A DNA stretch of 64,000 bases. It comes from Chloroflexota bacterium. Lineage in GTDB: Bacteria; Chloroflexota; UBA11872. Positions 1-64,000 of the stretch are shown in pieces (the stretch's first letter is position 1; every line of letters starts with the position of its first letter). Under the pieces are notes generated by a model. That model searched no databases, had not been told where the DNA came from, and worked only from the letters and a program-made list of their open reading frames with translations. The stretch lies in contig JAPOVQ010000027.1 of assembly GCA_026708035.1 (NCBI GenBank), positions 1 through 64,000 on the forward strand, in the 5' to 3' direction. Both the position numbers and the translations under genes were made by a program.

Positions 1-1060
1 CGGAGAGGAACTCGCCGGCCGGCGGCGGCGGCTTGTCTCGCGCGCCTACGCAGACAACGCCTCCGCGGGCCACGTCCTGGCACGTGTAGTCATAGCCCCA
101 GCACACGACCGATCCGTCGGCTCGCACACCGCACGTGTGGTACGAGCCGGCGCTGACGGAGATGAACTCCTCAGTAGAGGCCTTCGTCGTCCCCTGGGCG
201 GGGGCGGTCGGCGTCTCGGTGGGCGAACTCTCGGCGGGCGCGGGCTCAAGAGCCGGTCCTGTGGAGGTCGCGTCCGCCGGCTCCGCATCGCAGATGCTGA
301 CGCCGCGCTCCAACTCCGCTGCCAGCTGGCCCTCAAGCTCCAGGCATGCCCTCTCAGCCCGCTCTTCCAGATTCTCCGCATTCGACGGGCCGAATTCCAG
401 GGAGTTGACAGCCTCATAGAAGCTGGCAAGTTGTTCCTGGTTCTCTACGGTGGTGTCTGTGTCCTGTACGCGATCCACGAACTCCTGTACGTGTTGAAGG
501 ACTTCCCTGGATGTCGCTACGTAGTCGCCGTGCAGGTCGGATAGATGTTCCGGGGGTTGCAGGCTTGAAATCTCGTCGAAAGAGTCTCTCGTGATCCTAA
601 GGAGGTCACCATAAAGGCCGGTGAGCGCCCGCAGCATGGTTTCCGCGACATCGCTCGCGAACTCCGCGTCTTCATCCGACCAGGACTCGCTGGTCTCAAG
701 TGAATCTAGCCGCTCGACCGTGTCCGCAGAAAAGAGGGCGCCGAACAGGACACCTTCAGCCGCAGCTTCAATCTTCTCCTCACGGGCGGCAGCGATCGCC
801 TCCATGGCTTCCGCGTATGCCTCGGTCGTGAGCTCCCCGCCCATCGGCGCCTGAACATCCGGAGCAGGCTCGGGAGCACCGTCCGTAGCCCCCGCATTTG
901 CAGCTTGTCCGGTCGCGGGGACGCCAGGGTCTTCGCCGCAAGCCGCAAGCGTCGCTGTGACCAGCGCAATCAGGAAAAGCAGCGACGGGACCCAACGCAA
1001 TGAGGCTGGCGCCGATAGGCCCACAGGCCTGGGTGCGTACGGGTGAGATTGGTGGTCCAT
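1..1060 (-). CDS. Secreted lipoprotein with C-terminal RCC1-like repeat (cut by window edge)
   Basis: An open frame starts at ATG 1060 and has no stop before the left edge, so the C-terminus is missing. Residues 22-40 are a hydrophobic signal sequence ending in LAAC, so Cys41 is probably lipidated and the protein anchored to the membrane. Residues 50-290 are acidic and helical with no family I recognise. A P/T/E-rich linker follows. Near residues 295-320 the segment AGSYHTCGVRADGSVVCWG is a typical RCC1-type beta-propeller blade, and more blades probably follow outside the window. Such lipoproteins are usually surface recognition or adhesion proteins; the ligand is unknown. The gene is transcribed alone, away from the decayed tRNA. 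Confidence 0.8.
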   Translation of the reverse strand, partial: MDHQSHPYAPRPVGLSAPASLRWVPSLLFLIALVTATLAACGEDPGVPATGQAANAGATDGAPEPAPDVQAPMGGELTTEAYAEAMEAIAAAREEKIEAAAEGVLFGALFSADTVERLDSLETSESWSDEDAEFASDVAETMLRALTGLYGDLLRITRDSFDEISSLQPPEHLSDLHGDYVATSREVLQHVQEFVDRVQDTDTTVENQEQLASFYEAVNSLEFGPSNAENLEERAERACLELEGQLAAELERGVSICDAEPADATSTGPALEPAPAESSPTETPTAPAQGTTKASTEEFISVSAGSYHTCGVRADGSVVCWGYDYTCQDVARGGVVCVGARDKPPPPAGEFLS

Positions 1061-1580
1061 CTTGCCTACTTCTCCATTCCCTCGACTCTGTGGACCGGGT
1101 TGCGGTTTAGCCCCGAATGCGACGGCCCGGCGTCATGGATCGGCCAAATCGCTCTAGTCCGGGCGCCGTTGAGTTCGAGGCTGTTCGCCAGCACGGCAAC
1201 GCTCTGGGCGGACAGGTTGGATTCGACCATGGTCTGGGTGAAGGTGTGGCCGACCATCGGCCGCCGGCGCGGGAACGACTGCGCAGCCCTAGTCACACAG
1301 ACGTGTGCCATGCGGCTTCTCGGCGCCCGAGAGCGGCAGAGAATACCACGGGCAATGACTTTTATGGAAAGAAACTCACAATTGGAATTGCCGGCGAAGC
1401 GGTCATGCCGCCTACAAAGTGAAGAAACATCGAGATGATCGGACCATCGAGTGGGGTCGCAGGCTAGGCGACCTTGTAGTACGACCATCCGGGACATCTA
1501 GCGGCTTCCAGTCGCACATCACTGGAGAGCACCGCCGGGGAGTTGGCGCTTGACGGCTCGGTACGGTCTGCCGTCACGTG
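1061..1580. other. Gene-poor stretch upstream of the RCC1 lipoprotein
   Basis: I see no convincing gene. Open frames on both strands lack ribosome binding sites and recognisable motifs. A leftward frame around 1066-1270 has protein-like composition but no match I can name; it could be the remnant of a decayed gene. The promoter of the leftward lipoprotein gene must lie at the left end of this stretch. Confidence 0.4.
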
Positions 1581-1651
1581 TGGTGGATCCAGTCGGACTC
1601 GAACCGACGACGGCCTCAATGCGATCGAGGCGCTCTTCGAGCTGAGGGCCC
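1581..1651 (-). pseudogene. Decayed tRNA-Ala copy
   Basis: Read leftward, this is clearly related to the intact tRNA-Ala at 2310-2385: same T arm, same CCA end, same downstream GGCCCC block. It has lost five bases of the D loop (CTCGAAGAGC against CTCAGTTGGAAGAGC), leaving a 3-base D loop without the two conserved G residues. The acceptor stem has C-A and U-U mismatches. The anticodon position reads CGC (Ala) instead of GGC. A functional but odd tRNA is unlikely given the damaged D arm. Confidence 0.75.
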
Positions 1652-1747
1652 CGGGGCCAACACTAGGCCCCGTTGGCTGGCGGGCCACGGCAGTGCCCTC
1701 GGTCTTCTGGTCACAGGCTCGCTGATGCCCGGCGCGGGGCGGATCAG

Positions 1748-2212
1748 CTAGCGAGCAGGTGCGTCCGGGCAGAACAGCATGTGGGAGCCGTCGGCGTTCG
1801 AGTGCACCGCATGGGACGCACCCGCCAGATTGAAGACCAGCTTGTAGCCCGGAGTGATGACCTGGGCGTAGCCGAAGCCCTCTTTCGGGCAACCGAGGCT
1901 GGCGTCCGACCAATCCACCGCCTCGGAGCTGGTGAGCGTGTAGTCTCCCTCGCCCACTTCTTCCGCCAGGAGCCGCCGAGCCGCAACCTCGATTTCGCTC
2001 GGTGCTTCTCCAGTTGTGGGCTCGTTGTCAGTCGGCGTGGGCGCGTCGGATGGGGGCGTGGGGACGTCAGGCGCAGTGGTCGGTGCGACCGGTGCAGTCT
2101 CCATCTGTTCATCAGCGCTGTCACAGGCCGCCGCGACCACAAGCGCAGCCGCCGTTGCAAACAGCAGCAACAACCAGACGCTCGTCTGTCTCAAGAGTCT
2201 CACCAGGCCCAT
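1748..2212 (-). CDS. Small lipoprotein, unknown function
   Basis: 154 residues. Arginines at 5 and 8 precede a hydrophobic stretch ending VVAAAC, so Cys30 is a likely lipidation site. A T/P-rich linker (about 35-75) leads to an 80-residue C-terminal domain containing WSDASLGCPKEG, YAQVITPGYKLVF and a final cysteine. This WxDxSLGCP pattern is shared by a family of small secreted domains in high-GC bacteria; I know no function for it. The gene lies exactly between the intact and decayed tRNA-Ala copies, so it may have arrived with that duplication. Confidence 0.75.
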   Translation of the reverse strand: MGLVRLLRQTSVWLLLLFATAAALVVAAACDSADEQMETAPVAPTTAPDVPTPPSDAPTPTDNEPTTGEAPSEIEVAARRLLAEEVGEGDYTLTSSEAVDWSDASLGCPKEGFGYAQVITPGYKLVFNLAGASHAVHSNADGSHMLFCPDAPAR

Positions 2213-2309
2213 TCGGAGGCCGAGGCGGCGGATTGAAGCTTGCGGCGCACCGTTTCAGGCAACACCGCCAGCTTGCATCTCAAAGGAAAGGCTCCTGACT
2301 TCGCCGGTG

Positions 2310-2385
2310 TGGTGGACCCAGTCGGACTCGAACCGACGACCTCCTCAATGCCATTGAGGCGCTCTTCCAACTGAGCTATGGGCCC
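2310..2385 (-). tRNA. tRNA-Ala(GGC)
   Basis: Complete cloverleaf on the minus strand. The acceptor stem GGGCCCA pairs with TGGGTCC (one G-U). The D arm has GTTGGA, the anticodon stem CCTCA/TGAGG closes loop ATGGCAT with anticodon GGC, the T arm contains GGTTCGAGTCC, and the CCA end is encoded. It decodes GCC/GCU alanine codons. Confidence 0.95.
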
Positions 2386-2725
2386 CGGGGCCGACATTAT
2401 GCCCCGCTGCCGGGCGATGCGTCGGGATTTGGCAAATCGGGCGGCGGGTTCACTCTCCTAGGAATTGAGACACTTGCGCAACCCTCCGTCATTCCCGCGA
2501 AGCACGTCCCCGCGCAGGCGGGGAGCGGGAATTTACCTTCACTGAACCTGGGGCGCGCGCCGGACGCTAGGCGTCGGGCGGGTCTGAGACCCGCCCCTAC
2601 CCGACTCTGGAAAGGCCTCCTCGATGGGCGAGTCCGTCTCCCTCTCCCGTCGGGAGAGGGTCGGGGTGAGGGGTCGGGTGAGAAGCGCATTGCGCCTCAC
2701 ACACCGACGAAAGCAAACTCACCCA
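2386..2725. repeat. Intergenic cluster of GC-rich palindromic repeats
   Basis: No gene. Three short inverted-repeat types are packed together: an ATTCCCGC...GCGGGAAT type near 2491-2533, a GGCGGGTCTGAGACCCGCC type near 2577-2599, and a CCCTCTCCC-GTC-GGGAGAGGG type near 2638-2660 followed by the GTCGGGGTGAGGGG tail. All recur elsewhere in the window (near 3375, 5045, 9510, 11210, 11340, 11550, 38460 and 40500). They look like dispersed non-autonomous elements or structured intergenic repeats. Confidence 0.7.
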
Positions 2726-3442
2726 CTACCGCAACCCGAACGCGTCCAGGGCGGCGTCGTAGGCCGCGCGGGTGTTCAGGTTGAGCAGGACGTGTGGGTA
2801 AGCGGTGGGCGCGTCCCGCAGGCGGGCGGCGTGACGGCGGACCACGGCGCGGGGGCCTTCGGTGGAGTCGTCCACGGCGGCCAGCTCGTCGCGCAGGTCG
2901 CCGGGGAAAATGACTGGATGCCCGTGCCGGCCCTCGTGAACAGGCCGCACGATGTCGCCGGACGCGGCGCGCCAGCCGGCGACCAGGTCGGCGAGCGCGA
3001 GCGAATGCAGCGGCTGGTCGACGCTGACTAGCAGGATGCCGTCGCAGTCCGGCGGCAGGGCGCGCGCCGCGCAGGCCACGGACGTTGCCCGGCCTTGCGC
3101 GTAGTCCGGGTTGTGCAGCGTCCGCGCGGGCAGGCCGTCCAGCGCCGCTCGCACGTCCTCGGCGCGATGGCCGGTGACGACGAGCACCTCAGCGACCTCA
3201 TCGAGCGCCGCGAGCGTCCGCACCTGGTGCGCCACCAGCGTGACGTCGCCCCACCGGATCAGCGGCTTGGGCGAGCCGAAGCGCTCCGAGCGCCCGGCGG
3301 CCAGCACCACCGCGCAGAGCCTTGGGAGACCCTCGCGTAATCCCTCCCGTGGAGCCTGGAGCGCAGGTCCGGCCCCCTCTCCCCTGGAGGGAGAGGGTTG
3401 GGGTGAGGGGGATCCGAGGCTCGGACGTGGGGTGTCGACCAC
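2726..3442 (-). CDS. MobA-like nucleotidyltransferase (molybdenum cofactor type)
   Basis: The core begins with the nucleotide-binding signature VVLAAGRSERFGSPKPL (about residues 45-61). It continues with an NTP-transferase fold: VVTGHRAEDV, a metal-binding VSVDQPLHS and GHPVIFPGDL. This matches the MobA/MocA family, which attaches CMP or GMP to molybdopterin; cytidylyl transfer (MocA-like) is the better guess. The first 40 residues (SPQPSPSRGEG and flanks) are simply translation of the palindromic repeat at 3370-3410, so the true start is probably further in, perhaps just before LPRLCAVVLAAG, although no good start codon is obvious. No other Mo-cofactor gene is adjacent. Confidence 0.8.
   Translation of the reverse strand: MVDTPRPSLGSPSPQPSPSRGEGAGPALQAPREGLREGLPRLCAVVLAAGRSERFGSPKPLIRWGDVTLVAHQVRTLAALDEVAEVLVVTGHRAEDVRAALDGLPARTLHNPDYAQGRATSVACAARALPPDCDGILLVSVDQPLHSLALADLVAGWRAASGDIVRPVHEGRHGHPVIFPGDLRDELAAVDDSTEGPRAVVRRHAARLRDAPTAYPHVLLNLNTRAAYDAALDAFGLR
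3365..3412. repeat. Palindromic repeat of the GGGAGAGGG family
   Basis: Contains CCCCTCTCCC-CTGGA-GGGAGAGGG followed by TTGGGGTGAGGGGGATCC. Same family as the copies at 2638, 5047, 11210, 11555 and 38470. It lies in the 5' part of the MobA-like open frame. Confidence 0.7.
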
Positions 3443-3476
3443 TTATGCAAGGGTCTCCTGGGCGCGGGCGGAGTGC

Positions 3477-4943
3477 CTATGGGTGGGCGTCGGCGGAGCC
3501 GCCGCGGCGCAGGTTGTTCACCTCGGCGCACGAGACCGCGGTGGGGAAGATTTTGCCCGGGTTGAACAGGTTGCGCGGATTGAAGACCTGCCGCAGGCAC
3601 TGCATGCGCTCCAGGTCGGCGTCGCTGTACACGAGCCCCATGTTGCGGTGCTTCTCCATCCCGATGCCGTGCTCGCCGCTCAGCATGCCGCCTGCGTCGG
3701 CGCACACTTTCAGCACGGACGTGCCGCACTCGATCACGCGGTCCAGGGCGCCGTTTTCGCGGTCGTCGAACAGCAGCAGCGGGTGCAGATTCCCGTCGCC
3801 GGCGTGAAACACGTTGGCGATGGTGATCTTGAAGAAATCGCTCACGGCCGCGATCTGCGCCAGCACGTCGGTAATGGTCGTGCGCGGAATCACGCCGTCC
3901 TGCACGTAGTAGTTCGGCGAGATTCGTCCCATGGCCCCGAACGCGCTCTTGCGCCCCAGCCAGAGCAGCGCGCGCTCGCGCGCGTCGGCGGCCACGCGCA
4001 CCTCGTGCGCGCCGTGCTCGGCGAACACGCCGCGGATCGCCGCTTCCTGCGGCTCCAGCTCGGCGGCCACGCCTTCCAGCTCGATCAGCAGCACGGCGGC
4101 CTTGTCGATGGGCAGGTTTGCCGCCGGCACGTACTGGGCGATGGCCTCCAGCGATATCTGGTCCATCATCTCCATGGCCGCCGGCACGATGCCCGCGGCG
4201 ATGATCCCGGAAACCGCGGCGCTGGACTGGGCGACCTCGTCGAAGGACGCCAGCATGGTGCGCACCTGGTCCGGCGTGCGAACCAGGCGCACGACGGCCT
4301 TGGTGGCGACGCCCAGCGTGCCCTCGCTGCCGCAGAAGAGCCCCGCCAGGTCGTAGCCGGGATGATCCAGCGCCCCGCCGCCGGCCGTGACGATTCGCCC
4401 ATCGAGGGTCACGAACTCGACCCCCAGCACGTGGTTGGTGGTCACGCCATGGAGCAGCGTGTGCGGGCCGCCGGCGTTGGTGGCGATGTTGCCGCCGATG
4501 GTGCAGGCCGCCTGGCTCGACGGATCAGGCGCGTAGTGAAACCCGTAGCCCGAGGTGTGCGCGCTCAGGTCCGCGTTCACCACGCCGGCCTCCACCACCG
4601 CGCGCATGTTGCGGTAGTCCACCTCGAGAATGCGGTTCATGCGCGAGGTGCTCACCACGATTCCGCCGCACGCGGCGATCGCCCCGCCGCTCAGCCCGGT
4701 GCCCGCCCCGCGGCCAATGATGGGCACGCCAAGCTCGTGGGCGATGCGCACCACCGCCTGAACATCGGCCGTGTCCCGCGGGAAGACGACCGCGTCGGGC
4801 AGCGCGTGCTCCACCGAGCCGTCGTAGGCGTAAATCGCCACCTCGTCGGGCTCGGACATGACCCAGTCGTCGCCGAGGGCGCGACGCAAGGCGCCGGCAA
4901 GGGCAATCCGGCCCACGCTGAAGGTCGAAGTCGCGGTGGCCAT
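3477..4943 (-). CDS. glcD: FAD-linked oxidase, glycolate oxidase subunit GlcD type
   Basis: 488 residues, full length for GlcD/D-lactate dehydrogenase proteins of the VAO/PCMH flavoprotein family. The FAD-binding half contains PRDTADVQAVVRIA (about 55) and GRGAGTGLSGGA (about 78-89). The C-terminal oxidase half contains NVFHAGDGNLHP and GEHGIGMEKHR, the usual cofactor and substrate positions. It probably oxidises a 2-hydroxyacid such as glycolate or D-lactate. No glcE or glcF follows, so it may pass electrons to an unlinked partner. The exact substrate cannot be read from sequence. Confidence 0.92.
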   Translation of the reverse strand: MATATSTFSVGRIALAGALRRALGDDWVMSEPDEVAIYAYDGSVEHALPDAVVFPRDTADVQAVVRIAHELGVPIIGRGAGTGLSGGAIAACGGIVVSTSRMNRILEVDYRNMRAVVEAGVVNADLSAHTSGYGFHYAPDPSSQAACTIGGNIATNAGGPHTLLHGVTTNHVLGVEFVTLDGRIVTAGGGALDHPGYDLAGLFCGSEGTLGVATKAVVRLVRTPDQVRTMLASFDEVAQSSAAVSGIIAAGIVPAAMEMMDQISLEAIAQYVPAANLPIDKAAVLLIELEGVAAELEPQEAAIRGVFAEHGAHEVRVAADARERALLWLGRKSAFGAMGRISPNYYVQDGVIPRTTITDVLAQIAAVSDFFKITIANVFHAGDGNLHPLLLFDDRENGALDRVIECGTSVLKVCADAGGMLSGEHGIGMEKHRNMGLVYSDADLERMQCLRQVFNPRNLFNPGKIFPTAVSCAEVNNLRRGGSADAHP

Positions 4944-5035
4944 GGTTCCCCTACGCTACGACCACCCGGCCCGGCCCGCAACGCTTAGCAGTGGGTCACC
5001 TTGGTTGGTAGTCGGGGATTGCCGCTTCCCGGCAG

Positions 5036-5086
5036 CGGTCCGGTCCCCTCTCCCTTGACGGGAGAGGGTGAGGGTGAGGGTGCCGG
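5036..5086. repeat. Palindromic repeat of the GGGAGAGGG family
   Basis: CCCCTCTCCC-TTGAC-GGGAGAGGG followed by GTGAGGGTGAGGG, in the gap between glcD and the HD-domain gene. Same family as the copies at 2638 and 3375. Confidence 0.7.
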
Positions 5087-5231
5087 CGACAATCGCTTTC
5101 CCCATACCCATGCCGAAGCAAGCAGAGCGATCCATTGCCCAACGCGGGATCGCGAGGCTGGGGCTGGGCACAGGGGTTGCAGCCGATATCCTGGCGCGGA
5201 CGCGGTACCGGCTGGGGATTTGCTGCACGCG

Positions 5232-6653
5232 ATGGCGACGGTCATTCACGACAACGTGCTCGGAACAATCGAGCTCGAGGCGCCGTTGCTGGCGCTGGTG
5301 GATCACCCGGCGGTGCAGCGCCTCCGGCGGCTGGAGCAGCTGGGCACGGCGTCGCTGGTCTTCCCCGGCGCGCGGCATACGCGCCTGGCGCATTCGATCG
5401 GGGCGCAGGAGATCATGCGCCGTGTGTGGCGGCGGCTGGAGGCCACGGAGCCACCGCCGGGCGTTGACCTCGACGCCGAAGGCCGGCTGCTCCGCGCGGC
5501 GGCCCTGCTGCACGACCTGGGGCACTACCCGCTATCGCACGTCGTCGAGCCGATCGCGGCGCGGCTGCACCAGTCAGCGTCCCCCGACCTTGAACTCGGA
5601 TTGGATTCCGATTGCGAGTCGGACTGGCTGCAGCTGGCGGCGGCAGCCGCCTCACACCCGACCCCGATGACCGACATGCACCACGAGCGCCTGGCCGCCG
5701 AGATCATCAGGCGCGATCCTGCGCTGCAGCGCGGCATCGACACGTATGTGGGCCGGCCCGGCGCCGCCGCGGAGGTGCGGGCGCTCCTGCAAGGTTGCAG
5801 CAGGCCGCGCTACCGCCGCCAGCTCGTCGCGTCGCACTTCGACGTCGACCGCCTCGACTATCTGCTGCGCGACGCGCACAACGCCGGCGTGCGCTACGGC
5901 GGGGTCGAGCTCGAGCACCTGATTCGCCGCATGCGGCTGGGGCCTGACGGCGCGGGGAACCACGTGGTCTTTGTCGAGACGCGAGGCCAGCCGGCGCTCG
6001 AGCACTACCTGCTGGCCCGGCGCTTCATGTACAGCCAGGTGATCTTTCACAAGACCGTCACCGCGTTTTCGGTGCTCGTCGCCGCGTTTTGGATATCGCT
6101 GGCCGTTCGCGACCGATCGCCGTTCACCTCACTGGCCGGCCTCCACCAGGCACTCGACGACGGAACGTTCCGGAGCTTCGACGATCACTGGCTCTGGAAT
6201 GAAGCCGCCCGCCGCGCCGATCCGGCCGGCCGCGGCATGACCGCGCGCATCGCCACGGCCCTCGTCGATCGGCAGCCCCCACTGCTGGTCTGGGAGCAGC
6301 GCGCTCGCGGTCTGCAGGCGCAATCAGGTTTGCTGGAGACGTTCAATGCGACCAGGCGCGCGATTGCCCGCGACGCCGGCGTGGAGGCCGCGGACATCTT
6401 CCTCACCGACCAGGTCGTCACCGGCCTGTCGGGCGGCGAGCCGCCGCTCGTGGGCGACCCGGGCGGAAATCTACGACCGATTACGGAGGCGCCCGGCTCG
6501 GCGCTGCAGGGGGCGGCCGGCCAGCCCGAACGCCTCGCTCGGCTTTACGTCCTGCGATCCGGCGACGCCGACACGGATGCCACGCGCCGAATTCGAGTGC
6601 GCGAGGCCTTCCTGGCGCACGTGGACGCCCCGGGGGAGCAGCCGGCGGACTAG
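5232..6653 (+). CDS. HD-domain phosphohydrolase (dGTPase/SAMHD1-like, COG1078 type)
   Basis: I chose ATG 5232 because homology begins at MATVIHDNVLGTIEL; the frame upstream is repeat DNA. HD-domain metal ligands are visible in order: RHTRLAHSIG (about 41-50), LLHDLGHYPLSHVVE (about 95-110) and HFDVDRLDYLLRD (about 202-214). The family comprises metal-dependent phosphohydrolases acting on nucleoside triphosphates or nucleotides, but substrates of most members are untested. The C-terminal third is the family's helical extension. The gene ends 4 bp past the convergent Nudix gene's stop. Confidence 0.88.
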   Translation: MATVIHDNVLGTIELEAPLLALVDHPAVQRLRRLEQLGTASLVFPGARHTRLAHSIGAQEIMRRVWRRLEATEPPPGVDLDAEGRLLRAAALLHDLGHYPLSHVVEPIAARLHQSASPDLELGLDSDCESDWLQLAAAAASHPTPMTDMHHERLAAEIIRRDPALQRGIDTYVGRPGAAAEVRALLQGCSRPRYRRQLVASHFDVDRLDYLLRDAHNAGVRYGGVELEHLIRRMRLGPDGAGNHVVFVETRGQPALEHYLLARRFMYSQVIFHKTVTAFSVLVAAFWISLAVRDRSPFTSLAGLHQALDDGTFRSFDDHWLWNEAARRADPAGRGMTARIATALVDRQPPLLVWEQRARGLQAQSGLLETFNATRRAIARDAGVEAADIFLTDQVVTGLSGGEPPLVGDPGGNLRPITEAPGSALQGAAGQPERLARLYVLRSGDADTDATRRIRVREAFLAHVDAPGEQPAD

Positions 6654-7084
6654 GGGCCGCAGCACTCGCAGCCGAGCTGCTCGATCGCGTCCAGCAGCGC
6701 GTCGCGGTGGTCGAAGGCGATGTCGTCGGGCAGTTGGTTGATCGGAAACCAGCGCGCGTCGGCGGCGTCGTCGCCGGCCGTGACCGCGGGCGGCGCGTCC
6801 AGCCGGGCGCCGAACACGATGCCGATGATGCGTCCGCGGGGATCGCGGTCCGGGTGGCCGTAAGCGCCGATATGCACCAGCGAGTCCAGCGCAATGCCGG
6901 TCTCCTCGCGCAGCTCGCGGCGCGCGGCGTCCGGCAGGTCCTCGTGCGGCTCCACGAACCCGCCCGGAATAGCCCATCCCGGCGGTGGAGTGCCGCGCCG
7001 CACCAGGAGCACGCGATCGCCGTCTTCGAACGGCGCGATGATCACTGCGTCGGCGCCGACGGGATAGCGGGGCGGCGGCGGCAC
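6650..7084 (-). CDS. Nudix hydrolase
   Basis: A complete Nudix box, GGFVEPHEDLPDAARRELRE plus ETGI, fits Gx5Ex7REUxEExGU, with catalytic glutamates in REE. This family cleaves nucleoside diphosphates linked to another group; the substrate is unknown. I chose GTG 7084, just after the stop of the upstream DedA-like gene, because the longer frame to 7201 reads DedA sequence in another phase. The product is then 144 residues, normal for the family. It ends CECCGP, an unusual cysteine-rich tail. Probably translated from the same mRNA as the DedA-like gene. Confidence 0.85.
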   Translation of the reverse strand: MPPPPRYPVGADAVIIAPFEDGDRVLLVRRGTPPPGWAIPGGFVEPHEDLPDAARRELREETGIALDSLVHIGAYGHPDRDPRGRIIGIVFGARLDAPPAVTAGDDAADARWFPINQLPDDIAFDHRDALLDAIEQLGCECCGP

Positions 7085-7088
7085 GGCG

Positions 7089-7697
7089 CTACTCGGCGCG
7101 GCCTGAAGCCGTGCTGCTTCGCCGTGTGACCAGGCGCAGCACGATGATGCCGGCGAACAGCACCACGACGAAGGCCAGGGCCAGCACGTCGAAATACTCA
7201 TCGATCGCGGCCTCGATGGGGTCGCCGAAAAGGGTGATCAGCCCGCCCACGAGAAAGAACCGGCCGGCGCGTCCGATCAGCGAGGCCAGCAGAAACCGCT
7301 TGAAGTCCAGCCGGAACGCACCGGCCCCAATGGCAAAGACCTTGTAGGGAATGGGCGTAAACGCCGCGATGGATACCGCCCACACGTCGCGCCGCTGAAA
7401 TTGGCGCTCGACGTAGAGAATGCGGTCCTGCGCGAACAGCCGATTCAGGATTGGCCGCCCGCCCCGGAGTCCGATCCAATAGCCCAGCATCGCGCCGGTG
7501 AGCGAGCCGACGGTGGCAATGGCGGCAAAGCCGAACGTGAACGGCAGATTGCCCACCATCAGCGCGATCATCAGGCCGTCGGGAGGAATGGGGAAGAAGC
7601 TCGACTCCCAGAACGCCAGCACCAGCAGCGCCAGCGCGCCCCAGGGCGTGTCCGCCCAGTCCAGCACCCAATGGCCGAGGTCGGAAATCAGCTGCAT
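7089..7697 (-). CDS. DedA/VTT-family membrane protein (YqaA-like)
   Basis: 202 residues with four to five hydrophobic segments. The VTT-domain signature is seen in FWESSFFPIPPDGLMIALMVG and in GYWIGLRGGRP, with R...TPIPYKVFAIGAGAF in the second half. Members are membrane proteins implicated in lipid scrambling and membrane homeostasis. The C-terminus is arginine-rich and cytoplasmic. It is followed 4 bp later by the Nudix gene. Confidence 0.85.
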   Translation of the reverse strand: MQLISDLGHWVLDWADTPWGALALLVLAFWESSFFPIPPDGLMIALMVGNLPFTFGFAAIATVGSLTGAMLGYWIGLRGGRPILNRLFAQDRILYVERQFQRRDVWAVSIAAFTPIPYKVFAIGAGAFRLDFKRFLLASLIGRAGRFFLVGGLITLFGDPIEAAIDEYFDVLALAFVVVLFAGIIVLRLVTRRSSTASGRAE

Positions 7698-7736
7698 GGG
7701 CGTGCCGGATGGCGGAGGCAGGGCATGGCGCGGTCC

Positions 7737-9347
7737 TCAGGACGTGGTGGTGAAGTGCGTCGCAACGACAAACGGTTCGCCGTTGCGCTGGCCGGTGACC
7801 CGCACATGATAGAGGGTGTTTGGGGCCAGCGGGTCGTTGGGAATGAGGGCCAGGGCGCGCCGCCACTCGCTGATCGAGCGCGTCACCGCGACCGGCGCGC
7901 CGCCGTCCGGCGTCACCGTGGCGTCGCCCCACGCGACGCGGTCGCCGAGGCCGAAGATGAGGGTGATGGGCGGCCCAACCGGTCGGGGCACGCCGGGCGC
8001 GGGGTCGGGCCATTCGGCCCCATCCCACGTGTGGGGCACGCCGACGGCGGCGCTGCGCGGCATCACCGACGGCAGGGGCACGTCGGCGGTGTGACGCGGC
8101 GATAGCCCCACGTTGAACACGGCGGCGCGGGTGCCCTCGGCGGAGGCCCAGCCGTAGCCGACGTGGACCGCCGACGGGTGCACGAACATGTAGCGGTGGA
8201 AGACGGTGATCAAGGCCCATTCCAGCGTGCGCGCGGGCGGCAGGAAGCCGAACGTCTCATCCACCCAGCCCAGCGGATATCCGGCGGCGTCCGCGCGGTC
8301 GCCGATGGTGCGTCCGGTGAATCCGGGCTTTCCGGCCACTTCCGTGTGCAGGCCGCCGGAGTTGGGGTCGTTGCGGTTGATCACGTAGTAGTCGGCGTGG
8401 GCCTGGGCGGCCTGCATCAGCGCCGGGTGCGCCGTCAGCGGCGGCAGCCCCAGGTCGGCGCGCACCTCGTTCATGCGGTCCACGACCGCGTCGCCGCTGA
8501 CACTGACCGTTGGGGCGGGCGAGGCTGTTGGCGTAGGTGAGGCCGTTGGAGCAGGTGTGGCCGTTGGGGTAGGTGTCGCTGTTGGGGCGGGCGTCGCCAT
8601 TGGGGTGGGTTCAGCACTCCCCTCGCGTCGCGTCTGCAAGACCGATTCCGGGAACAGGCCAAGTTGTTTTGCCAGATCGCCGCCGTTGGCGATGGTCACC
8701 TCGCCCGCCCGCGCCCAGGGAGTGTCGATGTGCCAGAGCTGGATCACGGCCCGCTGCGCGCGGATGGCGCTCATGCCGTCGTAGTGCACGATTTCGGACG
8801 TCGGCAGGCCAAACCAGCGCAGGGGGTCGTCGGGTCCGAAGTACGCATCCCGTATCGGCGGGCTGGCATCCATGAAGCCCCAGCGGCGGCCGATGACCTC
8901 GTTCCAGGACAGCCCCTGCTCCTCGGGAAAAGTCTGGTGCCGGGGCACGAGCAGCCGAGCCAACTCGTCGTCGAGGCCCGCGCGATGGAGCTCGTCAAAG
9001 ATGTTGATGAACATCACCTCGGACGTGGCCGGATGCCACTGGAACACCAGCTTCTGCATCACCTGGACGGTGAAGCCGAGCCACTCGAAGCGCTGGCTCA
9101 CGGGGTAACCCACGACGTGCGGGCCGCCCAGTTCCTGGAAGCGTGTCCAGAAGGGAATGCCGTCGGCGTCGCTCACCAGGTAGCCGGCGCCCGGCGGGGC
9201 GTCGCCCGCGGCCTGGGTGTAGACGTGACCGCCGGGCACCGCGTAGTCCGCGTCCTGGGCAAGCGCCGGGCCGACCGTGTCCCAGACCGCGAGGCCCAGG
9301 ATCACGGCCCCCAAACGCCACCAGCGCGCAACTCTCGCCCGGACCAT
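7737..9347 (-). CDS. Secreted CAP-domain (SCP/PR1-like) protein
   Basis: ATG 9347 gives a signal peptide (arginine-rich, then hydrophobic, ending about GPALAQ). The first half resembles the repeated lipid-binding-like secreted module with GGPHVVGYPVSQRFEW. A low-complexity (T/A/S)PTPTATP linker of about 40 residues separates it from a CAP domain, VDRMNEVRADLGLPPL through VHVGYGWA, with histidines in LHTEVAG. A C-terminal Ig-like segment follows (GDRVAWGDATVTPDGG). CAP proteins are secreted and bind sterols, lipids or metals; the role here is unknown. The linker comes from a tandem DNA repeat at about 8515-8615. Confidence 0.82.
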   Translation of the reverse strand: MVRARVARWWRLGAVILGLAVWDTVGPALAQDADYAVPGGHVYTQAAGDAPPGAGYLVSDADGIPFWTRFQELGGPHVVGYPVSQRFEWLGFTVQVMQKLVFQWHPATSEVMFINIFDELHRAGLDDELARLLVPRHQTFPEEQGLSWNEVIGRRWGFMDASPPIRDAYFGPDDPLRWFGLPTSEIVHYDGMSAIRAQRAVIQLWHIDTPWARAGEVTIANGGDLAKQLGLFPESVLQTRREGSAEPTPMATPAPTATPTPTATPAPTASPTPTASPAPTVSVSGDAVVDRMNEVRADLGLPPLTAHPALMQAAQAHADYYVINRNDPNSGGLHTEVAGKPGFTGRTIGDRADAAGYPLGWVDETFGFLPPARTLEWALITVFHRYMFVHPSAVHVGYGWASAEGTRAAVFNVGLSPRHTADVPLPSVMPRSAAVGVPHTWDGAEWPDPAPGVPRPVGPPITLIFGLGDRVAWGDATVTPDGGAPVAVTRSISEWRRALALIPNDPLAPNTLYHVRVTGQRNGEPFVVATHFTTTS

Positions 9348-9594
9348 GCCGCGATGGTAACGACCGGATCGTAAACGAGGCGTGTACAACGGCGGCGACT
9401 TGCCTGTGGGCGGGCGAGTTTTTTGGCATGTTCGGCGTTTAACTTCGACTCCGAAGTATGATTCGATCAGGCCGCAGGCGGCGGGTGCTTGGCCCGGCCG
9501 TGCCGCGGGCGGCCACAAGGGCCGCCCCTAACCCTGAGGAGCCGCCAGGCGAGCGGCCGAAACGTAGGGGCGGTTCGCGAACCGCCCTTTCGGG
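9348..9594. repeat. Intergenic palindromic repeats
   Basis: No gene. The right half holds GGGCGGCCACAAGGGCCGCCCC near 9507 and GGGGCGGTTCGCGAACCGCCC near 9567, two members of the window's short GC-rich inverted-repeat set. The left half (9348-9470) presumably carries the promoter of the CAP gene. Confidence 0.65.
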
Positions 9595-10017
9595 CTAGTC
9601 GCCGACCGCGTTCTCAATCACCTCCACCGTATGGCTGCCGTCGGGCGCGACGTCGATGGCGACCACGTCGATCCGCCAATCGGTCGCGCCGACGGACTGG
9701 GCATAGCGCTGCCCTAGGGCCACGAGCCGGCGGGCCTTGGCGGTCGAGATGGCGTCCTGCGCCTCGCCGAACGCGCCCGTTCGGCGGGTCTTGACCTCGA
9801 CGAGGACCACGGTCTCGCCTTGGCGCGCCACCAGGTCCACCTCGCCTCGGCCGACGCGTTGGTTGCGCGCGAGCACCCGATACCCGCGTCGCCGGAGCTC
9901 GCGCGCGGCGAGGTCTTCGCCCCAGCGGCCCAGCGCAGCACGGTCCTCGACGGGCGCCCGGCGGGCCGGCAAGACGCGACGCAGCTTGGCGAATAGACGG
10001 GCGGCCCAGGCGTTCAC
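9595..10017 (-). CDS. yraN: UPF0102/YraN family protein
   Basis: 140 residues. The nuclease-like core reads GRWGEDLAARELRRRGYRVL, then GEVDLVARQGETVVLVEVKTR: the E...D...ExK pattern of a PD-(D/E)XK fold. YraN proteins are widely conserved next to rnhB and ribosomal genes, with no settled biochemical role. It is the last gene of the rplS-rnhB-yraN run and starts 16 bp after rnhB ends. Confidence 0.9.
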   Translation of the reverse strand: MNAWAARLFAKLRRVLPARRAPVEDRAALGRWGEDLAARELRRRGYRVLARNQRVGRGEVDLVARQGETVVLVEVKTRRTGAFGEAQDAISTAKARRLVALGQRYAQSVGATDWRIDVVAIDVAPDGSHTVEVIENAVGD

Positions 10018-10033
10018 GGGGGCGCGACGTCGG

Positions 10034-10705
10034 CTATGCGGCCGGGGCGACGCGCCGACATTCGGCCACCGGGCGGAAGCTGGCCCGGTGCAGCGGCGAC
10101 GGCCCCTCGGCGGCCAGCGCCTGGCGGTGCGCCGCCGTGCCGTAGCCCTTGTGCCGACCGAAGCCGTAGGCCGGATGCTGCATGCCCAGGCGCCGCATCA
10201 GCTCGTCGCGGGCGACCTTGGCGCACACCGAGGCGGCGGCGACCGCCAGGCAGGTGGCGTCGGCGCGAACGATGGCGTCTTGCGCGTTCGCGTAGCGGCA
10301 ATCGGCGGGCAAGGGAAAGGCGTCCACGATGACGTGGTCGGGCGCCACCGGCAGCGCGTCCAGCGCTCGCAGCATGGCCAGGCGCGAGGCCGCGGCGATG
10401 CCGATGCGGTCGATCAGGCGCGGTGAGGCGTAGGCCACGCGGGCGGCGATGGCGGTGGCGTGCACGCGGGCGCTCCAGCGGCGACGTTCGGCTGCGCTCA
10501 GCTGCTTGGAGTCGGTCAGGCCCCACAGCAGGCGGCGGTCGGCGTAGGCGGTTGGCGGCAGGATCACCGCGGCCGCCGTCACCGGCCCCGCCCAGGCCCC
10601 GCGCCCGGCCTCGTCGACCCCGGCAATGCGCCGGAGGCCGCGCTGCAACAGCGCACGCTCGTGGGGAAGGTCGTGGATCCGAGGCTGGGAGGAGGCGGGA
10701 ACCAC
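10034..10705 (-). CDS. rnhB: Ribonuclease HII
   Basis: Cleaves RNA in RNA-DNA hybrids, including single misincorporated ribonucleotides. The N-terminal catalytic motif AGVDEAGRGAWAGPV (about 28-42) supplies Asp and Glu; VIVDAFPL supplies the next Asp. KVARDELMR and GFGRHKGYGT are typical of the type II family. At 223 residues it is normal size. It lies 18 bp downstream of rplS, a common arrangement. Confidence 0.95.
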   Translation of the reverse strand: MVPASSQPRIHDLPHERALLQRGLRRIAGVDEAGRGAWAGPVTAAAVILPPTAYADRRLLWGLTDSKQLSAAERRRWSARVHATAIAARVAYASPRLIDRIGIAAASRLAMLRALDALPVAPDHVIVDAFPLPADCRYANAQDAIVRADATCLAVAAASVCAKVARDELMRRLGMQHPAYGFGRHKGYGTAAHRQALAAEGPSPLHRASFRPVAECRRVAPAA

Positions 10706-10723
10706 TCACCCCCTCGGACGTTG

Positions 10724-11071
10724 CTAGGCGCGCCGCTCCTTGACCCGAGCGGCGCGACCGACGCGGTCGCGCAGATAGTACAGCTTGGCCCGGCGCACCT
10801 TGCCCCGGCGCGTTACTTCGATGTCCCGCACGATCGGCGAGTGCAGCAGGAACGTGCGCTCGACGCCGAGGCCGTGCGTCACGCGACGCACGGTGAAATT
10901 TTCGTTCACCCCGCCGCCGCGTCGGCGAATCACCGTGCCCTCGAAGACCTGCACGCGCTCGTTATCGCCTTCGCGCACCGTGACGTGGACGCGGACCGTA
11001 TCCCCGACCTGGAATTCGGGAGTCTCGTCCCGCAGTTGGGCGCGTTCGAACTCGTCGATGAGGCTTGCCAT
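10724..11071 (-). CDS. rplS: Ribosomal protein L19
   Basis: 115 residues. Typical L19 features: [13 protein letters not shown] near the N-terminus, [22 protein letters not shown] in the middle, and [22 protein letters not shown] at the end. It sits at the subunit interface of the 50S particle. It heads rplS-rnhB-yraN. In many bacteria it directly follows trmD; here trmD lies 3 kb away on the other strand. Confidence 0.97.
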
Positions 11072-11702
11072 GCGATTGCTACTCGCCGGGACGCCATCTG
11101 CCCACCGGGGAGATAGCGCAAAAACCCGCTGCGCCCATGGTGGGCGCGGGACGCCACGTTACCACAAGGCGGGCTAGTGGCGGTGACTTGGGCGGTGGCC
11201 GGATCCCCTCACCCCGACCCTCTCCCCGTGGGAGAGGGAGCCGGACCAACTCGTCACCCCGGCGGAGGCCGGGGTCCAGGGCCGACGGATGGACGCCTTT
11301 ACCCCGACCCGCTCCCCCCAGAAGAATTTGGCGTGTCCTTTCGTCATTCCCGAGAAGGCGGGAATCCACTCACCCCTGAACCTGGGGGCGGACAGGATGC
11401 GCCCGGTCATCCCCAAGCCCGGCTGGATATTGCAAAAGTCTCCTCCAGGGAGAGAGAGCCGGACCCTGGTCGGAGAAGACGATGTGCCGGGGCGATTCAT
11501 TCGCGGCGAGTCCCACGTTGCACGCAGCGTGGGTCACCGGCCGGATCCCCCTCACCCCAGCCCTCTCCCTCGAGGGAGAGGGGGCCGGACCGAGCCACAG
11601 GAGCGCGCATCCACTGGAGGATCCATGACCTCAATCACGCCGCAAACGCCGATATCGTTCCTATACTGAATTCATCCATGGCGCTGTGAGCTTGCTTGCT
11701 CA
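11072..11702. repeat. Intergenic region with several palindromic repeats
   Basis: No gene. Two GGGAGAGGG-family palindromes (about 11208-11240 and 11548-11590) face each other around an ATTCCCG...CGGGAAT element (about 11345-11365) and an AC-CCCGGCGGAGGCCGGGGT hairpin (about 11258-11278). The 100 bases left of 11165 are the leader of rplS; read leftward they contain GCGCCCA-CCA-TGGGCGC and a T5 run nine bases on, which could attenuate rplS. The VanW promoter should lie near 11640-11690 (CTATACTGAATT). Confidence 0.6.
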
Positions 11703-13592
11703 ATGACCCGTCGCCAGATGCTCATCACCACCGCTGCCGGTGGCATTGGCGCCGCCGCCGCTGCCGCCTCGGGCTGGACCGCGTTTGTGGCCGTGCGCGA
11801 GGCGAAGCTCGCGGGCCAGTTTCGCCCGGGCGCGGTTGTTGACGGCGAGGATCTGGCCGGCCTGACGTTCGACGAGGCGGTGGCGCGCGCGCGGGCTCGG
11901 TGGGCGCCGTACATCGAGAGTCCCATCGTCCTGCGGCTTGGCGGGCGCACCTGGACGCCGACTGCCGACCAGATCGGCATTTCGGTGGACTTCATGACGC
12001 CCCTTCGCGAGGCCTACGCCTGGCGTCGCGAGGCGGCGCTGACCGACCAGGTGCTCGGCCGCGCGGCCGGGGGGCCGGCTGCTTATGCCGGGCACACGGT
12101 CGTCAACTTTGACCCGACGGTATTCCAGGCGTACGTGGAGCGCATCGCCGTCTCCGTGCACCTCGACCCGGTGGACAGTGTGCTGCGGATCGAGGAGCAG
12201 GCCGGCCGGCGCCGCCTGGTCGTCGACCCGTCGCGCGAGGGCCGACAGCTCGCGCCCGCTGGCTATGCGGAGAGCGTCGCCGCCAATCTGCGGCCGCCGA
12301 CGCGGTTGGTCGTCGACTTGGCGTCCGAGGTCGTCGCGCCGGCCGTGGTTGAAGATCAGCTCGAACCAATCGCCACCGATGCCGCCGGCTTGCTCGACGG
12401 GAACATCGGGATCAATACGCCGTGGGCGAGCTGGAAGGTCGCTCGGGACTCGCTGGTCGCCAATGTCGCGATTGACGGCCCCGCCGCCGATCCGGAAATC
12501 AAGATCTTGCTGGACTATGCGTCCTTCGAGCGCCTCGCGCGGCAGATTGCAGATCGTCTCTGTGTCACTCCGGCCGACCCGCGCATCCGCATGAGCGCGT
12601 CGGGCAAAGTCGTCCCGCTCGACGAGGGCCGCGCGGGCCGGCATGTCGACGTCGAAAATCTCTGGACGCGCGTGCAGACCGCATTCGCCAGCGGCGAATC
12701 CGCGGTGCAGGCGCCAATCGTCATCGTCAAGCCTGACGTCAGTCGGCTGACGGCCAAGGAGCTGCAGTTCGACAACGTCATCGCCGTCGGCGAGTCGATC
12801 TTCTGGGGCTCCGAGGAAAACCGGATCCACAACATCGACCACGGATCCCGGCTCATCGACGGCGCCATCATCGCGCCCGGCGAGTCTTTCTCCCTCAACG
12901 AAACGGTCGGGCCGATCACGATTGACAACGGATTCGTGGAGGGCCTGATCATCGCGCCCACGCGCACCGAGCCCGGCGTCGGTGGCGGCATCTGCCAGGT
13001 ATCCACCACGCTCTTCCGGGCGCTGTTTTGGGCCGGGCTGCCCATCGACGAGCGCTGGCAGCACGTCTATCGGGTTGGGTATTATGAATTGGGCGAAGAC
13101 AGCCCGCCCGGATTCGACGCCGCGATTTGGCAACCGCGACAGGACTTGCGGGCGACGAACGACACGCCCCACTACCTCTTGATTCGACGCGAGTTCGACC
13201 CGGTGAACCTGATCCTGCGATTCAAGATTTCCGGCGCGCCCATCGGGCGCAAAGTCACGCTCGATTCGGCACGCGGGGAGATCGCCGAGCCGCCGCCGCC
13301 GGTGGTCGTGGCCAACCCTGAGCTGGAACCTGGCGAGGTCAAGCAAACGGACTCAGCCCGCGAGGGCATGAAGACGGTGATTTACCGCCACGTGGCGCTC
13401 GGCAACCAGGTGCTGTTCAAGGACCAGTTCGCGTCGCTCTTCAGAGCCTGGCCCGAGCGGTGGGAGGTCGGACCGAACGAGGACGGCACCCTGGACACGA
13501 GCCAGATTCCCGACTACGTGCCGCCCGGAGGCGAGACGCCGGACGACGGCGAGGCGCCGGCCGACAATGGAGAGTCGTCCGCCCAGTCTTAG
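11703..13592 (+). CDS. VanW-family protein with peptidoglycan-binding-like domains
   Basis: 629 residues. The N-terminus MTRRQMLITTAAGG resembles a Tat-type signal anchor, putting the bulk outside the membrane. Residues 35-330 carry two repeats of the putative peptidoglycan-binding module found before VanW (starting AGLTFDEAVARARARWAP). The VanW domain follows, about 370-520, with IIAPGESFSLNETVGPIT, GGGICQVSTTLFRALFWAGL and RWQHVYRVGYYELGEDSPPG. The C-terminus is proline- and acid-rich. VanW proteins are envelope-associated and of unknown activity; the conserved cysteine in GGGICQVSTT may be catalytic, which is only a guess. Confidence 0.9.
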   Translation: MTRRQMLITTAAGGIGAAAAAASGWTAFVAVREAKLAGQFRPGAVVDGEDLAGLTFDEAVARARARWAPYIESPIVLRLGGRTWTPTADQIGISVDFMTPLREAYAWRREAALTDQVLGRAAGGPAAYAGHTVVNFDPTVFQAYVERIAVSVHLDPVDSVLRIEEQAGRRRLVVDPSREGRQLAPAGYAESVAANLRPPTRLVVDLASEVVAPAVVEDQLEPIATDAAGLLDGNIGINTPWASWKVARDSLVANVAIDGPAADPEIKILLDYASFERLARQIADRLCVTPADPRIRMSASGKVVPLDEGRAGRHVDVENLWTRVQTAFASGESAVQAPIVIVKPDVSRLTAKELQFDNVIAVGESIFWGSEENRIHNIDHGSRLIDGAIIAPGESFSLNETVGPITIDNGFVEGLIIAPTRTEPGVGGGICQVSTTLFRALFWAGLPIDERWQHVYRVGYYELGEDSPPGFDAAIWQPRQDLRATNDTPHYLLIRREFDPVNLILRFKISGAPIGRKVTLDSARGEIAEPPPPVVVANPELEPGEVKQTDSAREGMKTVIYRHVALGNQVLFKDQFASLFRAWPERWEVGPNEDGTLDTSQIPDYVPPGGETPDDGEAPADNGESSAQS

Positions 13593-13620
13593 CCGCCGTG
13601 TAGCATAATGGCGGCCGAGG

Positions 13621-13650
13621 GCAGCCTTGCGGCTGCTCGATTTTTCTCGC
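13621..13650 (+). terminator. Rho-independent terminator or attenuator before rpsP
   Basis: GCAGCC-TTGC-GGCTGC forms a tight stem followed by TCGATTTTT. It lies 29 bp after the VanW stop and 24 bp before rpsP. A possible -10 (CATAAT, 13604-13609) sits just upstream, so it may instead attenuate rpsP transcription. Confidence 0.7.
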
Positions 13651-13673
13651 CTTCACGTTTGGAGCACGGTCGT

Positions 13674-13943
13674 ATGTTGCGAATCCGCCTGGCGCGGCTT
13701 GGTCGGAGAAACCGCCCGCACTATCGGGTGGTCGTGGCCGAACGCCGCTCGGGTCGCGACGGCCGCCGCGTCGACGAGCTTGGCCACTATGACCCCCTCA
13801 CCGAGCCATCCACCGTGGTGCTGGACGTGCCGCGCACCGAGGAGTGGATCCGCAAGGGCGCCCAGCCCACCGAGCGCGTGCGCAAGTTGCTGGCGATTGC
13901 GCGCGAGGCTGCGGCCGCCGCGCCTGCCGGCAACGGCGAATAG
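13674..13943 (+). CDS. rpsP: Ribosomal protein S16
   Basis: 89 residues from ATG 13674, chosen because S16 homology begins at MLRIRLARLGRRNRPHYRVVV. The conserved DGRRVDELGHYDPL and VDVPRTEEWIRKGAQPTERVRKLL are present. It is a 30S assembly protein. It starts the rpsP-khpA-trmD-groEL-like run. Confidence 0.97.
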   Translation: MLRIRLARLGRRNRPHYRVVVAERRSGRDGRRVDELGHYDPLTEPSTVVLDVPRTEEWIRKGAQPTERVRKLLAIAREAAAAAPAGNGE

Positions 13944-13952
13944 ACCGGACCG

Positions 13953-14189
13953 GTGGACGAGCTGATCGAATTCATCGGCCGGAACCTGGCCACGGTGCCC
14001 GACGAGGTGCGCGTGGAGCGCTTTCGGCGCCACCACCTGCACGTCTACAAGCTGTTTGTCGACCCGCAAGACATGGGACGCGTGATCGGGCGGCAGGGCC
14101 GGGTGGCCATCGCGATCCGGGCCGTCATGCAGGCGGCGCCCATCAGCCAGGGACGACGGCTGGCGCTCGATATCCAGGAAGCCAGCTAG
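13953..14189 (+). CDS. khpA: KH-domain RNA-binding protein KhpA
   Basis: 78 residues from GTG 13953, 9 bp after rpsP. The KH signature is DMGRVIGRQGRVAIAIRAVM, with the GxxG loop GRQG. KhpA (YlqC) binds RNA, often with KhpB, and affects cell division and envelope gene expression in Firmicutes. Its position between rpsP and trmD is classical. Confidence 0.93.
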   Translation: MDELIEFIGRNLATVPDEVRVERFRRHHLHVYKLFVDPQDMGRVIGRQGRVAIAIRAVMQAAPISQGRRLALDIQEAS

Positions 14190-14299
14190 CCGCGAGCGTC
14201 GTCGGCGCTGGGACGCCCGCCCGAGGCGCGTCGCGGCGCAACCGGATTCCGGCGTACGCTTGACCGACCGCCGCTCGGTCAGAAAGCCGGAGAGCGTCC

Positions 14300-15052
14300 G
14301 TGCGATTCGACGTCGTCACCATCTTTCCCGGCATGCTGGAGCCTGTGCTGCAGGCAAGCCTGCTGGGCAAGGCGCGCGAACGCGGGTTGATCGACATCCA
14401 CGTTCACGACCTGCGGCGCTGGGCGGACCCGCCCCACCGACAGGTTGACGACTATGCCTATGGCGGCGGGCCCGGAATGCTCATGAAGCCCGAGCCGATC
14501 GTGCGCGCCGTCGAGGAACTGCGTACCGAGAACTCATGGACCGTGCTGCTCTCGCCACAGGCTCCGCCCCTCACGCAGCCGGCCGCGCGGCGCCTGGCCG
14601 AGCGGCCACACCTGATCCTCGTCTGCGGGCGCTACGAGGGCGTCGATGACCGGGTGCGCGACCTGGTCATCGATGAAGAAATCAGCATCGGCGACTACAT
14701 CGTTGCCGGCGGCGAGGTGCCGGCCCTGGTGCTCATCGAGGCAACCTCGCGGCTGATTCCGGGCGTCGTCGGATGCGAAGACTCGGTGCGGGACGAGTCC
14801 CATGCCGCGGGCTTGCTGGAGCATCCGCAGTACACCCGCCCGGAGGAGTTCCGCGGTCGGCGCGTGCCGGCGACGCTGCTTAGCGGCGACCACGGGCGCG
14901 TGGCGGATTGGCGGCGGGCGCACGCCCTCCGGCGCACGCTCGACCGGCGGCCCGATCTGCTGTCCGAACGCGACCTTACGGATACGCAGCGTCGGCAGTT
15001 GGCCGAGTTCGATCTCGACCGGCCCGACGCTGCCACCGAGGCGCTCCCGTGA
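14300..15052 (+). CDS. trmD: tRNA (guanine37-N1)-methyltransferase
   Basis: 250 residues from GTG 14300. It methylates G37 of tRNAs reading CNN codons and prevents frameshifting. The trefoil-knot SAM site is visible: YGGGPGMLMKPEP (about 54-66), LVCGRYEGVDDRV and SIGDYIVAGGEVPALVLIEA. The stop overlaps the start of the GroEL-like gene (GTGA). rimM, usually just upstream, is not present: the 110-bp gap after khpA holds no gene. Confidence 0.95.
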   Translation: MRFDVVTIFPGMLEPVLQASLLGKARERGLIDIHVHDLRRWADPPHRQVDDYAYGGGPGMLMKPEPIVRAVEELRTENSWTVLLSPQAPPLTQPAARRLAERPHLILVCGRYEGVDDRVRDLVIDEEISIGDYIVAGGEVPALVLIEATSRLIPGVVGCEDSVRDESHAAGLLEHPQYTRPEEFRGRRVPATLLSGDHGRVADWRRAHALRRTLDRRPDLLSERDLTDTQRRQLAEFDLDRPDAATEALP

Positions 15053-16695
15053 GCGACGTCGCGATCCTCCACGACCTCGAGGCGCGGCTGGCGCTCACGG
15101 CCGGGGTCGATATCGTCGCCAACACCGTCAAGTGCACCATGGGCCCGCGAGGGCGCAACGTGGCCTACCGGGGCGAGCTTGGCCCTCCCAAGATCACGCA
15201 TGACGGGGTATCCGTCGCGCGGGACATCCAGCTTCGCAACGGATTCCTACAGACCGGCGCGGCGATCGTCACGGAGGCGTGCCGGCTCACCAACACCGCC
15301 GCCGGCGACGGCACGACGACGGCCGCCGTGCTCACGCAGGCCTTGACGCATGAAGCTCAGCGGCTGGTGGCCGCGGGCGCGGACCCAATGCGCTTGCGGC
15401 GGGGGCTTGCGGCGGCGGTCCTGAGCGTCGACCAGGCTGTGCGCGAGCAGTCCAGGCCGATCACCACCATGCGCGAGACGGCCTGGGTGGCCGGGCTGGC
15501 GTCGCACGATGCCGATCTCGGGGAGATCATTGCCGGCATCTTCCACAGATTTGGGCTGGGGGCGGCGATCACCGTCGAGCTTGGCCAGGGTCTCAATACC
15601 GAGGCGCGCACCGTCGAGGGGATGCGGTTGGAGCGCGGGCTGGCCTCGCGCCAGCTGGCCACGGCCGGCGCCGGCATGCGCGCCGAGCTCGAAGACTGTG
15701 ACGTGCTCGTGACCGACCGGGAGCTCGGGGGCGTGGGGCCCATCCTCCCGTTCCTGGAAGACTATGTCGCCGGCGGCGGACAGCGCCTGCTCGTCGTGGC
15801 GAAATCCATCGGCGGCGAGACTCTGGCCACGCTCGTCGAGAACCACCGTCTCGGACGAATGTCCGTGATCGCCGTGCGCGCGCCGGTCTTCGGCGAACGC
15901 CAGCGCGCCATGCTCGAAGACCTGGCGATCTTCACCGGGGCCACGCTGGTGGCGCACGAGTCGGGCGACCCATGGGGATCGGTGCCTGTGAGCGTCCTGG
16001 GACGCGCCGCCCGGGTGCGCAGCGATACCAGCGAAACCTTGGTCATGGGCGGCGCGGGCGAGCCGCAGGCCGTCGCTGATCGCGCCGAGCTGCTGTGGCT
16101 CTACCGCGACCGCGCGAAGAATCAGTTCGACCGCGAGAAGCTGGAAGAGCGCATTCGGAATCTTTCCGGAGCGGTTTCGGAGATTCAGGTCGCCGCGCCG
16201 ACGGATGCCGAGCGCCAGGAATCGCGGCAGCGCGCCGAGGATGCCGTGGCCGCAACCCGCGCGGCCCTGGAGGAGGGAATCGTGGCCGGCGGCGGGGCCG
16301 CGCTGGCCCGCGCCGCGCGGGACCTTACCGCGCCGCCCGACGCGCACCCGGACGAGGCCGACGGCTGGCGCGTGGTGCAGCGCGCGCTGGCGGCGCCGGT
16401 GGCGACGATCGCCCGCAACGCCGGATTCGAGGGCGCCGTCGTGGCCGATGCCGTGGCGGCGGCCGATCCGGCGCGCGTGTTTGACGTCACCACCGGCGAG
16501 TATGTCGACCCGCTGGCGGCCGGCATCGTGGACCCGGTCGCCGTGGTGCGCGCGGCCTTGCGCTATGCGGCCAGCGCGGCGGTGATGATCGTCACCTCGA
16601 ACGCGGTGGTGGCCGACGCGGCGTCCTATGGTCCGTGGGTGCGCGGGCTGCGGCGTCGGATTGCTCGCGACGCCGGGATTCTGCTGGCCGGCTGA
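15049..16695 (+). CDS. Divergent GroEL-like chaperonin subunit
   Basis: 548 residues from GTG 15049, which overlaps the trmD stop; the frame upstream is trmD sequence out of phase. The ATPase elements are in register with E. coli GroEL: GPRGRNV (32-38), HDGVSV with Asp52, and AAGDGTTTAA with Asp87. RAEDAVAATRAALEEGI holds the Asp equivalent to 398, and GGGAALARAA follows. The apical region is less typical, and the C-terminus ends ILLAG without a Gly-Gly-Met tail. No groES is adjacent. It is probably a specialised paralogue rather than the housekeeping chaperonin, translationally coupled to trmD. Confidence 0.88.
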   Translation: MSDVAILHDLEARLALTAGVDIVANTVKCTMGPRGRNVAYRGELGPPKITHDGVSVARDIQLRNGFLQTGAAIVTEACRLTNTAAGDGTTTAAVLTQALTHEAQRLVAAGADPMRLRRGLAAAVLSVDQAVREQSRPITTMRETAWVAGLASHDADLGEIIAGIFHRFGLGAAITVELGQGLNTEARTVEGMRLERGLASRQLATAGAGMRAELEDCDVLVTDRELGGVGPILPFLEDYVAGGGQRLLVVAKSIGGETLATLVENHRLGRMSVIAVRAPVFGERQRAMLEDLAIFTGATLVAHESGDPWGSVPVSVLGRAARVRSDTSETLVMGGAGEPQAVADRAELLWLYRDRAKNQFDREKLEERIRNLSGAVSEIQVAAPTDAERQESRQRAEDAVAATRAALEEGIVAGGGAALARAARDLTAPPDAHPDEADGWRVVQRALAAPVATIARNAGFEGAVVADAVAAADPARVFDVTTGEYVDPLAAGIVDPVAVVRAALRYAASAAVMIVTSNAVVADAASYGPWVRGLRRRIARDAGILLAG

Positions 16696-16701
16696 GCCGG
16701 C

Positions 16702-17556
16702 TTAGTCGAACGACAGGCGGTCGATTACTCCGCGGCGGATCTTGAATCCGTGCTCGGCGTTCGGGAACGCGCCCTGCGTGACCTCGTCGCGGTATTGCGT
16801 CAACGCCTCCCGCGCGGCACCGGCCAGGTCGGCGTAGCGCCGCGCGTGGCGCGGGAGCGTTCGGCTGGTCAGCCCCAGCAGATCGTGCAGGACCTGAATC
16901 TGGCCGTCGCAGTTTGGGCCCGCGCCGATGCCGATCGTCGGAATCGCCAGTTTTTCCGTCACGACGGCGGCCAGACGCGCCGGAATGGCTTCCAGGACCA
17001 CGCCGAACGCGCCCGCGGCCTCTTGGGCTCGCGCGCCGTCCACCACGCGCTGCGCTCCCGCCAGGTTGACGCCCTGCGCCACATAACCGCCGGTTGCGAG
17101 CACGGACTGCGGGGTGAGGCCCACGTGCGCCATGACGGGGATGCCGCGGGCCGTCAACCCTTCGGTGATGCCGGCGACTTCGGCCCCGCCTTCCAGCTTC
17201 ACCGCCGTCGCGCCGCCGTCGCGCACCAGCCGCGCGGCGTTGTGCAGGGCGTCGTCGAGTGTGGCGTAGGACATGAACGGCAGGTCGCCGATGACCAGGG
17301 TGGCGGCAACGGCGCGGGTGACCGCGGCGGCGTGGTGCACGATGTCATCGACGGTCACGTGCAACTCTCGCGCGTGACCCAGCACGTTGGGTCCCAAGCT
17401 GTCGCCGACGAGAATTCCGTCGACGCCGGCCTGTTCGGCGAGACGGGCAAACGGGGCGTCGTAGGCCGTGACGCACACAAGCGGGGCCCCGCCCTTGCGG
17501 GCTCGGAAACCGCTTGCGGTTAGCGGCGGCTCACTCGAAGTTGCCTCGTGCGCCAT
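16702..17556 (-). CDS. panB: 3-methyl-2-oxobutanoate hydroxymethyltransferase
   Basis: 284 residues. Catalyses the first step of pantothenate/CoA synthesis, adding a hydroxymethyl group from methylene-THF to 2-ketoisovalerate. Motifs: VTAYDAPFARLAEQAGVD, ILVGDSLGP with a metal ligand, MAHVGLTPQ, LEAIPA with the catalytic Glu, and PTIGIGAGPNCDGQ. It stands alone, with panC not in the window. It converges on the GroEL-like gene with 6 bp between stops; GCCGGC repeats lie around the stop of that gene. Confidence 0.95.
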   Translation of the reverse strand: MAHEATSSEPPLTASGFRARKGGAPLVCVTAYDAPFARLAEQAGVDGILVGDSLGPNVLGHARELHVTVDDIVHHAAAVTRAVAATLVIGDLPFMSYATLDDALHNAARLVRDGGATAVKLEGGAEVAGITEGLTARGIPVMAHVGLTPQSVLATGGYVAQGVNLAGAQRVVDGARAQEAAGAFGVVLEAIPARLAAVVTEKLAIPTIGIGAGPNCDGQIQVLHDLLGLTSRTLPRHARRYADLAGAAREALTQYRDEVTQGAFPNAEHGFKIRRGVIDRLSFD

Positions 17557-17592
17557 GAGTTGATGGTACGCCCTTGGCAGGGGCCGCGGTCG

Positions 17593-18003
17593 CTAGTAGG
17601 CGTAGCGCTCCTCGCGCGACCAATCCACCGGCGCGAAGCTCGGCCTGGTTGGCATGCGGGTCAGCAGCTCGGGATCGAGGTCCGACTCGTCGTAGAGGCC
17701 GCGAATCTGATTGGATGGCAGGTTGAACTCGCGGGTCATTTCCTCGTAGAACGACTCAATGGCCTTGTAGCGATGGAACCACTCGACCGGGTCGTCGAAC
17801 GAGTCGCAGTGGTCGGCGAAGTAGAGCACGATGTCCCGCACGCTGACCTCGATGGGACTGGTTCGTCGGGGCAGGCAGGTGCGAAAGTCGTCAATCCACC
17901 CGATCTGGCGCCGCACGTCGCGCGCGGGCAGGCGCCGACGCCGACTGAGCTGCTCCGTATACCATGCGAGGGCGGTCCCAAAACTCGTGCACTCAGCTGC
18001 CAT
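17593..18003 (-). CDS. Hypothetical helical protein
   Basis: 136 residues. ATG 18003 is preceded by a strong ribosome binding site (GGGGGAGG, 7 bases upstream), which decides the start; the longer frame to 18078 runs through the terminator hairpin. The protein is charged and mostly helical, with RRQIGWIDDFRTCL, DIVLYFADHCDSFDDPVEWFHRY and a C-terminal PVDWSREERYAY. I do not recognise a family. The helical part faintly recalls the core-binding domain of tyrosine recombinases, but no catalytic domain is present. It is expressed downstream of the candidate leader RNA at 18061-18190. Confidence 0.6.
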   Translation of the reverse strand: MAAECTSFGTALAWYTEQLSRRRRLPARDVRRQIGWIDDFRTCLPRRTSPIEVSVRDIVLYFADHCDSFDDPVEWFHRYKAIESFYEEMTREFNLPSNQIRGLYDESDLDPELLTRMPTRPSFAPVDWSREERYAY

Positions 18004-18060
18004 CGATTGCCTCCCCCTGACAACTTGTGCCCGCGGACCTCGCCCTGGCCGACTGCCCAC

Positions 18061-18190
18061 ATAAAGACAATCGCCCATCCAAAATGGATGGGCGACGGCG
18101 GTGCCTTATTCGAAGCGGTCGGAATGGCGGACCACGAGCGAGCCTCCCCAAGCCCGAAAATGCAGCAACGTTACGGCCGGGGCCGTAAGC
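18061..18190 (-). ncRNA. Candidate structured leader or small RNA
   Basis: Leftward from the promoter at 18198-18225, the transcript would begin with a compact hairpin (TTACGGCC-CC-GGCCGTAA inside GCAGC/GCTGC, 18162-18197). About 65 bases of GC-rich, potentially paired sequence follow, then a perfect 10-bp stem TCGCCCATCC-ATTTT-GGATGGGCGA (18071-18095) and TTGTCTTT. That is the layout of a roughly 130-nt small RNA, or of an attenuator/riboswitch leader for the 136-residue protein gene 58 bp beyond. I cannot match it to a known RNA family. Confidence 0.5.
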
Positions 18191-18197
18191 TGCTTCA

Positions 18198-18225
18198 ACT
18201 GTAAGCCTTACTACGCCAATGTCAA
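18198..18225 (-). promoter_or_regulatory. Sigma70-type promoter, leftward
   Basis: Perfect -35 TTGACA (complement of 18220-18225), 16-base spacer, -10 TACAGT (complement of 18198-18203). It lies in the AT-richer gap before murD and drives the candidate leader RNA. Confidence 0.6.
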
Positions 18226-18460
18226 TAGTTCACCTTCGCGAAAGGTCAAAAGTTGGCGGCTCGCGAGTCAGACATCAAGGACGTCGATCTATTTTGAAGG
18301 ATCAAAATACGTCAAACTGTTCGACCATTGTCCGCCGTGCATGCTCCCCGTCCCTACCGTTTCAGATAGGCGCCGCGCGACTTGTCATAAGCGTTTGTCG
18401 TGACAGCCCGAATTCGAGGCTGCCGTCCGGCTATGGACTTCGTCCGGTCGGACGTGCGTC
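18226..18460. other. AT-richer divergent intergenic region before murD
   Basis: No gene seen. The stretch 18226-18345 is clearly richer in A/T than its surroundings and probably carries the rightward murD promoter as well as sequence upstream of the leftward promoter. Short imperfect repeats (TTCGCGAAAGGTC, TCAAAAGTTGGCGG) are present. Confidence 0.4.
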
Positions 18461-19897
18461 ATGACCGACCAGCCGAAACCGCCGGCGATCGACAGCCCGC
18501 GCCTGCTGGCCGGTCGGCGGGTCGTCGTCATGGGCTTGGGGCTGCACGGCGGAGGGCTTGGCGTGGCCCGGTTTCTGCGGCGCCATGGCGCGTCGCTGGT
18601 GGTGACGGACCTGCGCGACGCGTCCCAACTGGCGCCAAGCCTGGAGCAGCTCGGCACGCAGGGCGTGCGCTACGTCCTCGGGCGCCACGACCTCCAGGAC
18701 TTTCGCGACGCCGAGATCGTGGTGCGCAACCCCGCGGTCCCGCTGGATGCACCGGCGCTGGCCGTGGCGCGAGCGGCCGGCGCGCGCATCGAGATGGAGC
18801 TCACCATGTTCTTGCGCTGGTGTCCCGCGTCGCGGGTGGTGGCCGTGACCGGCACCCGCGGCAAGACGACTACCGCCGCCGCCTTGCACGCCATGCTGCA
18901 CGCCGCCGGACGTCCCACGCGGCTCGCGGGGAACATGGGCGTCTCGGCACTGACCCAACTCGACGAGATTGAGCCGGACGAGGTGGTGGTGCTCGAGATG
19001 TCGAGCTGGCAGACCGAGGGTCTGGCGGGGGCCGGCGTGCGCTCGTCGGGCGCCATCGTCACCAACCTGCTCCCCGATCACCTCAATCGCTATGACTCAA
19101 TGGAGGCCTATGCCGCCGCCAAGGCCGAGCTGCTCCGCGCCCAGCAGCCGGGCGATTGGGCCGTGCTGCCCGCCGGCCCGGGCTGGGGCGATTGGTTCGC
19201 CGACCGCGCGCGGGGACGCGTCGTCCGCGTGCCCGCCGGGGCCGAGCCGACGGGCTGGAGCGAGGCCGTGCTGCGCGGCGCGCACAACCGCGCGAACCTG
19301 GCGGCGGCGGCGCTGGCCGCCCACGAGCTCGGCGTGCCCGAGGCGGCGGTGCGCCAAGCCGTCGCCGGCTTCACAGGCGTGGCGCACCGTCAGGACTTCC
19401 TCGGGACGATCGGCTCCGTCCGCGTCTACAACGACACCACGGCCACCATTCCGGACGCGACCCTGGCGGCCCTCGACACCATTCCGGGTCCCTGGGTGCT
19501 TATCGCCGGCGGATCGGACAAGCGGCTCGATTTCAGCGCGCTGGCGCGGCGCCTGGAGGGCGACGCCGGCCTACGCGGCGTGGTGCTGCTTCCGGGCGCC
19601 GGCACCGACCGCTTGATGCCGCAGTTGGGGTCATTGGCGCCGGTGGCGGTTGACGACATGGACGCCGCCGTCGCCGCCGCGCTCGACATCGCCGAGCCCG
19701 GCGACGCGCTGCTGCTTTCACCGGCGTGCGCCTCGTTTGGAATATTCGCCCACGAGTTCGACCGCGGGGCGCAGTTCATTGCGGCGGTGGAGGCCCGCGG
19801 ACTCACGCCTCCGGCTCGGAGCCAGGGCTCGTCCAGGCGGCAGGCGACTAGTCGAGTATCCGCAGCCCGCCGAAAATGGCGGCCCCCCGCAGGTTGA
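18461..19897 (+). CDS. murD: UDP-N-acetylmuramoylalanine--D-glutamate ligase
   Basis: 478 residues. Adds D-Glu to UDP-MurNAc-L-Ala in peptidoglycan synthesis. The N-terminal Rossmann part has VVVMGLGLHGGGLGVARFL; the central ATPase P-loop is VTGTRGKTTTAAAL (about 128-141); GNMGVSAL, EMSSWQTEG, NLLPDHLNRY and GAHNRANLAAA follow; the C-terminal ligase domain has YNDTTATIPDAT and LLSPACASFGIFAHEFDRG. P-loop Arg replaces the more usual Asn. The gene is isolated from other mur genes. Its 3' end overlaps the convergent LiaF-like gene by 50 bp. Confidence 0.93.
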   Translation: MTDQPKPPAIDSPRLLAGRRVVVMGLGLHGGGLGVARFLRRHGASLVVTDLRDASQLAPSLEQLGTQGVRYVLGRHDLQDFRDAEIVVRNPAVPLDAPALAVARAAGARIEMELTMFLRWCPASRVVAVTGTRGKTTTAAALHAMLHAAGRPTRLAGNMGVSALTQLDEIEPDEVVVLEMSSWQTEGLAGAGVRSSGAIVTNLLPDHLNRYDSMEAYAAAKAELLRAQQPGDWAVLPAGPGWGDWFADRARGRVVRVPAGAEPTGWSEAVLRGAHNRANLAAAALAAHELGVPEAAVRQAVAGFTGVAHRQDFLGTIGSVRVYNDTTATIPDATLAALDTIPGPWVLIAGGSDKRLDFSALARRLEGDAGLRGVVLLPGAGTDRLMPQLGSLAPVAVDDMDAAVAAALDIAEPGDALLLSPACASFGIFAHEFDRGAQFIAAVEARGLTPPARSQGSSRRQATSRVSAARRKWRPPAG

Positions 19898-20507
19898 AAG
19901 AGACGACATCGGCGGCGCCGGCCGGACGCTGATCCTCGACGCCGCCAAACAGCGCCAGCACGTCGTTTTGCACGGCCGCATCCGGCGGCAGGCGGATTTC
20001 GATGCCGCCGAAGAGGCACGAGACGTCGATGATCGCCGGCGGGTTTTCGATGCGGGCCTCGCGCAGGTCGAGTTCCACGCTGCCAAATGCCGCCGTGGCC
20101 TGAAGCTGTCCAAGGGGACCGTTCACCCGGTCTTGCACTCCGTGGAAAATGGCGACATAGCTCCCGCTACTACCGTCGCCGGTGACGGCACTTCTGCGCG
20201 ACGTGCGCCAGAAGATGAGCAACAGACCGAAGAGGATGACCAGGACCGGCCAGATTGCCGATCGCACCCCGTCCGGCACTTCGTCCAAAATGGAAAGCTG
20301 CACGGTCACGCCGACCGCGATCAGCAGGAGCGGGGCGACGGGCTGGCGAAAGCCGGTGCGCGCGAGCGCCCACAGCCCAATCACGACAATGACCGAGGGA
20401 AAGAATCGCCAGGGGCTGCCGCCAACGTCGAGGTTGTCGAGCAGCAGGGCCAGCCCAACCGCGATGATGACCAGCCCGATGAGGACTTGCCCTGAATTGC
20501 GTCGCAC
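19848..20507 (-). CDS. LiaF-like membrane protein
   Basis: 219 residues from GTG 20507, preceded by GGAGGTGG at a good distance; a longer frame to 21170 is antisense to the phosphoesterase gene and not credible. The N-terminal half holds four hydrophobic segments beginning GQVLIGLVIIAVGLALLL. The C-terminal half is the beta-helical domain of LiaF/cell-wall-active-antibiotic-response proteins: YVAIFHGVQDR, AAFGSVELDLREA, IDVSCLFGGIEIRLPPD, LALFGGVEDQR, AIFGGLRIL. LiaF proteins repress envelope-stress two-component systems; no sensor kinase is adjacent, so the role here is open. Confidence 0.85.
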   Translation of the reverse strand: MRRNSGQVLIGLVIIAVGLALLLDNLDVGGSPWRFFPSVIVVIGLWALARTGFRQPVAPLLLIAVGVTVQLSILDEVPDGVRSAIWPVLVILFGLLLIFWRTSRRSAVTGDGSSGSYVAIFHGVQDRVNGPLGQLQATAAFGSVELDLREARIENPPAIIDVSCLFGGIEIRLPPDAAVQNDVLALFGGVEDQRPAGAADVVSFNLRGAAIFGGLRILD

Positions 20508-20648
20508 GGCGCCACCTCCACGCGGGCTGCCGCGCGTGACGGCAGCGCCGTCAGTATGGGCCATCTGCCGTGCGCCGTGCACACCGGGGAGCCCCGCGCA
20601 TAATGGCCCCAGCGCCGCCTCGGGCGCACCGAATGACGGAGCGCGCTC

Positions 20649-21386
20649 CTGACGATCCTGGTCATTGCCGACGTGCATGGCAACCTCACGGCCCTCGACG
20701 CCGTGCTCCGTGCGGCCGGCAGCGTTGACGAGGTCTGGTGCCTGGGCGATCTGGTGGGCTATGGGCCTTCGCCGAACGAGGTCGTCGAGCGCCTGCGGGA
20801 GCTTCCCCTGCGGTCGCTGGTCGGGAATCACGATTGGGGGTCCATCGGCAAGGCCGACTTGGTCAGGTTCAACGCCGACGCCCGCACGGCCTGCGAGTGG
20901 ACCGGCGGCGTGCTCATGCCGGTCAACCGGCAGTATCTCGCCGACCTCGAGCCCGCCGGAATGTTCGGCGACGTGGCGGTTGCCCACGGCAGCCCCCAGG
21001 ACCCGGTGTGGGAATACATCACCAACGCGCGCATCGCGATTGCCAATTTCGGCTATTTCGCCAGCGACATCTGCCTCGTGGGGCACACGCACGTGCCATT
21101 GGTCTTTCGTTGGCGCAGCGGAGCCACCGGCAGCGAGGCCTTCACCACCGAGGTCCCGACGCCGGGGCAACGCATCGTGGTTGACGACGATCGACTAATC
21201 GTCAATCCCGGCAGCGTGGGTCAGCCGCGGGACGGCGATCCGCGGGCGGCCTTTGCCCTCTTCGATCCCGAGGCCCGCACCCTCCAGGTCGAACGCGCGA
21301 CCTACGACGTCGCCCAGGTCCAGCGCCGCATGGAGGCCCTTGGCCTGCCGGAGCGGCTATCCATTCGCCTGCAATATGGGTGGTAG
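20649..21386 (+). CDS. Calcineurin-like metallophosphoesterase (YfcE-type)
   Basis: Metal-ligand motifs appear in order: IADVHGN, CLGDLVGYGPS, GNHDW, AVAHGSPQD, VGHTHVP. The first available standard start (GTG 20673) would remove the first strand and the Asp of the DxH motif. The frame upstream (TILVIADVHGN) is clearly coding and closes with a stop at 20633, with no ATG/GTG/TTG in between. CTG 20649, seven bases after GGAG, is therefore the best start and gives 245 residues. Substrate is probably a small phosphodiester, unknown. It diverges from the LiaF-like gene. Confidence 0.85.
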   Translation: MTILVIADVHGNLTALDAVLRAAGSVDEVWCLGDLVGYGPSPNEVVERLRELPLRSLVGNHDWGSIGKADLVRFNADARTACEWTGGVLMPVNRQYLADLEPAGMFGDVAVAHGSPQDPVWEYITNARIAIANFGYFASDICLVGHTHVPLVFRWRSGATGSEAFTTEVPTPGQRIVVDDDRLIVNPGSVGQPRDGDPRAAFALFDPEARTLQVERATYDVAQVQRRMEALGLPERLSIRLQYGW

Positions 21387-21411
21387 CAGGCACGGCGCGA
21401 AGGCTCGGCGC

Positions 21412-21417
21412 TATAAT
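21412..21417 (+). promoter_or_regulatory. -10 element TATAAT
   Basis: A perfect TATAAT directly after the phosphoesterase gene, preceded by a GC-rich stretch without a good -35. It would start transcription near 21424, into the candidate small RNA and, if read through, the SWIM-protein gene. Confidence 0.55.
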
Positions 21418-21423
21418 GATTCA

Positions 21424-21509
21424 TGCATCAGCAACGCTTGGTTTGCGTGGGTTTGCCAACGCACCGAGCCGCTGAGCCTTGGGCGCCCGGTCACGTCCGG
21501 GCGCTTTTT
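21424..21509 (+). ncRNA. Candidate small RNA / leader ending in a strong terminator
   Basis: An 86-base interval between TATAAT and a textbook terminator (GCGCCCGG-TCACGT-CCGGGCGC then TTTTT, 21483-21509). A second hairpin precedes it (TGCGT...ACGCA around 21445-21465). It has no coding potential. The SWIM gene's ribosome binding site starts 20 bp after the T run, so it could be a free small RNA or an attenuator leader for that gene. Confidence 0.5.
21483..21509 (+). terminator. Rho-independent terminator
   Basis: Perfect 8-bp GC stem with 6-base loop TCACGT followed by five T. Ends the candidate small RNA or regulates entry into the SWIM-protein gene. Confidence 0.85.
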
Positions 21510-21541
21510 CATTGGAGTGGGGCGGCTTAAGGAGGTCTCGC

Positions 21542-21793
21542 GTGCAGTCGAGTCTGATCAGCAAGGTCCAGAAAGCCCAGAAGTACGCGCAAGAGCCGCA
21601 TCGCATCCATTTCGAGGCGTTGACCGTGCGGTTCGATGGCGACAACAACGATCATGTGATCAGGCTGGCCGACGGTGCGTGGAGTTGTGACTGCGAGTTC
21701 TTCATGGTTTGGCAGACGTGCAGCCACACCATGGCGCTCGAGAAGTTACTCGAGGGCATGGTCCCGGTCGGAAGCGCCTCGGCGGCCGGCTAA
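21542..21793 (+). CDS. Small SWIM zinc-finger protein
   Basis: 83 residues from GTG 21542, chosen because AAGGAGGT lies six bases upstream. The protein starts QSSLISKVQKAQKYAQEP. Its second half holds the SWIM finger CDCEFFMVWQTCSH (CxC...CxH), which binds zinc and mediates DNA or protein contacts. Short stand-alone SWIM proteins of this type have no assigned function. It is followed by smpB 56 bp later. Confidence 0.85.
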   Translation: MQSSLISKVQKAQKYAQEPHRIHFEALTVRFDGDNNDHVIRLADGAWSCDCEFFMVWQTCSHTMALEKLLEGMVPVGSASAAG

Positions 21794-21849
21794 CCCGGCG
21801 CCCAGCCCGCCGCGGGGCGACGTCCGCGCGCGGTCCGGCACGGGCTAGC

Positions 21850-22338
21850 GTGGCGCGCAAACGCCGGCGACGACAGGCGACGCCGCCCCCAACCAGCCGG
21901 AATCGCACCCTCGCCGTGAACCGGCGCGCCCGCTATGACTACGTGGTGCTGGACACCTTTGATGCCGGCCTGGAGCTCCGCGGCACCGAAATCAAGAGTT
22001 TGCGCACCGGATCGGTCTCGCTGCGCGAGGGCTATGTTGGACTGCAGGATGGCGAGGCCTTCCTGCGCGACGTGCACATCGCGCGCTACAAGCCGGCCGC
22101 CGACGCCAATCACGATCCCGATCGTCCCCGAAAGCTGCTGCTCCACCGGGCGGAGATCGACGAGCTTGCGCGCCACACCAACCAGGCGGGCTACACCGCC
22201 GTGCCGTTGCGGCTGTACCTCGACAAGGGGTGGGCCAAGGTCGAGATTGGCCTGGTGCGTGGCCGGCGCGCCTATGACAAGCGAGAGAAGATTCGCGCCC
22301 GCGACGATGCGCGTGAGATCGCGCGGCGCATGCGCTAG
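21850..22338 (+). CDS. smpB: SsrA-binding protein SmpB
   Basis: 162 residues from GTG 21850. SmpB carries tmRNA to stalled ribosomes. The family core is intact: RARYDYVVLDTFDAGLELRG, TEIKSLRTGSVSLREGYV, and the basic C-terminal tail GRRAYDKREKIRARDDAREI, which enters the mRNA channel. An arginine-rich 25-residue N-terminal extension is unusual; the true start could lie nearer LAVNRRARYDY. The tmRNA gene follows 12 bp later. Confidence 0.95.
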   Translation: MARKRRRRQATPPPTSRNRTLAVNRRARYDYVVLDTFDAGLELRGTEIKSLRTGSVSLREGYVGLQDGEAFLRDVHIARYKPAADANHDPDRPRKLLLHRAEIDELARHTNQAGYTAVPLRLYLDKGWAKVEIGLVRGRRAYDKREKIRARDDAREIARRMR

Positions 22339-22350
22339 CATTGAATCTCT

Positions 22351-22706
22351 GGGGATGCCGGGTTTCGACAGAAGTCCGAGGTCCGCTGCTGCAGGTCGAG
22401 CACGCCGTCACGCTCGAAAAAAGAGACGGCAACCTAGTAACTGGCGAGCAAGAAGCGCTCCCACTCGCGGCCTAAGCGCCGCGACGTCTGCCCGGCTCGT
22501 GCCTAGCGGGCCGGACCAGGCGCCAACACCCTAGGCTGCGCCGGCAGAGGCGTCCGCATATGCCGGCTAAGACACGCGGACTGGTCGGGTTGCCCGCGGC
22601 CGAGCGGTGGGCAAGCCGGCGAGAACCATAGCGATCGGCTAAGCCTGTAGACGCGGCGGGGTGACGGCCTCTGGACGGGGCGTTCGACTCGCCCCCATCT
22701 CCACCA
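22351..22706 (+). ncRNA. ssrA: Transfer-messenger RNA (tmRNA)
   Basis: One-piece tmRNA of 356 nt. The 5' end GGGGATG pairs with CATCTCC before the encoded ACCA end, and the T arm GGCGTTCGACTCGCC is present. The 5' part has GGTTTCGACAG, typical of tmRNA. The tag frame ends GAA GCG CTC CCA CTC GCG GCC TAA; the inferred tag is GNLVTGEQEALPLAA, with the hydrophobic LAA end recognised by proteases. The resume codon assignment (GGC) is inference. Directly downstream of smpB. Confidence 0.95.
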
Positions 22707-22737
22707 TGGCGGGGCGGCGGCTGCCTACAATCGCGGC

Positions 22738-23205
22738 GTGAGCCGCCCTGCCCGTCCGGACAAGCACTTCACCGCCACCGGATTCCTGGTGCGCGACGGC
22801 AAGGTGCTGCTGGTCAACCACCGCAAGCTCAAACGGTGGCTCCCGGTCGGTGGCCACATCGAGGCCGGAGAAGACCCCACGCAGGCCCTGCGCCGCGAGG
22901 TGCGCGAGGAAGTCGGCCTCGACATCGAAATCGTGGGGGACGCCCTGCCTGTGGACGACGACGACGTGCGAGGCCTGCCGCGACCCGAAACGATCCTGTT
23001 GGAAACCATCGAACCCGGGCACTTTCACATCGACCTGATCTATTTCGGTCACGCCGTGGGCGGCGAGCCTCGATTGGCCGCGGCGGAGCACAGCGAGCAG
23101 CGCTGGTTCTCGTCCAAGGATCTTGGGGCCAGCCACATCAGCGACGACGTGCGCATCCTCGGACGCCGCGCCATCCAGGCGCTGGCCGCCGAAGCTTCGC
23201 CGTGA
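22738..23205 (+). CDS. Nudix hydrolase
   Basis: 155 residues from GTG 22738. Nudix box GGHIEAGEDPTQALRREVRE plus EVGL fits the consensus, with catalytic REE. The N-terminal TATGFLVRDGKVLLVNHRKLKRWLPVGGH is typical of NTP pyrophosphohydrolases. Its stop overlaps the next gene's start (GTGA), indicating translational coupling to the beta-propeller protein. Substrate unknown. Confidence 0.88.
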   Translation: MSRPARPDKHFTATGFLVRDGKVLLVNHRKLKRWLPVGGHIEAGEDPTQALRREVREEVGLDIEIVGDALPVDDDDVRGLPRPETILLETIEPGHFHIDLIYFGHAVGGEPRLAAAEHSEQRWFSSKDLGASHISDDVRILGRRAIQALAAEASP

Positions 23206-23909
23206 CCGGGCGTTTCGACCACGCGTTCCAGGCGCCGGTGGCGCACCCCAACGGGCTGCAGGCCACCGACGAGGGCCTGTGGATCGCCGATCAGGACGAG
23301 GGCCGCGCCTTTCTCGTCGCGCCCGACGACGGTGCGGTCATCCGGTCATTCGCCACGGGAGCCGGGAAGTCGAGCGGGGTGACCTTCGGCCACGGCGCGC
23401 TGTGGATGTGCTCCAACGGACTGCCGACAACGCGCCCGCCGACAGCCACGGACACGGTGCGCACGCGGATCGTCAAGACCGATCCTCATACGGGGGCAAT
23501 TCTGGCCCAATTCCGCGCGCCCGGCGATAGCGACGTGCACGGCCTGGAGTGGACTTCCGAGGGCCTGTGGCTCACGACGCTGGATCAGCGCGCCCTGACG
23601 CTGGTTGACGCCGAATCGCTGGCACCGCGCCGCACCATTCCCGTGCCCATGGACCGCGCCCACGGGCTGGGGTGGGACGGGCACGCGCTGTGGTGCGCCT
23701 TCACCTCCGATCGAATGGTGCTGGGGCTCAGCGAGCAGGATGGCGCCGTGCTCGAGCGCTTGGATCTCGATGGCGAGTCATTCGAGCCGCACGGGCTCAC
23801 GATGCGGCACGGCCGGTTGTGGATCTGCGACGCGGTTACTGGCGCCGTTTGGCGGCAGCGCGGACCCGATGCGGACTCGCCGGCCGCCGTCGGGGCGCCG
23901 GGTCGGTGA
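23202..23909 (+). CDS. Beta-propeller protein (YncE/SMP-30-like)
   Basis: 235 residues from GTG 23202. Repeated blade-like units contain GLQATDEGLWIADQDEG, GVTFGHGALWMCSNG, GLEWTSEGLWLTTLDQ, GLGWDGHALWCAFTSD and GLTMRHGRLWICDAVTG. The repeating GL(x)5-8LW pattern shows at least five blades. No signal peptide, so probably cytoplasmic. Ligand or activity unknown. Its 3' end overlaps the convergent methyltransferase gene by 74 bp, a large overlap that suggests one of the two C-termini was extended by stop loss. Confidence 0.8.
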   Translation: MTGRFDHAFQAPVAHPNGLQATDEGLWIADQDEGRAFLVAPDDGAVIRSFATGAGKSSGVTFGHGALWMCSNGLPTTRPPTATDTVRTRIVKTDPHTGAILAQFRAPGDSDVHGLEWTSEGLWLTTLDQRALTLVDAESLAPRRTIPVPMDRAHGLGWDGHALWCAFTSDRMVLGLSEQDGAVLERLDLDGESFEPHGLTMRHGRLWICDAVTGAVWRQRGPDADSPAAVGAPGR

Positions 23910-24450
23910 TCGGTACGGCGTGGATGTACCAATAGCGCGAGCGAACCCCCGCGGCGTCGCTATCCATCAGGCCGATGAGCTCGCGCAGGTTGAAGGTGTT
24001 GCGCATGACCTGCGACACCTCGGCGCCGGTGAGGCTGCGAAATGGGGAGTCATGGGTTCTAAAGTCCGCCAGCGTGCCCATCACCGCCACGCCCGCGGGT
24101 CGCAGCAGGCGCTGAAACTCCCGCAGCGCGCGCCGGATGTCTTCGTTGCCATCGACGCCGAGCACTTGCAGCAGCCCGAAGCTGAAGACGGCGTCCAACG
24201 CGTCGGTGGCGATCGGCACCCGGTCGGCGTCAGCCCGCACGTACCAGATGTTGGGATGCCGCGGCGCATGCGCCAGCGCCTGGGCGTCGCGATCCATGGC
24301 AATCACCTGAGCACCGGCGGCTAGCTCGACGGAGGCGCGACCGGCGCCGCAGCCCGCATCCAGAATGAGACGCGCCGGGCGGAGCACCGCCATCCCGCGG
24401 GCGAGCACCGACACTTGAGATCCCGAATCAGCAGCGGGCGAGCCAGGCAT
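23836..24450 (-). CDS. SAM-dependent class I methyltransferase
   Basis: 204 residues from ATG 24450. Motif I is LILDAGCGAGRASVELA; the following acidic strand is VIAMDRDAQAL; post-motifs are PIATDALDAVFSFGLLQVLG and REFQRLLRPAGVAVMGT. This is the Methyltransf_11 type; the substrate cannot be read. The start overlaps the end of the octanoyltransferase-like gene by 23 bp. The last 25 residues are arginine-rich and overlap the propeller gene. Confidence 0.82.
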   Translation of the reverse strand: MPGSPAADSGSQVSVLARGMAVLRPARLILDAGCGAGRASVELAAGAQVIAMDRDAQALAHAPRHPNIWYVRADADRVPIATDALDAVFSFGLLQVLGVDGNEDIRRALREFQRLLRPAGVAVMGTLADFRTHDSPFRSLTGAEVSQVMRNTFNLRELIGLMDSDAAGVRSRYWYIHAVPITDPAPRRRPASPHRVRAAAKRRQ

Positions 24451-25207
24451 CGTGCGCGTACCGTACCTTGACCAGCTCGTCGCTGCGATTGCGCTCGGCG
24501 GGCGAAAGCGCGCCCGGCTGCGGCGCAATGCGCAGCCGCTCGGCAACGCCCTGCGTGAGGGCCTGCACCAGTTCGCCAATCGTCGCGGGCTGCGGCAAGA
24601 CGTCGCGCAGGCCCGGCGGGCAAGCGTTGGGCGCGGACGTGTGGGTGAGCGGGTGAATGTCCAAATCGTGGGACATCACCAGGCTGCCGTGCTGCAGCAC
24701 GCCGCCGTGCACGCGGCCCTGGGCGCTGGCAACCATCTTGTGTTCGCCAACCCACAGCTCGTGTCCGCTCGGTGACCAAAAGCAGAGGCCCGGCAGCGTC
24801 TCCTCGGCCGCTTGTGCGGGGGCGCCGGTCTCTGGCGCCAGCCCCAAGGCTTCCAGTCCGGCGGCAAGCCCCTGCGTCAGTGCCGCATAGGATGCCCGCA
24901 CCCCGCCTCGCACCAATCGATGCCGCCGCGGCACGGCCATCGCATAGGTGAGCTCGTCGCTGTGCAGCAGGGCCGCGCCGCCGGTAATCCGGCGCACGAC
25001 ATCGATGCCGCGACGCCGCGCCAGCGAGCGGTCCACGAGGTGCAGCGGCTGGTGATAGCCGAGGGAAAGCGCACGCGGCCGCCAACTGTAGAAGCGCAGC
25101 GTGGGTGGAGCGTCGCCGCGCTGCACGGCCTCCGCGATGGCTTGGTCGACCGCCATGTTCCGCGCACCGGTCGCCGCCGGGTCAGCGAGCAGCCGCCACG
25201 TCTCCAT
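24428..25207 (-). CDS. Lipoate/octanoate-protein transferase family (LipM/LplA-like)
   Basis: 259 residues. The fold's hallmarks are present: ARNMAVDQAIAEAV, RFYSWRPRALSLGYHQP, RRITGGAALLHSDELTYAM, and LCFWSPSGHELWVGEHKMVASAQ, where Cys may be the acyl acceptor of LipM and Lys the lipoyl-binding residue. It probably transfers octanoyl or lipoyl groups to the E2/GcvH domains. The RRITGGAA variation on the more common RRxTGGG is notable. No lipA nearby. Confidence 0.85.
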   Translation of the reverse strand: METWRLLADPAATGARNMAVDQAIAEAVQRGDAPPTLRFYSWRPRALSLGYHQPLHLVDRSLARRRGIDVVRRITGGAALLHSDELTYAMAVPRRHRLVRGGVRASYAALTQGLAAGLEALGLAPETGAPAQAAEETLPGLCFWSPSGHELWVGEHKMVASAQGRVHGGVLQHGSLVMSHDLDIHPLTHTSAPNACPPGLRDVLPQPATIGELVQALTQGVAERLRIAPQPGALSPAERNRSDELVKVRYAHDAWLARC

Positions 25208-25257
25208 GCCCTCCGGACCCTTTCGTCACGAGTCGCGCCGTCTAGAATGACAGCGCA

Positions 25258-25329
25258 GCCCCCGTAGCTCAGTGGATAGAGCGCCGGCCTCCGGAGCCGG
25301 GCGCGCGCGTTCGAATCGCGCCGGGGGTA
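25258..25329 (+). tRNA. tRNA-Arg(CCG)
   Basis: Acceptor GCCCCCG pairs with CGGGGGT. The D arm reads AGCTCAGTGGATAGAGC, the anticodon stem CCGGC/GCCGG encloses CTCCGGA with anticodon CCG, and the T arm is CGCGCGTTCGAATCGCG. CCA is not encoded (ACCC follows), unlike the Ala and Val genes in this window. Confidence 0.93.
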
Positions 25330-25337
25330 CCCACAGC

Positions 25338-25850
25338 CTAGCCGGGTGGGGCCGCGCCGTCGTCGTCGCCCGGGGGGCGTGCCGTCGGCCGGCGTTCGCG
25401 CAGGCTATCCGCCACCAGCACGATCAGTCCCGCGCCAATGGCCAGGTCCGCGAAGTTCAAGAAGCCGACGAACGGCGCAATGTTGAGATAGTCAAAGACC
25501 GCGCCTAAGCGCAGACGGTCAATCACATTCCCGAATGCACCGCCGAGCAGCAGCGCAAAGGCGGCAACCAGCCACCACCGCCGCGGCGGGCGTGCGGCGA
25601 CGTAGGCGGCGAAGCCCACGCCAATCGCCACGGTGAGGATCAGGATAGGCGCGGGATGGTCGCTGAACAGCCCGAAGTTGACGCCGGGATTGCTCACTCG
25701 CTGCAGGGTGAACACCGGCCAGATCGTGGCCCCACCGCGCGGGAGCACGGCGTCCACGATGAGCTTGATGGCCTGATCCACGCCGGTCACGACAAGACCC
25801 AGGCCGAATGTCGCCAGGCGTGCACGCCTCGCGTAGGCGCGACTAGCCAT
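25338..25850 (-). CDS. lspA: Lipoprotein signal peptidase (signal peptidase II)
   Basis: 170 residues from ATG 25850, chosen because four membrane segments follow directly. Cleaves prolipoproteins before the lipidated cysteine. Family motifs: SNPGVNFGLFSD, GGAFGNVIDRLRLGAVFDYLN and FVGFLNFADLAIGAG, containing the two catalytic aspartates (FDY and FAD). It would process the many lipoproteins in this window. Convergent with tRNA-Arg. Confidence 0.93.
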   Translation of the reverse strand: MASRAYARRARLATFGLGLVVTGVDQAIKLIVDAVLPRGGATIWPVFTLQRVSNPGVNFGLFSDHPAPILILTVAIGVGFAAYVAARPPRRWWLVAAFALLLGGAFGNVIDRLRLGAVFDYLNIAPFVGFLNFADLAIGAGLIVLVADSLRERRPTARPPGDDDGAAPPG

Positions 25851-25999
25851 TCGGTCCCTCCGCTGCGTCGCCGCGCGGCGATTCCAGCCCGAGTACCGTC
25901 CTTCGCTCGTCATCGTCCATCGGCGGCGCCGCTGGTCTCTCGTGAGGGTGCGGCTGGCGACCCGGGCATCTGGCGGCAATCGATGCCAGCGCGGCCGCC

Positions 26000-26650
26000 C
26001 TAGCCTTCGCGAATCTCGATGGACGTGATGGTGATGGTCTCCTGCGGCCTGGATCGTTCGCCGGTGCCGGCCACGCCAACGGGGACCGCCTCGATCTTGG
26101 CCAGCGTGTCCTCGCCCTCCACCATCTGCCCGAACAGCGAATAGTCCGGCGAAAGGCGATCCAGGGCCGTGAGATCGTCAAACACGATGAAGAACTGGGA
26201 GCCGTTCGAATTTGGCCGACCCGTGTTGGCCATCGCGAGGCTCCCGCGGACATAGGGGCGCTGGGGCGGCTCAATGGCAAACGTGTACCCGGGCCCGCCG
26301 GTTCCGATGCCGGTGGGGTCCCCGCTCTGCGCCATGAACCGCGGTATCAGCCGGTGGAACACCACACCGTCGTAGTACTGGTTGCGCGCCAAGACCACGA
26401 AATTGTTGACGGCCAGCGGGGCTTCCGCCGGCAGCAATTCAAAGGTCATCTCGCCCAGATTGGTCGTCACGACGGCCGTGTACGACTCTTCGGAATCGAT
26501 CTGGATCTCTGGATAGGCGTCGTAGGTCAACACGCGCTCCTGGGTTTCGGGCAACGGTTCGGAGTCGCCCGCGGGCGGCGCCTCGGCCTGGCCGCAGGCT
26601 GCTGCGGCGAGCACTCCAAGCGCCAGCAGGCTGCGGACGATGCTCCTCAC
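26000..26650 (-). CDS. Cyclophilin-type peptidyl-prolyl isomerase lipoprotein
   Basis: 216 residues. Signal peptide ending LAAAACGQ, with Cys19 a lipobox cysteine. The cyclophilin fold covers about 55-215: TNLGEMTFELLPAEAPLAVNNFV, YYDGVVFHRLIPRFMAQSGDP, GSLAMANTGRPNSNGSQFFI and DYSLFGQMVEGEDTL. The Arg-Phe-x-Gln and SQFF active-site residues are present. Probably an extracytoplasmic folding factor. It lies upstream of lspA in the same direction, 149 bp apart. Confidence 0.92.
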   Translation of the reverse strand: MRSIVRSLLALGVLAAAACGQAEAPPAGDSEPLPETQERVLTYDAYPEIQIDSEESYTAVVTTNLGEMTFELLPAEAPLAVNNFVVLARNQYYDGVVFHRLIPRFMAQSGDPTGIGTGGPGYTFAIEPPQRPYVRGSLAMANTGRPNSNGSQFFIVFDDLTALDRLSPDYSLFGQMVEGEDTLAKIEAVPVGVAGTGERSRPQETITITSIEIREG

Positions 26651-26950
26651 GGGCCCTCCGCAGCCTTCGGTTCACTCCGGCGATTCTAGCCGTTTGTGCT
26701 GGGCTGCCCGGACCTGTCAGGACGTCGCTTCTGAAGACTTGGGTCTCGCGGCGTCGCGTTTTCCGTGTGGTAGTTTGACTGCTGTATAAACTGTTGCCTT
26801 AGAACGTTACCAAGGTGTCCTCGCGTTTACTGAAGCGGCGAGGGCGGTGCCGTGCGAGTGAGAAGCGACCTGATGCATTTCCACCATCAGTCTGATCGTG
26901 GGCCAGCGCGCGGCTTTGCTCTTTCGAACCCGAGCGAAAAGGAGATTGGC
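26651..26950. other. Divergent intergenic region
   Basis: No gene. It separates the leftward cyclophilin gene from the rightward secreted-repeat gene. The segment around 26765-26805 is AT-richer, with TTTGACTGCTGTATAAACTG; TTGACT and TATAAA are too close together to be one promoter but could belong to two. AAAAGGAGA at 26938-26945 is the ribosome binding site of the next gene. Confidence 0.4.
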
Positions 26951-28519
26951 ATGCGGAAGCCAAGGTGGTGGCGCAGGAGCCTTATTGTCCTGGCAATTTC
27001 GGTCGGCGCTTTCATGGCGCTGCCGGTCGCGCACGCGCAGCAAGTGTTTGTGTCCGGCGCCGTGGTGGCGCTGGAGGGCACGCCGCATCTGTGGATTGCC
27101 GACGACCAGGGCGTCTTGCACTTGGGCGGCGACACCCGCGCCTTGTCCGGCAGGCATATCAACTGGAATGCCCGCACCGAGGTCAGCTTGGCGGGATTGC
27201 GCGCGCTGCCCAAGGGCGATCCGTGGCTTTCGGCCGGTCTGTTGAAACAGGGCGATCCGATCTATCTGGTCAAATGGGAGACCGAATGGCCGCAGCCGCG
27301 CCTACTCCACATCCAGTCCATCGCCGACGTGGAGATCTTTGGCATCAATGAGTCGAACTATGGCAAGTTCGTCCTCGACGTTCCGACCTGGGAGGCGCGG
27401 TACGGCATGTCCGTGGCCAGCCTCCAGCGAGCAGAGTTGCCGGCGGCCGTGCCTGGCGCCGGCACGATGCCCACGACGCCGACGACGCCCACGACGCCCA
27501 CGGTCCCAGCGTCGTCCGCCTTGCCCTACCAGCGCATCAACGGCTTCGACGTCGGAGCTGGAACCATGAACCTGCCGCAGGGCACGGTCACGCTCAGGCT
27601 CCAGTTCGGCGGCTGGGGCGTTGGCCCGGTGACGGTGACCTATGGGCTCGAGGGCGGCGCGACGACCCACTTGCTCAATAACGCTCGAGTGCCCTACTAC
27701 AGCGAAATAGACATCAACGTGCCGCAGGCCGGCACCTACGCCTTTCGAGTGACCGCCCCCCGAGACTGGCGAGTCTGGGTTGGCCTTGAGCCCGGACTCC
27801 CATCCGTGCCCCTGCCGATGCAAGGCTGTCGGACAACGGTGCAGTGGCACCGGGCCGGCAATGGCATTCACCGTGCCAGCTTCAGCTGTGGCAGTTCCCA
27901 GGTGGACGGCACGTCATATTCCGACATCAACACCAAAGACAAATTCTGGGCGGTTTGGTTCCGCGACAAGAAATTCTTTGCCGTGACGTCGACGGGAGCC
28001 AGTTTCACGGCTACTGATGCGTCGATTCCGTTTCAAATCCTCAGGGGATACAACGGCGGCGCCGGCGAGCTGAGCTTGCCCGTGGGCAACGTCACCATCA
28101 TGATCGAGTACGGCAACTGGTCCGAGGCTCCGATCACGTTGGTCATCAACTCGCCCAACGGCGCGCAGACCCGCCCGCTTGACGGTGCACGGGTTGGGTA
28201 TCGGACGAATGTGCCGATTAGTGTTGCGCAGGCTGGAGTTCACGGTATTCAGGTCGACGCGCAGGGCGCTTGGCGGCTCTGGGTCGGCGTTGAGGCCGCG
28301 TCGACAGTCGACGAACTCGCGGAAGTCGACGTGCCCGCGTCCGGCTGTAGCACGAGTAGTAAGTGGAAAGAGGTTGACGGCTACTACCGGGCGAGGTTCG
28401 AGTGCCCGTCGTTCAATCTGCGCGCCGTGCACTATCCCGGCCTGGCCAAAAGCGACGGCTTCTGGGTGATTTGGACGAACGGGAACGTGTTGCACCGCAT
28501 CACCTTCCACAAGACCTAA
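26951..28519 (+). CDS. Secreted protein with repeated DWRLWVG-type domains
   Basis: 522 residues. ATG 26951 is chosen because GGAGA precedes it and a signal peptide follows at once (MRKPRWWRRSLIVLAISVG...AHA). Residues 30-155 form an N-terminal module (VVALEGTPHLWIADDQG). A TTPTTPTTPT linker follows. Then come two related 90-residue beta units, each with a run like TVTLRLQFGGWGVGPVTVT or NVTIMIEYGNWSEAPITLV and a closing PRDWRVWVG or QGAWRLWVG. Each unit is followed by a Cys-rich half (GCRTTVQWHR..., GCSTSSKWKE...). The family is not one I recognise; the same ending occurs in the protein at 43319. Probably surface-exposed. Confidence 0.8.
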   Translation: MRKPRWWRRSLIVLAISVGAFMALPVAHAQQVFVSGAVVALEGTPHLWIADDQGVLHLGGDTRALSGRHINWNARTEVSLAGLRALPKGDPWLSAGLLKQGDPIYLVKWETEWPQPRLLHIQSIADVEIFGINESNYGKFVLDVPTWEARYGMSVASLQRAELPAAVPGAGTMPTTPTTPTTPTVPASSALPYQRINGFDVGAGTMNLPQGTVTLRLQFGGWGVGPVTVTYGLEGGATTHLLNNARVPYYSEIDINVPQAGTYAFRVTAPRDWRVWVGLEPGLPSVPLPMQGCRTTVQWHRAGNGIHRASFSCGSSQVDGTSYSDINTKDKFWAVWFRDKKFFAVTSTGASFTATDASIPFQILRGYNGGAGELSLPVGNVTIMIEYGNWSEAPITLVINSPNGAQTRPLDGARVGYRTNVPISVAQAGVHGIQVDAQGAWRLWVGVEAASTVDELAEVDVPASGCSTSSKWKEVDGYYRARFECPSFNLRAVHYPGLAKSDGFWVIWTNGNVLHRITFHKT

Positions 28520-28559
28520 CGAGCCGGCAGCGGTCGGCGAGTGAGGGGATCAGCCCTCG

Positions 28560-28589
28560 CCGGCCCCGCGCCTGCGGGCGCGGGGCCGG
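28560..28589. terminator. Bidirectional hairpin between convergent genes
   Basis: Perfect 13-bp GC stem with loop TGCG, exactly between the converging stops at 28519 and 28598. There is no T run, so it may stall or stabilise transcripts rather than act as a classical intrinsic terminator. Confidence 0.6.
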
Positions 28590-28597
28590 GCGGGTGG

Positions 28598-29935
28598 CTA
28601 TGCGTGGTGGGCCCAGTGCTCCTCGCGCATCACGCCACGCTGGTACGCGAGGTATTCGTCGCGCGTCATGAGCGGTTCGAAGTCGTCCACAATGCGCCGC
28701 GCGGTGCGCGCGCCGTCGCCCAGCAGATCCACGGCCATCCACGCCAATGCCTTGGCCGGCTCCACGTAGGCCATGTGCGAATCGACGATGTCCCAATCGG
28801 TGGCGTGATTGGTGCCGGTGGCGCCCGCCATGCTGGGATGCAAGGCCGGCATGATGTGCGACACGTCGCCCATGTCCGTCGATCCGGTGCGGTGGCCCAG
28901 CCGCTTGATCCCGTCATCGCCGTGAACATCTCGCTGGTTGGCGAGAAACAGGTCGGCCATGGCGCTGTTGTTCACCAGCGGCAGATAGCCGGGCAAGTTT
29001 CGGATCTCGACTTCGGCGCCTAGGGCCATCGCCCCCGCTCTGAGGGCGCGGTCGACCGTGGCCGAGGCGGCGTCGATGACGTCGGTCGTCTTGCCGCGAA
29101 CATAGGTTTCCAGCCGAACGTCGGCGGGAATGACGTTCACGAGGTCGCCGCCGTGCGTGATGATTGGGTGCACGCGCACCGCGTCCTCATCGCGAAATGT
29201 CTCGCGCAGCGCGTTGATGCCGGCCATGCCAAGTTGGGCGGCGTAGAGCGCGTTCACACCCCGTTCCGGCGCGGCGCCGGCGTGCGACGCCACCCCGACA
29301 TAGCGAATCTGCTTGACCACGCAGCCGTTGTTCGAGGCCGTCACGGCGGCCATGCCGTTTGCGTCGGGCTGGGCGTGGGTGTGAATCATCATCGCGAGAT
29401 CGACATCGTCGAACTCGCCGCGGGCGATCAGCTCGGGCTTGCCGCCCAAGAACTCCAACTCGCCCGCGAGTTGAAGGCCGTAGCGGTATTCGACTTCGAC
29501 ATACTCCTCCGCCGGCACGGCCATCAGGACGATCGTGCCGCTCAACTCACGCTGAACCCGCGGGTCGCTCAGCGCCGCGGCGGCGCCCATGAGCCCCGCG
29601 ATCTGCGCGTTGTGCCCGCAGGCGTGCGCGGCGTGGGTGGCCGGATCTTCTCGCGGGTGTCCCGGTACCGTCAGCGCGTCAAGCTCGCCAATGAGCGCCA
29701 ACGTGGGACCCGGACGCCCGGTCTCGATTCGCGCGGATACGCCGGTGATCGCCAGGCCCGTGCGGTGGTCCAGCTCGAGTTCGGCAAACGTCTGCGCCAC
29801 GAGCGCCGCGGTCTCGAACTCTTTGAAGCCCAACTCGGGCCGCCCCATGATGGTTTCGCCGATCGCGATGATCTCGTCTTGTCGGTCGTCGATCGCGTCC
29901 GCCACGCGTTGCTTCAGGTCTGTGATGGTGGTCAT
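28598..29935 (-). CDS. M20-family amidohydrolase (peptidase)
   Basis: 445 residues from ATG 29935. Motifs of the M20D (AbgB/IAP) type: IMGRPELGFKEFET, ALIGELDALTVPG, HACGHNAQIAGLMGAA, VPAEEYVEVEYRYG with the catalytic Glu pair, and the dimerisation region with GVASHAGAAPERGVNAL. These metalloenzymes hydrolyse N-acylated amino acids or aminobenzoyl-glutamate-like amides. The substrate is not determined. Followed in the same direction (upstream) by an MFS transporter that might import it. Confidence 0.9.
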   Translation of the reverse strand: MTTITDLKQRVADAIDDRQDEIIAIGETIMGRPELGFKEFETAALVAQTFAELELDHRTGLAITGVSARIETGRPGPTLALIGELDALTVPGHPREDPATHAAHACGHNAQIAGLMGAAAALSDPRVQRELSGTIVLMAVPAEEYVEVEYRYGLQLAGELEFLGGKPELIARGEFDDVDLAMMIHTHAQPDANGMAAVTASNNGCVVKQIRYVGVASHAGAAPERGVNALYAAQLGMAGINALRETFRDEDAVRVHPIITHGGDLVNVIPADVRLETYVRGKTTDVIDAASATVDRALRAGAMALGAEVEIRNLPGYLPLVNNSAMADLFLANQRDVHGDDGIKRLGHRTGSTDMGDVSHIMPALHPSMAGATGTNHATDWDIVDSHMAYVEPAKALAWMAVDLLGDGARTARRIVDDFEPLMTRDEYLAYQRGVMREEHWAHHA

Positions 29936-29978
29936 GGCGCCTCCGGGGCCTGGCTGTTGGGCTGAGCAGCGGGCCGAT

Positions 29979-31316
29979 TCAGTGTGCCAGCCGCGAATCC
30001 TCGGCGCTGGCGGCCGCCTCGCACGGCGGCTCGTCGACAGGCACGAACCCACGTGCCACGCGAGCCATCAGCATGCTGCCCACCGCGGCCAGACCCAGCG
30101 CCGTGGCAAACGCCGCCACCGGTCCGCCGGCCACCAGAACGGCGGCTCCAACGAGCGGGCCGGCGATGCCCAGGATGCCGAGAATGAGCCAGAAGCTGGT
30201 TGCGAACGCATCCACATCCTCGGGTCGAGCCAGCGACGCCAGTGACGTCTGCCAGCCCACGTCCCCGGCCGCGAAATTCAACCCGATGGCCGCATACGCT
30301 GGTGCCAGCAGCCACAGGCTGTCCGCCTGGATGGCCACGATGAACAGCGCCGCGACCACCAGCTTGAGCAGATTGGACATCCAGACGACGAATGGCCCGG
30401 AACGCCGGTCGCTCACGGCGCCCCAGAGGAGATATCCCGCCGCCCAGGTGACGCTCTGGATCAGCGCCAGCACGCCGACGATGGTGAAGGAGGCGTCAAA
30501 CGTGTCCACCAGCACCACCGCGATGGTTGGCTGGATGAGCAAGTCGCCAAACAAGGCGACGTTCGAACTCGCGGTATAGCTGCGAAACCGTCGGTTCGCC
30601 AGGGTCTGCCGAAACATGCGCCACGGCGGTGGGCGGACCTTCGGGGCACGGGGCGGCGCCCTGATTCGAAACAGCGCCAGGGCCCCCAACGCGCCGGCAA
30701 CGGCGCCGCCGGCGAACACGGGGCCGTAGCCCACCGCGTCCATCAGGCCCCCGGCGAGCGGCGACACCAGCAACACCACCACCGCCATGGCGGCCTGCGC
30801 CGCGCCAATGAGCCTGCCCCGCACGCGCCGAGGGAACGCCGACTGCGTCACCCCCACGTAGATCGGGACGCCCATCATGGCGATGATCGACCACACCAGG
30901 AGCATGATCAAAAACGGTCCTGCCTCGTCAATAAACAGCGCGGCGACCAGCACCAGCCGCCCGATGGTCCAGAGCGCAGCCACCGCTCGTTCCGGTTGGA
31001 CGGCTCGGAGGACATAGGGACCGGCGATTGCCACGATGCCGCCGATGAATTGCACCGCGACGGTCAGTGCCACGGTGACTTCGTCGCCGCCGATGCGGCG
31101 GACGACGACCGCCATGTAGCTTCCGACGCTGCCGACGAAGACTCCCGCCAGCAACCAGTGAATGAGGGTGGCGCGGAAATTGCGCCGCACGTCCGGGGCC
31201 AGCCCCGCGTTCAACTCGGCGATGCCCGGCAGGCGCAGCGGCGCGCGCCCAACCCTGGCGGTAACACGACCCAAGGGCGCCGACGGCGCGCGACGTGCCT
31301 TCACCCGGCCCCGCAC
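29979..31316 (-). CDS. MFS transporter
   Basis: 445 residues with about 12 hydrophobic segments. Between segments 4 and 5 lies FPRRVRGRLIGAAQAAMA, the MFS-type loop, and in the second half VSDRRSGPFVVWMSN, a degenerate form of the family A-motif. The basic N-terminus is cytoplasmic. Substrate unknown. It sits 43 bp upstream of the M20 hydrolase gene and is probably co-transcribed with it, suggesting an uptake-and-hydrolysis pair. Confidence 0.82.
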   Translation of the reverse strand: MRGRVKARRAPSAPLGRVTARVGRAPLRLPGIAELNAGLAPDVRRNFRATLIHWLLAGVFVGSVGSYMAVVVRRIGGDEVTVALTVAVQFIGGIVAIAGPYVLRAVQPERAVAALWTIGRLVLVAALFIDEAGPFLIMLLVWSIIAMMGVPIYVGVTQSAFPRRVRGRLIGAAQAAMAVVVLLVSPLAGGLMDAVGYGPVFAGGAVAGALGALALFRIRAPPRAPKVRPPPWRMFRQTLANRRFRSYTASSNVALFGDLLIQPTIAVVLVDTFDASFTIVGVLALIQSVTWAAGYLLWGAVSDRRSGPFVVWMSNLLKLVVAALFIVAIQADSLWLLAPAYAAIGLNFAAGDVGWQTSLASLARPEDVDAFATSFWLILGILGIAGPLVGAAVLVAGGPVAAFATALGLAAVGSMLMARVARGFVPVDEPPCEAAASAEDSRLAH

Positions 31317-31399
31317 GAGGCATCACCCGCACGATGCGAGCAAGGGCATCGTACTCGCTCGCGAGAAACCCGGGCGGCTAGTTTGTGGCTATGGGCGGC

Positions 31400-31828
31400 T
31401 CACCCACCGACACGCCAGTTGAACTCGTCCGTGCGCGTCCCGTCCGAAAAGATGAGTCGAAATCTCCACACATGGTCGAGCAGCACTCCGCCAATGGCTT
31501 CCACGACCTTCGCGAATTCCTGACTCACATCCGCCGGGGTGGCGTCGCCCGCCTCGAAGGCGATCATCGTCATCCCATCCGGCGCTACGCTGGGCAGGTC
31601 CACCTCGACTTCGAGCACGCCGGTGCGAACCGCGAATTGTCGGATGCGCCACGACCAGAAATGCTGCTTGATCGCCACAATGAAGGGCATCGCCGCGGTG
31701 TCATACCGTTCCGGATCCCACGCAATGGGCGTGCCGTTATATGCGCCGGGACAATCCTCGACGTTCCAAGGGGGTCCGGGCTCCATGGTGGTCATGAGAA
31801 GGGCGGCGACCTGGGCGAAACGCGACAT
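31400..31828 (-). CDS. Hypothetical protein
   Basis: 142 residues. No signal peptide or membrane segment. Visible features: GPPWNVEDCPGAYNGTPIAWDPERYD, a beta-rich middle (IRQFAVRTGVLEVEVDLP) and DHVWRFRLIFSDGTRTDEFNWRVGG at the end. I do not recognise the family. It diverges from the PHP gene with only 15 bp between starts, so the promoters must overlap coding sequence or one start is wrong. Confidence 0.6.
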   Translation of the reverse strand: MSRFAQVAALLMTTMEPGPPWNVEDCPGAYNGTPIAWDPERYDTAAMPFIVAIKQHFWSWRIRQFAVRTGVLEVEVDLPSVAPDGMTMIAFEAGDATPADVSQEFAKVVEAIGGVLLDHVWRFRLIFSDGTRTDEFNWRVGG

Positions 31829-31843
31829 GGGGATCGTACGTTA

Positions 31844-32650
31844 GTGGCCGGTAACTCACGTCCTGCCGATCCGCGGCCCATCTTCCCGCGGGACGCGCCC
31901 CCTTCCCCCTCTCGGGGCTGGGGACTCGCCGAGCTGCATGCGCACACCTCCGCCAGCGACGGTGTGCCGTCCCCGGGCGCCCTGGTCCGCCGGGCCGACG
32001 AGCTTGGCTTGGACGTGCTGGCGGTCACCGACCACGACACGATCGACGGCGCGCTGCGAGCGCGCGACATCGCGGCGGCCACCGACGCGCGGGTCGAGGT
32101 CATCGTGGGGATGGAGGTCACCACTCGGCGGCAGGATCACGTGGTGGGGCTGTTTCTGGAGCATCCGGTGCCGATCTTCCGCCCGCTGGTCGAGACGGTG
32201 GAGGCCATTCAGGCGCAGGGCGGGTTGGCCATCGTGGCGCACCCGTTTCTGGGCGTGCCCACGTCCATCTCCGCCAAGAGACTCCTGCGCGCGCTCGCAC
32301 GAGTGCGGTTTGACGGCATCGAGACCGAGAACCAGTACTTTCGGGAACGCACCCGCGCCGACGCGCGCCGGTTTCAGGAGACGCACGCCGAGCGGGTGGG
32401 CGCGGCCGTGGGCGCCACCGATGCCCACTTCGGAGATCTCGGCCGGGCGCTGACCCTCTTTCCCGGCCACACGGCGGCCGAGCTTCGCGCGGCGATCGGC
32501 GAACGCGCCACGCTGCCCGCGCGCGGCGGCCTGCAGTACCCACGCCCGGCGTTGGCCGACCACGGGCGCAATCAATTCCGGAGCCTGGTCAAGCTGCCGG
32601 TCATGCGCGCCCGCACGCTATGGCGTCAGCGCCGCGGAACGGGCCCTTAG
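31844..32650 (+). CDS. PHP-domain phosphoesterase (RNase AM/YciV-like)
   Basis: 268 residues from GTG 31844. PHP metal motifs: AELHAHTSASDG (about 25-36), VLAVTDHDTIDGAL, VGMEVTTRRQDHVVGLFL, IVAHPFLG, and C-terminal GATDAHFGDLGRALT. The family includes 5'-3' exonucleases (RNase AM) and nucleoside bisphosphate phosphatases. The first 20 residues are poorly conserved, so the start is approximate. Its 3' end overlaps the next MFS gene by 31 bp. Confidence 0.85.
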   Translation: MAGNSRPADPRPIFPRDAPPSPSRGWGLAELHAHTSASDGVPSPGALVRRADELGLDVLAVTDHDTIDGALRARDIAAATDARVEVIVGMEVTTRRQDHVVGLFLEHPVPIFRPLVETVEAIQAQGGLAIVAHPFLGVPTSISAKRLLRALARVRFDGIETENQYFRERTRADARRFQETHAERVGAAVGATDAHFGDLGRALTLFPGHTAAELRAAIGERATLPARGGLQYPRPALADHGRNQFRSLVKLPVMRARTLWRQRRGTGP

Positions 32651-33921
32651 CCTCACCGCCGCCGCCCCGGCGGCTGGCGGCGCACGTCGGGCGCTCCTGG
32701 CGCGCCCTGGCCGCGGACGGCGCGGTGTACGCGCGGGAGATGCGCCGCTTCTCACGCAACGCGCGGCTCCTGCTGCTGAGCACCCTGCTTGGGGCATTCA
32801 GCGCCGGCGTCTTCCGCGTGGCCTACAACCTCTATGTGCTGGAGCTGGGCTTCACCGCCGCGGATGCCGGTCGTCTGGTCACGAGCGCCAGCCTGGCCGC
32901 CGGGCTGGCGGCGATTCCGGCCGGACTCCTGGCGCTTCGGGTGGGCGCGAAGCCGGTAATCCTCGGCGGCGCCGTGCTCCTTGGCGTCGGGACGGCGCTG
33001 CAGGTGACGCCGTTCGGCTACGGCTACCTGGTGGCGGGCGCGGCTCTCGGAGGCTTGGGCGGCGCGCTGTGGAACGTCGTCATCGCCCCGCTATACGCGG
33101 GCAGCGCCGACGACGAGGGTCGGAGCTATCTGTTCACCGTGGCGGCGATTGTGTTCCTCGGCATGAGCTTTGCCGGGAACGCCGTCGGCGGGTGGGCGCC
33201 GCGCGCGCTGGCGGACGCGACGGGCTGGCCGGTGTGGGTGGGGTTCTTCGCCGTGCTCAGCGCGGCGGCGCTCTACGGCGGGCTGGGGTTCTTTCCGCTG
33301 TTGGGGCTGCGCGCGCCGTCGGCTCGGATCGATCGATCGGCGTTCGGCGCCCTGCGCGGCCAGGTCAACGCGATCGCCCGCCTGCTCATCGTGCACGTCG
33401 TCATCGCCGTCGGGGCCGGCCTCACCATTCCGTTCCTGAACGTGTACTTCACCCGACAGCTGGGCTTGAGCGAAGCCCAGTTCGGACTGCTCGCGGGCGC
33501 CGGACTCATGACCCGGCTGGGCGCGTCGGTGTTCGGCCCTATCGCGGCGCGGCATCTGGGCAAGGTGACGGCCATCGTGGTTGCCCAGTCGGCCTCGATT
33601 CCGCTGCTGCTGGCCATGGGCTTGCTGCCGTGGCCGCTGGGAAGCTCCCTCGCGTTTCTTGCTCGTGGCGCACTCATGAACATGACGGCCCCAGTGCGCG
33701 GCGCCCTGTACATGGAGCGGGTCACCGAGGCCGCGCGTCCGGCCACCAACGCCTGCCTGCTGCTAGCGTGGAACCTAGCCTGGGCCGGCGCGGCCGCCGT
33801 CGGCGGCGTGCTGGCCGAGCAACTGGCGCTGGCGGTCGCCGTCATGGTCACCGCCGCCTGCTACGCGCTGGCCAACGGGTTGATGTGGCTGCTCTGGCGC
33901 CGTCGAGCAAGCGCGGCGTAG
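32620..33921 (+). CDS. MFS transporter
   Basis: 433 residues, about 12 hydrophobic segments starting near residue 47 (ARLLLLSTLLGAFSAGVF). Loop 2-3 contains LLALRVGAKPVILGGAVLLGVG; the second half contains VYFTRQLGLSEAQFGLLAGAGL and MNMTAPVRGALYMERVTEAARPA. The latter RGALYMERVT region is typical of predicted multidrug or sugar-efflux-type carriers. Substrate unknown. Start ATG 32620 overlaps the PHP gene; a start nearer 32740 is possible. Confidence 0.85.
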   Translation: MASAPRNGPLASPPPPRRLAAHVGRSWRALAADGAVYAREMRRFSRNARLLLLSTLLGAFSAGVFRVAYNLYVLELGFTAADAGRLVTSASLAAGLAAIPAGLLALRVGAKPVILGGAVLLGVGTALQVTPFGYGYLVAGAALGGLGGALWNVVIAPLYAGSADDEGRSYLFTVAAIVFLGMSFAGNAVGGWAPRALADATGWPVWVGFFAVLSAAALYGGLGFFPLLGLRAPSARIDRSAFGALRGQVNAIARLLIVHVVIAVGAGLTIPFLNVYFTRQLGLSEAQFGLLAGAGLMTRLGASVFGPIAARHLGKVTAIVVAQSASIPLLLAMGLLPWPLGSSLAFLARGALMNMTAPVRGALYMERVTEAARPATNACLLLAWNLAWAGAAAVGGVLAEQLALAVAVMVTAACYALANGLMWLLWRRRASAA

Positions 33922-33961
33922 TCCGGCGCGGGCCGCCTGCCCGTGCCCCGATGCCGGGCGG

Positions 33962-35932
33962 CTAGCCGGCGGCGCCCTCCGCCGGCCGCTGCTTGGGCGC
34001 GGGAGTGGGCTCCGTCGGCGGGTTCGGGCTGGTCGTGGGCGCTGCCGGCGCCGTCGTCGGACCTGGCGGCGCGGGCTGTGGATCGCTTTGCGCCGCGGGC
34101 GTACGCCCCTGGTATTCGTCGACGTAGCGCTCAAAGGCCTCCGCATCGAGAGTCTCGACCTCGATCAGGGTCTCCGAGAGCTTCTCAAGCAGGCCACGAT
34201 TTCGCGCCAGCATGTCCTGGGCGCGGTGATGTGCGTCATCGATCAGATGCGAAACCTCACGGTCAATCGTCTCGGCAACCGCTTCGCTGTAGTTGCGCTG
34301 CTCCGCGATGTCCCGCCCCAGGAACACCAACTCCTCCCGGCGACCAAACGCCCGGGGACCGAGCTTGGTGCTCATGCCGTACTGCGTGACCATGCGGCGC
34401 GCGATCTCGGTCGCCATCTGAATGTCGTTGCTGGGCCCGGTGGTCATCTCCCCGAACACCAGCAATTCGGCGGCGTGGCCGCCCATCGCCACCGCCAGCT
34501 GGTCCTCGAACTCCGACTTGGACAACAGGTGGCGATCCTGCGAGGGCAAGAACCGGGTATAGCCCCCCATCTGGCCGCGAGGCAGGATCGTGACCTTGTA
34601 GACGGGGTCGGCGCGCCGTAGCAGATGGGCCACCAAGGCGTGCCCGATCTCATGGAAGGCCGTGACGCGCTTCTCGTGTTCGCTCATCACCCGGCTCTTG
34701 CGCTGGGGACCGGCGATCACTCGGTCGATGGCCTCCTCCAGCTCGAACATGCCCACGGTCGTGCGGTTGCGGCGGGCGGCCAGAATGGCCGCCTCGTTGA
34801 GCAAGTTCTTCAGGTCGGCGCCCGAGAAGCCGGGCGTCTGCCGCGCAATGGTTCCCAGGTCCACGTCCTGCTCGATAGGCTTCTCGCGCGCATGCACGCG
34901 CAAGATCGCTTCGCGTCCGCGAATGTCCGGCAGATCCAGCACCACGCGGCGGTCGAAACGGCCGGGCCGCAGGAGGGCGGGGTCCAGCACGTCCGGGCGG
35001 TTGGTCGCGGCCAGCACGATCACCGTTTGATCCGTGTCAAAGCCGTCCATCTCGACGAGGATTTGGTTCAGCGTCTGCTCGCGTTCGTCGTGGCTGCCGC
35101 CCAGGCCCGCGCCCCGCTGCCGGCCAACGGCGTCGATCTCATCCACGAACACCAGGCTCGGCGAGTTCTGCTTGGCTTTCTCGAACAAGTCGCGCACCCG
35201 CGAGGCGCCCACGCCCACGAACATTTCCACGAACTCGGAGCCGCTGATGTTGAAGAACGGCACCCCGGCCTCCCCGGCGACGGCTTTCGACAAGTGCGTC
35301 TTCCCGGTGCCCGGCGGGCCCACCAGCAGCACCCCGCGCGGGATTTCCGCGCCGATCTTGGTGAACTTCTCGGGGTACTTGAGGAACTCCACCACCTCGG
35401 CCAGCTCCTGCTTGGCCTCGTCCACGCCCTGCACGTCCTTGAACGTCACGCGCGGGCGGTTGCCCGTCACCATGCGGGGGCGGCTCTTGCCGAAGCTCAG
35501 CGCCTGCGAATTGGAGCCTTGGGCTTGCCGCATCATGAACACCAGCAACCCAACGAAAATCAGCAGCGGCAAGATCGAGGTCAGGATGCTGATAATGGTT
35601 GGGGCGGGACTGGGCGCCTCGAATTGGACGGCGACCTGCTGGCCATTGACGTTGAGCCCCCGGTTGGCGAGCGCCTGGTCGATGTCAAAGCGATCGTTGA
35701 CCACGGCGCTGACGGCGGAGCCGCCGACTCTGGCCACGATGCGGTTGGCGCTCACCAAGATCTCGGGCTGAGAGCCACTGTCGGCCGCGGCTTCGACCCG
35801 GCTCAGCAGCTCGCTAATCGGCACGACCTGCTGATTCGGCTGTCCGGGGTTGAACATGACGAACAGCACAACCAGAATCGCCACGGCCAGTACGAGATAC
35901 ATGAACCCGTTGCGCACGAGCCGGTTATTCAT
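33962..35932 (-). CDS. ftsH: ATP-dependent zinc metalloprotease FtsH
   Basis: 656 residues. Membrane-anchored AAA+ protease that degrades misfolded membrane and regulatory proteins. Two membrane segments (about 8-28 and 112-134) flank an extracytoplasmic domain. The AAA module has Walker A GPPGTGKT (about 205), Walker [12 protein letters not shown], the second-region RPGRFDR, and the protease site [11 protein letters not shown]. The C-terminus is a proline-rich tail of about 45 residues, unusually long. tilS lies upstream on the same strand, a common pairing. Confidence 0.97.
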
Positions 35933-36091
35933 GAATCGAGGATCTTTCGTGCGGGAGTGCGACGGGCCGCGATAAAGACGCGAGTTGCCGGCGGAACGGC
36001 CAGTATATCAAGGTAGGGCCTCGCGGCATTGTGCCCGGCGCGGTCACCACGGTTCGAGTCTCGCGCAGTCCAGGGCTGCAATCCGTAGGAT

Positions 36092-37453
36092 TCACGCCCG
36101 TGCATCCGGCGGGCGGATCGCATCCCAGCGCGCATGCAGCGCCACGACCATGCGTGCGTTTGGACGCGGCGCAAAGCCCTCGTCCCGCCATACGCCGGGC
36201 ACGCAGACGGCCGAGCCGTCGACGTCGAGCACCGGCATGCTCGAGGCGATGTCGGCGGCCACCCCGCGGCTGCGGAGCAGCCGTGCGAGGTCGCGCGTGT
36301 CCTGGCCGCGAGCCAGGCGAACGCGCTCACGCGGCGCCGGGGCGCGCAGGGTGAGCGTGCGGCCCTGCAGCCGCTCATGGTCGAGCGCGCATCCGTCCAG
36401 CGCCACGCCATGCCCCACAGGCGAGCCGCCCTCGATCAACTCGGCGATGACCGATCCGCCGGGCACTCGCGCCTCGCCCGGTACGGTCACCGAAACAGGC
36501 GGCCGCCATGTCGGATCGCGCACGCGCTCCGGGTACAGCACCACCGCCCCATCCCGCACAAAGGCGTGCGTTCCGTCAGTCAGATCGACCCATCGCCCAT
36601 GCGTGTCGTCGCGCAGCGCGCGGGCCACGGCGCCGAGCTGCGCCGCCCCAAGCTGTCGCCTGCCGCCCAGGGCACGAACGGCGGCGACGAACGTCGTGGG
36701 GAACAATCCCTCCGGCACCGCCGCGCGCTCCGGATGCAGCGGCATGCGAAGGCCGTCGGCGGGCTGCACGTAGAGCGGAAGCCCGTCGACCTCGCCGGCG
36801 AGAACCTCGGCGCCGCGAGCGATGGCGTTCACCGCCCCGGGATAGATGTCGTCCAGCAGCGGCAGGGCTTCGTGTCGGACGCGATTTCGCCGGAACTGCG
36901 GCGTCTCGTTCAGCGGGTCACGGTCGACGACGAGTTCACGGGCCCGCACGTAGGCCGCGATGTCGTCGCGCGAGACCGGGAGCAACGGCCGCAGAATCTC
37001 GCCGTCGTCCGCCCGCATCCCCGCAAGCCCGCGCAGCCCGGATCCGCGAGCCAGATTCATGATCACGGTCTCGGCCTGGTCGTTGCGGGTGTGGCCGGTG
37101 GCGATGCGCGCGGCCCTCTCGCGCCGCGCAACGTCTCTGAGGAACGTCCACCGGGCGCGGCGGGCGGCGTCTTCGGACGGTGCGTCCTCCGTCCCGCCGA
37201 CCGGATAGTCGCGGGGCGTGCCGGCGGTCACCGGAAGGCCGGCGTTGCGTGCGTGCCGGACCACGCGTTCCGCCACCTGCCCGGCTTCGGCGCGCAGTCC
37301 GTGGTTCAAGTGCGCCACGTGCACGGCCGGTCCGCCTCGGCGCCGCGCGGCCACTAGACTGTCGAGCAGCACCATTGAATCCGGCCCGCCGGAAACGGCC
37401 GCGACGACCACGTCGTCCGAATGCAGTCCGGCGCGCCCCAAGGCACGGAACAC
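36092..37453 (-). CDS. tilS: tRNA(Ile)-lysidine synthase
   Basis: Modifies C34 of the tRNA-Ile that reads AUA. PP-loop motif VAAVSGGPDSMVLLDSL; then HVAHLNHGLRAEAGQVAERVV, ATGHTRNDQAETVIMNLARG and LVVDRDPLNETPQFRRNRVRHE, all diagnostic. The C-terminal TilS domain ends near ARGQDTRDLARLL. The frame is open to 37588, inside dut. I give GTG 37453, 20 residues before SGGPDS; a start a few codons earlier (before LQDRVFRAL) is plausible because that helix is conserved. The gene lies between dut and ftsH, all leftward. Confidence 0.92.
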   Translation of the reverse strand: MFRALGRAGLHSDDVVVAAVSGGPDSMVLLDSLVAARRRGGPAVHVAHLNHGLRAEAGQVAERVVRHARNAGLPVTAGTPRDYPVGGTEDAPSEDAARRARWTFLRDVARRERAARIATGHTRNDQAETVIMNLARGSGLRGLAGMRADDGEILRPLLPVSRDDIAAYVRARELVVDRDPLNETPQFRRNRVRHEALPLLDDIYPGAVNAIARGAEVLAGEVDGLPLYVQPADGLRMPLHPERAAVPEGLFPTTFVAAVRALGGRRQLGAAQLGAVARALRDDTHGRWVDLTDGTHAFVRDGAVVLYPERVRDPTWRPPVSVTVPGEARVPGGSVIAELIEGGSPVGHGVALDGCALDHERLQGRTLTLRAPAPRERVRLARGQDTRDLARLLRSRGVAADIASSMPVLDVDGSAVCVPGVWRDEGFAPRPNARMVVALHARWDAIRPPDARA

Positions 37454-37511
37454 CCGATCCTGCAGTTGGCGAACGTCTCGGCGGGGATGAATCGCGGGCT
37501 CCGGGGACCTG

Positions 37512-37943
37512 TTACTCGCCCGTGCTGCCAAATCCTCCACGGCTCGTCGTACCCTCCGGTTCGCCTTCCACCCACTCCGCCGTCTCAACCCGGACCAGTA
37601 TGGCCTGGGCGATGCGCGCCCCGCGCTCGACTTCTATCGGGTTGTCGGTGGGGTTCCAGAATTGGACCTGAATCTCGTCCTCGGGCCCGCAATAGTCGCG
37701 GTCGATGATGCCGACGCCGTGAGCCGCGACCAGCCCGGTGCGCCGGGCCGTGCTGCTGCGGGCGACCACCAGGATCATGCATCCGGGGGGCGCGGCGATG
37801 ATGACGTTGCCGGGGATGAGGCCGATCGCCCCGGGCTCAATGCGCGTGGTCTCGCGGGTGATCAAGTCGAAGCCGACGGAACCTTCGGTGGCGTAGCGGG
37901 GCAGGGGAAGCGTCGGATCGACCCGCGCAATGGGCACGCGCAT
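37512..37943 (-). CDS. dut: dUTP diphosphatase
   Basis: 143 residues. Hydrolyses dUTP to dUMP, keeping uracil out of DNA. All five trimeric-dUTPase motifs are visible: GSVGFDL, ARSSTARRTGL, GVGIIDRDYCGPEDEI, GARIAQAILV and the C-terminal TSRGGFGSTGE. The Ala in motif II (ARSS rather than PRSS) and Cys in YCG (usually Y-x-G) are mild variations. Confidence 0.95.
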   Translation of the reverse strand: MRVPIARVDPTLPLPRYATEGSVGFDLITRETTRIEPGAIGLIPGNVIIAAPPGCMILVVARSSTARRTGLVAAHGVGIIDRDYCGPEDEIQVQFWNPTDNPIEVERGARIAQAILVRVETAEWVEGEPEGTTSRGGFGSTGE

Positions 37944-37972
37944 AGTCGGTCAGTCTAGCGGGGCTGCCCCGC

Positions 37973-38374
37973 TCAATCGCCGCCGGATAGGAGGGCGATC
38001 CAGCCGCTGAGATATCCGATCTCAATGGGTTCCGGCTCTGGCGGCGGAACCGTCGGTATCGGCAACGGCGCCGGTCTGGGGCGGTCCTCCACCTGGCCCT
38101 GCAGCACGACGGCCTGGTCCCCGGGGTTCACCAGCCCAAGCTCGCGCTTGGCCATCTCCCGCAACGCCGGCAGCGAGCGGGCGTATTGCAACTGCTCGTC
38201 GAGGCGTTGATTCTCAAGCTCGGCGGCGCTGATCCGCTGCCGCAACTCTTCGACGCGCTGCTGCGCCACCTGTTGGGTGGATGAACCGCTGGCCTCCTGG
38301 ATGATCACCACCAGGACGGCGATCAGCGCCAGCATCGCCAGCGACCGGAGCAGGAATTGCGTTCGAGAGGCCAC
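37973..38374 (-). CDS. FtsB/DivIC-type septum formation initiator
   Basis: 133 residues. One N-terminal membrane segment (about 8-26), then a coiled coil (QQVAQQRVEELRQRISAAELENQRLDEQ), then the conserved REMAKRELGLVNPGDQAVVL. A proline-rich C-terminal tail ends LSGWIALLSGGD. Such bitopic proteins act in the divisome core. It lies upstream of dut, tilS and ftsH on the same strand. Confidence 0.85.
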   Translation of the reverse strand: MASRTQFLLRSLAMLALIAVLVVIIQEASGSSTQQVAQQRVEELRQRISAAELENQRLDEQLQYARSLPALREMAKRELGLVNPGDQAVVLQGQVEDRPRPAPLPIPTVPPPEPEPIEIGYLSGWIALLSGGD

Positions 38375-38454
38375 TCAGGCCCGCCGATCCAGCTCGGCGT
38401 ACGGCCCGACCGGCGACGTTCGGCCGTGGGTTGATCTGCCATGGACGCACGGGG

Positions 38455-38512
38455 ACTGCCCCCTCACCCCAGCCCTCTCCCGCCAGGGGAAAGGGGGCCG
38501 GACGCGGGTCCG
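38455..38512. repeat. Palindromic repeat of the GGGAGAGGG family
   Basis: CCCCCTCACCCCAGCCCTCTCCC-GCCA-GGGGAAAGGGGGCCGGAC, between ftsB and glmS. One arm has GGGGAAAGGG instead of GGGAGAGGG, an imperfect copy. Confidence 0.65.
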
Positions 38513-38535
38513 GGTGCATTGCGTTCGCACGGCGG

Positions 38536-40377
<1,842 letters not shown>

Positions 40378-40421
40378 CCGCATGCTCCAGGGAAGCCACG
40401 CCAGCAGGCGCGGTTATGTCA

Positions 40422-40451
40422 ACTATACCGTCCGATGGGTCGCTTGAACAA
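40422..40451 (-). promoter_or_regulatory. Promoter of glmS
   Basis: Read leftward: -35 TTGTTC (complement of 40446-40451), 18-base spacer, -10 TATAGT (complement of 40422-40427). The start would lie about 35 bases before the glmS start codon. Confidence 0.6.
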
Positions 40452-40485
40452 CGTTAACGGACACCCAGGCCGTGACGATCCCGCA

Positions 40486-40670
40486 ATCTGGGGTCTACGG
40501 CCGGGCGACGCATGCGTCGCCCCTACGCTTGGCGTAGAGCCGGACGGGCGGGTCGGAGACCCGCCCCTACTGTGGTCAGGCTGCCTGGATGGCCGGTAGG
40601 GGCCGGTTTCAAACCGGCCCGCGCGCCGAACCCGCACGCATCGCCGGCGGTCGCCGGCAACCGGGGCGAT
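40486..40670. repeat. Cluster of three short GC-rich inverted repeats
   Basis: GGGCGACGCATGCGTCGCCC (about 40502-40521), GGCGGGTCGGAGACCCGCC (about 40547-40565) and GGCCGGTTTCAAACCGGCC (about 40602-40620). The first two are followed by CCTAC and the third is preceded by GTAGG; the family seems defined by a GTAGGGGC edge joined to a variable palindrome. No gene in this stretch. Confidence 0.7.
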
Positions 40671-40871
40671 CTAGGGCCAGGCGACGCGTCCCGTGCCGTA
40701 GCAGCGGGGGCAGCGGTGGGGACGCCCGCTGGGCAGCGGGCCGGTATGGCCGGCCTCAAGACCCCCTCCGTCGCAGACGGAACAGCGGCGCGAAAGCAGC
40801 CGCCGCCACACGGCCCACCACAGGCCCATGAACCAACCGCCGCCCTTATATCCCGGCGCGGAGTCGTTCAC
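40671..40871 (-). CDS. Small double CxxCxGxG zinc-ribbon protein
   Basis: 66 residues. Two DnaJ-type zinc motifs: CSVCDGGG and CPRCYGTG, separated by 22 residues, enough for one complete zinc-binding ribbon. Its start codon overlaps the stop of the D-aminoacylase gene (ATGA type, 40868-40871), which supports real, coupled expression. The N-terminal 20 residues are hydrophobic and aromatic (GGGWFMGLWWAVWRRLL). Function unknown; perhaps a small metal-binding accessory protein. Confidence 0.6.
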   Translation of the reverse strand: MNDSAPGYKGGGWFMGLWWAVWRRLLSRRCSVCDGGGLEAGHTGPLPSGRPHRCPRCYGTGRVAWP

Positions 40872-42442
40872 TCGGCGGGACGGCCCCGACGCAAGCCCCG
40901 ACCCGGCGTTGCGCCCGTGTGCCGGCTGTCGTCGATCACGGCGGTACCGTTCACGATCACGTGGTCGATGCCGGTCGGCAGGCGCCGCGGCTGTTCGAAG
41001 GTAGCGTTGTCGATCACGGTGTCCGCATCGAACACCACCACGTCGGCCGCCATGCCGGGGGCAAGGACTCCGCGGTCCACCAGCCCAAAGCGCGCCGCCG
41101 GCATGCCCGTCATGCGCCGCACCATCGCCTCCAGCGGAACGACCCCGAGCTCACGCACCCAGCGGCCCAGAAAGCGCGGATAGGTGCCGTAGGTGCGCGG
41201 GTGCGGCGCGTCGCCCAGCAGGATGGCGTCGCTGCCCACCATGTGGCTTGGGTGACGCATGATCTGCGCAAAGTCGTCGTCCGTCTGGTCGTTGAAGAAC
41301 ACCGACGCGGCCCGCCCGCGCTCCTCCCGCACCAGATCGACCAGGAATGCATGCGGCTCCAGATCCCGCTCGTCGGCCACCTCGCCGAGCATGCGGCCCT
41401 CCAGGTGGCGGTTGGGACCGATCGGCATGCTCGACAGCAGCGCGCGGTCGACTTCAAGCGCGTTGTCGCCGGCGCGGTTGGCCATTTCCGTCGCGATCCG
41501 CGCCCGCGTATCCGCGTCTTCCAGGCGACGCAGCATTTCCTGCGGCCCGCCCTCGAGCGCCCAATCGGGAAACGAGAAGTGCAGCAGTGAGCTGCCCGCG
41601 GGATAGGCATAGGTGTCGAACGACAGCGACACGCCGGCGCGAATGCCGCGGTCCGCCTCGTCCAGGTTCTCCCACCAGCGCTGACCGCTGCTGATGTAGT
41701 GCGAGATGTGGACCGGGCAGCCCGCGCGCCGCCCGATGGCCATGGTTTCACGAATGGCGTCGCGCATGCCGAGGATGTAGCGCATGTGCGGCACGTACGG
41801 CGCGTCGAATTCGGCGGCAACCTCGCTCAGGGCCACGAGCTCATCGGTGTCGGCAAAGGCGCACGGCTTGTAGTCGAGGCCGGTCGAGAGCGCGATCGCC
41901 CCGTCCCGGAACGCCTCGTGCGTGATCTGCTGCATGGCCCGCAGCTCCTCGGGCGTCGCGCGACGGTCCTCCCATCCGATCAGGGCCGCCCGCACGCAGC
42001 CGTGCGGCACGTGATGCGCCGCGTTGCAGGCCGCCGCGCCCTCGAACGTGTCCAGCCAGCCGGCGACGGTGGACCAGTCGTGGCTGATGGGCGGGTCGCC
42101 GTTGAGGGCGGCGAAATAATCGCGAAACGCGGGCTGCAACTCGTCGGCCAGCGGCGCGTAGCCGATCCCGTCCAGCCCCAGCAGGTCCGTCGTGACGCCC
42201 TGGCGCACCTTGGGCTCATGCGCCGGCTCGGCCAGCAGCATCAGGTCCGAGTGCGTGTGCACGTCAATGAATCCCGGACAGACCACGCGGCCGTCGGCCT
42301 CGATCTCTCGTGCGCCCTGATCCGGGACCAGCCCGACGGCGGCGATTCGCGTGCCATCGATGGCGACGCTGCCGCGGTGGCCGGGCGCGCCCGTGCCGTC
42401 GACGATGCTCGCGTTGCGGATCACCAGGTCATGCACAGGCAT
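40868..42442 (-). CDS. N-acyl-D-amino-acid deacylase family amidohydrolase
   Basis: 524 residues from ATG 42442 (MPVHDLVIRNASIVDGTG). Zinc-binding motifs: CPGFIDVHTHSDL (about 58-70) and VHISHYISSGQRWW; also VPHGCVRAALIG, typical of D-aminoacylases, and SDAILLGDAPHPRTYG with the C-terminal ligand region. Removes acyl groups from N-acyl-D-amino acids; substrate not proven. The start overlaps the end of the following PLC-like gene by 14 bp, and the small zinc protein is coupled to its stop. Together with the M20 hydrolase it suggests amino-acid scavenging. Confidence 0.88.
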   Translation of the reverse strand: MPVHDLVIRNASIVDGTGAPGHRGSVAIDGTRIAAVGLVPDQGAREIEADGRVVCPGFIDVHTHSDLMLLAEPAHEPKVRQGVTTDLLGLDGIGYAPLADELQPAFRDYFAALNGDPPISHDWSTVAGWLDTFEGAAACNAAHHVPHGCVRAALIGWEDRRATPEELRAMQQITHEAFRDGAIALSTGLDYKPCAFADTDELVALSEVAAEFDAPYVPHMRYILGMRDAIRETMAIGRRAGCPVHISHYISSGQRWWENLDEADRGIRAGVSLSFDTYAYPAGSSLLHFSFPDWALEGGPQEMLRRLEDADTRARIATEMANRAGDNALEVDRALLSSMPIGPNRHLEGRMLGEVADERDLEPHAFLVDLVREERGRAASVFFNDQTDDDFAQIMRHPSHMVGSDAILLGDAPHPRTYGTYPRFLGRWVRELGVVPLEAMVRRMTGMPAARFGLVDRGVLAPGMAADVVVFDADTVIDNATFEQPRRLPTGIDHVIVNGTAVIDDSRHTGATPGRGLRRGRPAE

Positions 42443-43232
42443 CTCCGGATGCGGCTGGTGGCGCGGTCTCGAAACCGGCCCGGAGGGATGGCGAATCGTA
42501 GCGCGCCCCGTCGCCGCGCTCGTAGGCCGCGAGTCGGCGATCGATTTCATCGGCGGCAAGCGTCGCGAAGCGCTCGGCCACGTCATCGCCGAACAGCGTC
42601 CGCCCGGCGGCCACGCGCTCCGCGGCGATTCGCTCGGCTTCGGCCGGGTCGTCCGGTCGCCCGTCGGCGCGGGCGAACACGCCCACGATCTCCGCCGGGC
42701 TGGTCGCAAGCGCCAGCAGATGCACCCACCGCGTCAGTCTGCCCAGCGGCTCCGCCGCAACGATCAGGTCCATCCCGCCCGGATCGAACGGATGCACCGC
42801 CGCCGCCGCGCGCGCCAGCGCCCCCGATGGATCGTTCCAGCCATGCTCCAGCGCGTAGGTGAGTCCCACCGTCGCTGCCCGGTCCGCGCGCCGTGCATGC
42901 TCACCGCAGACGAGGACGAAGACTTCGTCCACGGCCAGGTGCGCCAGGTAGCCCGCCACGTAGGCGGCCTGCGGGTCCGACACGGCGTCCGGGCGAGCCA
43001 GCGCGGGCCGGGCCGCGAATAGCTCCGTCGTCGCGCGTCCCCACGTTCCGGGCTCGCGAAACTCAAAGAAGTGGGTGGCCGCCCGACCCGTCTCGTTGCG
43101 TTCGCGCGCGTCGGGCGCCACAGCGCCGACGCAGAATTGGCTGAACTGCGCGTCGATGACCCGGCGCAGGCGGCCGCTCGCGCGGTCCGCCGCCTCGACG
43201 GCAAGCTGCAAGTGCGCGCGCGAAAGGGCCAT
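42429..43232 (-). CDS. Zinc-dependent phospholipase C-like protein
   Basis: 267 residues from ATG 43232. Contains FCVGAVAPDARERNETGRAATHFFEF and AYVAGYLAHLAVDEVFVLV, the GAxxPD...H-F...G...HL..D pattern of the bacterial zinc-dependent phospholipase C/S1-P1-like family. Activity on membrane lipids is only an inference. The last 30 residues are disordered. First gene of a three-gene leftward run with the D-aminoacylase and the small zinc-ribbon protein. Confidence 0.72.
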   Translation of the reverse strand: MALSRAHLQLAVEAADRASGRLRRVIDAQFSQFCVGAVAPDARERNETGRAATHFFEFREPGTWGRATTELFAARPALARPDAVSDPQAAYVAGYLAHLAVDEVFVLVCGEHARRADRAATVGLTYALEHGWNDPSGALARAAAAVHPFDPGGMDLIVAAEPLGRLTRWVHLLALATSPAEIVGVFARADGRPDDPAEAERIAAERVAAGRTLFGDDVAERFATLAADEIDRRLAAYERGDGARYDSPSLRAGFETAPPAASGDACA

Positions 43233-43318
43233 TAGGCATTCCCTGTTACAGTACCCGCGAATCCAATATTCCCAGCATCGTGTTGGGCTGCCAAAGGGAG
43301 GCACGGGATGGAAGTTCG

Positions 43319-44023
43319 ATGGCTCGTGTCTTACTGCCGATCTTTGGCTTGGTGGTGCTCGCCGGGGTAACGACCAGCGCCGTTTTCGCTGTCGCGTACG
43401 AGGGCGAGAGCTTCTGCCAGCATGCGCAGTCTTGGCCCAGCGGCTCGTATCTCGGCCAGATGCATCCTTTCCACGTCGATGTCTACCGGGGCTATGCGGC
43501 CGAGGTTGGGCGCGACCCCTGTGACCTGTGGGCGCTTGACCAACGCTATTCCGCCGTGCGCGGGCTGCGGGAGTTGGGCTACACGGTGTTCGGCCCTGGA
43601 GAATTTGCCTGGCCGGAACCGCCGGAACCAACGTTGGCGGTCGTCGCCCCCTCGGCCATCACCTACCAGGCGACGGCCGGGTATGGCCAGGACCGTGGCA
43701 CACTCGACCTGTTGCCGGGGATACACACCGTGGCGTTTGAGTTTGAAGGCTGGCACCTCGGTGACGTGATGGTGACGGCCACGGGACACGATGGGTCGCC
43801 GGTGGTGGTTCACGACGGCCCCGTGCACCACAGCGGGGCCTTTACGTTCCGCGCCCCAATGGCTGGGGACTACGTGTTTGAGGTCGCCGCCGTCGGTGAC
43901 TGGCGCCTGTGGGTTGGTGAGCCACCGATCCCGGTGAAACCCGACGTCGTGACCCGGGAGATTGAGATCGAGATCGAGGGTGATCCGTCCGTCGCGGCGT
44001 GTGAAGAGCTGCTATTCGGGTAG
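43319..44023 (+). CDS. Secreted protein with DWRLWVG-type domain
   Basis: 234 residues from ATG 43319. Signal peptide MARVLLPIFGLVVLAGVTTSAVFA. A Cys-containing N-terminal half (SFCQHAQSW, DPCDLWALDQRYSAVRGL) resembles a small peptidoglycan- or surface-associated module. Residues 130-210 repeat the unit seen in the protein at 26951: LLPGIHTVAFEFEGWHLGDV, then AGDYVFEVAAVGDWRLWVG. The shared closing motif marks a common secreted family of unknown role. Confidence 0.75.
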   Translation: MARVLLPIFGLVVLAGVTTSAVFAVAYEGESFCQHAQSWPSGSYLGQMHPFHVDVYRGYAAEVGRDPCDLWALDQRYSAVRGLRELGYTVFGPGEFAWPEPPEPTLAVVAPSAITYQATAGYGQDRGTLDLLPGIHTVAFEFEGWHLGDVMVTATGHDGSPVVVHDGPVHHSGAFTFRAPMAGDYVFEVAAVGDWRLWVGEPPIPVKPDVVTREIEIEIEGDPSVAACEELLFG

Positions 44024-44072
44024 CCGGAAATCACCGGAGCGATGGTCGACAGACGGGCGCAGGAGGAACGCT

Positions 44073-44504
44073 GTGGCAATCACGATAGGGCATACCGGAG
44101 TCGTCGTGCGCGATCTGCCGCTCATGGAGCGGTTTTACGGCGAGATCTTGGGCTTGCAGGAAACTCGTCGCGTCGTCCGCGAGGGACCGTTCATCGACGG
44201 CATCACGGGTCTCACCGGCGTTGTGTTGCAGGCCGTGATCCTGGGCACGCCCGAGCATCCCAACGGCGTCGAGCTGATCAAGTATCCGAATCACCCCTCG
44301 GCCATCGTGCCCAAGGGGCCCAATGGCCACGGCATGAACCACATTCACTTCATCGTCGACGACCTGGATCCGATTCTCGCGGCGCTCGAGGGCCTGGGTC
44401 TGGACTACTGGGGATCGCCGCAGGACTGGCCCGACACTTGGAAGCGCGTCGTCTACGCCAAGGATCCCGAGGGCAACGTCATCGAGTTCACCGAGCGGCT
44501 GTAG
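44073..44504 (+). CDS. VOC-family (glyoxalase/dioxygenase-like) protein
   Basis: 143 residues from GTG 44073, with GGAGGAA nine bases upstream; upstream in-frame sequence overlaps the previous gene. Metal-ligand positions of the two beta-alpha-beta-beta-beta modules: IGHTGVVVRDLPLMERFY, GVELIKYPNHP, MNHIHFIVDDLDP and DPEGNVIEFTERL. Members include glyoxalases, epimerases and ring-cleaving dioxygenases; which one this is cannot be told. Confidence 0.85.
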   Translation: MAITIGHTGVVVRDLPLMERFYGEILGLQETRRVVREGPFIDGITGLTGVVLQAVILGTPEHPNGVELIKYPNHPSAIVPKGPNGHGMNHIHFIVDDLDPILAALEGLGLDYWGSPQDWPDTWKRVVYAKDPEGNVIEFTERL

Positions 44505-44521
44505 GGCTGAGCCCGGCGGCG

Positions 44522-45553
44522 CTATTCGGAGGTCAACTCCTCCGCGTAGGCGAAGATCAACGGCGTGCCGCCGGTGTGCATGAAGGCTACGGCGTCCTGC
44601 TCGCTCAGCGCGCCGCTGCGCACGTCGTCCAGCAGCGCGGCGAAGGCTTTGGCCGTGTAGACCGGCTCCAGGAAGACGCCCTCGATTCGCGCGAGCAGCT
44701 TGATGGCCTCGATGCCGTCGGGCGTGGCGCCCGCATAGACCGGTCCCATGTAGGCGTCGGTATTCGAAATCTCGGCGGCGTCGAGCGTCAGGTCCAGCCC
44801 CAGCAGCTCGGCCGTCATGTTTGCCATCCGGGCCTGCTCGGGGGTGCGGCCGCCGGGCACTCTTAGCGGCGTGAACCCCCGGATCTGGAGGTCCAGACCA
44901 AGCGCGCGTACTCCAAGCTCCAGCCCGGCCTGCGTGCCCCCGCCGGACGCGACGTAGACGTGGCTGAGGGAGACGCCGCGTTCGGTCGCCTGCTCCACGG
45001 TTTCAATGAGGCACTCGACGTATCCGACGGCGGTGAGCGGCCCGTAACCCACGATGTAGGGACGACGACCCTGGTCCCGCAGCTCCCGCTCGACCCGCTG
45101 CATCTCGTCCTCCACGCCAAACATCTCGTCGCTGTCCACCTGCCGCACGTCGGCGCCCAGCAGCTCGGTGAGCAGGCGGTTGCCCTGCCGGTCGTCGCCG
45201 TGGATGCCGCGATTCAGCACCAGCACCACGTCCAGCCCGGCCTTGCGCGCGGCCGCCGCGCACTGGCGCGCATGGTTGGACTGGCGCACGCCGCCGCCCC
45301 AGACGATCACGTCGCAGCCCTGCTGCAGGGCGTCGGCCACCTCGAACTCGAACTTGCGGTTCTTGTTGCCGCCCAGGGCGCTGTGCGTCAAGTCGTCGCG
45401 CTTGATGAAGACCCGCGGCCCGCCGATGGCCTGGCGGAGATTGGTCAGCTCCTCGAACGGCGTGGGCAGATCGGTGAGGTGAAAGCGCGGCAATGCGGCA
45501 ATCCGCCGTCGCAGGTCGGCCACCGACACCGGCACCGGGTCGCGGGTGTTCAT
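44522..45553 (-). CDS. D-cysteine desulfhydrase / ACC deaminase-family PLP enzyme
   Basis: 343 residues from ATG 45553. Fold-type II PLP enzyme: FIKRDDLTHSALGGNKNRKFEF contains the Schiff-base lysine, GGVRQSNHARQCAAAARKAGL the phosphate contacts, VYVASGGGTQAGLELG the glycine-rich phosphate loop, and AFMHTGGTPLIFAY the C-terminal signature. The family includes D-cysteine desulfhydrase and aminocyclopropane-carboxylate deaminase; D-amino-acid use fits the neighbouring D-aminoacylase. Converges on the VOC gene. Confidence 0.88.
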   Translation of the reverse strand: MNTRDPVPVSVADLRRRIAALPRFHLTDLPTPFEELTNLRQAIGGPRVFIKRDDLTHSALGGNKNRKFEFEVADALQQGCDVIVWGGGVRQSNHARQCAAAARKAGLDVVLVLNRGIHGDDRQGNRLLTELLGADVRQVDSDEMFGVEDEMQRVERELRDQGRRPYIVGYGPLTAVGYVECLIETVEQATERGVSLSHVYVASGGGTQAGLELGVRALGLDLQIRGFTPLRVPGGRTPEQARMANMTAELLGLDLTLDAAEISNTDAYMGPVYAGATPDGIEAIKLLARIEGVFLEPVYTAKAFAALLDDVRSGALSEQDAVAFMHTGGTPLIFAYAEELTSE

Positions 45554-45660
45554 GGGTGGAGTATCCCGATTTCGCAGACCCCAAGTATGCGCCGCGCGCA
45601 TCTCGGGCGCCTGAAACTGATGGAGTATGCTACGCGCACCCGCCGGGCGGATTGGGCCGC

Positions 45661-45737
45661 GGGCGCGTAGCTCAGCTGGTTAGAGCGCCACGTTGACATC
45701 GTGGAGGTCAGAGGTTCGAGTCCCCTCGCGCCCACCA
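45661..45737 (+). tRNA. tRNA-Val(GAC), integration site of the island
   Basis: Acceptor GGGCGCG pairs with CGCGCCC; D arm TAGCTCAGCTGGTTAGAGC; anticodon stem CCACG/CGTGG around TTGACAT with anticodon GAC; T arm GAGGTTCGAGTCCCC; CCA encoded. Its 3' 55 bases belong to the 56-bp direct repeat found again at 62497. It is intact and presumably functional. Confidence 0.95.
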
Positions 45738-47314
45738 GACTTGACGGTAGACAGAACCGGGGCGTGGAGAGCCACCTCCTCGGCGTCCCTTCCCCCTATG
45801 GGAGCATCCTCCGGCATGGGGATGCTGTAACGCAGCAGAGCGTTGCCGGGCATGACGACGATCTCCTTCACGAAGCTCTCGATGAAGGCCCTACGCTCCG
45901 TCAGCTCGCTCTCGTTGAGGAACACGCTCAGGTCCCGGGCGTAGGCCGTGATGGTCTCCACGTCGTCCAAGACCTCCCTGCGCTGGGAGAGGATGCCCCT
46001 GGCCTCCTGCGCCGACGCCTCCAGCCTCTCCTGCCGCTCCCGGTGGTCCCTGATGCGGGGCTTGAAGTCCTCGATGTCCAGGTCCGTGGTCTCCGCCAGG
46101 TCGTAGAGTCGTCCCAGCCTGCGCTTCACGTCCTCAAGCTCCGACTCGATGGTCTGAAGTTTCTGGCGCTGCTCCTTGGCGATGCCGTCCATCTCCTCGT
46201 CCACCAGCCGAACCAGCTCCCGGATGTTGGACTCGGTGAGCACGTTCTCCCGTATCTTCCCCACCACCATCTCCTCGAAGCGACGGGCGTTGAGCCTGGG
46301 GGTCTCGCAGGCGTGCCTGCCCCGCTTCATGATGGACTGGCAGACGTAGTAGGCGTACTTTCCGCTCTTGGCGTCTTGGCCGGAGAGCGCCCCGTCGCAC
46401 GTCCGGCACTTGACCATCCCGCTCAGCAGGTAGCTGCTCCCCACCCTGCGCGGATGCGTCTTCTTGGGGGCGCGTCGGCGCATCCGCCCGTTGACTCTCT
46501 TGAACTGGGCCTTGGTGACGATGCCGGGAAACGCCTTCTCCACTCTGACCGGCTCATCCTTGCCCTTCCCGCCGACGCCCCAGAGGAGGGTTCCCGTGTA
46601 GGCTTCGTTGCGGAGGATGATGTGGACGCCGTTCTTAGACCAGAGCCTGCCCGTGGGGTTGGCGATGCCCTCGGCGTTGAGGGTCTGGGCGATGTCCAGG
46701 ATGCCCCTGCCCGACTCGGCCATGTCGAAGATGCGACGCACCACGGGAGCAGTGGCGGGATCGGGTTCCAGGGTAGGGCGCTTCTTGGCCCCGTCCTGCA
46801 CCATGCGCTTGGCGTAGCCGTAGGGCACCCTGCTGGCGACCCAGAAGCCTCTTGATGCGGCCTCCCGCATCCCCCGGCGAACCTCCTCGGCAAGATTCTC
46901 CGAGTAAAATTCGTCCACCGACTCAATGATGGCCTCCATGAGCCTGCCGGTGGCGGAGTCGTCGGCGTGCTCGGTGATTGAGACGACGCGGACTCCCTTC
47001 CTTCTCAGCATGGACTTGAAGGCGACGGCGTGCTCCCGCTTGCGGGTGAATCGACTGAATTTCCAGACAAGAATCTCCGCAAACGGGGCTTCCGGCTTGC
47101 TGGCCTCGTCCAGCATCTTGCGGAACTCCGGCCTGTCGGCGATCCTGCCGCTTTCGGCCTCGTCGATGTACTCCCTTGCCACGACGTAGCCGTTCTTGTC
47201 GGCGTAGTCCCGCAATGCCCGCAGCTGGGCGGCCACGGACAGGTCCACGTCCTGCCGGTCGCTGGACACCCTGGCGTAGAGGGCGACGGGGGTCATGTCA
47301 GTCCTTTCGTTCAT
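45680..47314 (-). CDS. Large serine recombinase (integrase)
   Basis: 544 residues. ATG 47314 is chosen for GGAGG seven bases upstream and because the resolvase domain starts there: TPVALYARVSSDRQDVDLSV, with the catalytic serine in RVSSDRQ. WKFSRFTRKREHAVAFKSML and ADDSATGRLMEAIIESVDEF complete the catalytic domain. A recombinase domain (about 175-280), a zinc ribbon (CRTCDGALS...YYVCQS...C) and a coiled coil (about 380-460) follow. The final residues GGREGTRTSDLHDVNVAL are the antisense of the tRNA-Val, and the stop TAA lies in its D arm. Confidence 0.93.
   Translation of the reverse strand: MNERTDMTPVALYARVSSDRQDVDLSVAAQLRALRDYADKNGYVVAREYIDEAESGRIADRPEFRKMLDEASKPEAPFAEILVWKFSRFTRKREHAVAFKSMLRRKGVRVVSITEHADDSATGRLMEAIIESVDEFYSENLAEEVRRGMREAASRGFWVASRVPYGYAKRMVQDGAKKRPTLEPDPATAPVVRRIFDMAESGRGILDIAQTLNAEGIANPTGRLWSKNGVHIILRNEAYTGTLLWGVGGKGKDEPVRVEKAFPGIVTKAQFKRVNGRMRRRAPKKTHPRRVGSSYLLSGMVKCRTCDGALSGQDAKSGKYAYYVCQSIMKRGRHACETPRLNARRFEEMVVGKIRENVLTESNIRELVRLVDEEMDGIAKEQRQKLQTIESELEDVKRRLGRLYDLAETTDLDIEDFKPRIRDHRERQERLEASAQEARGILSQRREVLDDVETITAYARDLSVFLNESELTERRAFIESFVKEIVVMPGNALLRYSIPMPEDAPIGGRDAEEVALHAPVLSTVKSGGREGTRTSDLHDVNVAL
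45683..45738 (+). repeat. Left attachment repeat (attL)
   Basis: 56 bp identical to 62497-62552. It covers the tRNA-Val from the end of the D arm through CCA plus one G. The last codons of the recombinase read through it on the other strand; the recombinase stop lies just outside it. Confidence 0.9.
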
Positions 47315-47316
47315 CT

Positions 47317-47538
47317 CTATCCTCCCTTGGTTTCGGTCTGTCTCTCTTGGCGTGAGCGCCGCCGCTGCATCCGTTCCTGTATTCGCCACTCCCGCTCCTC
47401 CATGTAGAGTCGTATGGCCTCACGGAGCAACTCGCTCACGGTACGCTGCTCCTCTGTCGCCACTTCCCTAAGCTCTTTCGCCGTCTCCGGCGGCAAGGAG
47501 AAAGTCACAGTATCAGTGTTTCTGGATTTGGTGGGCAT
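47317..47538 (-). CDS. Ribbon-helix-helix (CopG-like) regulator
   Basis: 73 residues from ATG 47538. RHH fold: TDTVTFSLPPETAKELREVATEEQRTVSELLREAIRLYM, then a highly charged Arg/Glu tail. It probably binds DNA as a dimer and represses itself and the recombinase. Its stop lies 2 bp before the recombinase start, and the recombinase ribosome binding site falls in its last codons, so the two are co-translated. Confidence 0.85.
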   Translation of the reverse strand: MPTKSRNTDTVTFSLPPETAKELREVATEEQRTVSELLREAIRLYMEEREWRIQERMQRRRSRQERQTETKGG

Positions 47539-48389
47539 GGGTCCACGGCCTGCCTTTACCGCACTGAGTCTTACTCTTATCATCTCGCAACCGCAACCTC
47601 GCCGTCAAGGGAGGCGTGCCAGAGCTTCGGGTACAGGCTGCTCCCGGTCTGTCTCGATGTCGTGGGGGTGTACAGGGATCGGCGTCAGTTGCAGAAATGC
47701 AAGTTGGGGCTGTTTTGAACCTGAAACCGGATGAACGGGAGGGGAGGTTGGCAGGTGAGCAAGCAATGTTTGGTCGGGGCGTGTTCCACGGCATGAGGGC
47801 GGAGTTGCAGAAATGCAAGTCGGCAAGACAGCCACATGGGAGCCACATCGGAGCAAGCGATGCCGACGCACTCTGAGACTGCGACAGAGAGATTGTTGAC
47901 CGGTCACCCCGTCCAGAGCGTCCAACAGGTCGAGTATGGGATGATCGGCGGTCCCGCCAGTTCTGCAACGAATTGTACTTTTGGGAGCTGTTGGGGGCTG
48001 ACACGGTAAGTAAGGGGAATGCCCTTTTGTCCCCTATAGGAAGTGTCGGGAACGGCTTTGGCGACAAGTTGGCAGCAAGTTGCGAGAGCTTCGGCGTCGG
48101 TAGGTTGAGGGTTGCGGGCAGGGCTGCGTAGCTATAAGCCGTAGCTGAGAAGCGAGGGAAGCGGGGGTGCGTGACGTGGCGGCGAAAACGGGCTGACCGG
48201 TCGGTTCTGCAACGATTGTACTTTTGCAGGCGGTAGCGGAGATGCGTGACCGGTCGCGTCTGCAAGTTGTCCCAGCAAAGCTGCTGGGACGACCCCTATT
48301 GGAAGCGTCGGGAACCGAAAAGACGGTCATTGTTGTACCTGATGCATCAGGGTCAGGGGCCTTCTGTGGAGGGAATTCGGCGGGTGTGG
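47539..48389. promoter_or_regulatory. Repeat-rich non-coding region, possible origin or control region
   Basis: No convincing gene in 850 bp. Repeats: GTTGCAGAAATGCAAGT at 47688-47704 and 47804-47820 (each an inverted repeat TTGCA-GAAA-TGCAA); TTCTGCAACGA(A)TTGTACTTTTG at 47961-47983 and 48205-48226; a related TCTGCAAGTTGT at 48259; the palindrome GACCGGTC at 47898, 48195 and 48248; CCCCTATnGGAAGnGTCGGGAAC near 48030 and 48293; and a perfect 9-bp hairpin GTCCCAGCA-AAGC-TGCTGGGAC at 48269-48290. The clustered CTGCAAC/GTTGCAG units resemble iterons or protein-binding operators. Confidence 0.55.
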
Positions 48390-48449
48390 TCACTGTTGCA
48401 CCTGGTACGTCAGGGCCAGGGGTCGTCTGTCGAGGGAGTACGGCGGGGG
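48326..48449. repeat. Imperfect 62-bp tandem duplication over a gene's 3' end
   Basis: 48326-48387 and 48388-48449 are about 80 percent identical (GGTCAnTGTTGnACCTG...CAGGGnCAGGGG...). The right copy encodes the last residues and stop of the Replic_Relax gene (ALTYQVQQ); the left copy is its duplicated, untranslated relative. Confidence 0.7.
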
Positions 48450-50441
48450 CAACATCCATGCGTCGCCCAGGACGCCATGCTCGGCGATGGCCTCTGCGTT
48501 GCTGGTGATGATGGGCACGTCGTCCTCTCCGTCGGCGATGTCGAGGAAGGCGGCCTCGTTGTCATGGGACTCGAAGACGAAGAGCACATAGGGCAGATGT
48601 CCCTCGTGGTCACGCTTCGCCCATCCACTCAGGAAGTACCGGCGGTAGGACCGCAGGCGTTTGGGGATGCGCTTCGGCGTGGTGGCCCTCCGCTCGAACT
48701 CCAGCAGGAAGGGACGCCACTCGCCCTTGTACTCCAGGGTGAAGGAGGCGTCGGGGTGGATCGCGTAGGTGGTCTGGTCGTGCCGGTAGCCGATGCTGGA
48801 GCGGTGGGTGGGCAGCAGGTCGAACAGGTCGTGGTCCGGGGAGTTGGCGACCTCGGCTGAGAGCATGGAAGCGAATCCTACGACGCCGGCGTGGTGGCGC
48901 AGCTGGGACTTCAGGGCGCGCAGGGCGGTCCCTGCGTAGACCGGAGGGTTTGCGTCCGTTGGTTCAGGGCTCCAGCGGTCGAGGGTGAGGCCGACAGCGG
49001 CCCGGTCCCGGCGGGCCAGATACGTCAGCCCCTCGTCGGTGAGCATGAGCAGGGAGCCGTCCTCCCGCATGAGACCGCGCTCACGGAGGGAGCGGAGCAC
49101 CTGATTGACTCTGCGCAGGGTGACGCCGCCCATGAACCCCGCGAGCTGCTCACGGGTGCACAGGGGCCAGGCGGCCAGCAGATCCAGGGCGTCCTTCTCG
49201 GCGCGGGTGAGTTGGACTGCAAGGGAGTAGGTGATCTGCTTTGTGGGCTCCGGCATGGCGGCCTTCACACGGGAGGAGTAGAGGTCTTCCAGGTCGGGCC
49301 TCGGGTTGTCGCGGAAGAAGGAGTGGGACGAGTCCAGCAGCCGGTCCATCCAGGCCAGGATGCTCCTCAGGGATGCGCTGGGGTCGATGCGCACGGGAGG
49401 GTCGTTGCCCAGGCCGCTGCCGCACTGCTGCCAGACGGCGCCGGTGTGGGCAACGGCCAGAAGCTCCCCTTCCGTCGCCGCGAAGGTCCTGCGGTGCTCC
49501 GAGGGGTCGCTCAATGACCGGATGGCCCTGCGGGTGGCCTGGTCTGCATGGGTCAGCACCAGGGTGGCGAATGGCCTCTCGCGGCTGGGGAGGCGCTCGA
49601 CGCTCCTGAGGCGGTAGCGCAGGTTGGAGGTGGGCAGGGTCGCTCCCTGGCGGATGACGCCGATGGAGCGTCCACCGGACATGGTGACCAGCATGTCGTA
49701 GGGGCCGCTGCGGTAGTGGTCCACGCGCACGGGCTTCTCATGCGGGTCAGCATCGGCGATCATGGCGGCCACGCGGTAGTGCACGGCCACGGCGTCCATG
49801 CGCTCGGCCAGCAGCCGGAACCACTGCCTGGACACCGGGTACTCGCTGAGGAAGTGGTCCGTGCCGTGCTCGATCCGCCCTCCGGTGAGGATGCCCTGTT
49901 TTGTGGGGAAGTAGCGGCGCTGGGGGCGGGAGCCGAGAACGCTCAGGTGGTGCGGCACGGAGTCCACCAAGCCCCGTTTGGCGAGCTTTCCCAACCGGGC
50001 GCGGAGGGTGGAAGCAGGGACGCGCCCGAAGCGGGCCAGCTCGTCCACGGTGGCCAGGGGCGCGGCGCACAGCAGCCGGAGGGCGTCCTCAAGAGCCTCG
50101 GAGAGCCGCTTGGAAGCGGTTACCGAGCTTGCCGCCGTTCCGCCGTCCTTCAGCCGTCGCCTGGCCTGCGCCTGGAGTATCAACCGCTCCTCGGCCTCCT
50201 CCAGCGCCTCTGCGCTGCCGCCAACACGCTCCAGCACCGCACGTGGGATGGCTCGCCCCGCTTGGCCTCGATGGAGAAAACGCCACAGGGTGTGGCGGGA
50301 GACGCCGAGGGCCTTGGCCGCCTTGGGCTTGCCGTGCAGCACGGCGTAGGTGCGCACGTAGTCCCGGACCGCCTCGTCCAGGTCTGCTCCGGCCTGCGCC
50401 GCGCCGTTCGATGCTTGTGCTTGTGGATTCGTGGCTGCCAA
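48390..50441 (-). CDS. Replic_Relax-type winged-helix protein with two modules
   Basis: 683 residues from TTG 50441, supported by GGAG seven bases upstream. The N-terminal 50 residues are a helix-turn-helix (AAKALGVSRHTLWRFLHRG). A first wHTH module (LLCAAPLATVDELARFGRVPASTLRARLGKLAKRGLV) and a second (LLAAWPLCTREQLAGFMGGVTLRRVNQVLRSLRERGLM) each begin a Replic_Relax-like unit. The C-terminal domain FTLEYKGEWRPFLLEFERRATTPKRIPKRLRSYRRYF carries the E...E...K pattern of that family's nuclease-like fold. Relatives occur with plasmid mobilisation and conjugative elements; the function is not established. Its 3' end is tandemly duplicated. Confidence 0.75.
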   Translation of the reverse strand: MAATNPQAQASNGAAQAGADLDEAVRDYVRTYAVLHGKPKAAKALGVSRHTLWRFLHRGQAGRAIPRAVLERVGGSAEALEEAEERLILQAQARRRLKDGGTAASSVTASKRLSEALEDALRLLCAAPLATVDELARFGRVPASTLRARLGKLAKRGLVDSVPHHLSVLGSRPQRRYFPTKQGILTGGRIEHGTDHFLSEYPVSRQWFRLLAERMDAVAVHYRVAAMIADADPHEKPVRVDHYRSGPYDMLVTMSGGRSIGVIRQGATLPTSNLRYRLRSVERLPSRERPFATLVLTHADQATRRAIRSLSDPSEHRRTFAATEGELLAVAHTGAVWQQCGSGLGNDPPVRIDPSASLRSILAWMDRLLDSSHSFFRDNPRPDLEDLYSSRVKAAMPEPTKQITYSLAVQLTRAEKDALDLLAAWPLCTREQLAGFMGGVTLRRVNQVLRSLRERGLMREDGSLLMLTDEGLTYLARRDRAAVGLTLDRWSPEPTDANPPVYAGTALRALKSQLRHHAGVVGFASMLSAEVANSPDHDLFDLLPTHRSSIGYRHDQTTYAIHPDASFTLEYKGEWRPFLLEFERRATTPKRIPKRLRSYRRYFLSGWAKRDHEGHLPYVLFVFESHDNEAAFLDIADGEDDVPIITSNAEAIAEHGVLGDAWMLPPPYSLDRRPLALTYQVQQ

Positions 50442-50755
50442 TCGGATGCTCCAACTCGCTAACGTCCCAACATCTCATCTTGAACGGGAAATTGCTCGCA
50501 TGTAATGCCTCGCAGGACGTTGTTATGGGACGAGATTTGTGGTAGATGGCGATGCACTCGGAGAGGGCTCTGAAAGGTTCTCCAGGCGGCGTAGCGGCCT
50601 CTCTTGCGTCCTTGCCTTGGCTTCCCTGGTGCCGCCGGTCATCGCCGCTCCGTCGAGTCTGGGGAAGTGGGGAGGGTTTGCCAACGCTCCATAACGGGTG
50701 ACGCGTACGACACTATCCCCATTGCCCGCCGCCCATGAGCGGCTCATCCGCGAGC
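50442..50755. other. Gap upstream of the Replic_Relax gene
   Basis: No firm gene. A leftward frame at 50523-50747 (74 codons) has no ribosome binding site and no recognisable motif. The palindrome ATGAGC-G-GCTCAT lies near 50735. The promoter of the Replic_Relax gene should be near 50470-50510. Confidence 0.35.
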
Positions 50756-50953
50756 CTACCCTTCGGGCGGCGTCTCCGGCGATGCTGAGACGGCCTGGAA
50801 TGCCTCTCGCCGCAGGTGAGCGCGGACGATCATGCGAGCCAGGATGCGCAGCCCGTGTCGCATCTGTTCCCGCTGCTTGGGGGTGTACGCCGCCGATGCG
50901 TTCGCGGACGTGGTGACGCTCTTTGACGGTCTCTTTCTATCGGCCCTTCTCAT
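50756..50953 (-). CDS. Small hypothetical protein
   Basis: 65 residues. ATG 50953 is preceded by GGAGGA six bases upstream, a convincing start. The product is very basic: MRRADRKRPSK at the start and PKQREQMRHGLRILARMIVRAHLRREA as an amphipathic helix. No family recognised. Small basic ORFs like this are common in integrative elements and could bind nucleic acid. Confidence 0.55.
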   Translation of the reverse strand: MRRADRKRPSKSVTTSANASAAYTPKQREQMRHGLRILARMIVRAHLRREAFQAVSASPETPPEG

Positions 50954-51499
50954 CCCGCTCCTCCGTGCCGGTCTCGGCGGGATGCAAGCTGATCTCTCCG
51001 CCGTTGACGCCGAATCTCGGGCGTCGTTAGACCAGTCTGCGGGCCTAGGAGAGCGAGCGGTATCCCTCGGAGAGGACTACGCGCCTGTAATCCCTTTCGA
51101 GGGACTACATCGATGTAATATGGGACTGCTAGGCGCTTGATGCGTCAGCACATGACCCCGCGAGGGTCCTCCGCGATGCCAAGGAGCAGTACACGGAAGG
51201 AAGCTCGCTGCAAGCTGCACCTTCACGCCGTTTCAAAGCTGGAGCGGGAAGGGCAGGAATTCTCTACCGAACTTAAAACAGCGAACGCTTTGTGTCAGGG
51301 GCTGGTTGCGACGGAAGGAGCAAAGCCGCTAGGTGAAACCCACAAGTTTGTAGGCAGAATCGAACATCCGGCTGCAAGCGCGCCAGCGGAGAGCAGCAAG
51401 TTTGCGGACGACGGGCGGGTTGGTGAGAAAGGGAACACCGTGTGGATGCGGAACGGTTAAGCGAGTGCTCTGAGCATCGCCATCGCATCTTTCTTCAGT
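50954..51499. other. Gap with one doubtful open frame
   Basis: A rightward frame at 51137-51460 (107 codons) has plausible composition in its second half (LHLHAVSKLEREGQEF) but no ribosome binding site before either methionine, and no motif. Nothing else resembles a gene. The interval is GC-poorer than the chromosome. A near-repeat CCCTnnnGAGGACTAC / CCCTTTCGAGGGACTAC occurs around 51065 and 51092. Confidence 0.3.
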
Positions 51500-51877
51500 T
51501 TAGTCACTCGCGTGTTGAGTCCCCGTTGAGGACTTGTCATTCTTGGCCCATTTCCCAATCATTAGCGCAGCGAAGGCGGAGAACATCAGGCCGTTCAAGA
51601 CGAATGGAACCACCCAGATAGCCCACGCGCCCCATGACGGGATTGAGACGTCTTTGCCTGCCGTCGTCGCCATGAAGAGAATGAGCACCAAAAGCCCCGC
51701 AGGAGAACTTACCAGAGCCGTTCCGAGACCCCACATCCACCCCAAACCCATATTCCTGCGGAACCATCCGGCTGCCAGACTGGTGAGCATGGTCATGGTC
51801 GGCGCGAGACCGAAGACAAAATAGAAGAACAGGTTTACCCTCAAGGCTTCCACTTCGGCGGATTCCATGCCCCACAT
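51500..51877 (-). CDS. Small membrane protein, unknown
   Basis: About 125 residues with four hydrophobic segments (for example LFFYFVFGLAPTMTMLTSLAAGW, GLLVLILFMATTAG, AWAIWVVPFVLNGLMFSAFAAL). The start is set at ATG 51877, with GAGGTG upstream. No family recognised. Topology suggests an integral inner-membrane protein; the tail after the last segment is hydrophilic. Confidence 0.6.
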   Translation of the reverse strand: MWGMESAEVEALRVNLFFYFVFGLAPTMTMLTSLAAGWFRRNMGLGWMWGLGTALVSSPAGLLVLILFMATTAGKDVSIPSWGAWAIWVVPFVLNGLMFSAFAALMIGKWAKNDKSSTGTQHASD

Positions 51878-52009
51878 CAATTCACCTCTTCCCGCTTCTG
51901 CCGCAGTACCACGCCATGCGGGTCAGCAGCCACGACGGGCCGCCGCGATTTCATCGCTTGACGGGCGCAGGCGGGCATTCCGGTACTCCTTCGCAGGTTC
52001 CCAATCCGC
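51878..52009. other. Short gap
   Basis: No gene seen. It carries the ribosome binding site and promoter region of the membrane-protein gene on the left. Confidence 0.35.
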
Positions 52010-52215
52010 TCACTGCGACTGCCGCAGATAGATGCGCTCAAGGGGCGAGATCATGCCGTTGGCGGGGAAGCTCCACTCGAAGAAGTCCCGGTTGTCCACC
52101 GCGTGCACGATGACATTCTGGAACTTCTCCAGCAGGCCGGGGGGAGCCGAGTACGCCTTCATGTAAGATCCAGGGTGACTGTGACCGGCTCCCCGGGCAC
52201 TATGAGACTCATATC
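52010..52215 (-). pseudogene. Possible frameshifted small gene
   Basis: Two leftward frames look protein-like and join at one point. After GGAAGG, an ATG near 52213 begins MSLIVPGEPVTVTLDLT and stops at TGA. The next frame, starting within that stop (ATGA), continues MKAYSAPPGLLEKFQNVIVH and later DFFEWSFPANGMISPLERIY, ending at 52010. They read as one beta-rich protein split by a frameshift, or as two coupled small genes. No family recognised. Confidence 0.3.
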
Positions 52216-52302
52216 TGCCTTCCACCCTTGTCCGAAGATTGTGGGCGGAGGCCCGCGAAGGCGAGCCTGAGTTGCACTCGGCTCAGGTGGAGGTGACGCC
52301 TC

Positions 52303-53499
52303 TTACGGCGGACGGGACTGGAACAGCAGGAAAACGTCGTCGTCCGTCTGCATGAAGAGACCGTCGCCGTAGATGCCGTACCGCGTTGCCTGCTGCACCA
52401 GAGAGAAGTGGCGCTTCTCCTGCCCTATCAGGCCATCCGGCTCCTCACATAGCTTCGCCGTAGAGAAGAAGGACTGTCGATCCACCGTGACCGTTCCGTC
52501 TTCGACCTTTGCCGAACCCCCGTAAGAGTTGCACCCCATGAACCCGCTGATGCCGTGGCCGTCGAACTCTATCGTCACCTCGGTTCCCTGGGCCACCTCG
52601 GTGGTCCGGTGGTGCCACATCCCGGAGTCGAGTCTGAGCTCGACGAAGGCCGTGAGGGACCAATCAGTGTCGGTGATGTCCTCGACGGCCTGCGGCAGCG
52701 GCTCGAAGGTCAGCGTATTGCCCCTGATGCTCCAGATTGTGAGGCGGCTCGATCCCCCTTCCTGGTCAATCGAGTACTCCCTCGCCCACGTCAGGGAGTC
52801 GGTGAACTCGCCCTCCAGAATCCGCTCGTTCTTTGCGCACGACTGCCATGACTGAGAGCTCCCTAACATTCCTGTCCCCCGAAACCTCAGAGCACCCTCG
52901 GATGTTCCGTACGTCGCTGCGAAGCTGCGACAGGCGGTCGCTCCGGTGACCAGGCGGTGGTCCAGGAAGGCCAGGGTTGGCGCGCCAACGCCGTCCATCG
53001 CATCGCCCTCCATGAGGAGCCGCCACGCCGTGCCCTTAAGGTCGATGGGACTCCCCGGCAGCGGCGCCCGCTTGACGAAGATGAGCCTGGTCGCGCCGCC
53101 GCTGTCCAGGATCTCAAGCCGATCGTCCGCAATGCGGAACCTCTCCCCCTGCAACAGGGCCGCCACGTATGCATCGGCCTGGGCCATGACGCCCTCGGGC
53201 TCCTGGCACAACATCTCGGTGGCCCCGAAGGGTGGGATCGAGAGCACGCCATCCGTTCCGGCGACAAGCGTACCCTCCTCGGACCGCCCGCCGTAAGAGT
53301 TGCATCCGTCGATGCCGTTGATCGAGTTGTCGCCAATCCTCAGCGTTATCGTAGATTCTTCTATGACCGGTCGACCGTCCAACGATTCGAGGACCCATGT
53401 GCCTTCTCCAGCCAGGTCTGGGTCGGGATCGCCGCCGCCGCAGGCAGCCACGAGGAACAAGAGAATGATCAGCGGCCCAATTGGGACGGTAGACCTCAC
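52303..53499 (-). CDS. META-domain lipoprotein with three repeats
   Basis: 398 residues from GTG 53499. Lipobox FLVAACGG puts the lipidated Cys at 20. META-type units: LAGEGTWVLESLDG...INGIDGCNSYGG...MLCQEPEGVMAQADAYVAAL; a middle unit LKGTAWRLLMEGD; and a third DTDWSLTAFVELR...ISGFMGCNSYGG...KLCEEPDGL. META domains are found in HslJ and surface proteins and have no known enzymatic role. The start overlaps the stop of the BsuPI gene (GTGA), so the two lipoproteins are coupled. Confidence 0.85.
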   Translation of the reverse strand: MRSTVPIGPLIILLFLVAACGGGDPDPDLAGEGTWVLESLDGRPVIEESTITLRIGDNSINGIDGCNSYGGRSEEGTLVAGTDGVLSIPPFGATEMLCQEPEGVMAQADAYVAALLQGERFRIADDRLEILDSGGATRLIFVKRAPLPGSPIDLKGTAWRLLMEGDAMDGVGAPTLAFLDHRLVTGATACRSFAATYGTSEGALRFRGTGMLGSSQSWQSCAKNERILEGEFTDSLTWAREYSIDQEGGSSRLTIWSIRGNTLTFEPLPQAVEDITDTDWSLTAFVELRLDSGMWHHRTTEVAQGTEVTIEFDGHGISGFMGCNSYGGSAKVEDGTVTVDRQSFFSTAKLCEEPDGLIGQEKRHFSLVQQATRYGIYGDGLFMQTDDDVFLLFQSRPP

Positions 53500-55109
53500 T
53501 TGACCACCTCCAACGCATGGGCTTCGGTTACAAGCTTCTTGAATGAGTCCAGATTCAGCATACTACGCACCAGATAGGTGCCTGGGGAAACTGGCTCCCC
53601 ACGGTTGTCCACCTGCTCCCACTCCCCGACGAACTCCAGCTCCTCACCGGGTTCCAGAGTTCTGCTGTCCAGTGGCTGGAGGGTTATCTTGGCACACTTC
53701 CAGTGCCATACTTGCATTCCGCCAGATGTGGAGACCACGAAGTCATGGGGGGGTCTGCCACCGAGAGAAAAGCTCACAGGCTTGTCACTAATGTTTCGCA
53801 ATCTCAGCTTCATCCACACCGTCTCGCCGTATGGGGTCTGGGGCACCACCTCCAGCGAATAGTCGATGGCGCTGAGGAACGCTTCGTCCGCAGGCTCACC
53901 AGGGTCGAGAGGCCATTGACTAATGCCTGCGCATCCAACGTGGATCACAATAGCCTCCCGCGGGACATCCAGTGTCGACAGGGCAGTCTCCCACTCCTCA
54001 CGAGCCCCGCGCAGAGGGTACACACCTATTTCAATGCGGTTCTCGACTTCGTTCAGGTCGGTCCACGCAAGGCCGGGGACATTCTTGACATCTACGAGTC
54101 GCTCATACCACCTGGTCAGGTCGGCCGCACTGTATTCCTCCTCTGCCGACGCAGGTAACGGAGTCGTGGCAGTTGCAGCAGTCGATCTTGCGACGGTGGT
54201 CGACACGGTCAGGCCCCCAACGCGTTCGGTGCCCTCGAAGACCACCATGGAAACGATAGCGTAGCCAGTGGGGGCTGTCTGAAACAACTCCCCATCCCAA
54301 CGGAAGGCCCCGTGGTCCAGCGACACCTCGCCGAGAGGCAGCTTACTTTGGTCGACGAACTCGATGCCCAGTTCGACTCTATCGCCGTCGTGATAGCCTG
54401 CCCCGGAGATGGAGAACGGCTCACCCAAGCGTATCTGTTCGGGTAACGCGTAATACTCGACACTGGGCATGTATTCTTCGACCCGCTGGAACCACTCGGT
54501 TAGCGCCGTGGACACGACTACCTCGTTGCGGTGGAGCAGCTCCCAGTGGTCCGGTACAGGCAGGCAGTTCGTCTCCCTCCCTTCCGACGTGAGGTCACAT
54601 TTTAGCAACTGCTGTACCGACCAAGTCGTGCCGTTGAGAAACCTGAGGTTTATGACCAGCCCGGAATACGAGGTCCATGTGGATTCGCCATCCTCATTCA
54701 TCTGCACCACGTCCACAAGAGCGCCACCTTCTATCGCACGGAGCAATTGGTCGATGGTCGGTGCGTGGGCGTCCAGGTCCCCCCACAGAGGGTCATGTTT
54801 TCCCTTGTCCCAGCGAATGGGATATCTATATGAAGGAGACGCATAGACGACCTCAACGTCCTTAGCGTCGACAGGCAGCGGCGAGGGAGGTGCAGCAACG
54901 GAAGGCTGGGGAGTGGCGGCTTGTGCTGATGTGGAAACGGTGGGCTCGTTGCCAGTACTGGGCTGAGCGTCGGAGCATCCTCCCGTGGCCGCCAATAGCA
55001 GCAGTACCAGTCCACCCATGATGATCCGGGGCGTGAATTCGGTCCGCCGTCCCAATCCCAGTTTCTTGCCGTAAGACACGAAGAAATCTCCTATGTACCG
55101 CCCAACCAC
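53496..55109 (-). CDS. Lipoprotein with C-terminal BsuPI-like domain
   Basis: 537 residues. Signal region MGGLVLLLLAATGGCS gives a probable lipid-anchored Cys near 45. A T/P-rich linker is followed by about 300 residues I cannot assign; an Ig-like part (IRLGEPFSISGAGYHDGDRVE) is visible. A C-terminal domain, VWMKLRLRNISDKPVSFSLG through EPGEELEFVGEWEQV and VSPGTYLVRSMLNLD, resembles the BsuPI intracellular proteinase inhibitor fold. Coupled with the META lipoprotein downstream. Possible surface protection module. Confidence 0.75.
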   Translation of the reverse strand: MVGRYIGDFFVSYGKKLGLGRRTEFTPRIIMGGLVLLLLAATGGCSDAQPSTGNEPTVSTSAQAATPQPSVAAPPSPLPVDAKDVEVVYASPSYRYPIRWDKGKHDPLWGDLDAHAPTIDQLLRAIEGGALVDVVQMNEDGESTWTSYSGLVINLRFLNGTTWSVQQLLKCDLTSEGRETNCLPVPDHWELLHRNEVVVSTALTEWFQRVEEYMPSVEYYALPEQIRLGEPFSISGAGYHDGDRVELGIEFVDQSKLPLGEVSLDHGAFRWDGELFQTAPTGYAIVSMVVFEGTERVGGLTVSTTVARSTAATATTPLPASAEEEYSAADLTRWYERLVDVKNVPGLAWTDLNEVENRIEIGVYPLRGAREEWETALSTLDVPREAIVIHVGCAGISQWPLDPGEPADEAFLSAIDYSLEVVPQTPYGETVWMKLRLRNISDKPVSFSLGGRPPHDFVVSTSGGMQVWHWKCAKITLQPLDSRTLEPGEELEFVGEWEQVDNRGEPVSPGTYLVRSMLNLDSFKKLVTEAHALEVVK

Positions 55110-55135
55110 TCACTCACTGCGCGGAATTGGACTCA

Positions 55136-55294
55136 TTATGATAGGACCGTGCAGCGGTGGACGTCAGCTTCGGGGTAGAAGACATCGGCCCTCCCGAAGG
55201 GCAGCCTGAAGGACTGGAACCGGCTGGGATTCTTGTGCACCAGGAATCCCAGGTCGGTCGCAGGTTGATGCGTCGTCGTGATAGTGAGCAACAT
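55136..55294 (-). pseudogene. Truncated hen1 (RNA 3'-terminal 2'-O-methyltransferase), N-terminal remnant
   Basis: A 52-codon frame from ATG 55294 to TAA 55136 matches the conserved start of bacterial Hen1: MLLTITTTHQPATDLGFLVH, then KNPSRFQSFRLPFGRADVFY and PEADVHRCT. Full Hen1 is about 450-490 residues. Here it ends after LS; no methyltransferase domain follows. Hen1 methylates the 2'-OH of cleaved RNA before sealing by Pnkp; neither partner is in the island. Family identity is recognised from the motif block, not from a search. Confidence 0.72.
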
Positions 55295-55421
55295 TATCTA
55301 AGCGGTGAGACGTATACACCCGCGTGGTTTAACTCCCGGCGGGCCTTTGTGCTCAAGTCTTCCTCCCCACGACTAACTGGTTGGACATTGGTCAATCCTC
55401 CTAGTTGCTAGCGAGAAACTT
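55295..55421. other. Short gap upstream of the Hen1 remnant
   Basis: No gene seen. TGTATACG near 55313 could be the -10 of the leftward hen1 promoter, still present although the gene is broken. Confidence 0.35.
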
Positions 55422-55438
55422 CTTTCTGACGCAGAAAG
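55422..55438 (-). terminator. Hairpin terminator of the DUF6946/mcrCB operon
   Basis: CTTTCTG-ACG-CAGAAAG, perfect 7-bp stem, 6 bp after the DUF6946-like stop, followed leftward by AAGTTTCTC. A weak T tract, but placed where the operon should end. Confidence 0.55.
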
Positions 55439-55444
55439 GTGGCA

Positions 55445-56194
55445 TCATAGGCTCACATGGTCATAGACGCAGACCAACTTCTTGCCGTCGAGCACGAGCT
55501 CGTCAGCCCTAAAGCTCTCGCTTTCGCGCAAGAGAGTTCTACCGCGGGCGGCTTCTATGAACTCGGCATAGTCCTGTTGATTCGCCGAGCCTTTCCCTGC
55601 ATCGTACATTGAAGTCTTGAAGACCAAGATATAGAACACGGAGACCTTTCCCGGTGCGGCAACCGTTCCAGCGGTTCCGGTCAAGAGTTGATAGCGAACA
55701 TCTGCAAACCGAGAAGAGTTCGGCGAACCTTTAGCCGAAAAATATTTCGCTAACAGGTCCCTCACCCGCTCTGGCGCGTTGGTGTTCCTCCCTGCCTCCC
55801 GTGACTTCATTGCCGATGAGAACCTGCTCCCCACCGTATTCCCAAAGGATTCGTCTACCTTGGATTCTATTCCCACAAACAGGCTTTCCCTGAGGTTCAG
55901 TTGACCTACCTCACCCGTGACTCCAAGATCCAAGTTGCTAGGGTTTCCTGGATAGGGGTCGAACTTTGCCAGATACTCCGGTTTGGCCTTCTCCAACTTT
56001 ATGTGCCGTGATAGGACTTGAGACATACGCTCTTCCAGATATGCAGCACCATTCCGGTCCATAATGAACTCGGCGAGTGAATAGGCGCTCCGTCCCCTCT
56101 TCCAATGCCTGATCTTCGAAGTCCCATCAAAGATTCGACTTCGCCACTGATCTATGCTTGATATCCTTTGACACCTAGAATCTACGACTCTCAT
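55445..56194 (-). CDS. DUF6946-like putative nuclease, McrBC-associated
   Basis: 249 residues. Matches in pattern the DUF6946 family: WKRGRSAYSLAEFIMDRNGAAYLEE, a middle NLDLGVTGEVGQLNLRESLFVGIESKVDESFGNTVGSRF, and YQLLTGTAGTVAAPGKVSVFYILVF. The E...ExK-like spacing in GIESKVDESFG suggests a PD-(D/E)XK-type fold. Family assignment is from memory of the motif. It follows mcrC by 47 bp on the same strand and probably belongs to the same defence operon. Lower GC than the chromosome. Confidence 0.6.
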   Translation of the reverse strand: MRVVDSRCQRISSIDQWRSRIFDGTSKIRHWKRGRSAYSLAEFIMDRNGAAYLEERMSQVLSRHIKLEKAKPEYLAKFDPYPGNPSNLDLGVTGEVGQLNLRESLFVGIESKVDESFGNTVGSRFSSAMKSREAGRNTNAPERVRDLLAKYFSAKGSPNSSRFADVRYQLLTGTAGTVAAPGKVSVFYILVFKTSMYDAGKGSANQQDYAEFIEAARGRTLLRESESFRADELVLDGKKLVCVYDHVSL

Positions 56195-56241
56195 GCTTCG
56201 TGCCCCTTATCATTGAACTGATATCACCACGTTGCGGGCCA

Positions 56242-57459
56242 TCAAGCTGCGGACCTACTACGGCGCAGTGCTTTCGCCTCGTCCCGGAGTTCCTCCACCC
56301 TGCGAGCCACTCCGACCACGCGATTGAGCACCACATCGAGTGTCCCGGACAGGTCGAGAGCGGCAATCTCGAGCCGCTTGTGGAAACGTCTGACCTCGTG
56401 GACCACTGGCTTAGTCTCGCCCTGCGCGTAGATAAGCATCCCTCCTGGCAGATCAAGGGCCGTTACGTAGGCGAGCAACTGATACAGATCATCGTGGTGT
56501 ACTCGCCCCTCAGCCACCTTGTATTTGGCGTCACCCACGAACAGGCAGTCCCTACCATGCCACCAAGTGAGGTCAGGTCTGAGTTTCACATTGCCTCTCC
56601 TATCAAGGCTTGGAATGTATCTTTCGAGGAACAAGCTCCTTGAGACACTAAGCTGCTCCCGCAGTGCTTGAGTCACGAACTCCTGGAAGACGACGTTCAT
56701 ATCAACTAGAAACCCGGACGCCCGCACTTCTCCCCGGCGAGACTCGAACGCACTGTGACGTAGGACCAGCCGCGACAGCGCGACTACCTCACGATAATGC
56801 TCGTTCAGCCGATCAAAACGGACATCCGGCACGGAGAGCGGCGAGAACTCAACCAGTGATACGTTGTCGAGCGTCCCCACAATCCGCCCCAACTCACTCC
56901 GTGCAGCCTTCCATCGCAGCCGCATCCCACCAAGTTTCGCAGTTGCTGCCTTGACCAGTCGATTCGCCAGAATGTCGTCCGTGAACTCGTCGTACCGGAC
57001 CTCGACCGGCAGGGCGGTGCCGAACCTTCTCCGCATCTGCTCGCCGAACCTGACGCGACCACGCACGGTCTGCAAAGCCTCCTCCTCTTCAAGGTATCCA
57101 TGCAGCAGCCCGCGAGAAAACGCCCGCCGGGCGGCCGAGGCAAGCGAGAGAGCCAGTACATCCGGCAGTGCGTATTCGTGTGGGTAGTCGAACAGTTGCC
57201 GCTGGGGCCTGAACGCGCCCATCGCGTAGCACACAAGCGAAAGCAACTGGGGGATGGGGATCTTCGGCTCGATGAGCACCGACAAGTCGCCAATATCCAC
57301 AGCTCCAACAATTGAGCCGGACGTAATTCGGTACGTGCGGTCCGTCCCAATAACAGGCTGGAACACGAGCGATGGCAGGGTTTCTTGGAGCGCATCACGT
57401 TCGGTGGCCGAAAGCGCATGCTCGCTAGTGGCGTACTCCTTTAGGTTGATCTCCCGCAT
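56242..57459 (-). CDS. mcrC: McrC-family restriction endonuclease subunit
   Basis: 405 residues. The N-terminal McrC fold (LVFQPVIGTDRTYRITSGSIVGAVDIGDLSVLIEPKIPI) bridges to the AAA ring. The C-terminal nuclease core has KLRPDLTWWHGRDCLFVGDAKYK, the D...DAKYK form of the PD-(D/E)XK site. With McrB it cuts modified DNA. Its start lies 2 bp after the mcrB stop. Confidence 0.9.
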   Translation of the reverse strand: MREINLKEYATSEHALSATERDALQETLPSLVFQPVIGTDRTYRITSGSIVGAVDIGDLSVLIEPKIPIPQLLSLVCYAMGAFRPQRQLFDYPHEYALPDVLALSLASAARRAFSRGLLHGYLEEEEALQTVRGRVRFGEQMRRRFGTALPVEVRYDEFTDDILANRLVKAATAKLGGMRLRWKAARSELGRIVGTLDNVSLVEFSPLSVPDVRFDRLNEHYREVVALSRLVLRHSAFESRRGEVRASGFLVDMNVVFQEFVTQALREQLSVSRSLFLERYIPSLDRRGNVKLRPDLTWWHGRDCLFVGDAKYKVAEGRVHHDDLYQLLAYVTALDLPGGMLIYAQGETKPVVHEVRRFHKRLEIAALDLSGTLDVVLNRVVGVARRVEELRDEAKALRRSRSAA

Positions 57460-57461
57460 CG

Positions 57462-59855
57462 CTACAAGTCCCTGTCCCCGTTCTCAGTACCGCCCTCGTC
57501 CTCCTCGCGGCTTGCTTCCTGCACCTCGCCGTCATCCACTATCGAGTCTGAACCGTCTGATCCGCGCAAGTCGCCGAGATCGAACTCGCCGAGGCGGTCG
57601 CCTTCTCCGAAGAGGCGTTCCTCAATGTAAGGGAGGATGCTGTGAATCCATATGCGCTCGACTCTTTCTTCATTGAGGTCAGCCTTCATGAAGTAGCTCG
57701 GCCCTATGGCCGCGTGCCGGTCATCGCTTAGCTTCTGGTTTGCGCGGTCGACGACGTCGGCCACCCACTCCATGCCAGGTGCCTTCAGCTGGAGCCAGCG
57801 ACGGAGTACGCCCCTTATCGGCTCGTCGTCTGGGTGAAATTCGACGAAGTAGAAACGGCGGCGCAGCGCCAGGTCCACCAACGCAATGGACCGGTCTGCG
57901 GTGTTCATCGTCCCGATGATGTATAGGTTGGGAGGCAGCGAGAAATCCTCTTCATCATCCCTCTGGTACTGGAGGCGTATCTTTTGGTCGCGGTACTCCA
58001 ACAGGAAGTAAAGTTCTCCAAACACCTTGGCGATGTTGCCCCGGTTGATCTCGTCTATGACCAAGAAGTGCTTCTCGTTTTCTTCCTGACGTGCGAGCTT
58101 GGCAGCTCGTAGGAGCGGCCCGTCTCTCAGTTCGAAGCCAGCAACCCCACCTTTCAGAGTGGGGCGGAAGCCCTGCACGAAGTCCTCGTAGGCATAGGAT
58201 GGATGTAGCTGCACCAGCGAAACCCGCTCCTCCGATCCCGCAAGATGCTCAGCTAGCTTCCGCGCGACATAGGTCTTTCCCGTGCCCGGCGGCCCCTGGA
58301 AGATGACTTGCCCTTTGTCGTAGAGCAGCGCCTCGATCTTGTCGAGGAAATCATCGGGGTCGGCAAGCAACAATTCTTGTGCAAGCTCGTGCAGGTTCTC
58401 AGACCGACCATTTGGTCCGCCTGTCTCGGATTTGTGGTCGGGGATTACCCAGACGAGTGACTGAGCGTCGAGCCGGTGGCGGACAGGCAGTCCACGTATC
58501 TGCGCCTCGCTTATGAACCGATCAAGAAATTGAAGGGCATGTTCGTACAGGGTTGCCTCGTCCGCGTTGTGTTCAGATTGGTCGTATCCAGTACGAGCGT
58601 ACGCATTCGCGAATGTGGTGACCCTGAACGGTGGATACTGCTCAGCATCCAACCCCATCAGCAACTGGGAAATGACGTTCATGCGGGTCCCCGCCCCGCT
58701 TGTCACTGATTTGGGGAAAAGCGTGCTAAAGGCGCGCACGCGGTCTTCAAGGGATGAAGCATCCCTCGTCCACAGAGCCAGAAGCGCTCGCTGTGCGTCG
58801 TCTGGAGACCCATCTATCCAACGACGGAAGTTGTCTTGCTGTGTGAAGTGGATGATGTTGCCAGAGATGCCTCTCTTTACCAAGTCGCCCCAGTCGTCGC
58901 CACCGGCGAGAACAGCTTCTCGGGCGCCCGCAAGTTTTCGACCTATTTCGAATTTGTAGCTCAGTTCCCAGCTTTCGAGCCTCCCGGTGTCCAGATACTC
59001 CGAGGCGTGTCTGAGGTACTCATCCCAAGGATCGGGCGTCGAGCGTTCCCATCGGCGACGTATGTCCGGATCGTAGAAATCCAGATCTTTCCCAAGGCCG
59101 GCCTCAAGGCCTCGGCGAATCTGCACCAGCCTTCGGTCAACGTCTGCCGTTTCATCTGAGGTGAAGTGTGCAAATGCCCCTGCCTTGGCAATGTCCTCCT
59201 TTTGCTTGACGGAAACGGTCCCTTCGAAAGTGTCGGGGTGTACCAGATGGAGCAAAGCCTCCCGCTGGGCACTCGGACGGTCTGGGTGACCGCGGAGGAG
59301 TTGACTGCGAAAGCTGACACCCGTCGCGAATTCCTTGAAGGCCCACGGATCGCACAACCGACTATCGCGCTCGCTCGGCGCCTGTTCCTTCCATTGCTCA
59401 ACGAATTCAATGACGAATGCCACCTGATAAGGGCGATGTTGTGTGAGGGCTTGGCTCCGGGCGATGCCTGGCGATAGGCCACCCACGAGTTCGTCAGGAA
59501 TAGTCGAGACTGGTGCCCCCCAACTCAGCACCTGTTCAACCTGGCTCTTCTTAGTCTCTCCTCCCATTCCTCCTTTCCAGATAACGAGGAACTGGGCAAA
59601 AAGCGCCTCTGCCATCAGTTGGTAGACCTCCGGTGGACTGTCTTCCAACTGAGTCTTCAGCTTGTCATAGAAGCCGCCTTCTCCCTCATCCGGTCTGTCC
59701 AGGAACCGCTTCCGCAGTTCCCCAAGCCACTGGCTCGACCAGATTGGTCTACCCGGTGTGAATAGCGAATCGTCGGCCCGAAGTGCACGATTGACCCATA
59801 TAGCCGCCGCTACGTATACCTTCTCTAGGCCCTCTCCCGTCTTCTTACTCCCCAT
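57462..59855 (-). CDS. mcrB: McrB-family AAA+ GTPase with large unassigned N-terminal region
   Basis: 797 residues from ATG 59855, with AAGGAGA upstream. The AAA domain starts near residue 500: Walker A GPPGTGKT (about 520), FLVIDEINRGNIAKVFGEL, and the McrB signature IIGTMNTADRSIALVDLALRRRF. The C-terminus is very acidic. The first 500 residues contain no domain I recognise (it is not the usual short EVE/YTH reader) and may read DNA modification or another signal. First gene of mcrB-mcrC-DUF6946. Confidence 0.88.
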   Translation of the reverse strand: MGSKKTGEGLEKVYVAAAIWVNRALRADDSLFTPGRPIWSSQWLGELRKRFLDRPDEGEGGFYDKLKTQLEDSPPEVYQLMAEALFAQFLVIWKGGMGGETKKSQVEQVLSWGAPVSTIPDELVGGLSPGIARSQALTQHRPYQVAFVIEFVEQWKEQAPSERDSRLCDPWAFKEFATGVSFRSQLLRGHPDRPSAQREALLHLVHPDTFEGTVSVKQKEDIAKAGAFAHFTSDETADVDRRLVQIRRGLEAGLGKDLDFYDPDIRRRWERSTPDPWDEYLRHASEYLDTGRLESWELSYKFEIGRKLAGAREAVLAGGDDWGDLVKRGISGNIIHFTQQDNFRRWIDGSPDDAQRALLALWTRDASSLEDRVRAFSTLFPKSVTSGAGTRMNVISQLLMGLDAEQYPPFRVTTFANAYARTGYDQSEHNADEATLYEHALQFLDRFISEAQIRGLPVRHRLDAQSLVWVIPDHKSETGGPNGRSENLHELAQELLLADPDDFLDKIEALLYDKGQVIFQGPPGTGKTYVARKLAEHLAGSEERVSLVQLHPSYAYEDFVQGFRPTLKGGVAGFELRDGPLLRAAKLARQEENEKHFLVIDEINRGNIAKVFGELYFLLEYRDQKIRLQYQRDDEEDFSLPPNLYIIGTMNTADRSIALVDLALRRRFYFVEFHPDDEPIRGVLRRWLQLKAPGMEWVADVVDRANQKLSDDRHAAIGPSYFMKADLNEERVERIWIHSILPYIEERLFGEGDRLGEFDLGDLRGSDGSDSIVDDGEVQEASREEDEGGTENGDRDL

Positions 59856-59946
59856 TGTTCTCCTTCCGCTGTGGTCACTTGTCTCAAGTGCTTTGTAGGA
59901 GATTACTCAGTCGTCAGACGTGCCCCGACAATCTTGGCTATCGCTT

Positions 59947-60192
59947 TCAACTGAACTCGACAAAGGTGTCCAGCGCCGTCAGGTCCACGGCCTGGCGCAA
60001 GCCCTCCGCTGGCGGAGCTTCCTCGACTACTTCTTCGTCCTGTACCAGTCCGGTGATGGTGAGGAAGTTCCGCACGGCACTGGTGATGTTCGCCTCAAGC
60101 TCGCCATCTGCGTGTCGGCGCAGTATTTCTGCGGCGGCCTGAGCGCCGCGAGGGTCTTCCGCGGTGATGTGTGGAACTCGTTCTGTAGTCAT
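59947..60192 (-). CDS. Small acidic hypothetical protein
   Basis: 81 residues. Helical N-terminal part (AQAAAEILRRHADGELEANITSAVRNFLTITGL) and acidic C-terminus. No family recognised. It sits between mcrB and the HigA-like gene on the same strand, 27 bp below the latter, and may belong to the toxin-antitoxin transcript or to the defence operon. N-terminal ribosome binding site is weak. Confidence 0.55.
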   Translation of the reverse strand: MTTERVPHITAEDPRGAQAAAEILRRHADGELEANITSAVRNFLTITGLVQDEEVVEEAPPAEGLRQAVDLTALDTFVEFS

Positions 60193-60218
60193 GTACTGCC
60201 CATACCCGCGTCGGGACT

Positions 60219-60632
60219 TCAGACTGCTGGCGACGGTTGCTCGACGGAAGAACCGGCGACTTCAGCCAGAGGGCCGTTGGAGGAGACAGCTTCAAGCTTG
60301 GAAGCTCCTTCGCTCTTTACATGAACCGGCTCGGAGGAAGCGGCAGGTGCCATGGGAGCGACGCTAACGGAGGGCTTCAACCCCATGCAGGCCAACAGTC
60401 GTCCGATGTGGCCGATGGTGGGATTGGCGTCGCCCCTTTCCAGTTTTGCGATGTACGCCTGGGACACCCTTGCTCGCTCCGCCAGGGCCGATTGAGTCAT
60501 CCCGGCGGCCTCCCTTGCGTCTGCAAGCGCCGCCGCTACCTCAAGCTTGGCGGCCTCCGAACCGAACTCCTGTCGATACTCAATGTCTTCCAGCCACTCG
60601 GCGTGACTGTCCTCAACCTCATGCCGTCTCAT
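60219..60632 (-). CDS. HigA-like XRE-family antitoxin
   Basis: 137 residues from ATG 60632, chosen because GAGGAGAAG lies seven bases upstream; an upstream ATG at 60662 would overlap the toxin gene. XRE helix-turn-helix: AALADAREAAGMTQSALAERARVSQAYIAKLERGDANPTIGHIGRLLACMGLKP. A disordered serine/glutamate-rich tail of 45 residues follows. It would bind the operator at 60997 and neutralise the toxin encoded just upstream. Confidence 0.85.
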   Translation of the reverse strand: MRRHEVEDSHAEWLEDIEYRQEFGSEAAKLEVAAALADAREAAGMTQSALAERARVSQAYIAKLERGDANPTIGHIGRLLACMGLKPSVSVAPMAPAASSEPVHVKSEGASKLEAVSSNGPLAEVAGSSVEQPSPAV

Positions 60633-60642
60633 GGTCTTCTCC

Positions 60643-60987
60643 TCATCCTCCAAGATGCTCATCTCGTAAGCTCTCGGCTCTTGCCAGTTCCGAGCGTGGA
60701 GTCCTTCGCGACCTCTTTCGAAAGCCATTCAAAATGACGTACCGCTCGGCCTCTGAATGCCAGAAGTAGAATATCCGGTGCTGGCCGGCGCGAAGCTGCC
60801 ATACGTCGTTCATCTTCTCTGCCCATCGCCTCGCAACGAGACGCTGTGAACCTTCCTGCCCGAGGCGTTCAACGAATGCCCTGATTCTCGCCGCCTCCGT
60901 CTTCTGCCCCGCGTGATAGACGCTCCGTACGTACTCCTCATAGGGGATGGCACCGTTGCGCCGCTTATGGAAGACCACTGGATACAT
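60643..60987 (-). CDS. HigB/RelE-like toxin (Gp49-like)
   Basis: 114 residues from ATG 60987. RelE-superfamily pattern: PYEEYVRSVYHAGQKTEAARIRAFVERLGQ, MNDVWQLRAGQHRIFYFWHSEAERYVILNGFRKRSRRTPRSEL, with the conserved basic and aromatic residues. A ribosome-dependent mRNA interferase is the family norm. The gene precedes its antitoxin (toxin first, typical of higBA); the toxin stop lies 10 bp before the antitoxin start. Confidence 0.85.
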   Translation of the reverse strand: MYPVVFHKRRNGAIPYEEYVRSVYHAGQKTEAARIRAFVERLGQEGSQRLVARRWAEKMNDVWQLRAGQHRIFYFWHSEAERYVILNGFRKRSRRTPRSELARAESLRDEHLGG

Positions 60988-60996
60988 TGCACGAAT

Positions 60997-61013
60997 ATAA
61001 CCCTTGTGGTTAT
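60997..61013 (-). promoter_or_regulatory. Operator/promoter of the toxin-antitoxin pair
   Basis: Inverted repeat ATAACC-CTTGT-GGTTAT just upstream of the toxin start. It overlaps a possible -10 and is a good candidate for XRE autorepression. Confidence 0.6.
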
Positions 61014-61360
61014 GTATGTCAATCCGCCTGGGGTGGACCCGCACCCGAATTCACGGGGGTGCTCAATGGCGCTATCGCCCGTTGGCTGGCCCACGAATCC
61101 GGCAAGGGTGGTGGGCCAGCGATGGGCATTGAGTGGTAGACTAGTCTTGCTCGGTGGACGCAGTAGGCTAGCCGCAATTGTGCCGCGACAGCTTACGAGA
61201 TACTACAGTCCCCAAGCCACAACTCGAAGAAAGTTCTGCCTACCGTCAACTCAGGCCCACCACCTTTGACAGACCCAATACCCTGAAAACGTCGGCTATG
61301 AAGGCGGTATTTCGCGCCGGCTTCGCGAAGTTCGCGGACACATAGCGGAGGCGTGCAGAT
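61014..61360. other. Gap between toxin operon and phosphotriesterase-family gene
   Basis: No gene seen. A direct repeat TTCGCGCCGGCTTCGCGAAGTTCGCG near 61308 has internal CTTCGCGAAG. The right end carries CGGAGG, the ribosome binding site of the next gene. The GC content rises from left to right here, which may mark an internal junction of the island. Confidence 0.4.
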
Positions 61361-62425
61361 ATGGCCAATGCCTCACGAGTTGGAAGAGTCCAGACTGTCC
61401 TGGGCTTGATATGCGGCGGCGAGCTGGGCATTACCTTGCCTCACGAGCACCTGCTCGTCGATCTGTCCTGCGCCTTTGCGCTGCCCGCCGCGGCAAGCCA
61501 GCGGGGGCGAGCCTACGAGCCGGTCGGCATCGAGAATCTGGGCTGGTTGCGCTACCACTCCTTCGAGAATCTGGACAACCTGCGCCTGCTGGACGAGCGC
61601 GAAGCCATCGACGAAGCCCTGCTCTTCAAAGTGGCGGGCGGCAATAGCATCGTCGACTGCACCATCAACGGCGTCGGCCGCGACCCGGAAGGCCTGGCGC
61701 GGATCGCCCGCTCCACCGGGCTCAACATTGTCATGGGATCCGGCTATTACACCGCCCCGAGTCATCCCCCCGTGCTTGCCGCGAAGAGCGAGGACGAGGT
61801 CTATGCGGAGATCGTCCGGGACATCGAAATCGGCGTCGGCGACAGCGGCGTCAAGGCCGGCATCGTCGGCGAGATCGGTTGCTCCTGGCCGCTGGAGGAC
61901 AACGAGCGCAAGGTGCTACGCGCCGCCGCCCGGGCGCAGCAGCACACCGGCGCATGCCTCAGCATTCATCCGGGCCGCAACCGCGCCGCACCCTTCGAAA
62001 TAGTGGATATCATCGCCGCCGCCGGCGCCGATCTGAGCCGCGTCATCATGTGCCATATCGACGTCCGCCTGCGCACTCCCGAGGAGCGCCTGCGGCTGGC
62101 GCGGTCCGGGTGCTACCTCGAGTACGACGTCTTTGGTTGGGAGGGCCACTTCCCCTCCTACTGGACCGCCGACGATTACATGGATATCCCCAACGATACC
62201 CAGCGCATCTACGAAATCCAGGCGCTGATGGAGGCGGGCCACCTCGAGCAGATCCTGGTCTCACAGGACATTTGCCGCAAGTCGACGCGGGTTCGCTACG
62301 GCGGCTGGGGCTTTCCCCACATCTTGAACTATGTGGTGCCGATGATGCGGCAACGAGGCTTTGACCAAGAGCAGATCGACACCATCCTGATCGAGAATCC
62401 GAAGCGCATTCTCAGCTTCGCTTGA
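61361..62425 (+). CDS. Phosphotriesterase-family amidohydrolase (lactonase-like)
   Basis: 354 residues from ATG 61361. Metal ligands: LPHEHLLVDLS (HxH, about 27-30), GIVGEIGCSW where Glu stands at the position of carbamylated Lys in classical phosphotriesterases, SIHPGRN, IMCHIDVR and SQDICRKS (Asp). The family cleaves lactones and phosphotriesters. Codon use is GC-rich like the chromosome. It lies left of the right repeat, so inside the island, yet looks host-like. Confidence 0.88.
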   Translation: MANASRVGRVQTVLGLICGGELGITLPHEHLLVDLSCAFALPAAASQRGRAYEPVGIENLGWLRYHSFENLDNLRLLDEREAIDEALLFKVAGGNSIVDCTINGVGRDPEGLARIARSTGLNIVMGSGYYTAPSHPPVLAAKSEDEVYAEIVRDIEIGVGDSGVKAGIVGEIGCSWPLEDNERKVLRAAARAQQHTGACLSIHPGRNRAAPFEIVDIIAAAGADLSRVIMCHIDVRLRTPEERLRLARSGCYLEYDVFGWEGHFPSYWTADDYMDIPNDTQRIYEIQALMEAGHLEQILVSQDICRKSTRVRYGGWGFPHILNYVVPMMRQRGFDQEQIDTILIENPKRILSFA

Positions 62426-64000
62426 AGGCGGGATGAGCGCCCTCGCAATCTAAGCGGCGGGCGGGTTGCGCCGCGGGCGCAGACCGCAACTAGCTGGAGC
62501 GCCACGTTGACATCGTGGAGGTCAGAGGTTCGAGTCCCCTCGCGCCCACCAGCACGTACCGAACTCATAAAGTCGCCGTCGAGGGCCACCTCGGAGGCGT
62601 CTGTGCGCCCGACTGGACTGTCGTCTGGCATCGGGATGGTGTAGCGGATGACGGCCCGGCCAGGTCGCACCGTGATGCGCTTCACAAAGGAGCGGATGAA
62701 CGCCTTCGTCTCCATGATGTCGCTGGTCAGGAGGAACCGGCTCATGTCCTTGGCGAACTCGGCGATCACGTCGGCACTGTCCAGCAGCTGCCGCCGCTCG
62801 GCGAGCGCTCGGCGAGTGTCGTCAGCCGCCAGCTCCAGCTGATCCTTGCGCTGCTGGTGTTCACGGGTCCGCTCGGCGGCGACGGCAACCTCTAGGTCGG
62901 TGGTCTCGATCACTCGCCAGATACGGTCGAGCGCGCGGTTGAGCTCATCGAGTTCCTGCTCGATCGTCGCCAGCTTGTCGCGCTGCTCGCGGGCGAGCCC
63001 ATCCATCTCCTCGTCGACGAGCGCGACCAACGCGCGGATGTTGCGCTCGGTGAGAATGTGATCGCGCAGCTGCTCGACGATCAACTGCTCGAACCTGGGC
63101 GCGTTGAGCCTCGGCGTCGTGCAGGTCTCGGCACCTCGTTTGATCTTCGATTGGCAGACGTAGTAGGTGTACCTGCCACTCTTCGCCTCCGAGGCGGTGA
63201 GCGACGTGCCGCAGGGCGCGCAGCGGACCAACCCGCTGAGGAGGTAGCGGCTGGCGATGCGGCGCGGATTCACCTGCTTGGGCGCCCGCGACTTGAGCAG
63301 CCGCTGGACGTGGTCGAACGCTGCGCGGGACACAATGGCGGGAACGGCGGCCTCGACCCGGATTGGCGGTCCGCCGTCCTTGGCGTTGCGCCCCCAGATC
63401 AACGTGCCAGCGTAGGCCTCATTGGTCAGCATCTGGTGGATCGTGGTCTTTAGCCAGCGCTTGCCGTTCGTGGTTGGGATGCCCTCCGCGTTGAGGATCC
63501 GGGTAATGCCAAGCACGCTCTGGCCGCTGCGCGCCAGCTCGAAGATGCGCCGAACCACGGCGTCGGCGGGCGGGGCCAGCGCGAGCTTCGGGCGCTGCTT
63601 GGCGCCGTCCTGGACATAGACCTTGCGGTAGCCGTAGGGCGCGTAGGTGGGTATCCAGAAGCCCCGGGCGGCGGCCTCCCGCATCCCGCGGGTGACCTCC
63701 TGCGCCAGGTTCTCGCTGTAGAACTCGTCCACGCTCTCGATGATGGCCTCCATGAGTTTGCCGGTGGGGGAGTCGTCGGCGTGCTCGGTGATGGAGACGA
63801 CGCGCACGCCCCTGCGGCGCAGCATCGACTTGAAGGCGACGGCGTGCTCGCGCTTGCGGGTGAAGCGGGAGAACTTCCAGACCAGGATTTCCTGGAACGG
63901 GGCGTCCGGCTGGCTGGCCGCTTCCAGCATCCGGCGAAACTGCGGCCGATCGGCGACGCGGCCGCTCTCGGCCTCGTCGACGTACTCCCGCGCCACGACG
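62329..64000 (-). CDS. Second large serine recombinase (5' end outside window)
   Basis: The frame is open at the right edge, so the N-terminal catalytic serine is not seen. Visible part aligns with the recombinase at 45680: EYVDEAESGRVADRPQFRRML, WKFSRFTRKREHAVAFKSMLRRRG, ADDSPTGKLMEAIIESVDEF, the zinc ribbon CAPCGTSLTASEAKSGRYTYY, the coiled coil, and FVKRITVRPGRAVIRYTIPM. After GGREGTRTSDLHDVNVAL the tRNA-derived stop is missing (CAG replaces TAA), so the frame runs 55 more codons, antisense into the phosphotriesterase gene, before stopping at 62329. Confidence 0.9.
   Translation of the reverse strand, partial: VVAREYVDEAESGRVADRPQFRRMLEAASQPDAPFQEILVWKFSRFTRKREHAVAFKSMLRRRGVRVVSITEHADDSPTGKLMEAIIESVDEFYSENLAQEVTRGMREAAARGFWIPTYAPYGYRKVYVQDGAKQRPKLALAPPADAVVRRIFELARSGQSVLGITRILNAEGIPTTNGKRWLKTTIHQMLTNEAYAGTLIWGRNAKDGGPPIRVEAAVPAIVSRAAFDHVQRLLKSRAPKQVNPRRIASRYLLSGLVRCAPCGTSLTASEAKSGRYTYYVCQSKIKRGAETCTTPRLNAPRFEQLIVEQLRDHILTERNIRALVALVDEEMDGLAREQRDKLATIEQELDELNRALDRIWRVIETTDLEVAVAAERTREHQQRKDQLELAADDTRRALAERRQLLDSADVIAEFAKDMSRFLLTSDIMETKAFIRSFVKRITVRPGRAVIRYTIPMPDDSPVGRTDASEVALDGDFMSSVRAGGREGTRTSDLHDVNVALQLVAVCARGATRPPLRLRGRSSRLQAKLRMRFGFSIRMVSICSWSKPRCRIIGTT
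62497..62552 (+). repeat. Right attachment repeat (degenerate tRNA-Val copy)
   Basis: 56 bp identical to 45683-45738. Left of it, the 5' half of the tRNA and even its upstream flank are recognisable but altered: CCGCGGGCGC is kept, while the D-arm region reads AGACCGCAACTAGCTGG. Not a functional tRNA. It is the attachment repeat for the island and the left boundary for the second recombinase element. Confidence 0.88.

Follow-up and report, generated by a model that had tools for sequence, protein, structure and literature searches.

In the window (the whole 64,000-nucleotide stretch of Chloroflexota DNA that was analyzed), we find an RNA element directly upstream of a small gene, here called gene X, and we predict, with rather more confidence than doubt, that it is the 5' leader of this gene and terminates transcription conditionally, as an attenuator. 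Judged from its sequence record across relatives, the element is genuine and conserved, a leader RNA with a terminator that is present once per genome and belongs to a small regulator-like gene. Promoter, leader with intrinsic terminator, and gene follow one another on the same strand in all 19 genomes of the leader family (f1), which comprise the window's own genus (g1; 6 genomes) and a sister genus (g2; 13 genomes). The RNA family appears to be new and has no Rfam entry, while its general type, an on/off leader, is familiar. The parts are collected in the table.

Table. Features of the gene X leader and adjacent genes in the window
Feature	Position	Strand	Details or basis
Sigma-70-type promoter, TTGACA-N16-TACAGT	18198-18225	-	-35 at 18225-18220, -10 at 18203-18198
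Hairpin H1 at transcript 5' end	18161-18197	-	Fold and alignments
G-rich Shine-Dalgarno-like element, GGGGAGG	18143-18149	-	GGGAGG invariant across f1
Candidate mini-ORF, GTG...TAA (MVRHSDRFE)	18106-18135	-	7 nt past the Shine-Dalgarno-like element; stop 9 nt ahead of the terminator stem
Hairpin H2 over the mini-ORF	18115-18135	-	By eye in g1; alignment in g2
Intrinsic-terminator-like hairpin H3 and U-rich tail	18060-18096 (stem 18096-18070)	-	Terminator scan
Post-terminator spacer	18004-18059	-	Carries the gene X Shine-Dalgarno GGGGGAGG at 18017-18010, 6 nt ahead of the ATG
Gene X, 136 aa, lone tyrosine-recombinase core-binding-like 4-helix domain	17593-18003	-	ATG at 18003; structure model
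panB (ketopantoate hydroxymethyltransferase)	16702-17556	-	36 nt after gene X

The initial annotation had read from this region a leftward promoter and a downstream gene with a ribosome binding site, and both are present. Taken by itself, the window gives this promoter no advantage over chance: a scan gave one site of such quality in 19 kb compared with 1.4 +/- 0.9 in shuffles. Its 16-bp spacer and the pattern TTGAC[AGT]/TACA[GCA]T are nevertheless retained in 19 of 19 f1 genomes. It is conservation that places the element above chance, namely promoter geometry and leader in every f1 genome, above-neutral identity and double changes in the terminator. Transcription would start near position 18190 on the minus strand, and the hairpin that had been noted close to the start is H1, whose onset coincides with the expected transcript start.

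The distribution of the leader is narrow and regular. A DNA search of 61 genomes recovered it in six, which belong to a single genus and include the genome of the window, and reading of the upstream regions in g2 showed that gene X is preceded in all 13 genomes by a leader built in the same way. The covariance search over related genomes that the initial annotation had called for gave strong hits (E below 1e-22) in 19 of the 41 class genomes, exactly one per genome; these 19 are all f1, and each has its copy directly before gene X; the other 22 class genomes contain no match better than E 0.016. Across 400 phylum genomes the same 19 are strong and four others weak (E 0.001-0.007). The earlier statement that the element matches no known class is supported by Rfam, which, at gathering thresholds and at E<=10, contains no match to the leader; the only hits are two chance-level RAGATH matches on the opposite strand. 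Outside f1, three order-mates in family f2 (L031, L036 and L038) have a promoter, a leader of about 100 nt and a terminator before gene X, similar in layout, yet the sequence is unrelated and does not match the covariance model. In L038, a frame that starts at an ATG with a Shine-Dalgarno sequence continues across the terminator upstream of gene X. In family f4, none of the five gene X loci has a leader, and by eye a promoter lies directly in front of the gene.

Within the genus the leader is 81-100% identical while fourfold codon sites fall as low as 65% (12 chosen genome pairs). For instance, between the window and L016, the most distant member of its genus, identity is 65% at the fourfold sites of murD, panB and gene X and 62% from the upstream site to the promoter, compared with 25/25 positions in the Shine-Dalgarno-like stretch, 27/30 in the mini-ORF, 35/36 in the terminator and 36/43 in the spacer that leads from the terminator to gene X. 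A g2 pair, L019 and L021, has 66% at fourfold sites and 29/30, 34/34 and 45/48 in the mini-ORF, terminator and spacer. H1, at 69-86% within genera, is below the other leader parts. The spacer reaches 81-94% within genera against 60-77% for the stretch before the promoter, and this conservation along with the leader is expected of a single 5' UTR.

Folding and covariation both point to a structured RNA, in line with the GC-rich structured sequence of the initial annotation. The 145-nt leader folds into a more stable structure than 200 of 200 shuffles (z -3.54). In the 13 g2 leaders, H1 (10 pairs), H2 (17 pairs) and the terminator together have 97% of cells paired, and double changes occur at 5 pairs, compared with 0.9 +/- 0.8 in shuffles (0 of 500 shuffles reach this number); 11 of the 13 rows are close to each other and the double changes stem from L018 and L025. 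The six g1 leaders were left out of these statistics because H1 and H2 are in another register there. Using RNAalifold on 16 of the 19 leaders of both genera (L015, L024 and L027 were omitted as close to retained rows), we recover the terminator, with double changes between genera. Conserved pairing across relatives, which the initial annotation had made decisive for its proposal, is thus found, and it supports H1, H3 and, in g2, H2. H2 itself differs between the genera: in g1 it is a short pairing of GTGGTC with GACCGC, seen by eye, and in g2 a 17-bp stem with 96.8% of cells paired that spans the start and stop of the mini-ORF. The 3' arm of H1 (CGTTGCTGCA) is nearly invariant and its 5' arm variable. 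Since the 3' arm hardly changes even in L021 and L029, where its pairing partner is broken, it may serve another role.

The terminator described earlier is recognizable with altered dimensions. Its hairpin stands, with a conserved stem that carries double changes; the stem has 12 pairs in our scan, around a loop of 3, where 10 bp had been given, and the T-rich tail (TGTCTTTATG) amounts to a moderate U-tract in the window and a weak one in several f1 members. Terminator-like sites are mildly enriched in the scan as a whole (13 compared with 8.5 +/- 2.9 in shuffles). Between H3 and gene X, reading of the spacers by eye gave no second promoter. Duplex energies yielded no conserved antiterminator, as there is no common partner and the strongest candidate pairings vary in position and stability from one lineage to another. 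A long-range duplex of leader and spacer was striking at first but was rejected after comparison with shuffled controls (z -0.17 to -2.60), with L014, L016 and L020 near chance.

Between H1 and H3 lies a candidate reading frame, the mini-ORF, which with its own Shine-Dalgarno-like sequence was absent from the initial annotation. In 19 of 19 f1 leaders, a GTG lies 7-11 nt after GGGAGG and begins an open frame of 8-9 codons, whose stop falls 9-12 nt short of the terminator stem. The stop is TAA in 16 leaders, TAG in two and TGA in one, and the sole indel inside the frame, in L025, is of one codon. We compared complementarity to the 16S tail with single-base shuffles in 8 of 22 terminator-bearing leaders: the five from f1 lie within the best 1.2-5.2% of shuffles, and the three from f2 are no better than shuffles. 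The encoded peptide is poorly kept between lineages (MVRHSDRFE, MRRCHRRRD, MRFHKHNHD, MRRCRHRS), with codons that are Arg/His-rich in g2 and mixed in g1. None of these codons corresponds to a sensed amino acid linked to a gene X pathway, and gene X is no biosynthetic enzyme. The invariant GGGAGG, the GTG and the candidate ORF suggest leader translation as the switch.

Based on these data, we propose the following mechanism. The nascent RNA would fold H1, and most polymerases would stop at H3 unless a signal permits read-through into gene X; we infer that H3 terminates transcription and that read-through is regulated. Translation of the mini-ORF would be the switch. With the stop codon only 9-12 nt away from H3, a ribosome that translates the mini-ORF would open H2 and stand at the edge of H3. 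According to one published account, ribosomes can keep intrinsic terminator hairpins from forming (PMC5021804). The proposal can be set beside a known class of regulators by its parts. Ribosome-mediated attenuators, such as those of trp and his operons and the uORF attenuators of resistance genes, consist of a promoter, a Shine-Dalgarno sequence, a short leader ORF, an intrinsic terminator and the gene. The gene X leader shares the trp/his-type order, with a Shine-Dalgarno-like element and a candidate short ORF. Unlike the trp/his type, it has no conserved competing antiterminator that we could find, its mini-ORF codons mismatch any product of a gene X pathway, and the controlled gene encodes an unnamed DNA-binding-like protein.

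Other explanations differ on what the RNA acts upon and on what would flip it. The initial annotation had left the choice between a riboswitch-type leader and an independent RNA; the leader, as an attenuator, is the part of this that finds support. The presence of panB after gene X in 18 of the 19 f1 loci would suggest a metabolite riboswitch, perhaps one for the pantothenate pathway. We considered the pan RNA motif, a leader of panB operons reported from Chloroflexi among others (PMC2864571). This motif, a stem in which two A residues are bulged and which mostly occurs in tandem, was excluded: its covariance model (RF01749) matches neither the window nor, at E<=1, any of the 41 class genomes. 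Moreover, L025 retains the leader with no panB within 1.4 kb after gene X, there is no aptamer-like core, and strong matches are confined to one family (the same 19 genomes whether 41 of the class or 400 of the phylum are searched), so that we consider a riboswitch highly improbable. That the leader is kept in L025 without a nearby panB instead indicates gene X as its target. A trans-acting small RNA that by chance sits before gene X, which would then be expressed only by leakage, is also unlikely, if less so. Such an RNA would be expected to have what is seen here: its own promoter and terminator, stable hairpins, a length of about 125 nt and a G-rich single-stranded stretch. However, no strong copy occurs apart from gene X, and the conserved spacer without a visible second promoter also speaks against independence. 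The single copy, its constant position directly before gene X, the spacer and the f4 loci, in which a promoter stands without a leader, together support a leader acting in cis.

Within the cis-acting reading, the rival to leader translation is a non-coding structured leader, in which a protein, a tRNA or a small molecule rearranges H2 and H3 and the mini-ORF arises incidentally where an invariant G-rich binding site adjoins a hairpin. This account, to which we give a substantial but clearly minor probability, gains from g2, where the almost fully paired H2 covers both the start and stop of the mini-ORF, and from the invariant or nearly invariant G-rich stretch and H1 3' arm. In L030 the change of the stop from TAA to TGA also maintains H2. 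A hairpin over the mini-ORF accounts for the same changes as coding would. Against the non-coding account, the Shine-Dalgarno-like element, the GTG at a fixed range of distances and a stop before H3 recur in every f1 leader, and TCGTG is invariant in g1 too although H2 uses other pairs there. We propose the mini-ORF as the more likely trigger. The fuller version of the attenuator proposal is a new translation-sensing family in Chloroflexota known mostly through metagenomes, in which an 8-9-codon mini-ORF ending at the terminator edge would set the level of stand-alone recombinase-type DNA-binding regulators, themselves a new class, and, via panB, of pantothenate synthesis in most members; we offer it tentatively, at somewhat less than even confidence.

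Searches for the gene X protein recover 28 genomes among the 61 relatives, 28 among the 41 of the class and, with a profile, 28 among the 400 of the phylum (f1, 19/19; f2, 4/5; f4, 5/6). Protein-family libraries give it no name: there is no Pfam or NCBIfam match, only one weak phrog of unknown function (best E 0.0006), and a profile search of PDB sequences found nothing. An AlphaFold2 model (mean pLDDT 77.5, pTM 0.71) predicts a four-helix domain with the core-binding fold of tyrosine recombinases. The structural matches include 3nrw (Z 13.2), XerD (1a0p; Z 13.1, rmsd 1.7 over 90 residues) and lambda Int (Z 12.1), and the top 31 all belong to one superfamily, although the arrangement of helices in a bundle can by itself give Z values of up to 13; Foldseek E values are only 0.035 and above. 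The recombinase catalytic domain is absent, as the protein contains only the core-binding domain and a short tail. From the model, the protein is probably DNA-binding, and we infer that it is a DNA-binding regulator. A similar integrase core-binding-like fold is found in YopR of phage SP-beta, for which a role as DNA-binding repressor has been proposed (PMC8612738). YopR also has a C-terminal catalytic-like part, in contrast to gene X.

In the window, gene X and panB are probably cotranscribed as a g1 operon. panB does not follow gene X in L025 or in the f2 loci. Of the 23 f1 and f2 loci, 22 have murD in divergent orientation to gene X, and in L028 the contig ends first. A GroEL-like chaperonin gene (14908-16695), convergent with panB and gene X, is a neighbor of gene X in the f1 and f2 loci, L025 excepted. 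The interval from murD to the leader promoter contains GACAAACGCTTATGACAA (18382-18399, minus strand), which is conserved at all 18 f1 loci where the region is available (the contig of L028 ends before the site) and is single in its own genome at up to 2 mismatches. All five f4 loci have TTAACTATGACACA...CGGAAACGCA before gene X though murD is not adjacent, and L034 reads AGGCCGGAAACGCA. The site has a likeness to a Xer recombination arm, and it is possibly an operator of gene X. An inverted repeat, TATTTTGA-N4-TCAAAATA (18290-18309), precedes the promoter both in the window and in its near relatives and is only loosely kept in others. Elsewhere in the window, a tmRNA gene (22351-22706) matches Rfam at 137.5 bits and is not reported by ARAGORN.

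We found no report on Chloroflexi that combines transcription attenuation with a leader peptide, and regulatory leaders seem little described in Chloroflexota. With the leader of gene X, a covariance model is at hand and a proposed switch can be put to the test; the leader also draws attention to a protein family, as yet unnamed, that resembles a recombinase DNA-binding domain used alone.

Follow-up and report, generated by a model that had tools for sequence, protein, structure and literature searches.

Fragments of tRNA 3' ends are common as attachment (att) repeats of tyrosine integrases, and large serine integrases are usually regarded as single-site enzymes whose targets are often protein genes. 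Integration of serine recombinases into tRNA genes has been called rare, with described examples in the AICEs of Mycobacterium (at tRNA-Leu) and in phage phiRSM1 (at tRNA-Ser) (PMC3218068). Multi-targeting large serine recombinases have loosely AT-rich targets, and 63% of their clade carry the DUF4368 domain (Durrant 2022, PMC10083194). The closest described system is DsiB, a serine recombinase of about 540 aa from the ssrA genomic islands of Dehalococcoides, in which the 3' end of the gene overlaps attL and the reading frame meets no stop codon until it has left the island and entered ssrA or a neighbouring island; the islands occur in tandem, and the function of the overlap was left open (McMurdie 2011, PMC3146451). 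DsiB was described as ssrA-specific, with a 20-bp repeat, insertion inside the T-loop, and a partner protein, DsiA (PMC3146451).

The window analysed here (the whole stretch of DNA under study, 64,000 nucleotides) holds an integrative element, E1, with a serine recombinase, Rec1, and part of a second element, E2, with its recombinase Rec2 (Table 1). The Rec1 family resembles DsiB in that the gene overlaps attL and is ended by a stop codon lying outside the element (of 77 readable members, 74 have a frame open past the boundary), and in that elements stand in tandem; Dehalococcoides, moreover, belongs to the bacterial class of most relatives found here. Compared with DsiB as published, the family differs in occupying many tRNA genes, with its boundary at the CCA end and an 8-bp repeat, and no DsiA-like partner was noticed. 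A serine recombinase integrating in a tRNA gene is also what characterizes the AICEs and phiRSM1, but each of these uses one tRNA, whereas 18 isoacceptors are used in the Rec1 family. The target of SPbeta SprA is not known to be a tRNA gene, and SprA, unlike Rec1, has no tRNA-derived tail; in architecture the two are the same, SprA aligning with Rec1 residues 80-512 (YokA; PDB 9dxh). With the enzymes of Durrant 2022 (PMC10083194) the family shares the occurrence of near relatives at different targets with a common core dinucleotide, yet the targets here are tRNA 3' ends, and the domain search, which matched PF00239, PF07508, and PF13408 in both Rec1 and Rec2, gave no DUF4368 match in either.

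Table 1. Features of the window discussed in the text.
Feature	Position	Strand	Basis or remark
tRNA-Val(gac), attB gene of E1	45661..45737	+	ARAGORN; uninterrupted copies in four sister genomes
Rec1, large serine recombinase	45680..47314	-	Resolvase, Recombinase, Zn_ribbon_recom domains
E1 attL core GCCCACCA, tRNA positions 69-76	45730..45737	+	Empty-site comparison
Probable E1 crossover dinucleotide CC, tRNA 71-72	45732-45733	+	attP symmetry centre
Integrative element E1, 15.5 kb	45738..61262	.	Boundaries from four sister genomes
E1 left attP arm GACTTGACGGTAGACAG	45738..45754	+	Doubles as 3' end of the rec1 coding sequence
Putative small CopG-like ORF in E1	47317-47583		
Replic_Relax protein in E1	48390-50441		Domain search
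META-domain, BsuPI-domain, and DUF6946 proteins (E1 cargo)			Domain search
McrC in E1	56242-57459		Domain search
McrB in E1	57462-59855		Domain search
HTH regulator in E1	60219-60728		Domain search
E1 right attP arm CTGCCTACCGTCAACTC	61236..61252	+	Inverted copy of left arm
E1 attR core GCCCACCA	61255..61262	+	Followed by CCTTTGACAGACCC from 61263
Phosphotriesterase-family gene	61361..62425	+	Chromosomal, not E1 cargo
Second tRNA-Val copy, E2 attachment site	62475..62551	+	3' 55 bp identical to first copy
Rec2, second serine recombinase, E2 left end	62329..64000	-	62% identical to Rec1

Judged by its domains and by the sequence of its attachment sites, Rec1 is a large serine integrase. Its minus-strand reading frame ends in STVKSGGREGTRTSDLHDVNVAL and a stop; the element itself encodes 45738-47314, and the final codons with the stop (45680-45737) are antisense tRNA-Val. 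As the earlier note had observed, the C-terminal 18 codons overlap the tRNA gene and the stop TAA (45680-45682) falls just outside an exact 56-bp repeat (45683-45738, identical to 62497-62552); this TAA is the antisense of TTA in the tRNA D-loop, and the proposal that Rec1 takes its stop codon from host tRNA DNA is supported.

The boundaries of E1 could be read from four congeneric sister genomes in which the site is empty (G002-G005). There the uninterrupted tRNA-Val, ending in GCCCACCA, joins CC(C/T)TTGACAG with no insertion, and the sequence directly 3' of it is the one found here from 61263 on (CCTTTGACAGACCC), so that E1 is placed at 45738-61262; its right junction with the chromosome reads CAGGCCCACCA up to 61262 and CCTTTGACAG beyond. 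The tRNA-Val gene is intact after integration, and the repeat common to attL and attR is the 8-bp GCCCACCA, not the 56-bp repeat that had previously been taken for the attachment repeat. The far end of E1 carries only this GCCCACCA, without the long tRNA 3' fragment of the tyrosine-integrase kind; the tyrosine-like repeat that the earlier note had seen in this serine recombinase system therefore falls away, while its premise that short cores are usual for serine integrases stands. Both attP ends were identified for E1 only: joining its ends by script gives ...CTGCCTACCGTCAACTC AGGCCCACCA GACTTGACGGTAGACAG..., with CTGCCTACCGTCAACTCAGGCCCACCAGACTTGACGGTAGACAG as the predicted junction of the circle. 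This computed attP forms an inverted repeat around the CC before ACCA, with symmetry at 20 of 28 positions, where 500 shuffles gave a mean of 13.1 and a maximum of 17. A short common core and an imperfect inverted-repeat attP are what would be expected of a serine integrase, and the predicted sites of E1 agree with this.

A second empty-site case comes from an element at tRNA-Ile in the source genome, with a recombinase (“B-type”) that is 57% identical to Rec1 and ends at C18:3642 ff. The right end of the element, GTCCAGTCCGGCCCACCA followed by GACACC, lies on contig C18, and the sequence downstream of it directly follows tRNA-Ile (...GGCCCACCA) in four sister genomes (L105, L107-L109). The source-genome tRNA-Ile is on contig C34, where CCACCA is followed by the left end of the element, AGCTGGACAAAATC; the sequence read 3' of this CCACCA, AGCTGGACAAAATCAAGAACC, is the mirror image of the B-type right arm. 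Although they lie on different contigs, we infer that these ends bound one element and not a tandem array. The attP of the tRNA-Ile element, for which the right arm of the relative L025 was used, is again centred on CC, with symmetry at 19 of 24 positions. The left end AGCTGGACAAAATCAAGAACC also follows tRNA-Val in genome G001, as it does tRNA-Ile in the source genome (L128 from ~767; L134); these related elements, found at two different tRNA genes, have no integrase on the tRNA side.

The wider family was surveyed in one genome per species, mostly metagenome assemblies, which gave 80 loci, nearly all in Chloroflexota MAGs; together with Rec1, Rec2, and L002, 81 sequences were readable at the C-terminal end. 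ARAGORN placed a tRNA at the boundary in 49 members, comprising 18 isoacceptors for Ala, Arg, Gln, Glu, Ile, Leu, Met, Tyr, and Val. In 45 of these the tRNA 3' end lies exactly 92 nt past the conserved Tyr codon of the YxIPM motif, and the remaining four, in which CCA is apparently not encoded, have a boundary displaced by 1-2 nt. The stop codon falls inside the tRNA in 27 of the tRNA-sited members and beyond it in 22. Three family members, L059, L078, and L095, stop before the boundary.

Three further observations concern the extent and decay of the family. Relatives on viral contigs are ~43% identical, and the ends of two of them (L167, L168), on which ARAGORN made no call, were read by eye as antisense tRNA, so that the arrangement may reach well beyond Chloroflexota. 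The recombinases L053 and L073 (the latter cut by a contig end) are 97.7% identical and have very different left att arms at different tRNAs, which suggests that the gene end was exchanged together with the att arm. The source genome also contains a degenerate recombinase gene of this family, interrupted by internal stops (L005-L007, G000:C3:87386-88620).

Phylogenetic analysis of the recombinases was used to ask which property of the target follows the enzyme. Among 45 rows of the tree the isoacceptor changes 31 times (close to the 34.4 ± 1.2 of shuffled labels), and the dinucleotide at tRNA positions 71-72 changes 8 times (13.3 ± 0.8 when shuffled, with none of 300 shuffles as low). With 31 of 45 rows, CC outnumbers all other classes, which limits the contrast between dinucleotide classes, and all five CA rows also have G73, so that 71-72 and 73 are not separable in those rows; a generic pattern search for the right ends of elements with a core other than CC returned background numbers only. 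Among the 12 pairs of recombinases at least 90% identical, all 12 have the 71-72 dinucleotide in common, two have the tRNA in common, and 10 sit at different tRNA genes.

These distributions bear on whether each enzyme is specific to one tRNA, with specificity switching often in evolution. Single-site specificity is the usual condition (82.8-88.3% of large serine recombinase clusters; PMC10083194), and users of Gln and of Glu do form tight groups on the tree, but those groups also fit the dinucleotide rule (CA and CT, respectively). Within the CC class alone the isoacceptor carries no phylogenetic signal (22 changes, against 21.0 ± 1.2 when shuffled), and one MAG holds two recombinases, 97.1% identical and with left arms differing at one base in the last 30, at Ala-ggc (L100) and at Ile-gat (L101). 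We consider one-tRNA specificity unlikely on this evidence. It is reasonably probable, in our judgement, that tRNA genes are instead treated as a class, the enzyme reading common features of their 3' ends and the attP core dinucleotide setting which tRNAs are eligible. The T-arm, which in every tRNA is equally far from the CCA end, would be a plausible feature for such recognition.

The identity stretch GCCCACCA by itself permits a crossover anywhere within it, and its position can be narrowed by other means. Insertions at Ala genes keep their own T70 despite attP arms of related elements that carry GGCC, making a crossover 5' of position 71 unlikely at these genes, and a crossover confined to CCA would leave 71-72 unconstrained. 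Taken together, the T70 of Ala genes, the dinucleotide constraint, and the centre of attP symmetry point to a crossover at 71-72.

In the model that we propose, attP would be a short inverted repeat whose left half doubles as the 3' end of the integrase gene, and strands would be exchanged at the ACCA end or immediately 5' of it, with the 71-72 dinucleotide as the most likely point. The attP would then need only to restore ACCA for the tRNA to stay intact, and any tRNA gene whose 71-72 matches the attP core would be eligible regardless of its anticodon. With the integrase gene stopless up to the boundary, its frame would continue into the adjoining DNA, be this the antisense strand of the tRNA (at attL), the opposite attP arm (in the circle), or another element next to it. 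Overall, we regard it as likely that Rec1 represents a tRNA-general large serine integrase that crosses over beside ACCA, with its tail as a by-product.

The fate of the tail was followed by comparing the two forms of the gene. In attL the Rec1 tail is REGTRTSDLHDVNVAL, and in attP, with the ends joined by script, it is PELTVGRTFFELWLGDCSIS followed by a stop; the C-terminus thus does differ between the two, as the earlier note had foreseen. Its further claim, that the stop is acquired only on integration, does not hold, since the computed attP form stops after 20 other codons (SGGPELTVGRTFFELWLGDCSIS) and integration is consequently not required for a stop. Most economically, the left attP arm is the 3' end of the gene and has no stop in that frame, so the tail would be supplied by whatever DNA adjoins it.

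It had also been suggested that the integrated tRNA provides a functional stop, and that a switch between integrated and excised states controls the enzyme through its C-terminus. The idea is not new, having been put forward as a possibility for DsiB by McMurdie et al. (PMC3146451), and besides the difference between the attL and attP tails it could draw on L071, an independent junction resembling the attP form, whose terminal peptide, PDLTVGSTIFEMWLGL, is similar to that of attP-form Rec1. This likeness, however, follows from the att arm being an inverted repeat. The present data speak against such control, which we consider very improbable: a stop is present in the attP form too, tails in the family range from 2 to 184 codons with no common sequence or length beyond that imposed by the tRNA genes or att arms, three members end before the boundary altogether, and the alignment of Rec1 with solved relatives ends at residue 512 of 569 (closest long solved relative). 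The 18-codon tail of Rec1 looks like a by-product of the position of the att site, and is probably neutral.

What, then, is the 56-bp repeat? Its second copy sits inside the end of the Rec2 gene, and its 56th base (G), which each element contributes from its own end, agrees by chance. The resemblance to tRNA-Val extends into the upstream flank and covers ~98 bp at 89%, which indicates that 62475..62551, on which ARAGORN made no tRNA call, is not a bare 3' fragment but a complete tRNA-Val copy whose 5' part has decayed. In all four of G002, G003, G004, and G005, tRNA-Val is followed by CC(C/T)TTGACAG and then by the phosphotriesterase gene, which is accordingly not cargo, as it adjoins an uninterrupted tRNA-Val; in three of the four a second, uninserted tRNA-Val copy follows this gene (intact in G004, decayed in G002 and G003). 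Given the same gene order in the sister genomes, the second copy is chromosomal, and the window corresponds to the sister-genome order with one element inserted behind each tRNA-Val copy. The states of the second copy (L129-L131, window 62475-62551) have gene conversion by the first copy as a possible reason. Element E2 begins at 62552 and extends beyond the window, and its right end was not found on the contig; the Rec2 frame traverses the decayed tRNA copy and reaches its stop 55 codons past the point where Rec1 ends. Movement of E2 and the phosphotriesterase gene by unequal crossover was rejected, as the second gene copy it predicts is absent from the source genome; so was a 56-bp attL/attR with a 55-codon extension in the circle, the second copy being chromosomal in the sister genomes. 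The exactness of the repeat and the commonness of tRNA 3' fragments as tyrosine-integrase att repeats might suggest that it forms the attL and attR of one element of that manner, reaching 62552 and including the phosphotriesterase, but with this gene directly 3' of the uninterrupted tRNA-Val in four sister genomes, the second copy present after it in three, and a mirror of the left arm ending in GGCCCACCA exactly at the empty-site boundary 61262, such an element is refuted unless all sister genomes underwent the same precise deletion, which is barely credible.

Serine recombinase genes were also found tail to tail across a common GGCCCACCA (L024-L026, L028, L029, L032-L034, L043, L045), with further such pairs in L054, L060, L093, and L096; these are best read as B-type elements inserted between the tRNA and an older element of a second kind (“A-type”). 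Some junctions in the family are the right end of a B-type element, which fits tandem accretion at one tRNA. The possibility that A and B are dual recombinases at opposite ends of one element was rejected, as B-type elements occur alone at tRNA genes. With regard to cargo, the McrC and McrB homologues of E1 (56242-59855) constitute a restriction system for modified DNA and adjoin the DUF6946 protein; together they are likely anti-phage cargo.

Nothing relevant was returned when the literature was searched for Chloroflexi serine recombinases at tRNA genes, and we found no description of a family whose targets are tRNA 3' ends as a class, within the limits of a core dinucleotide, which is weak evidence given that few subscription journals were covered. 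New here are the boundary exactly at the tRNA 3' end (45/49), the range of 18 isoacceptors at which it is found, and the dinucleotide rule. If tRNA genes are indeed read as a class, anticodon and amino acid would be irrelevant to the choice of target, and swapping two bases of attP should redirect the element to a different set of tRNA genes. The missing stop codon that was puzzling in Dehalococcoides in 2011 would have a simple reading, in which the attachment site doubles as the 3' end of the gene and adjoining DNA makes up the tail. General use of tRNA 3' ends would explain how such elements find sites in new hosts, why they pile up in tandem, and why the tRNA is left unharmed.
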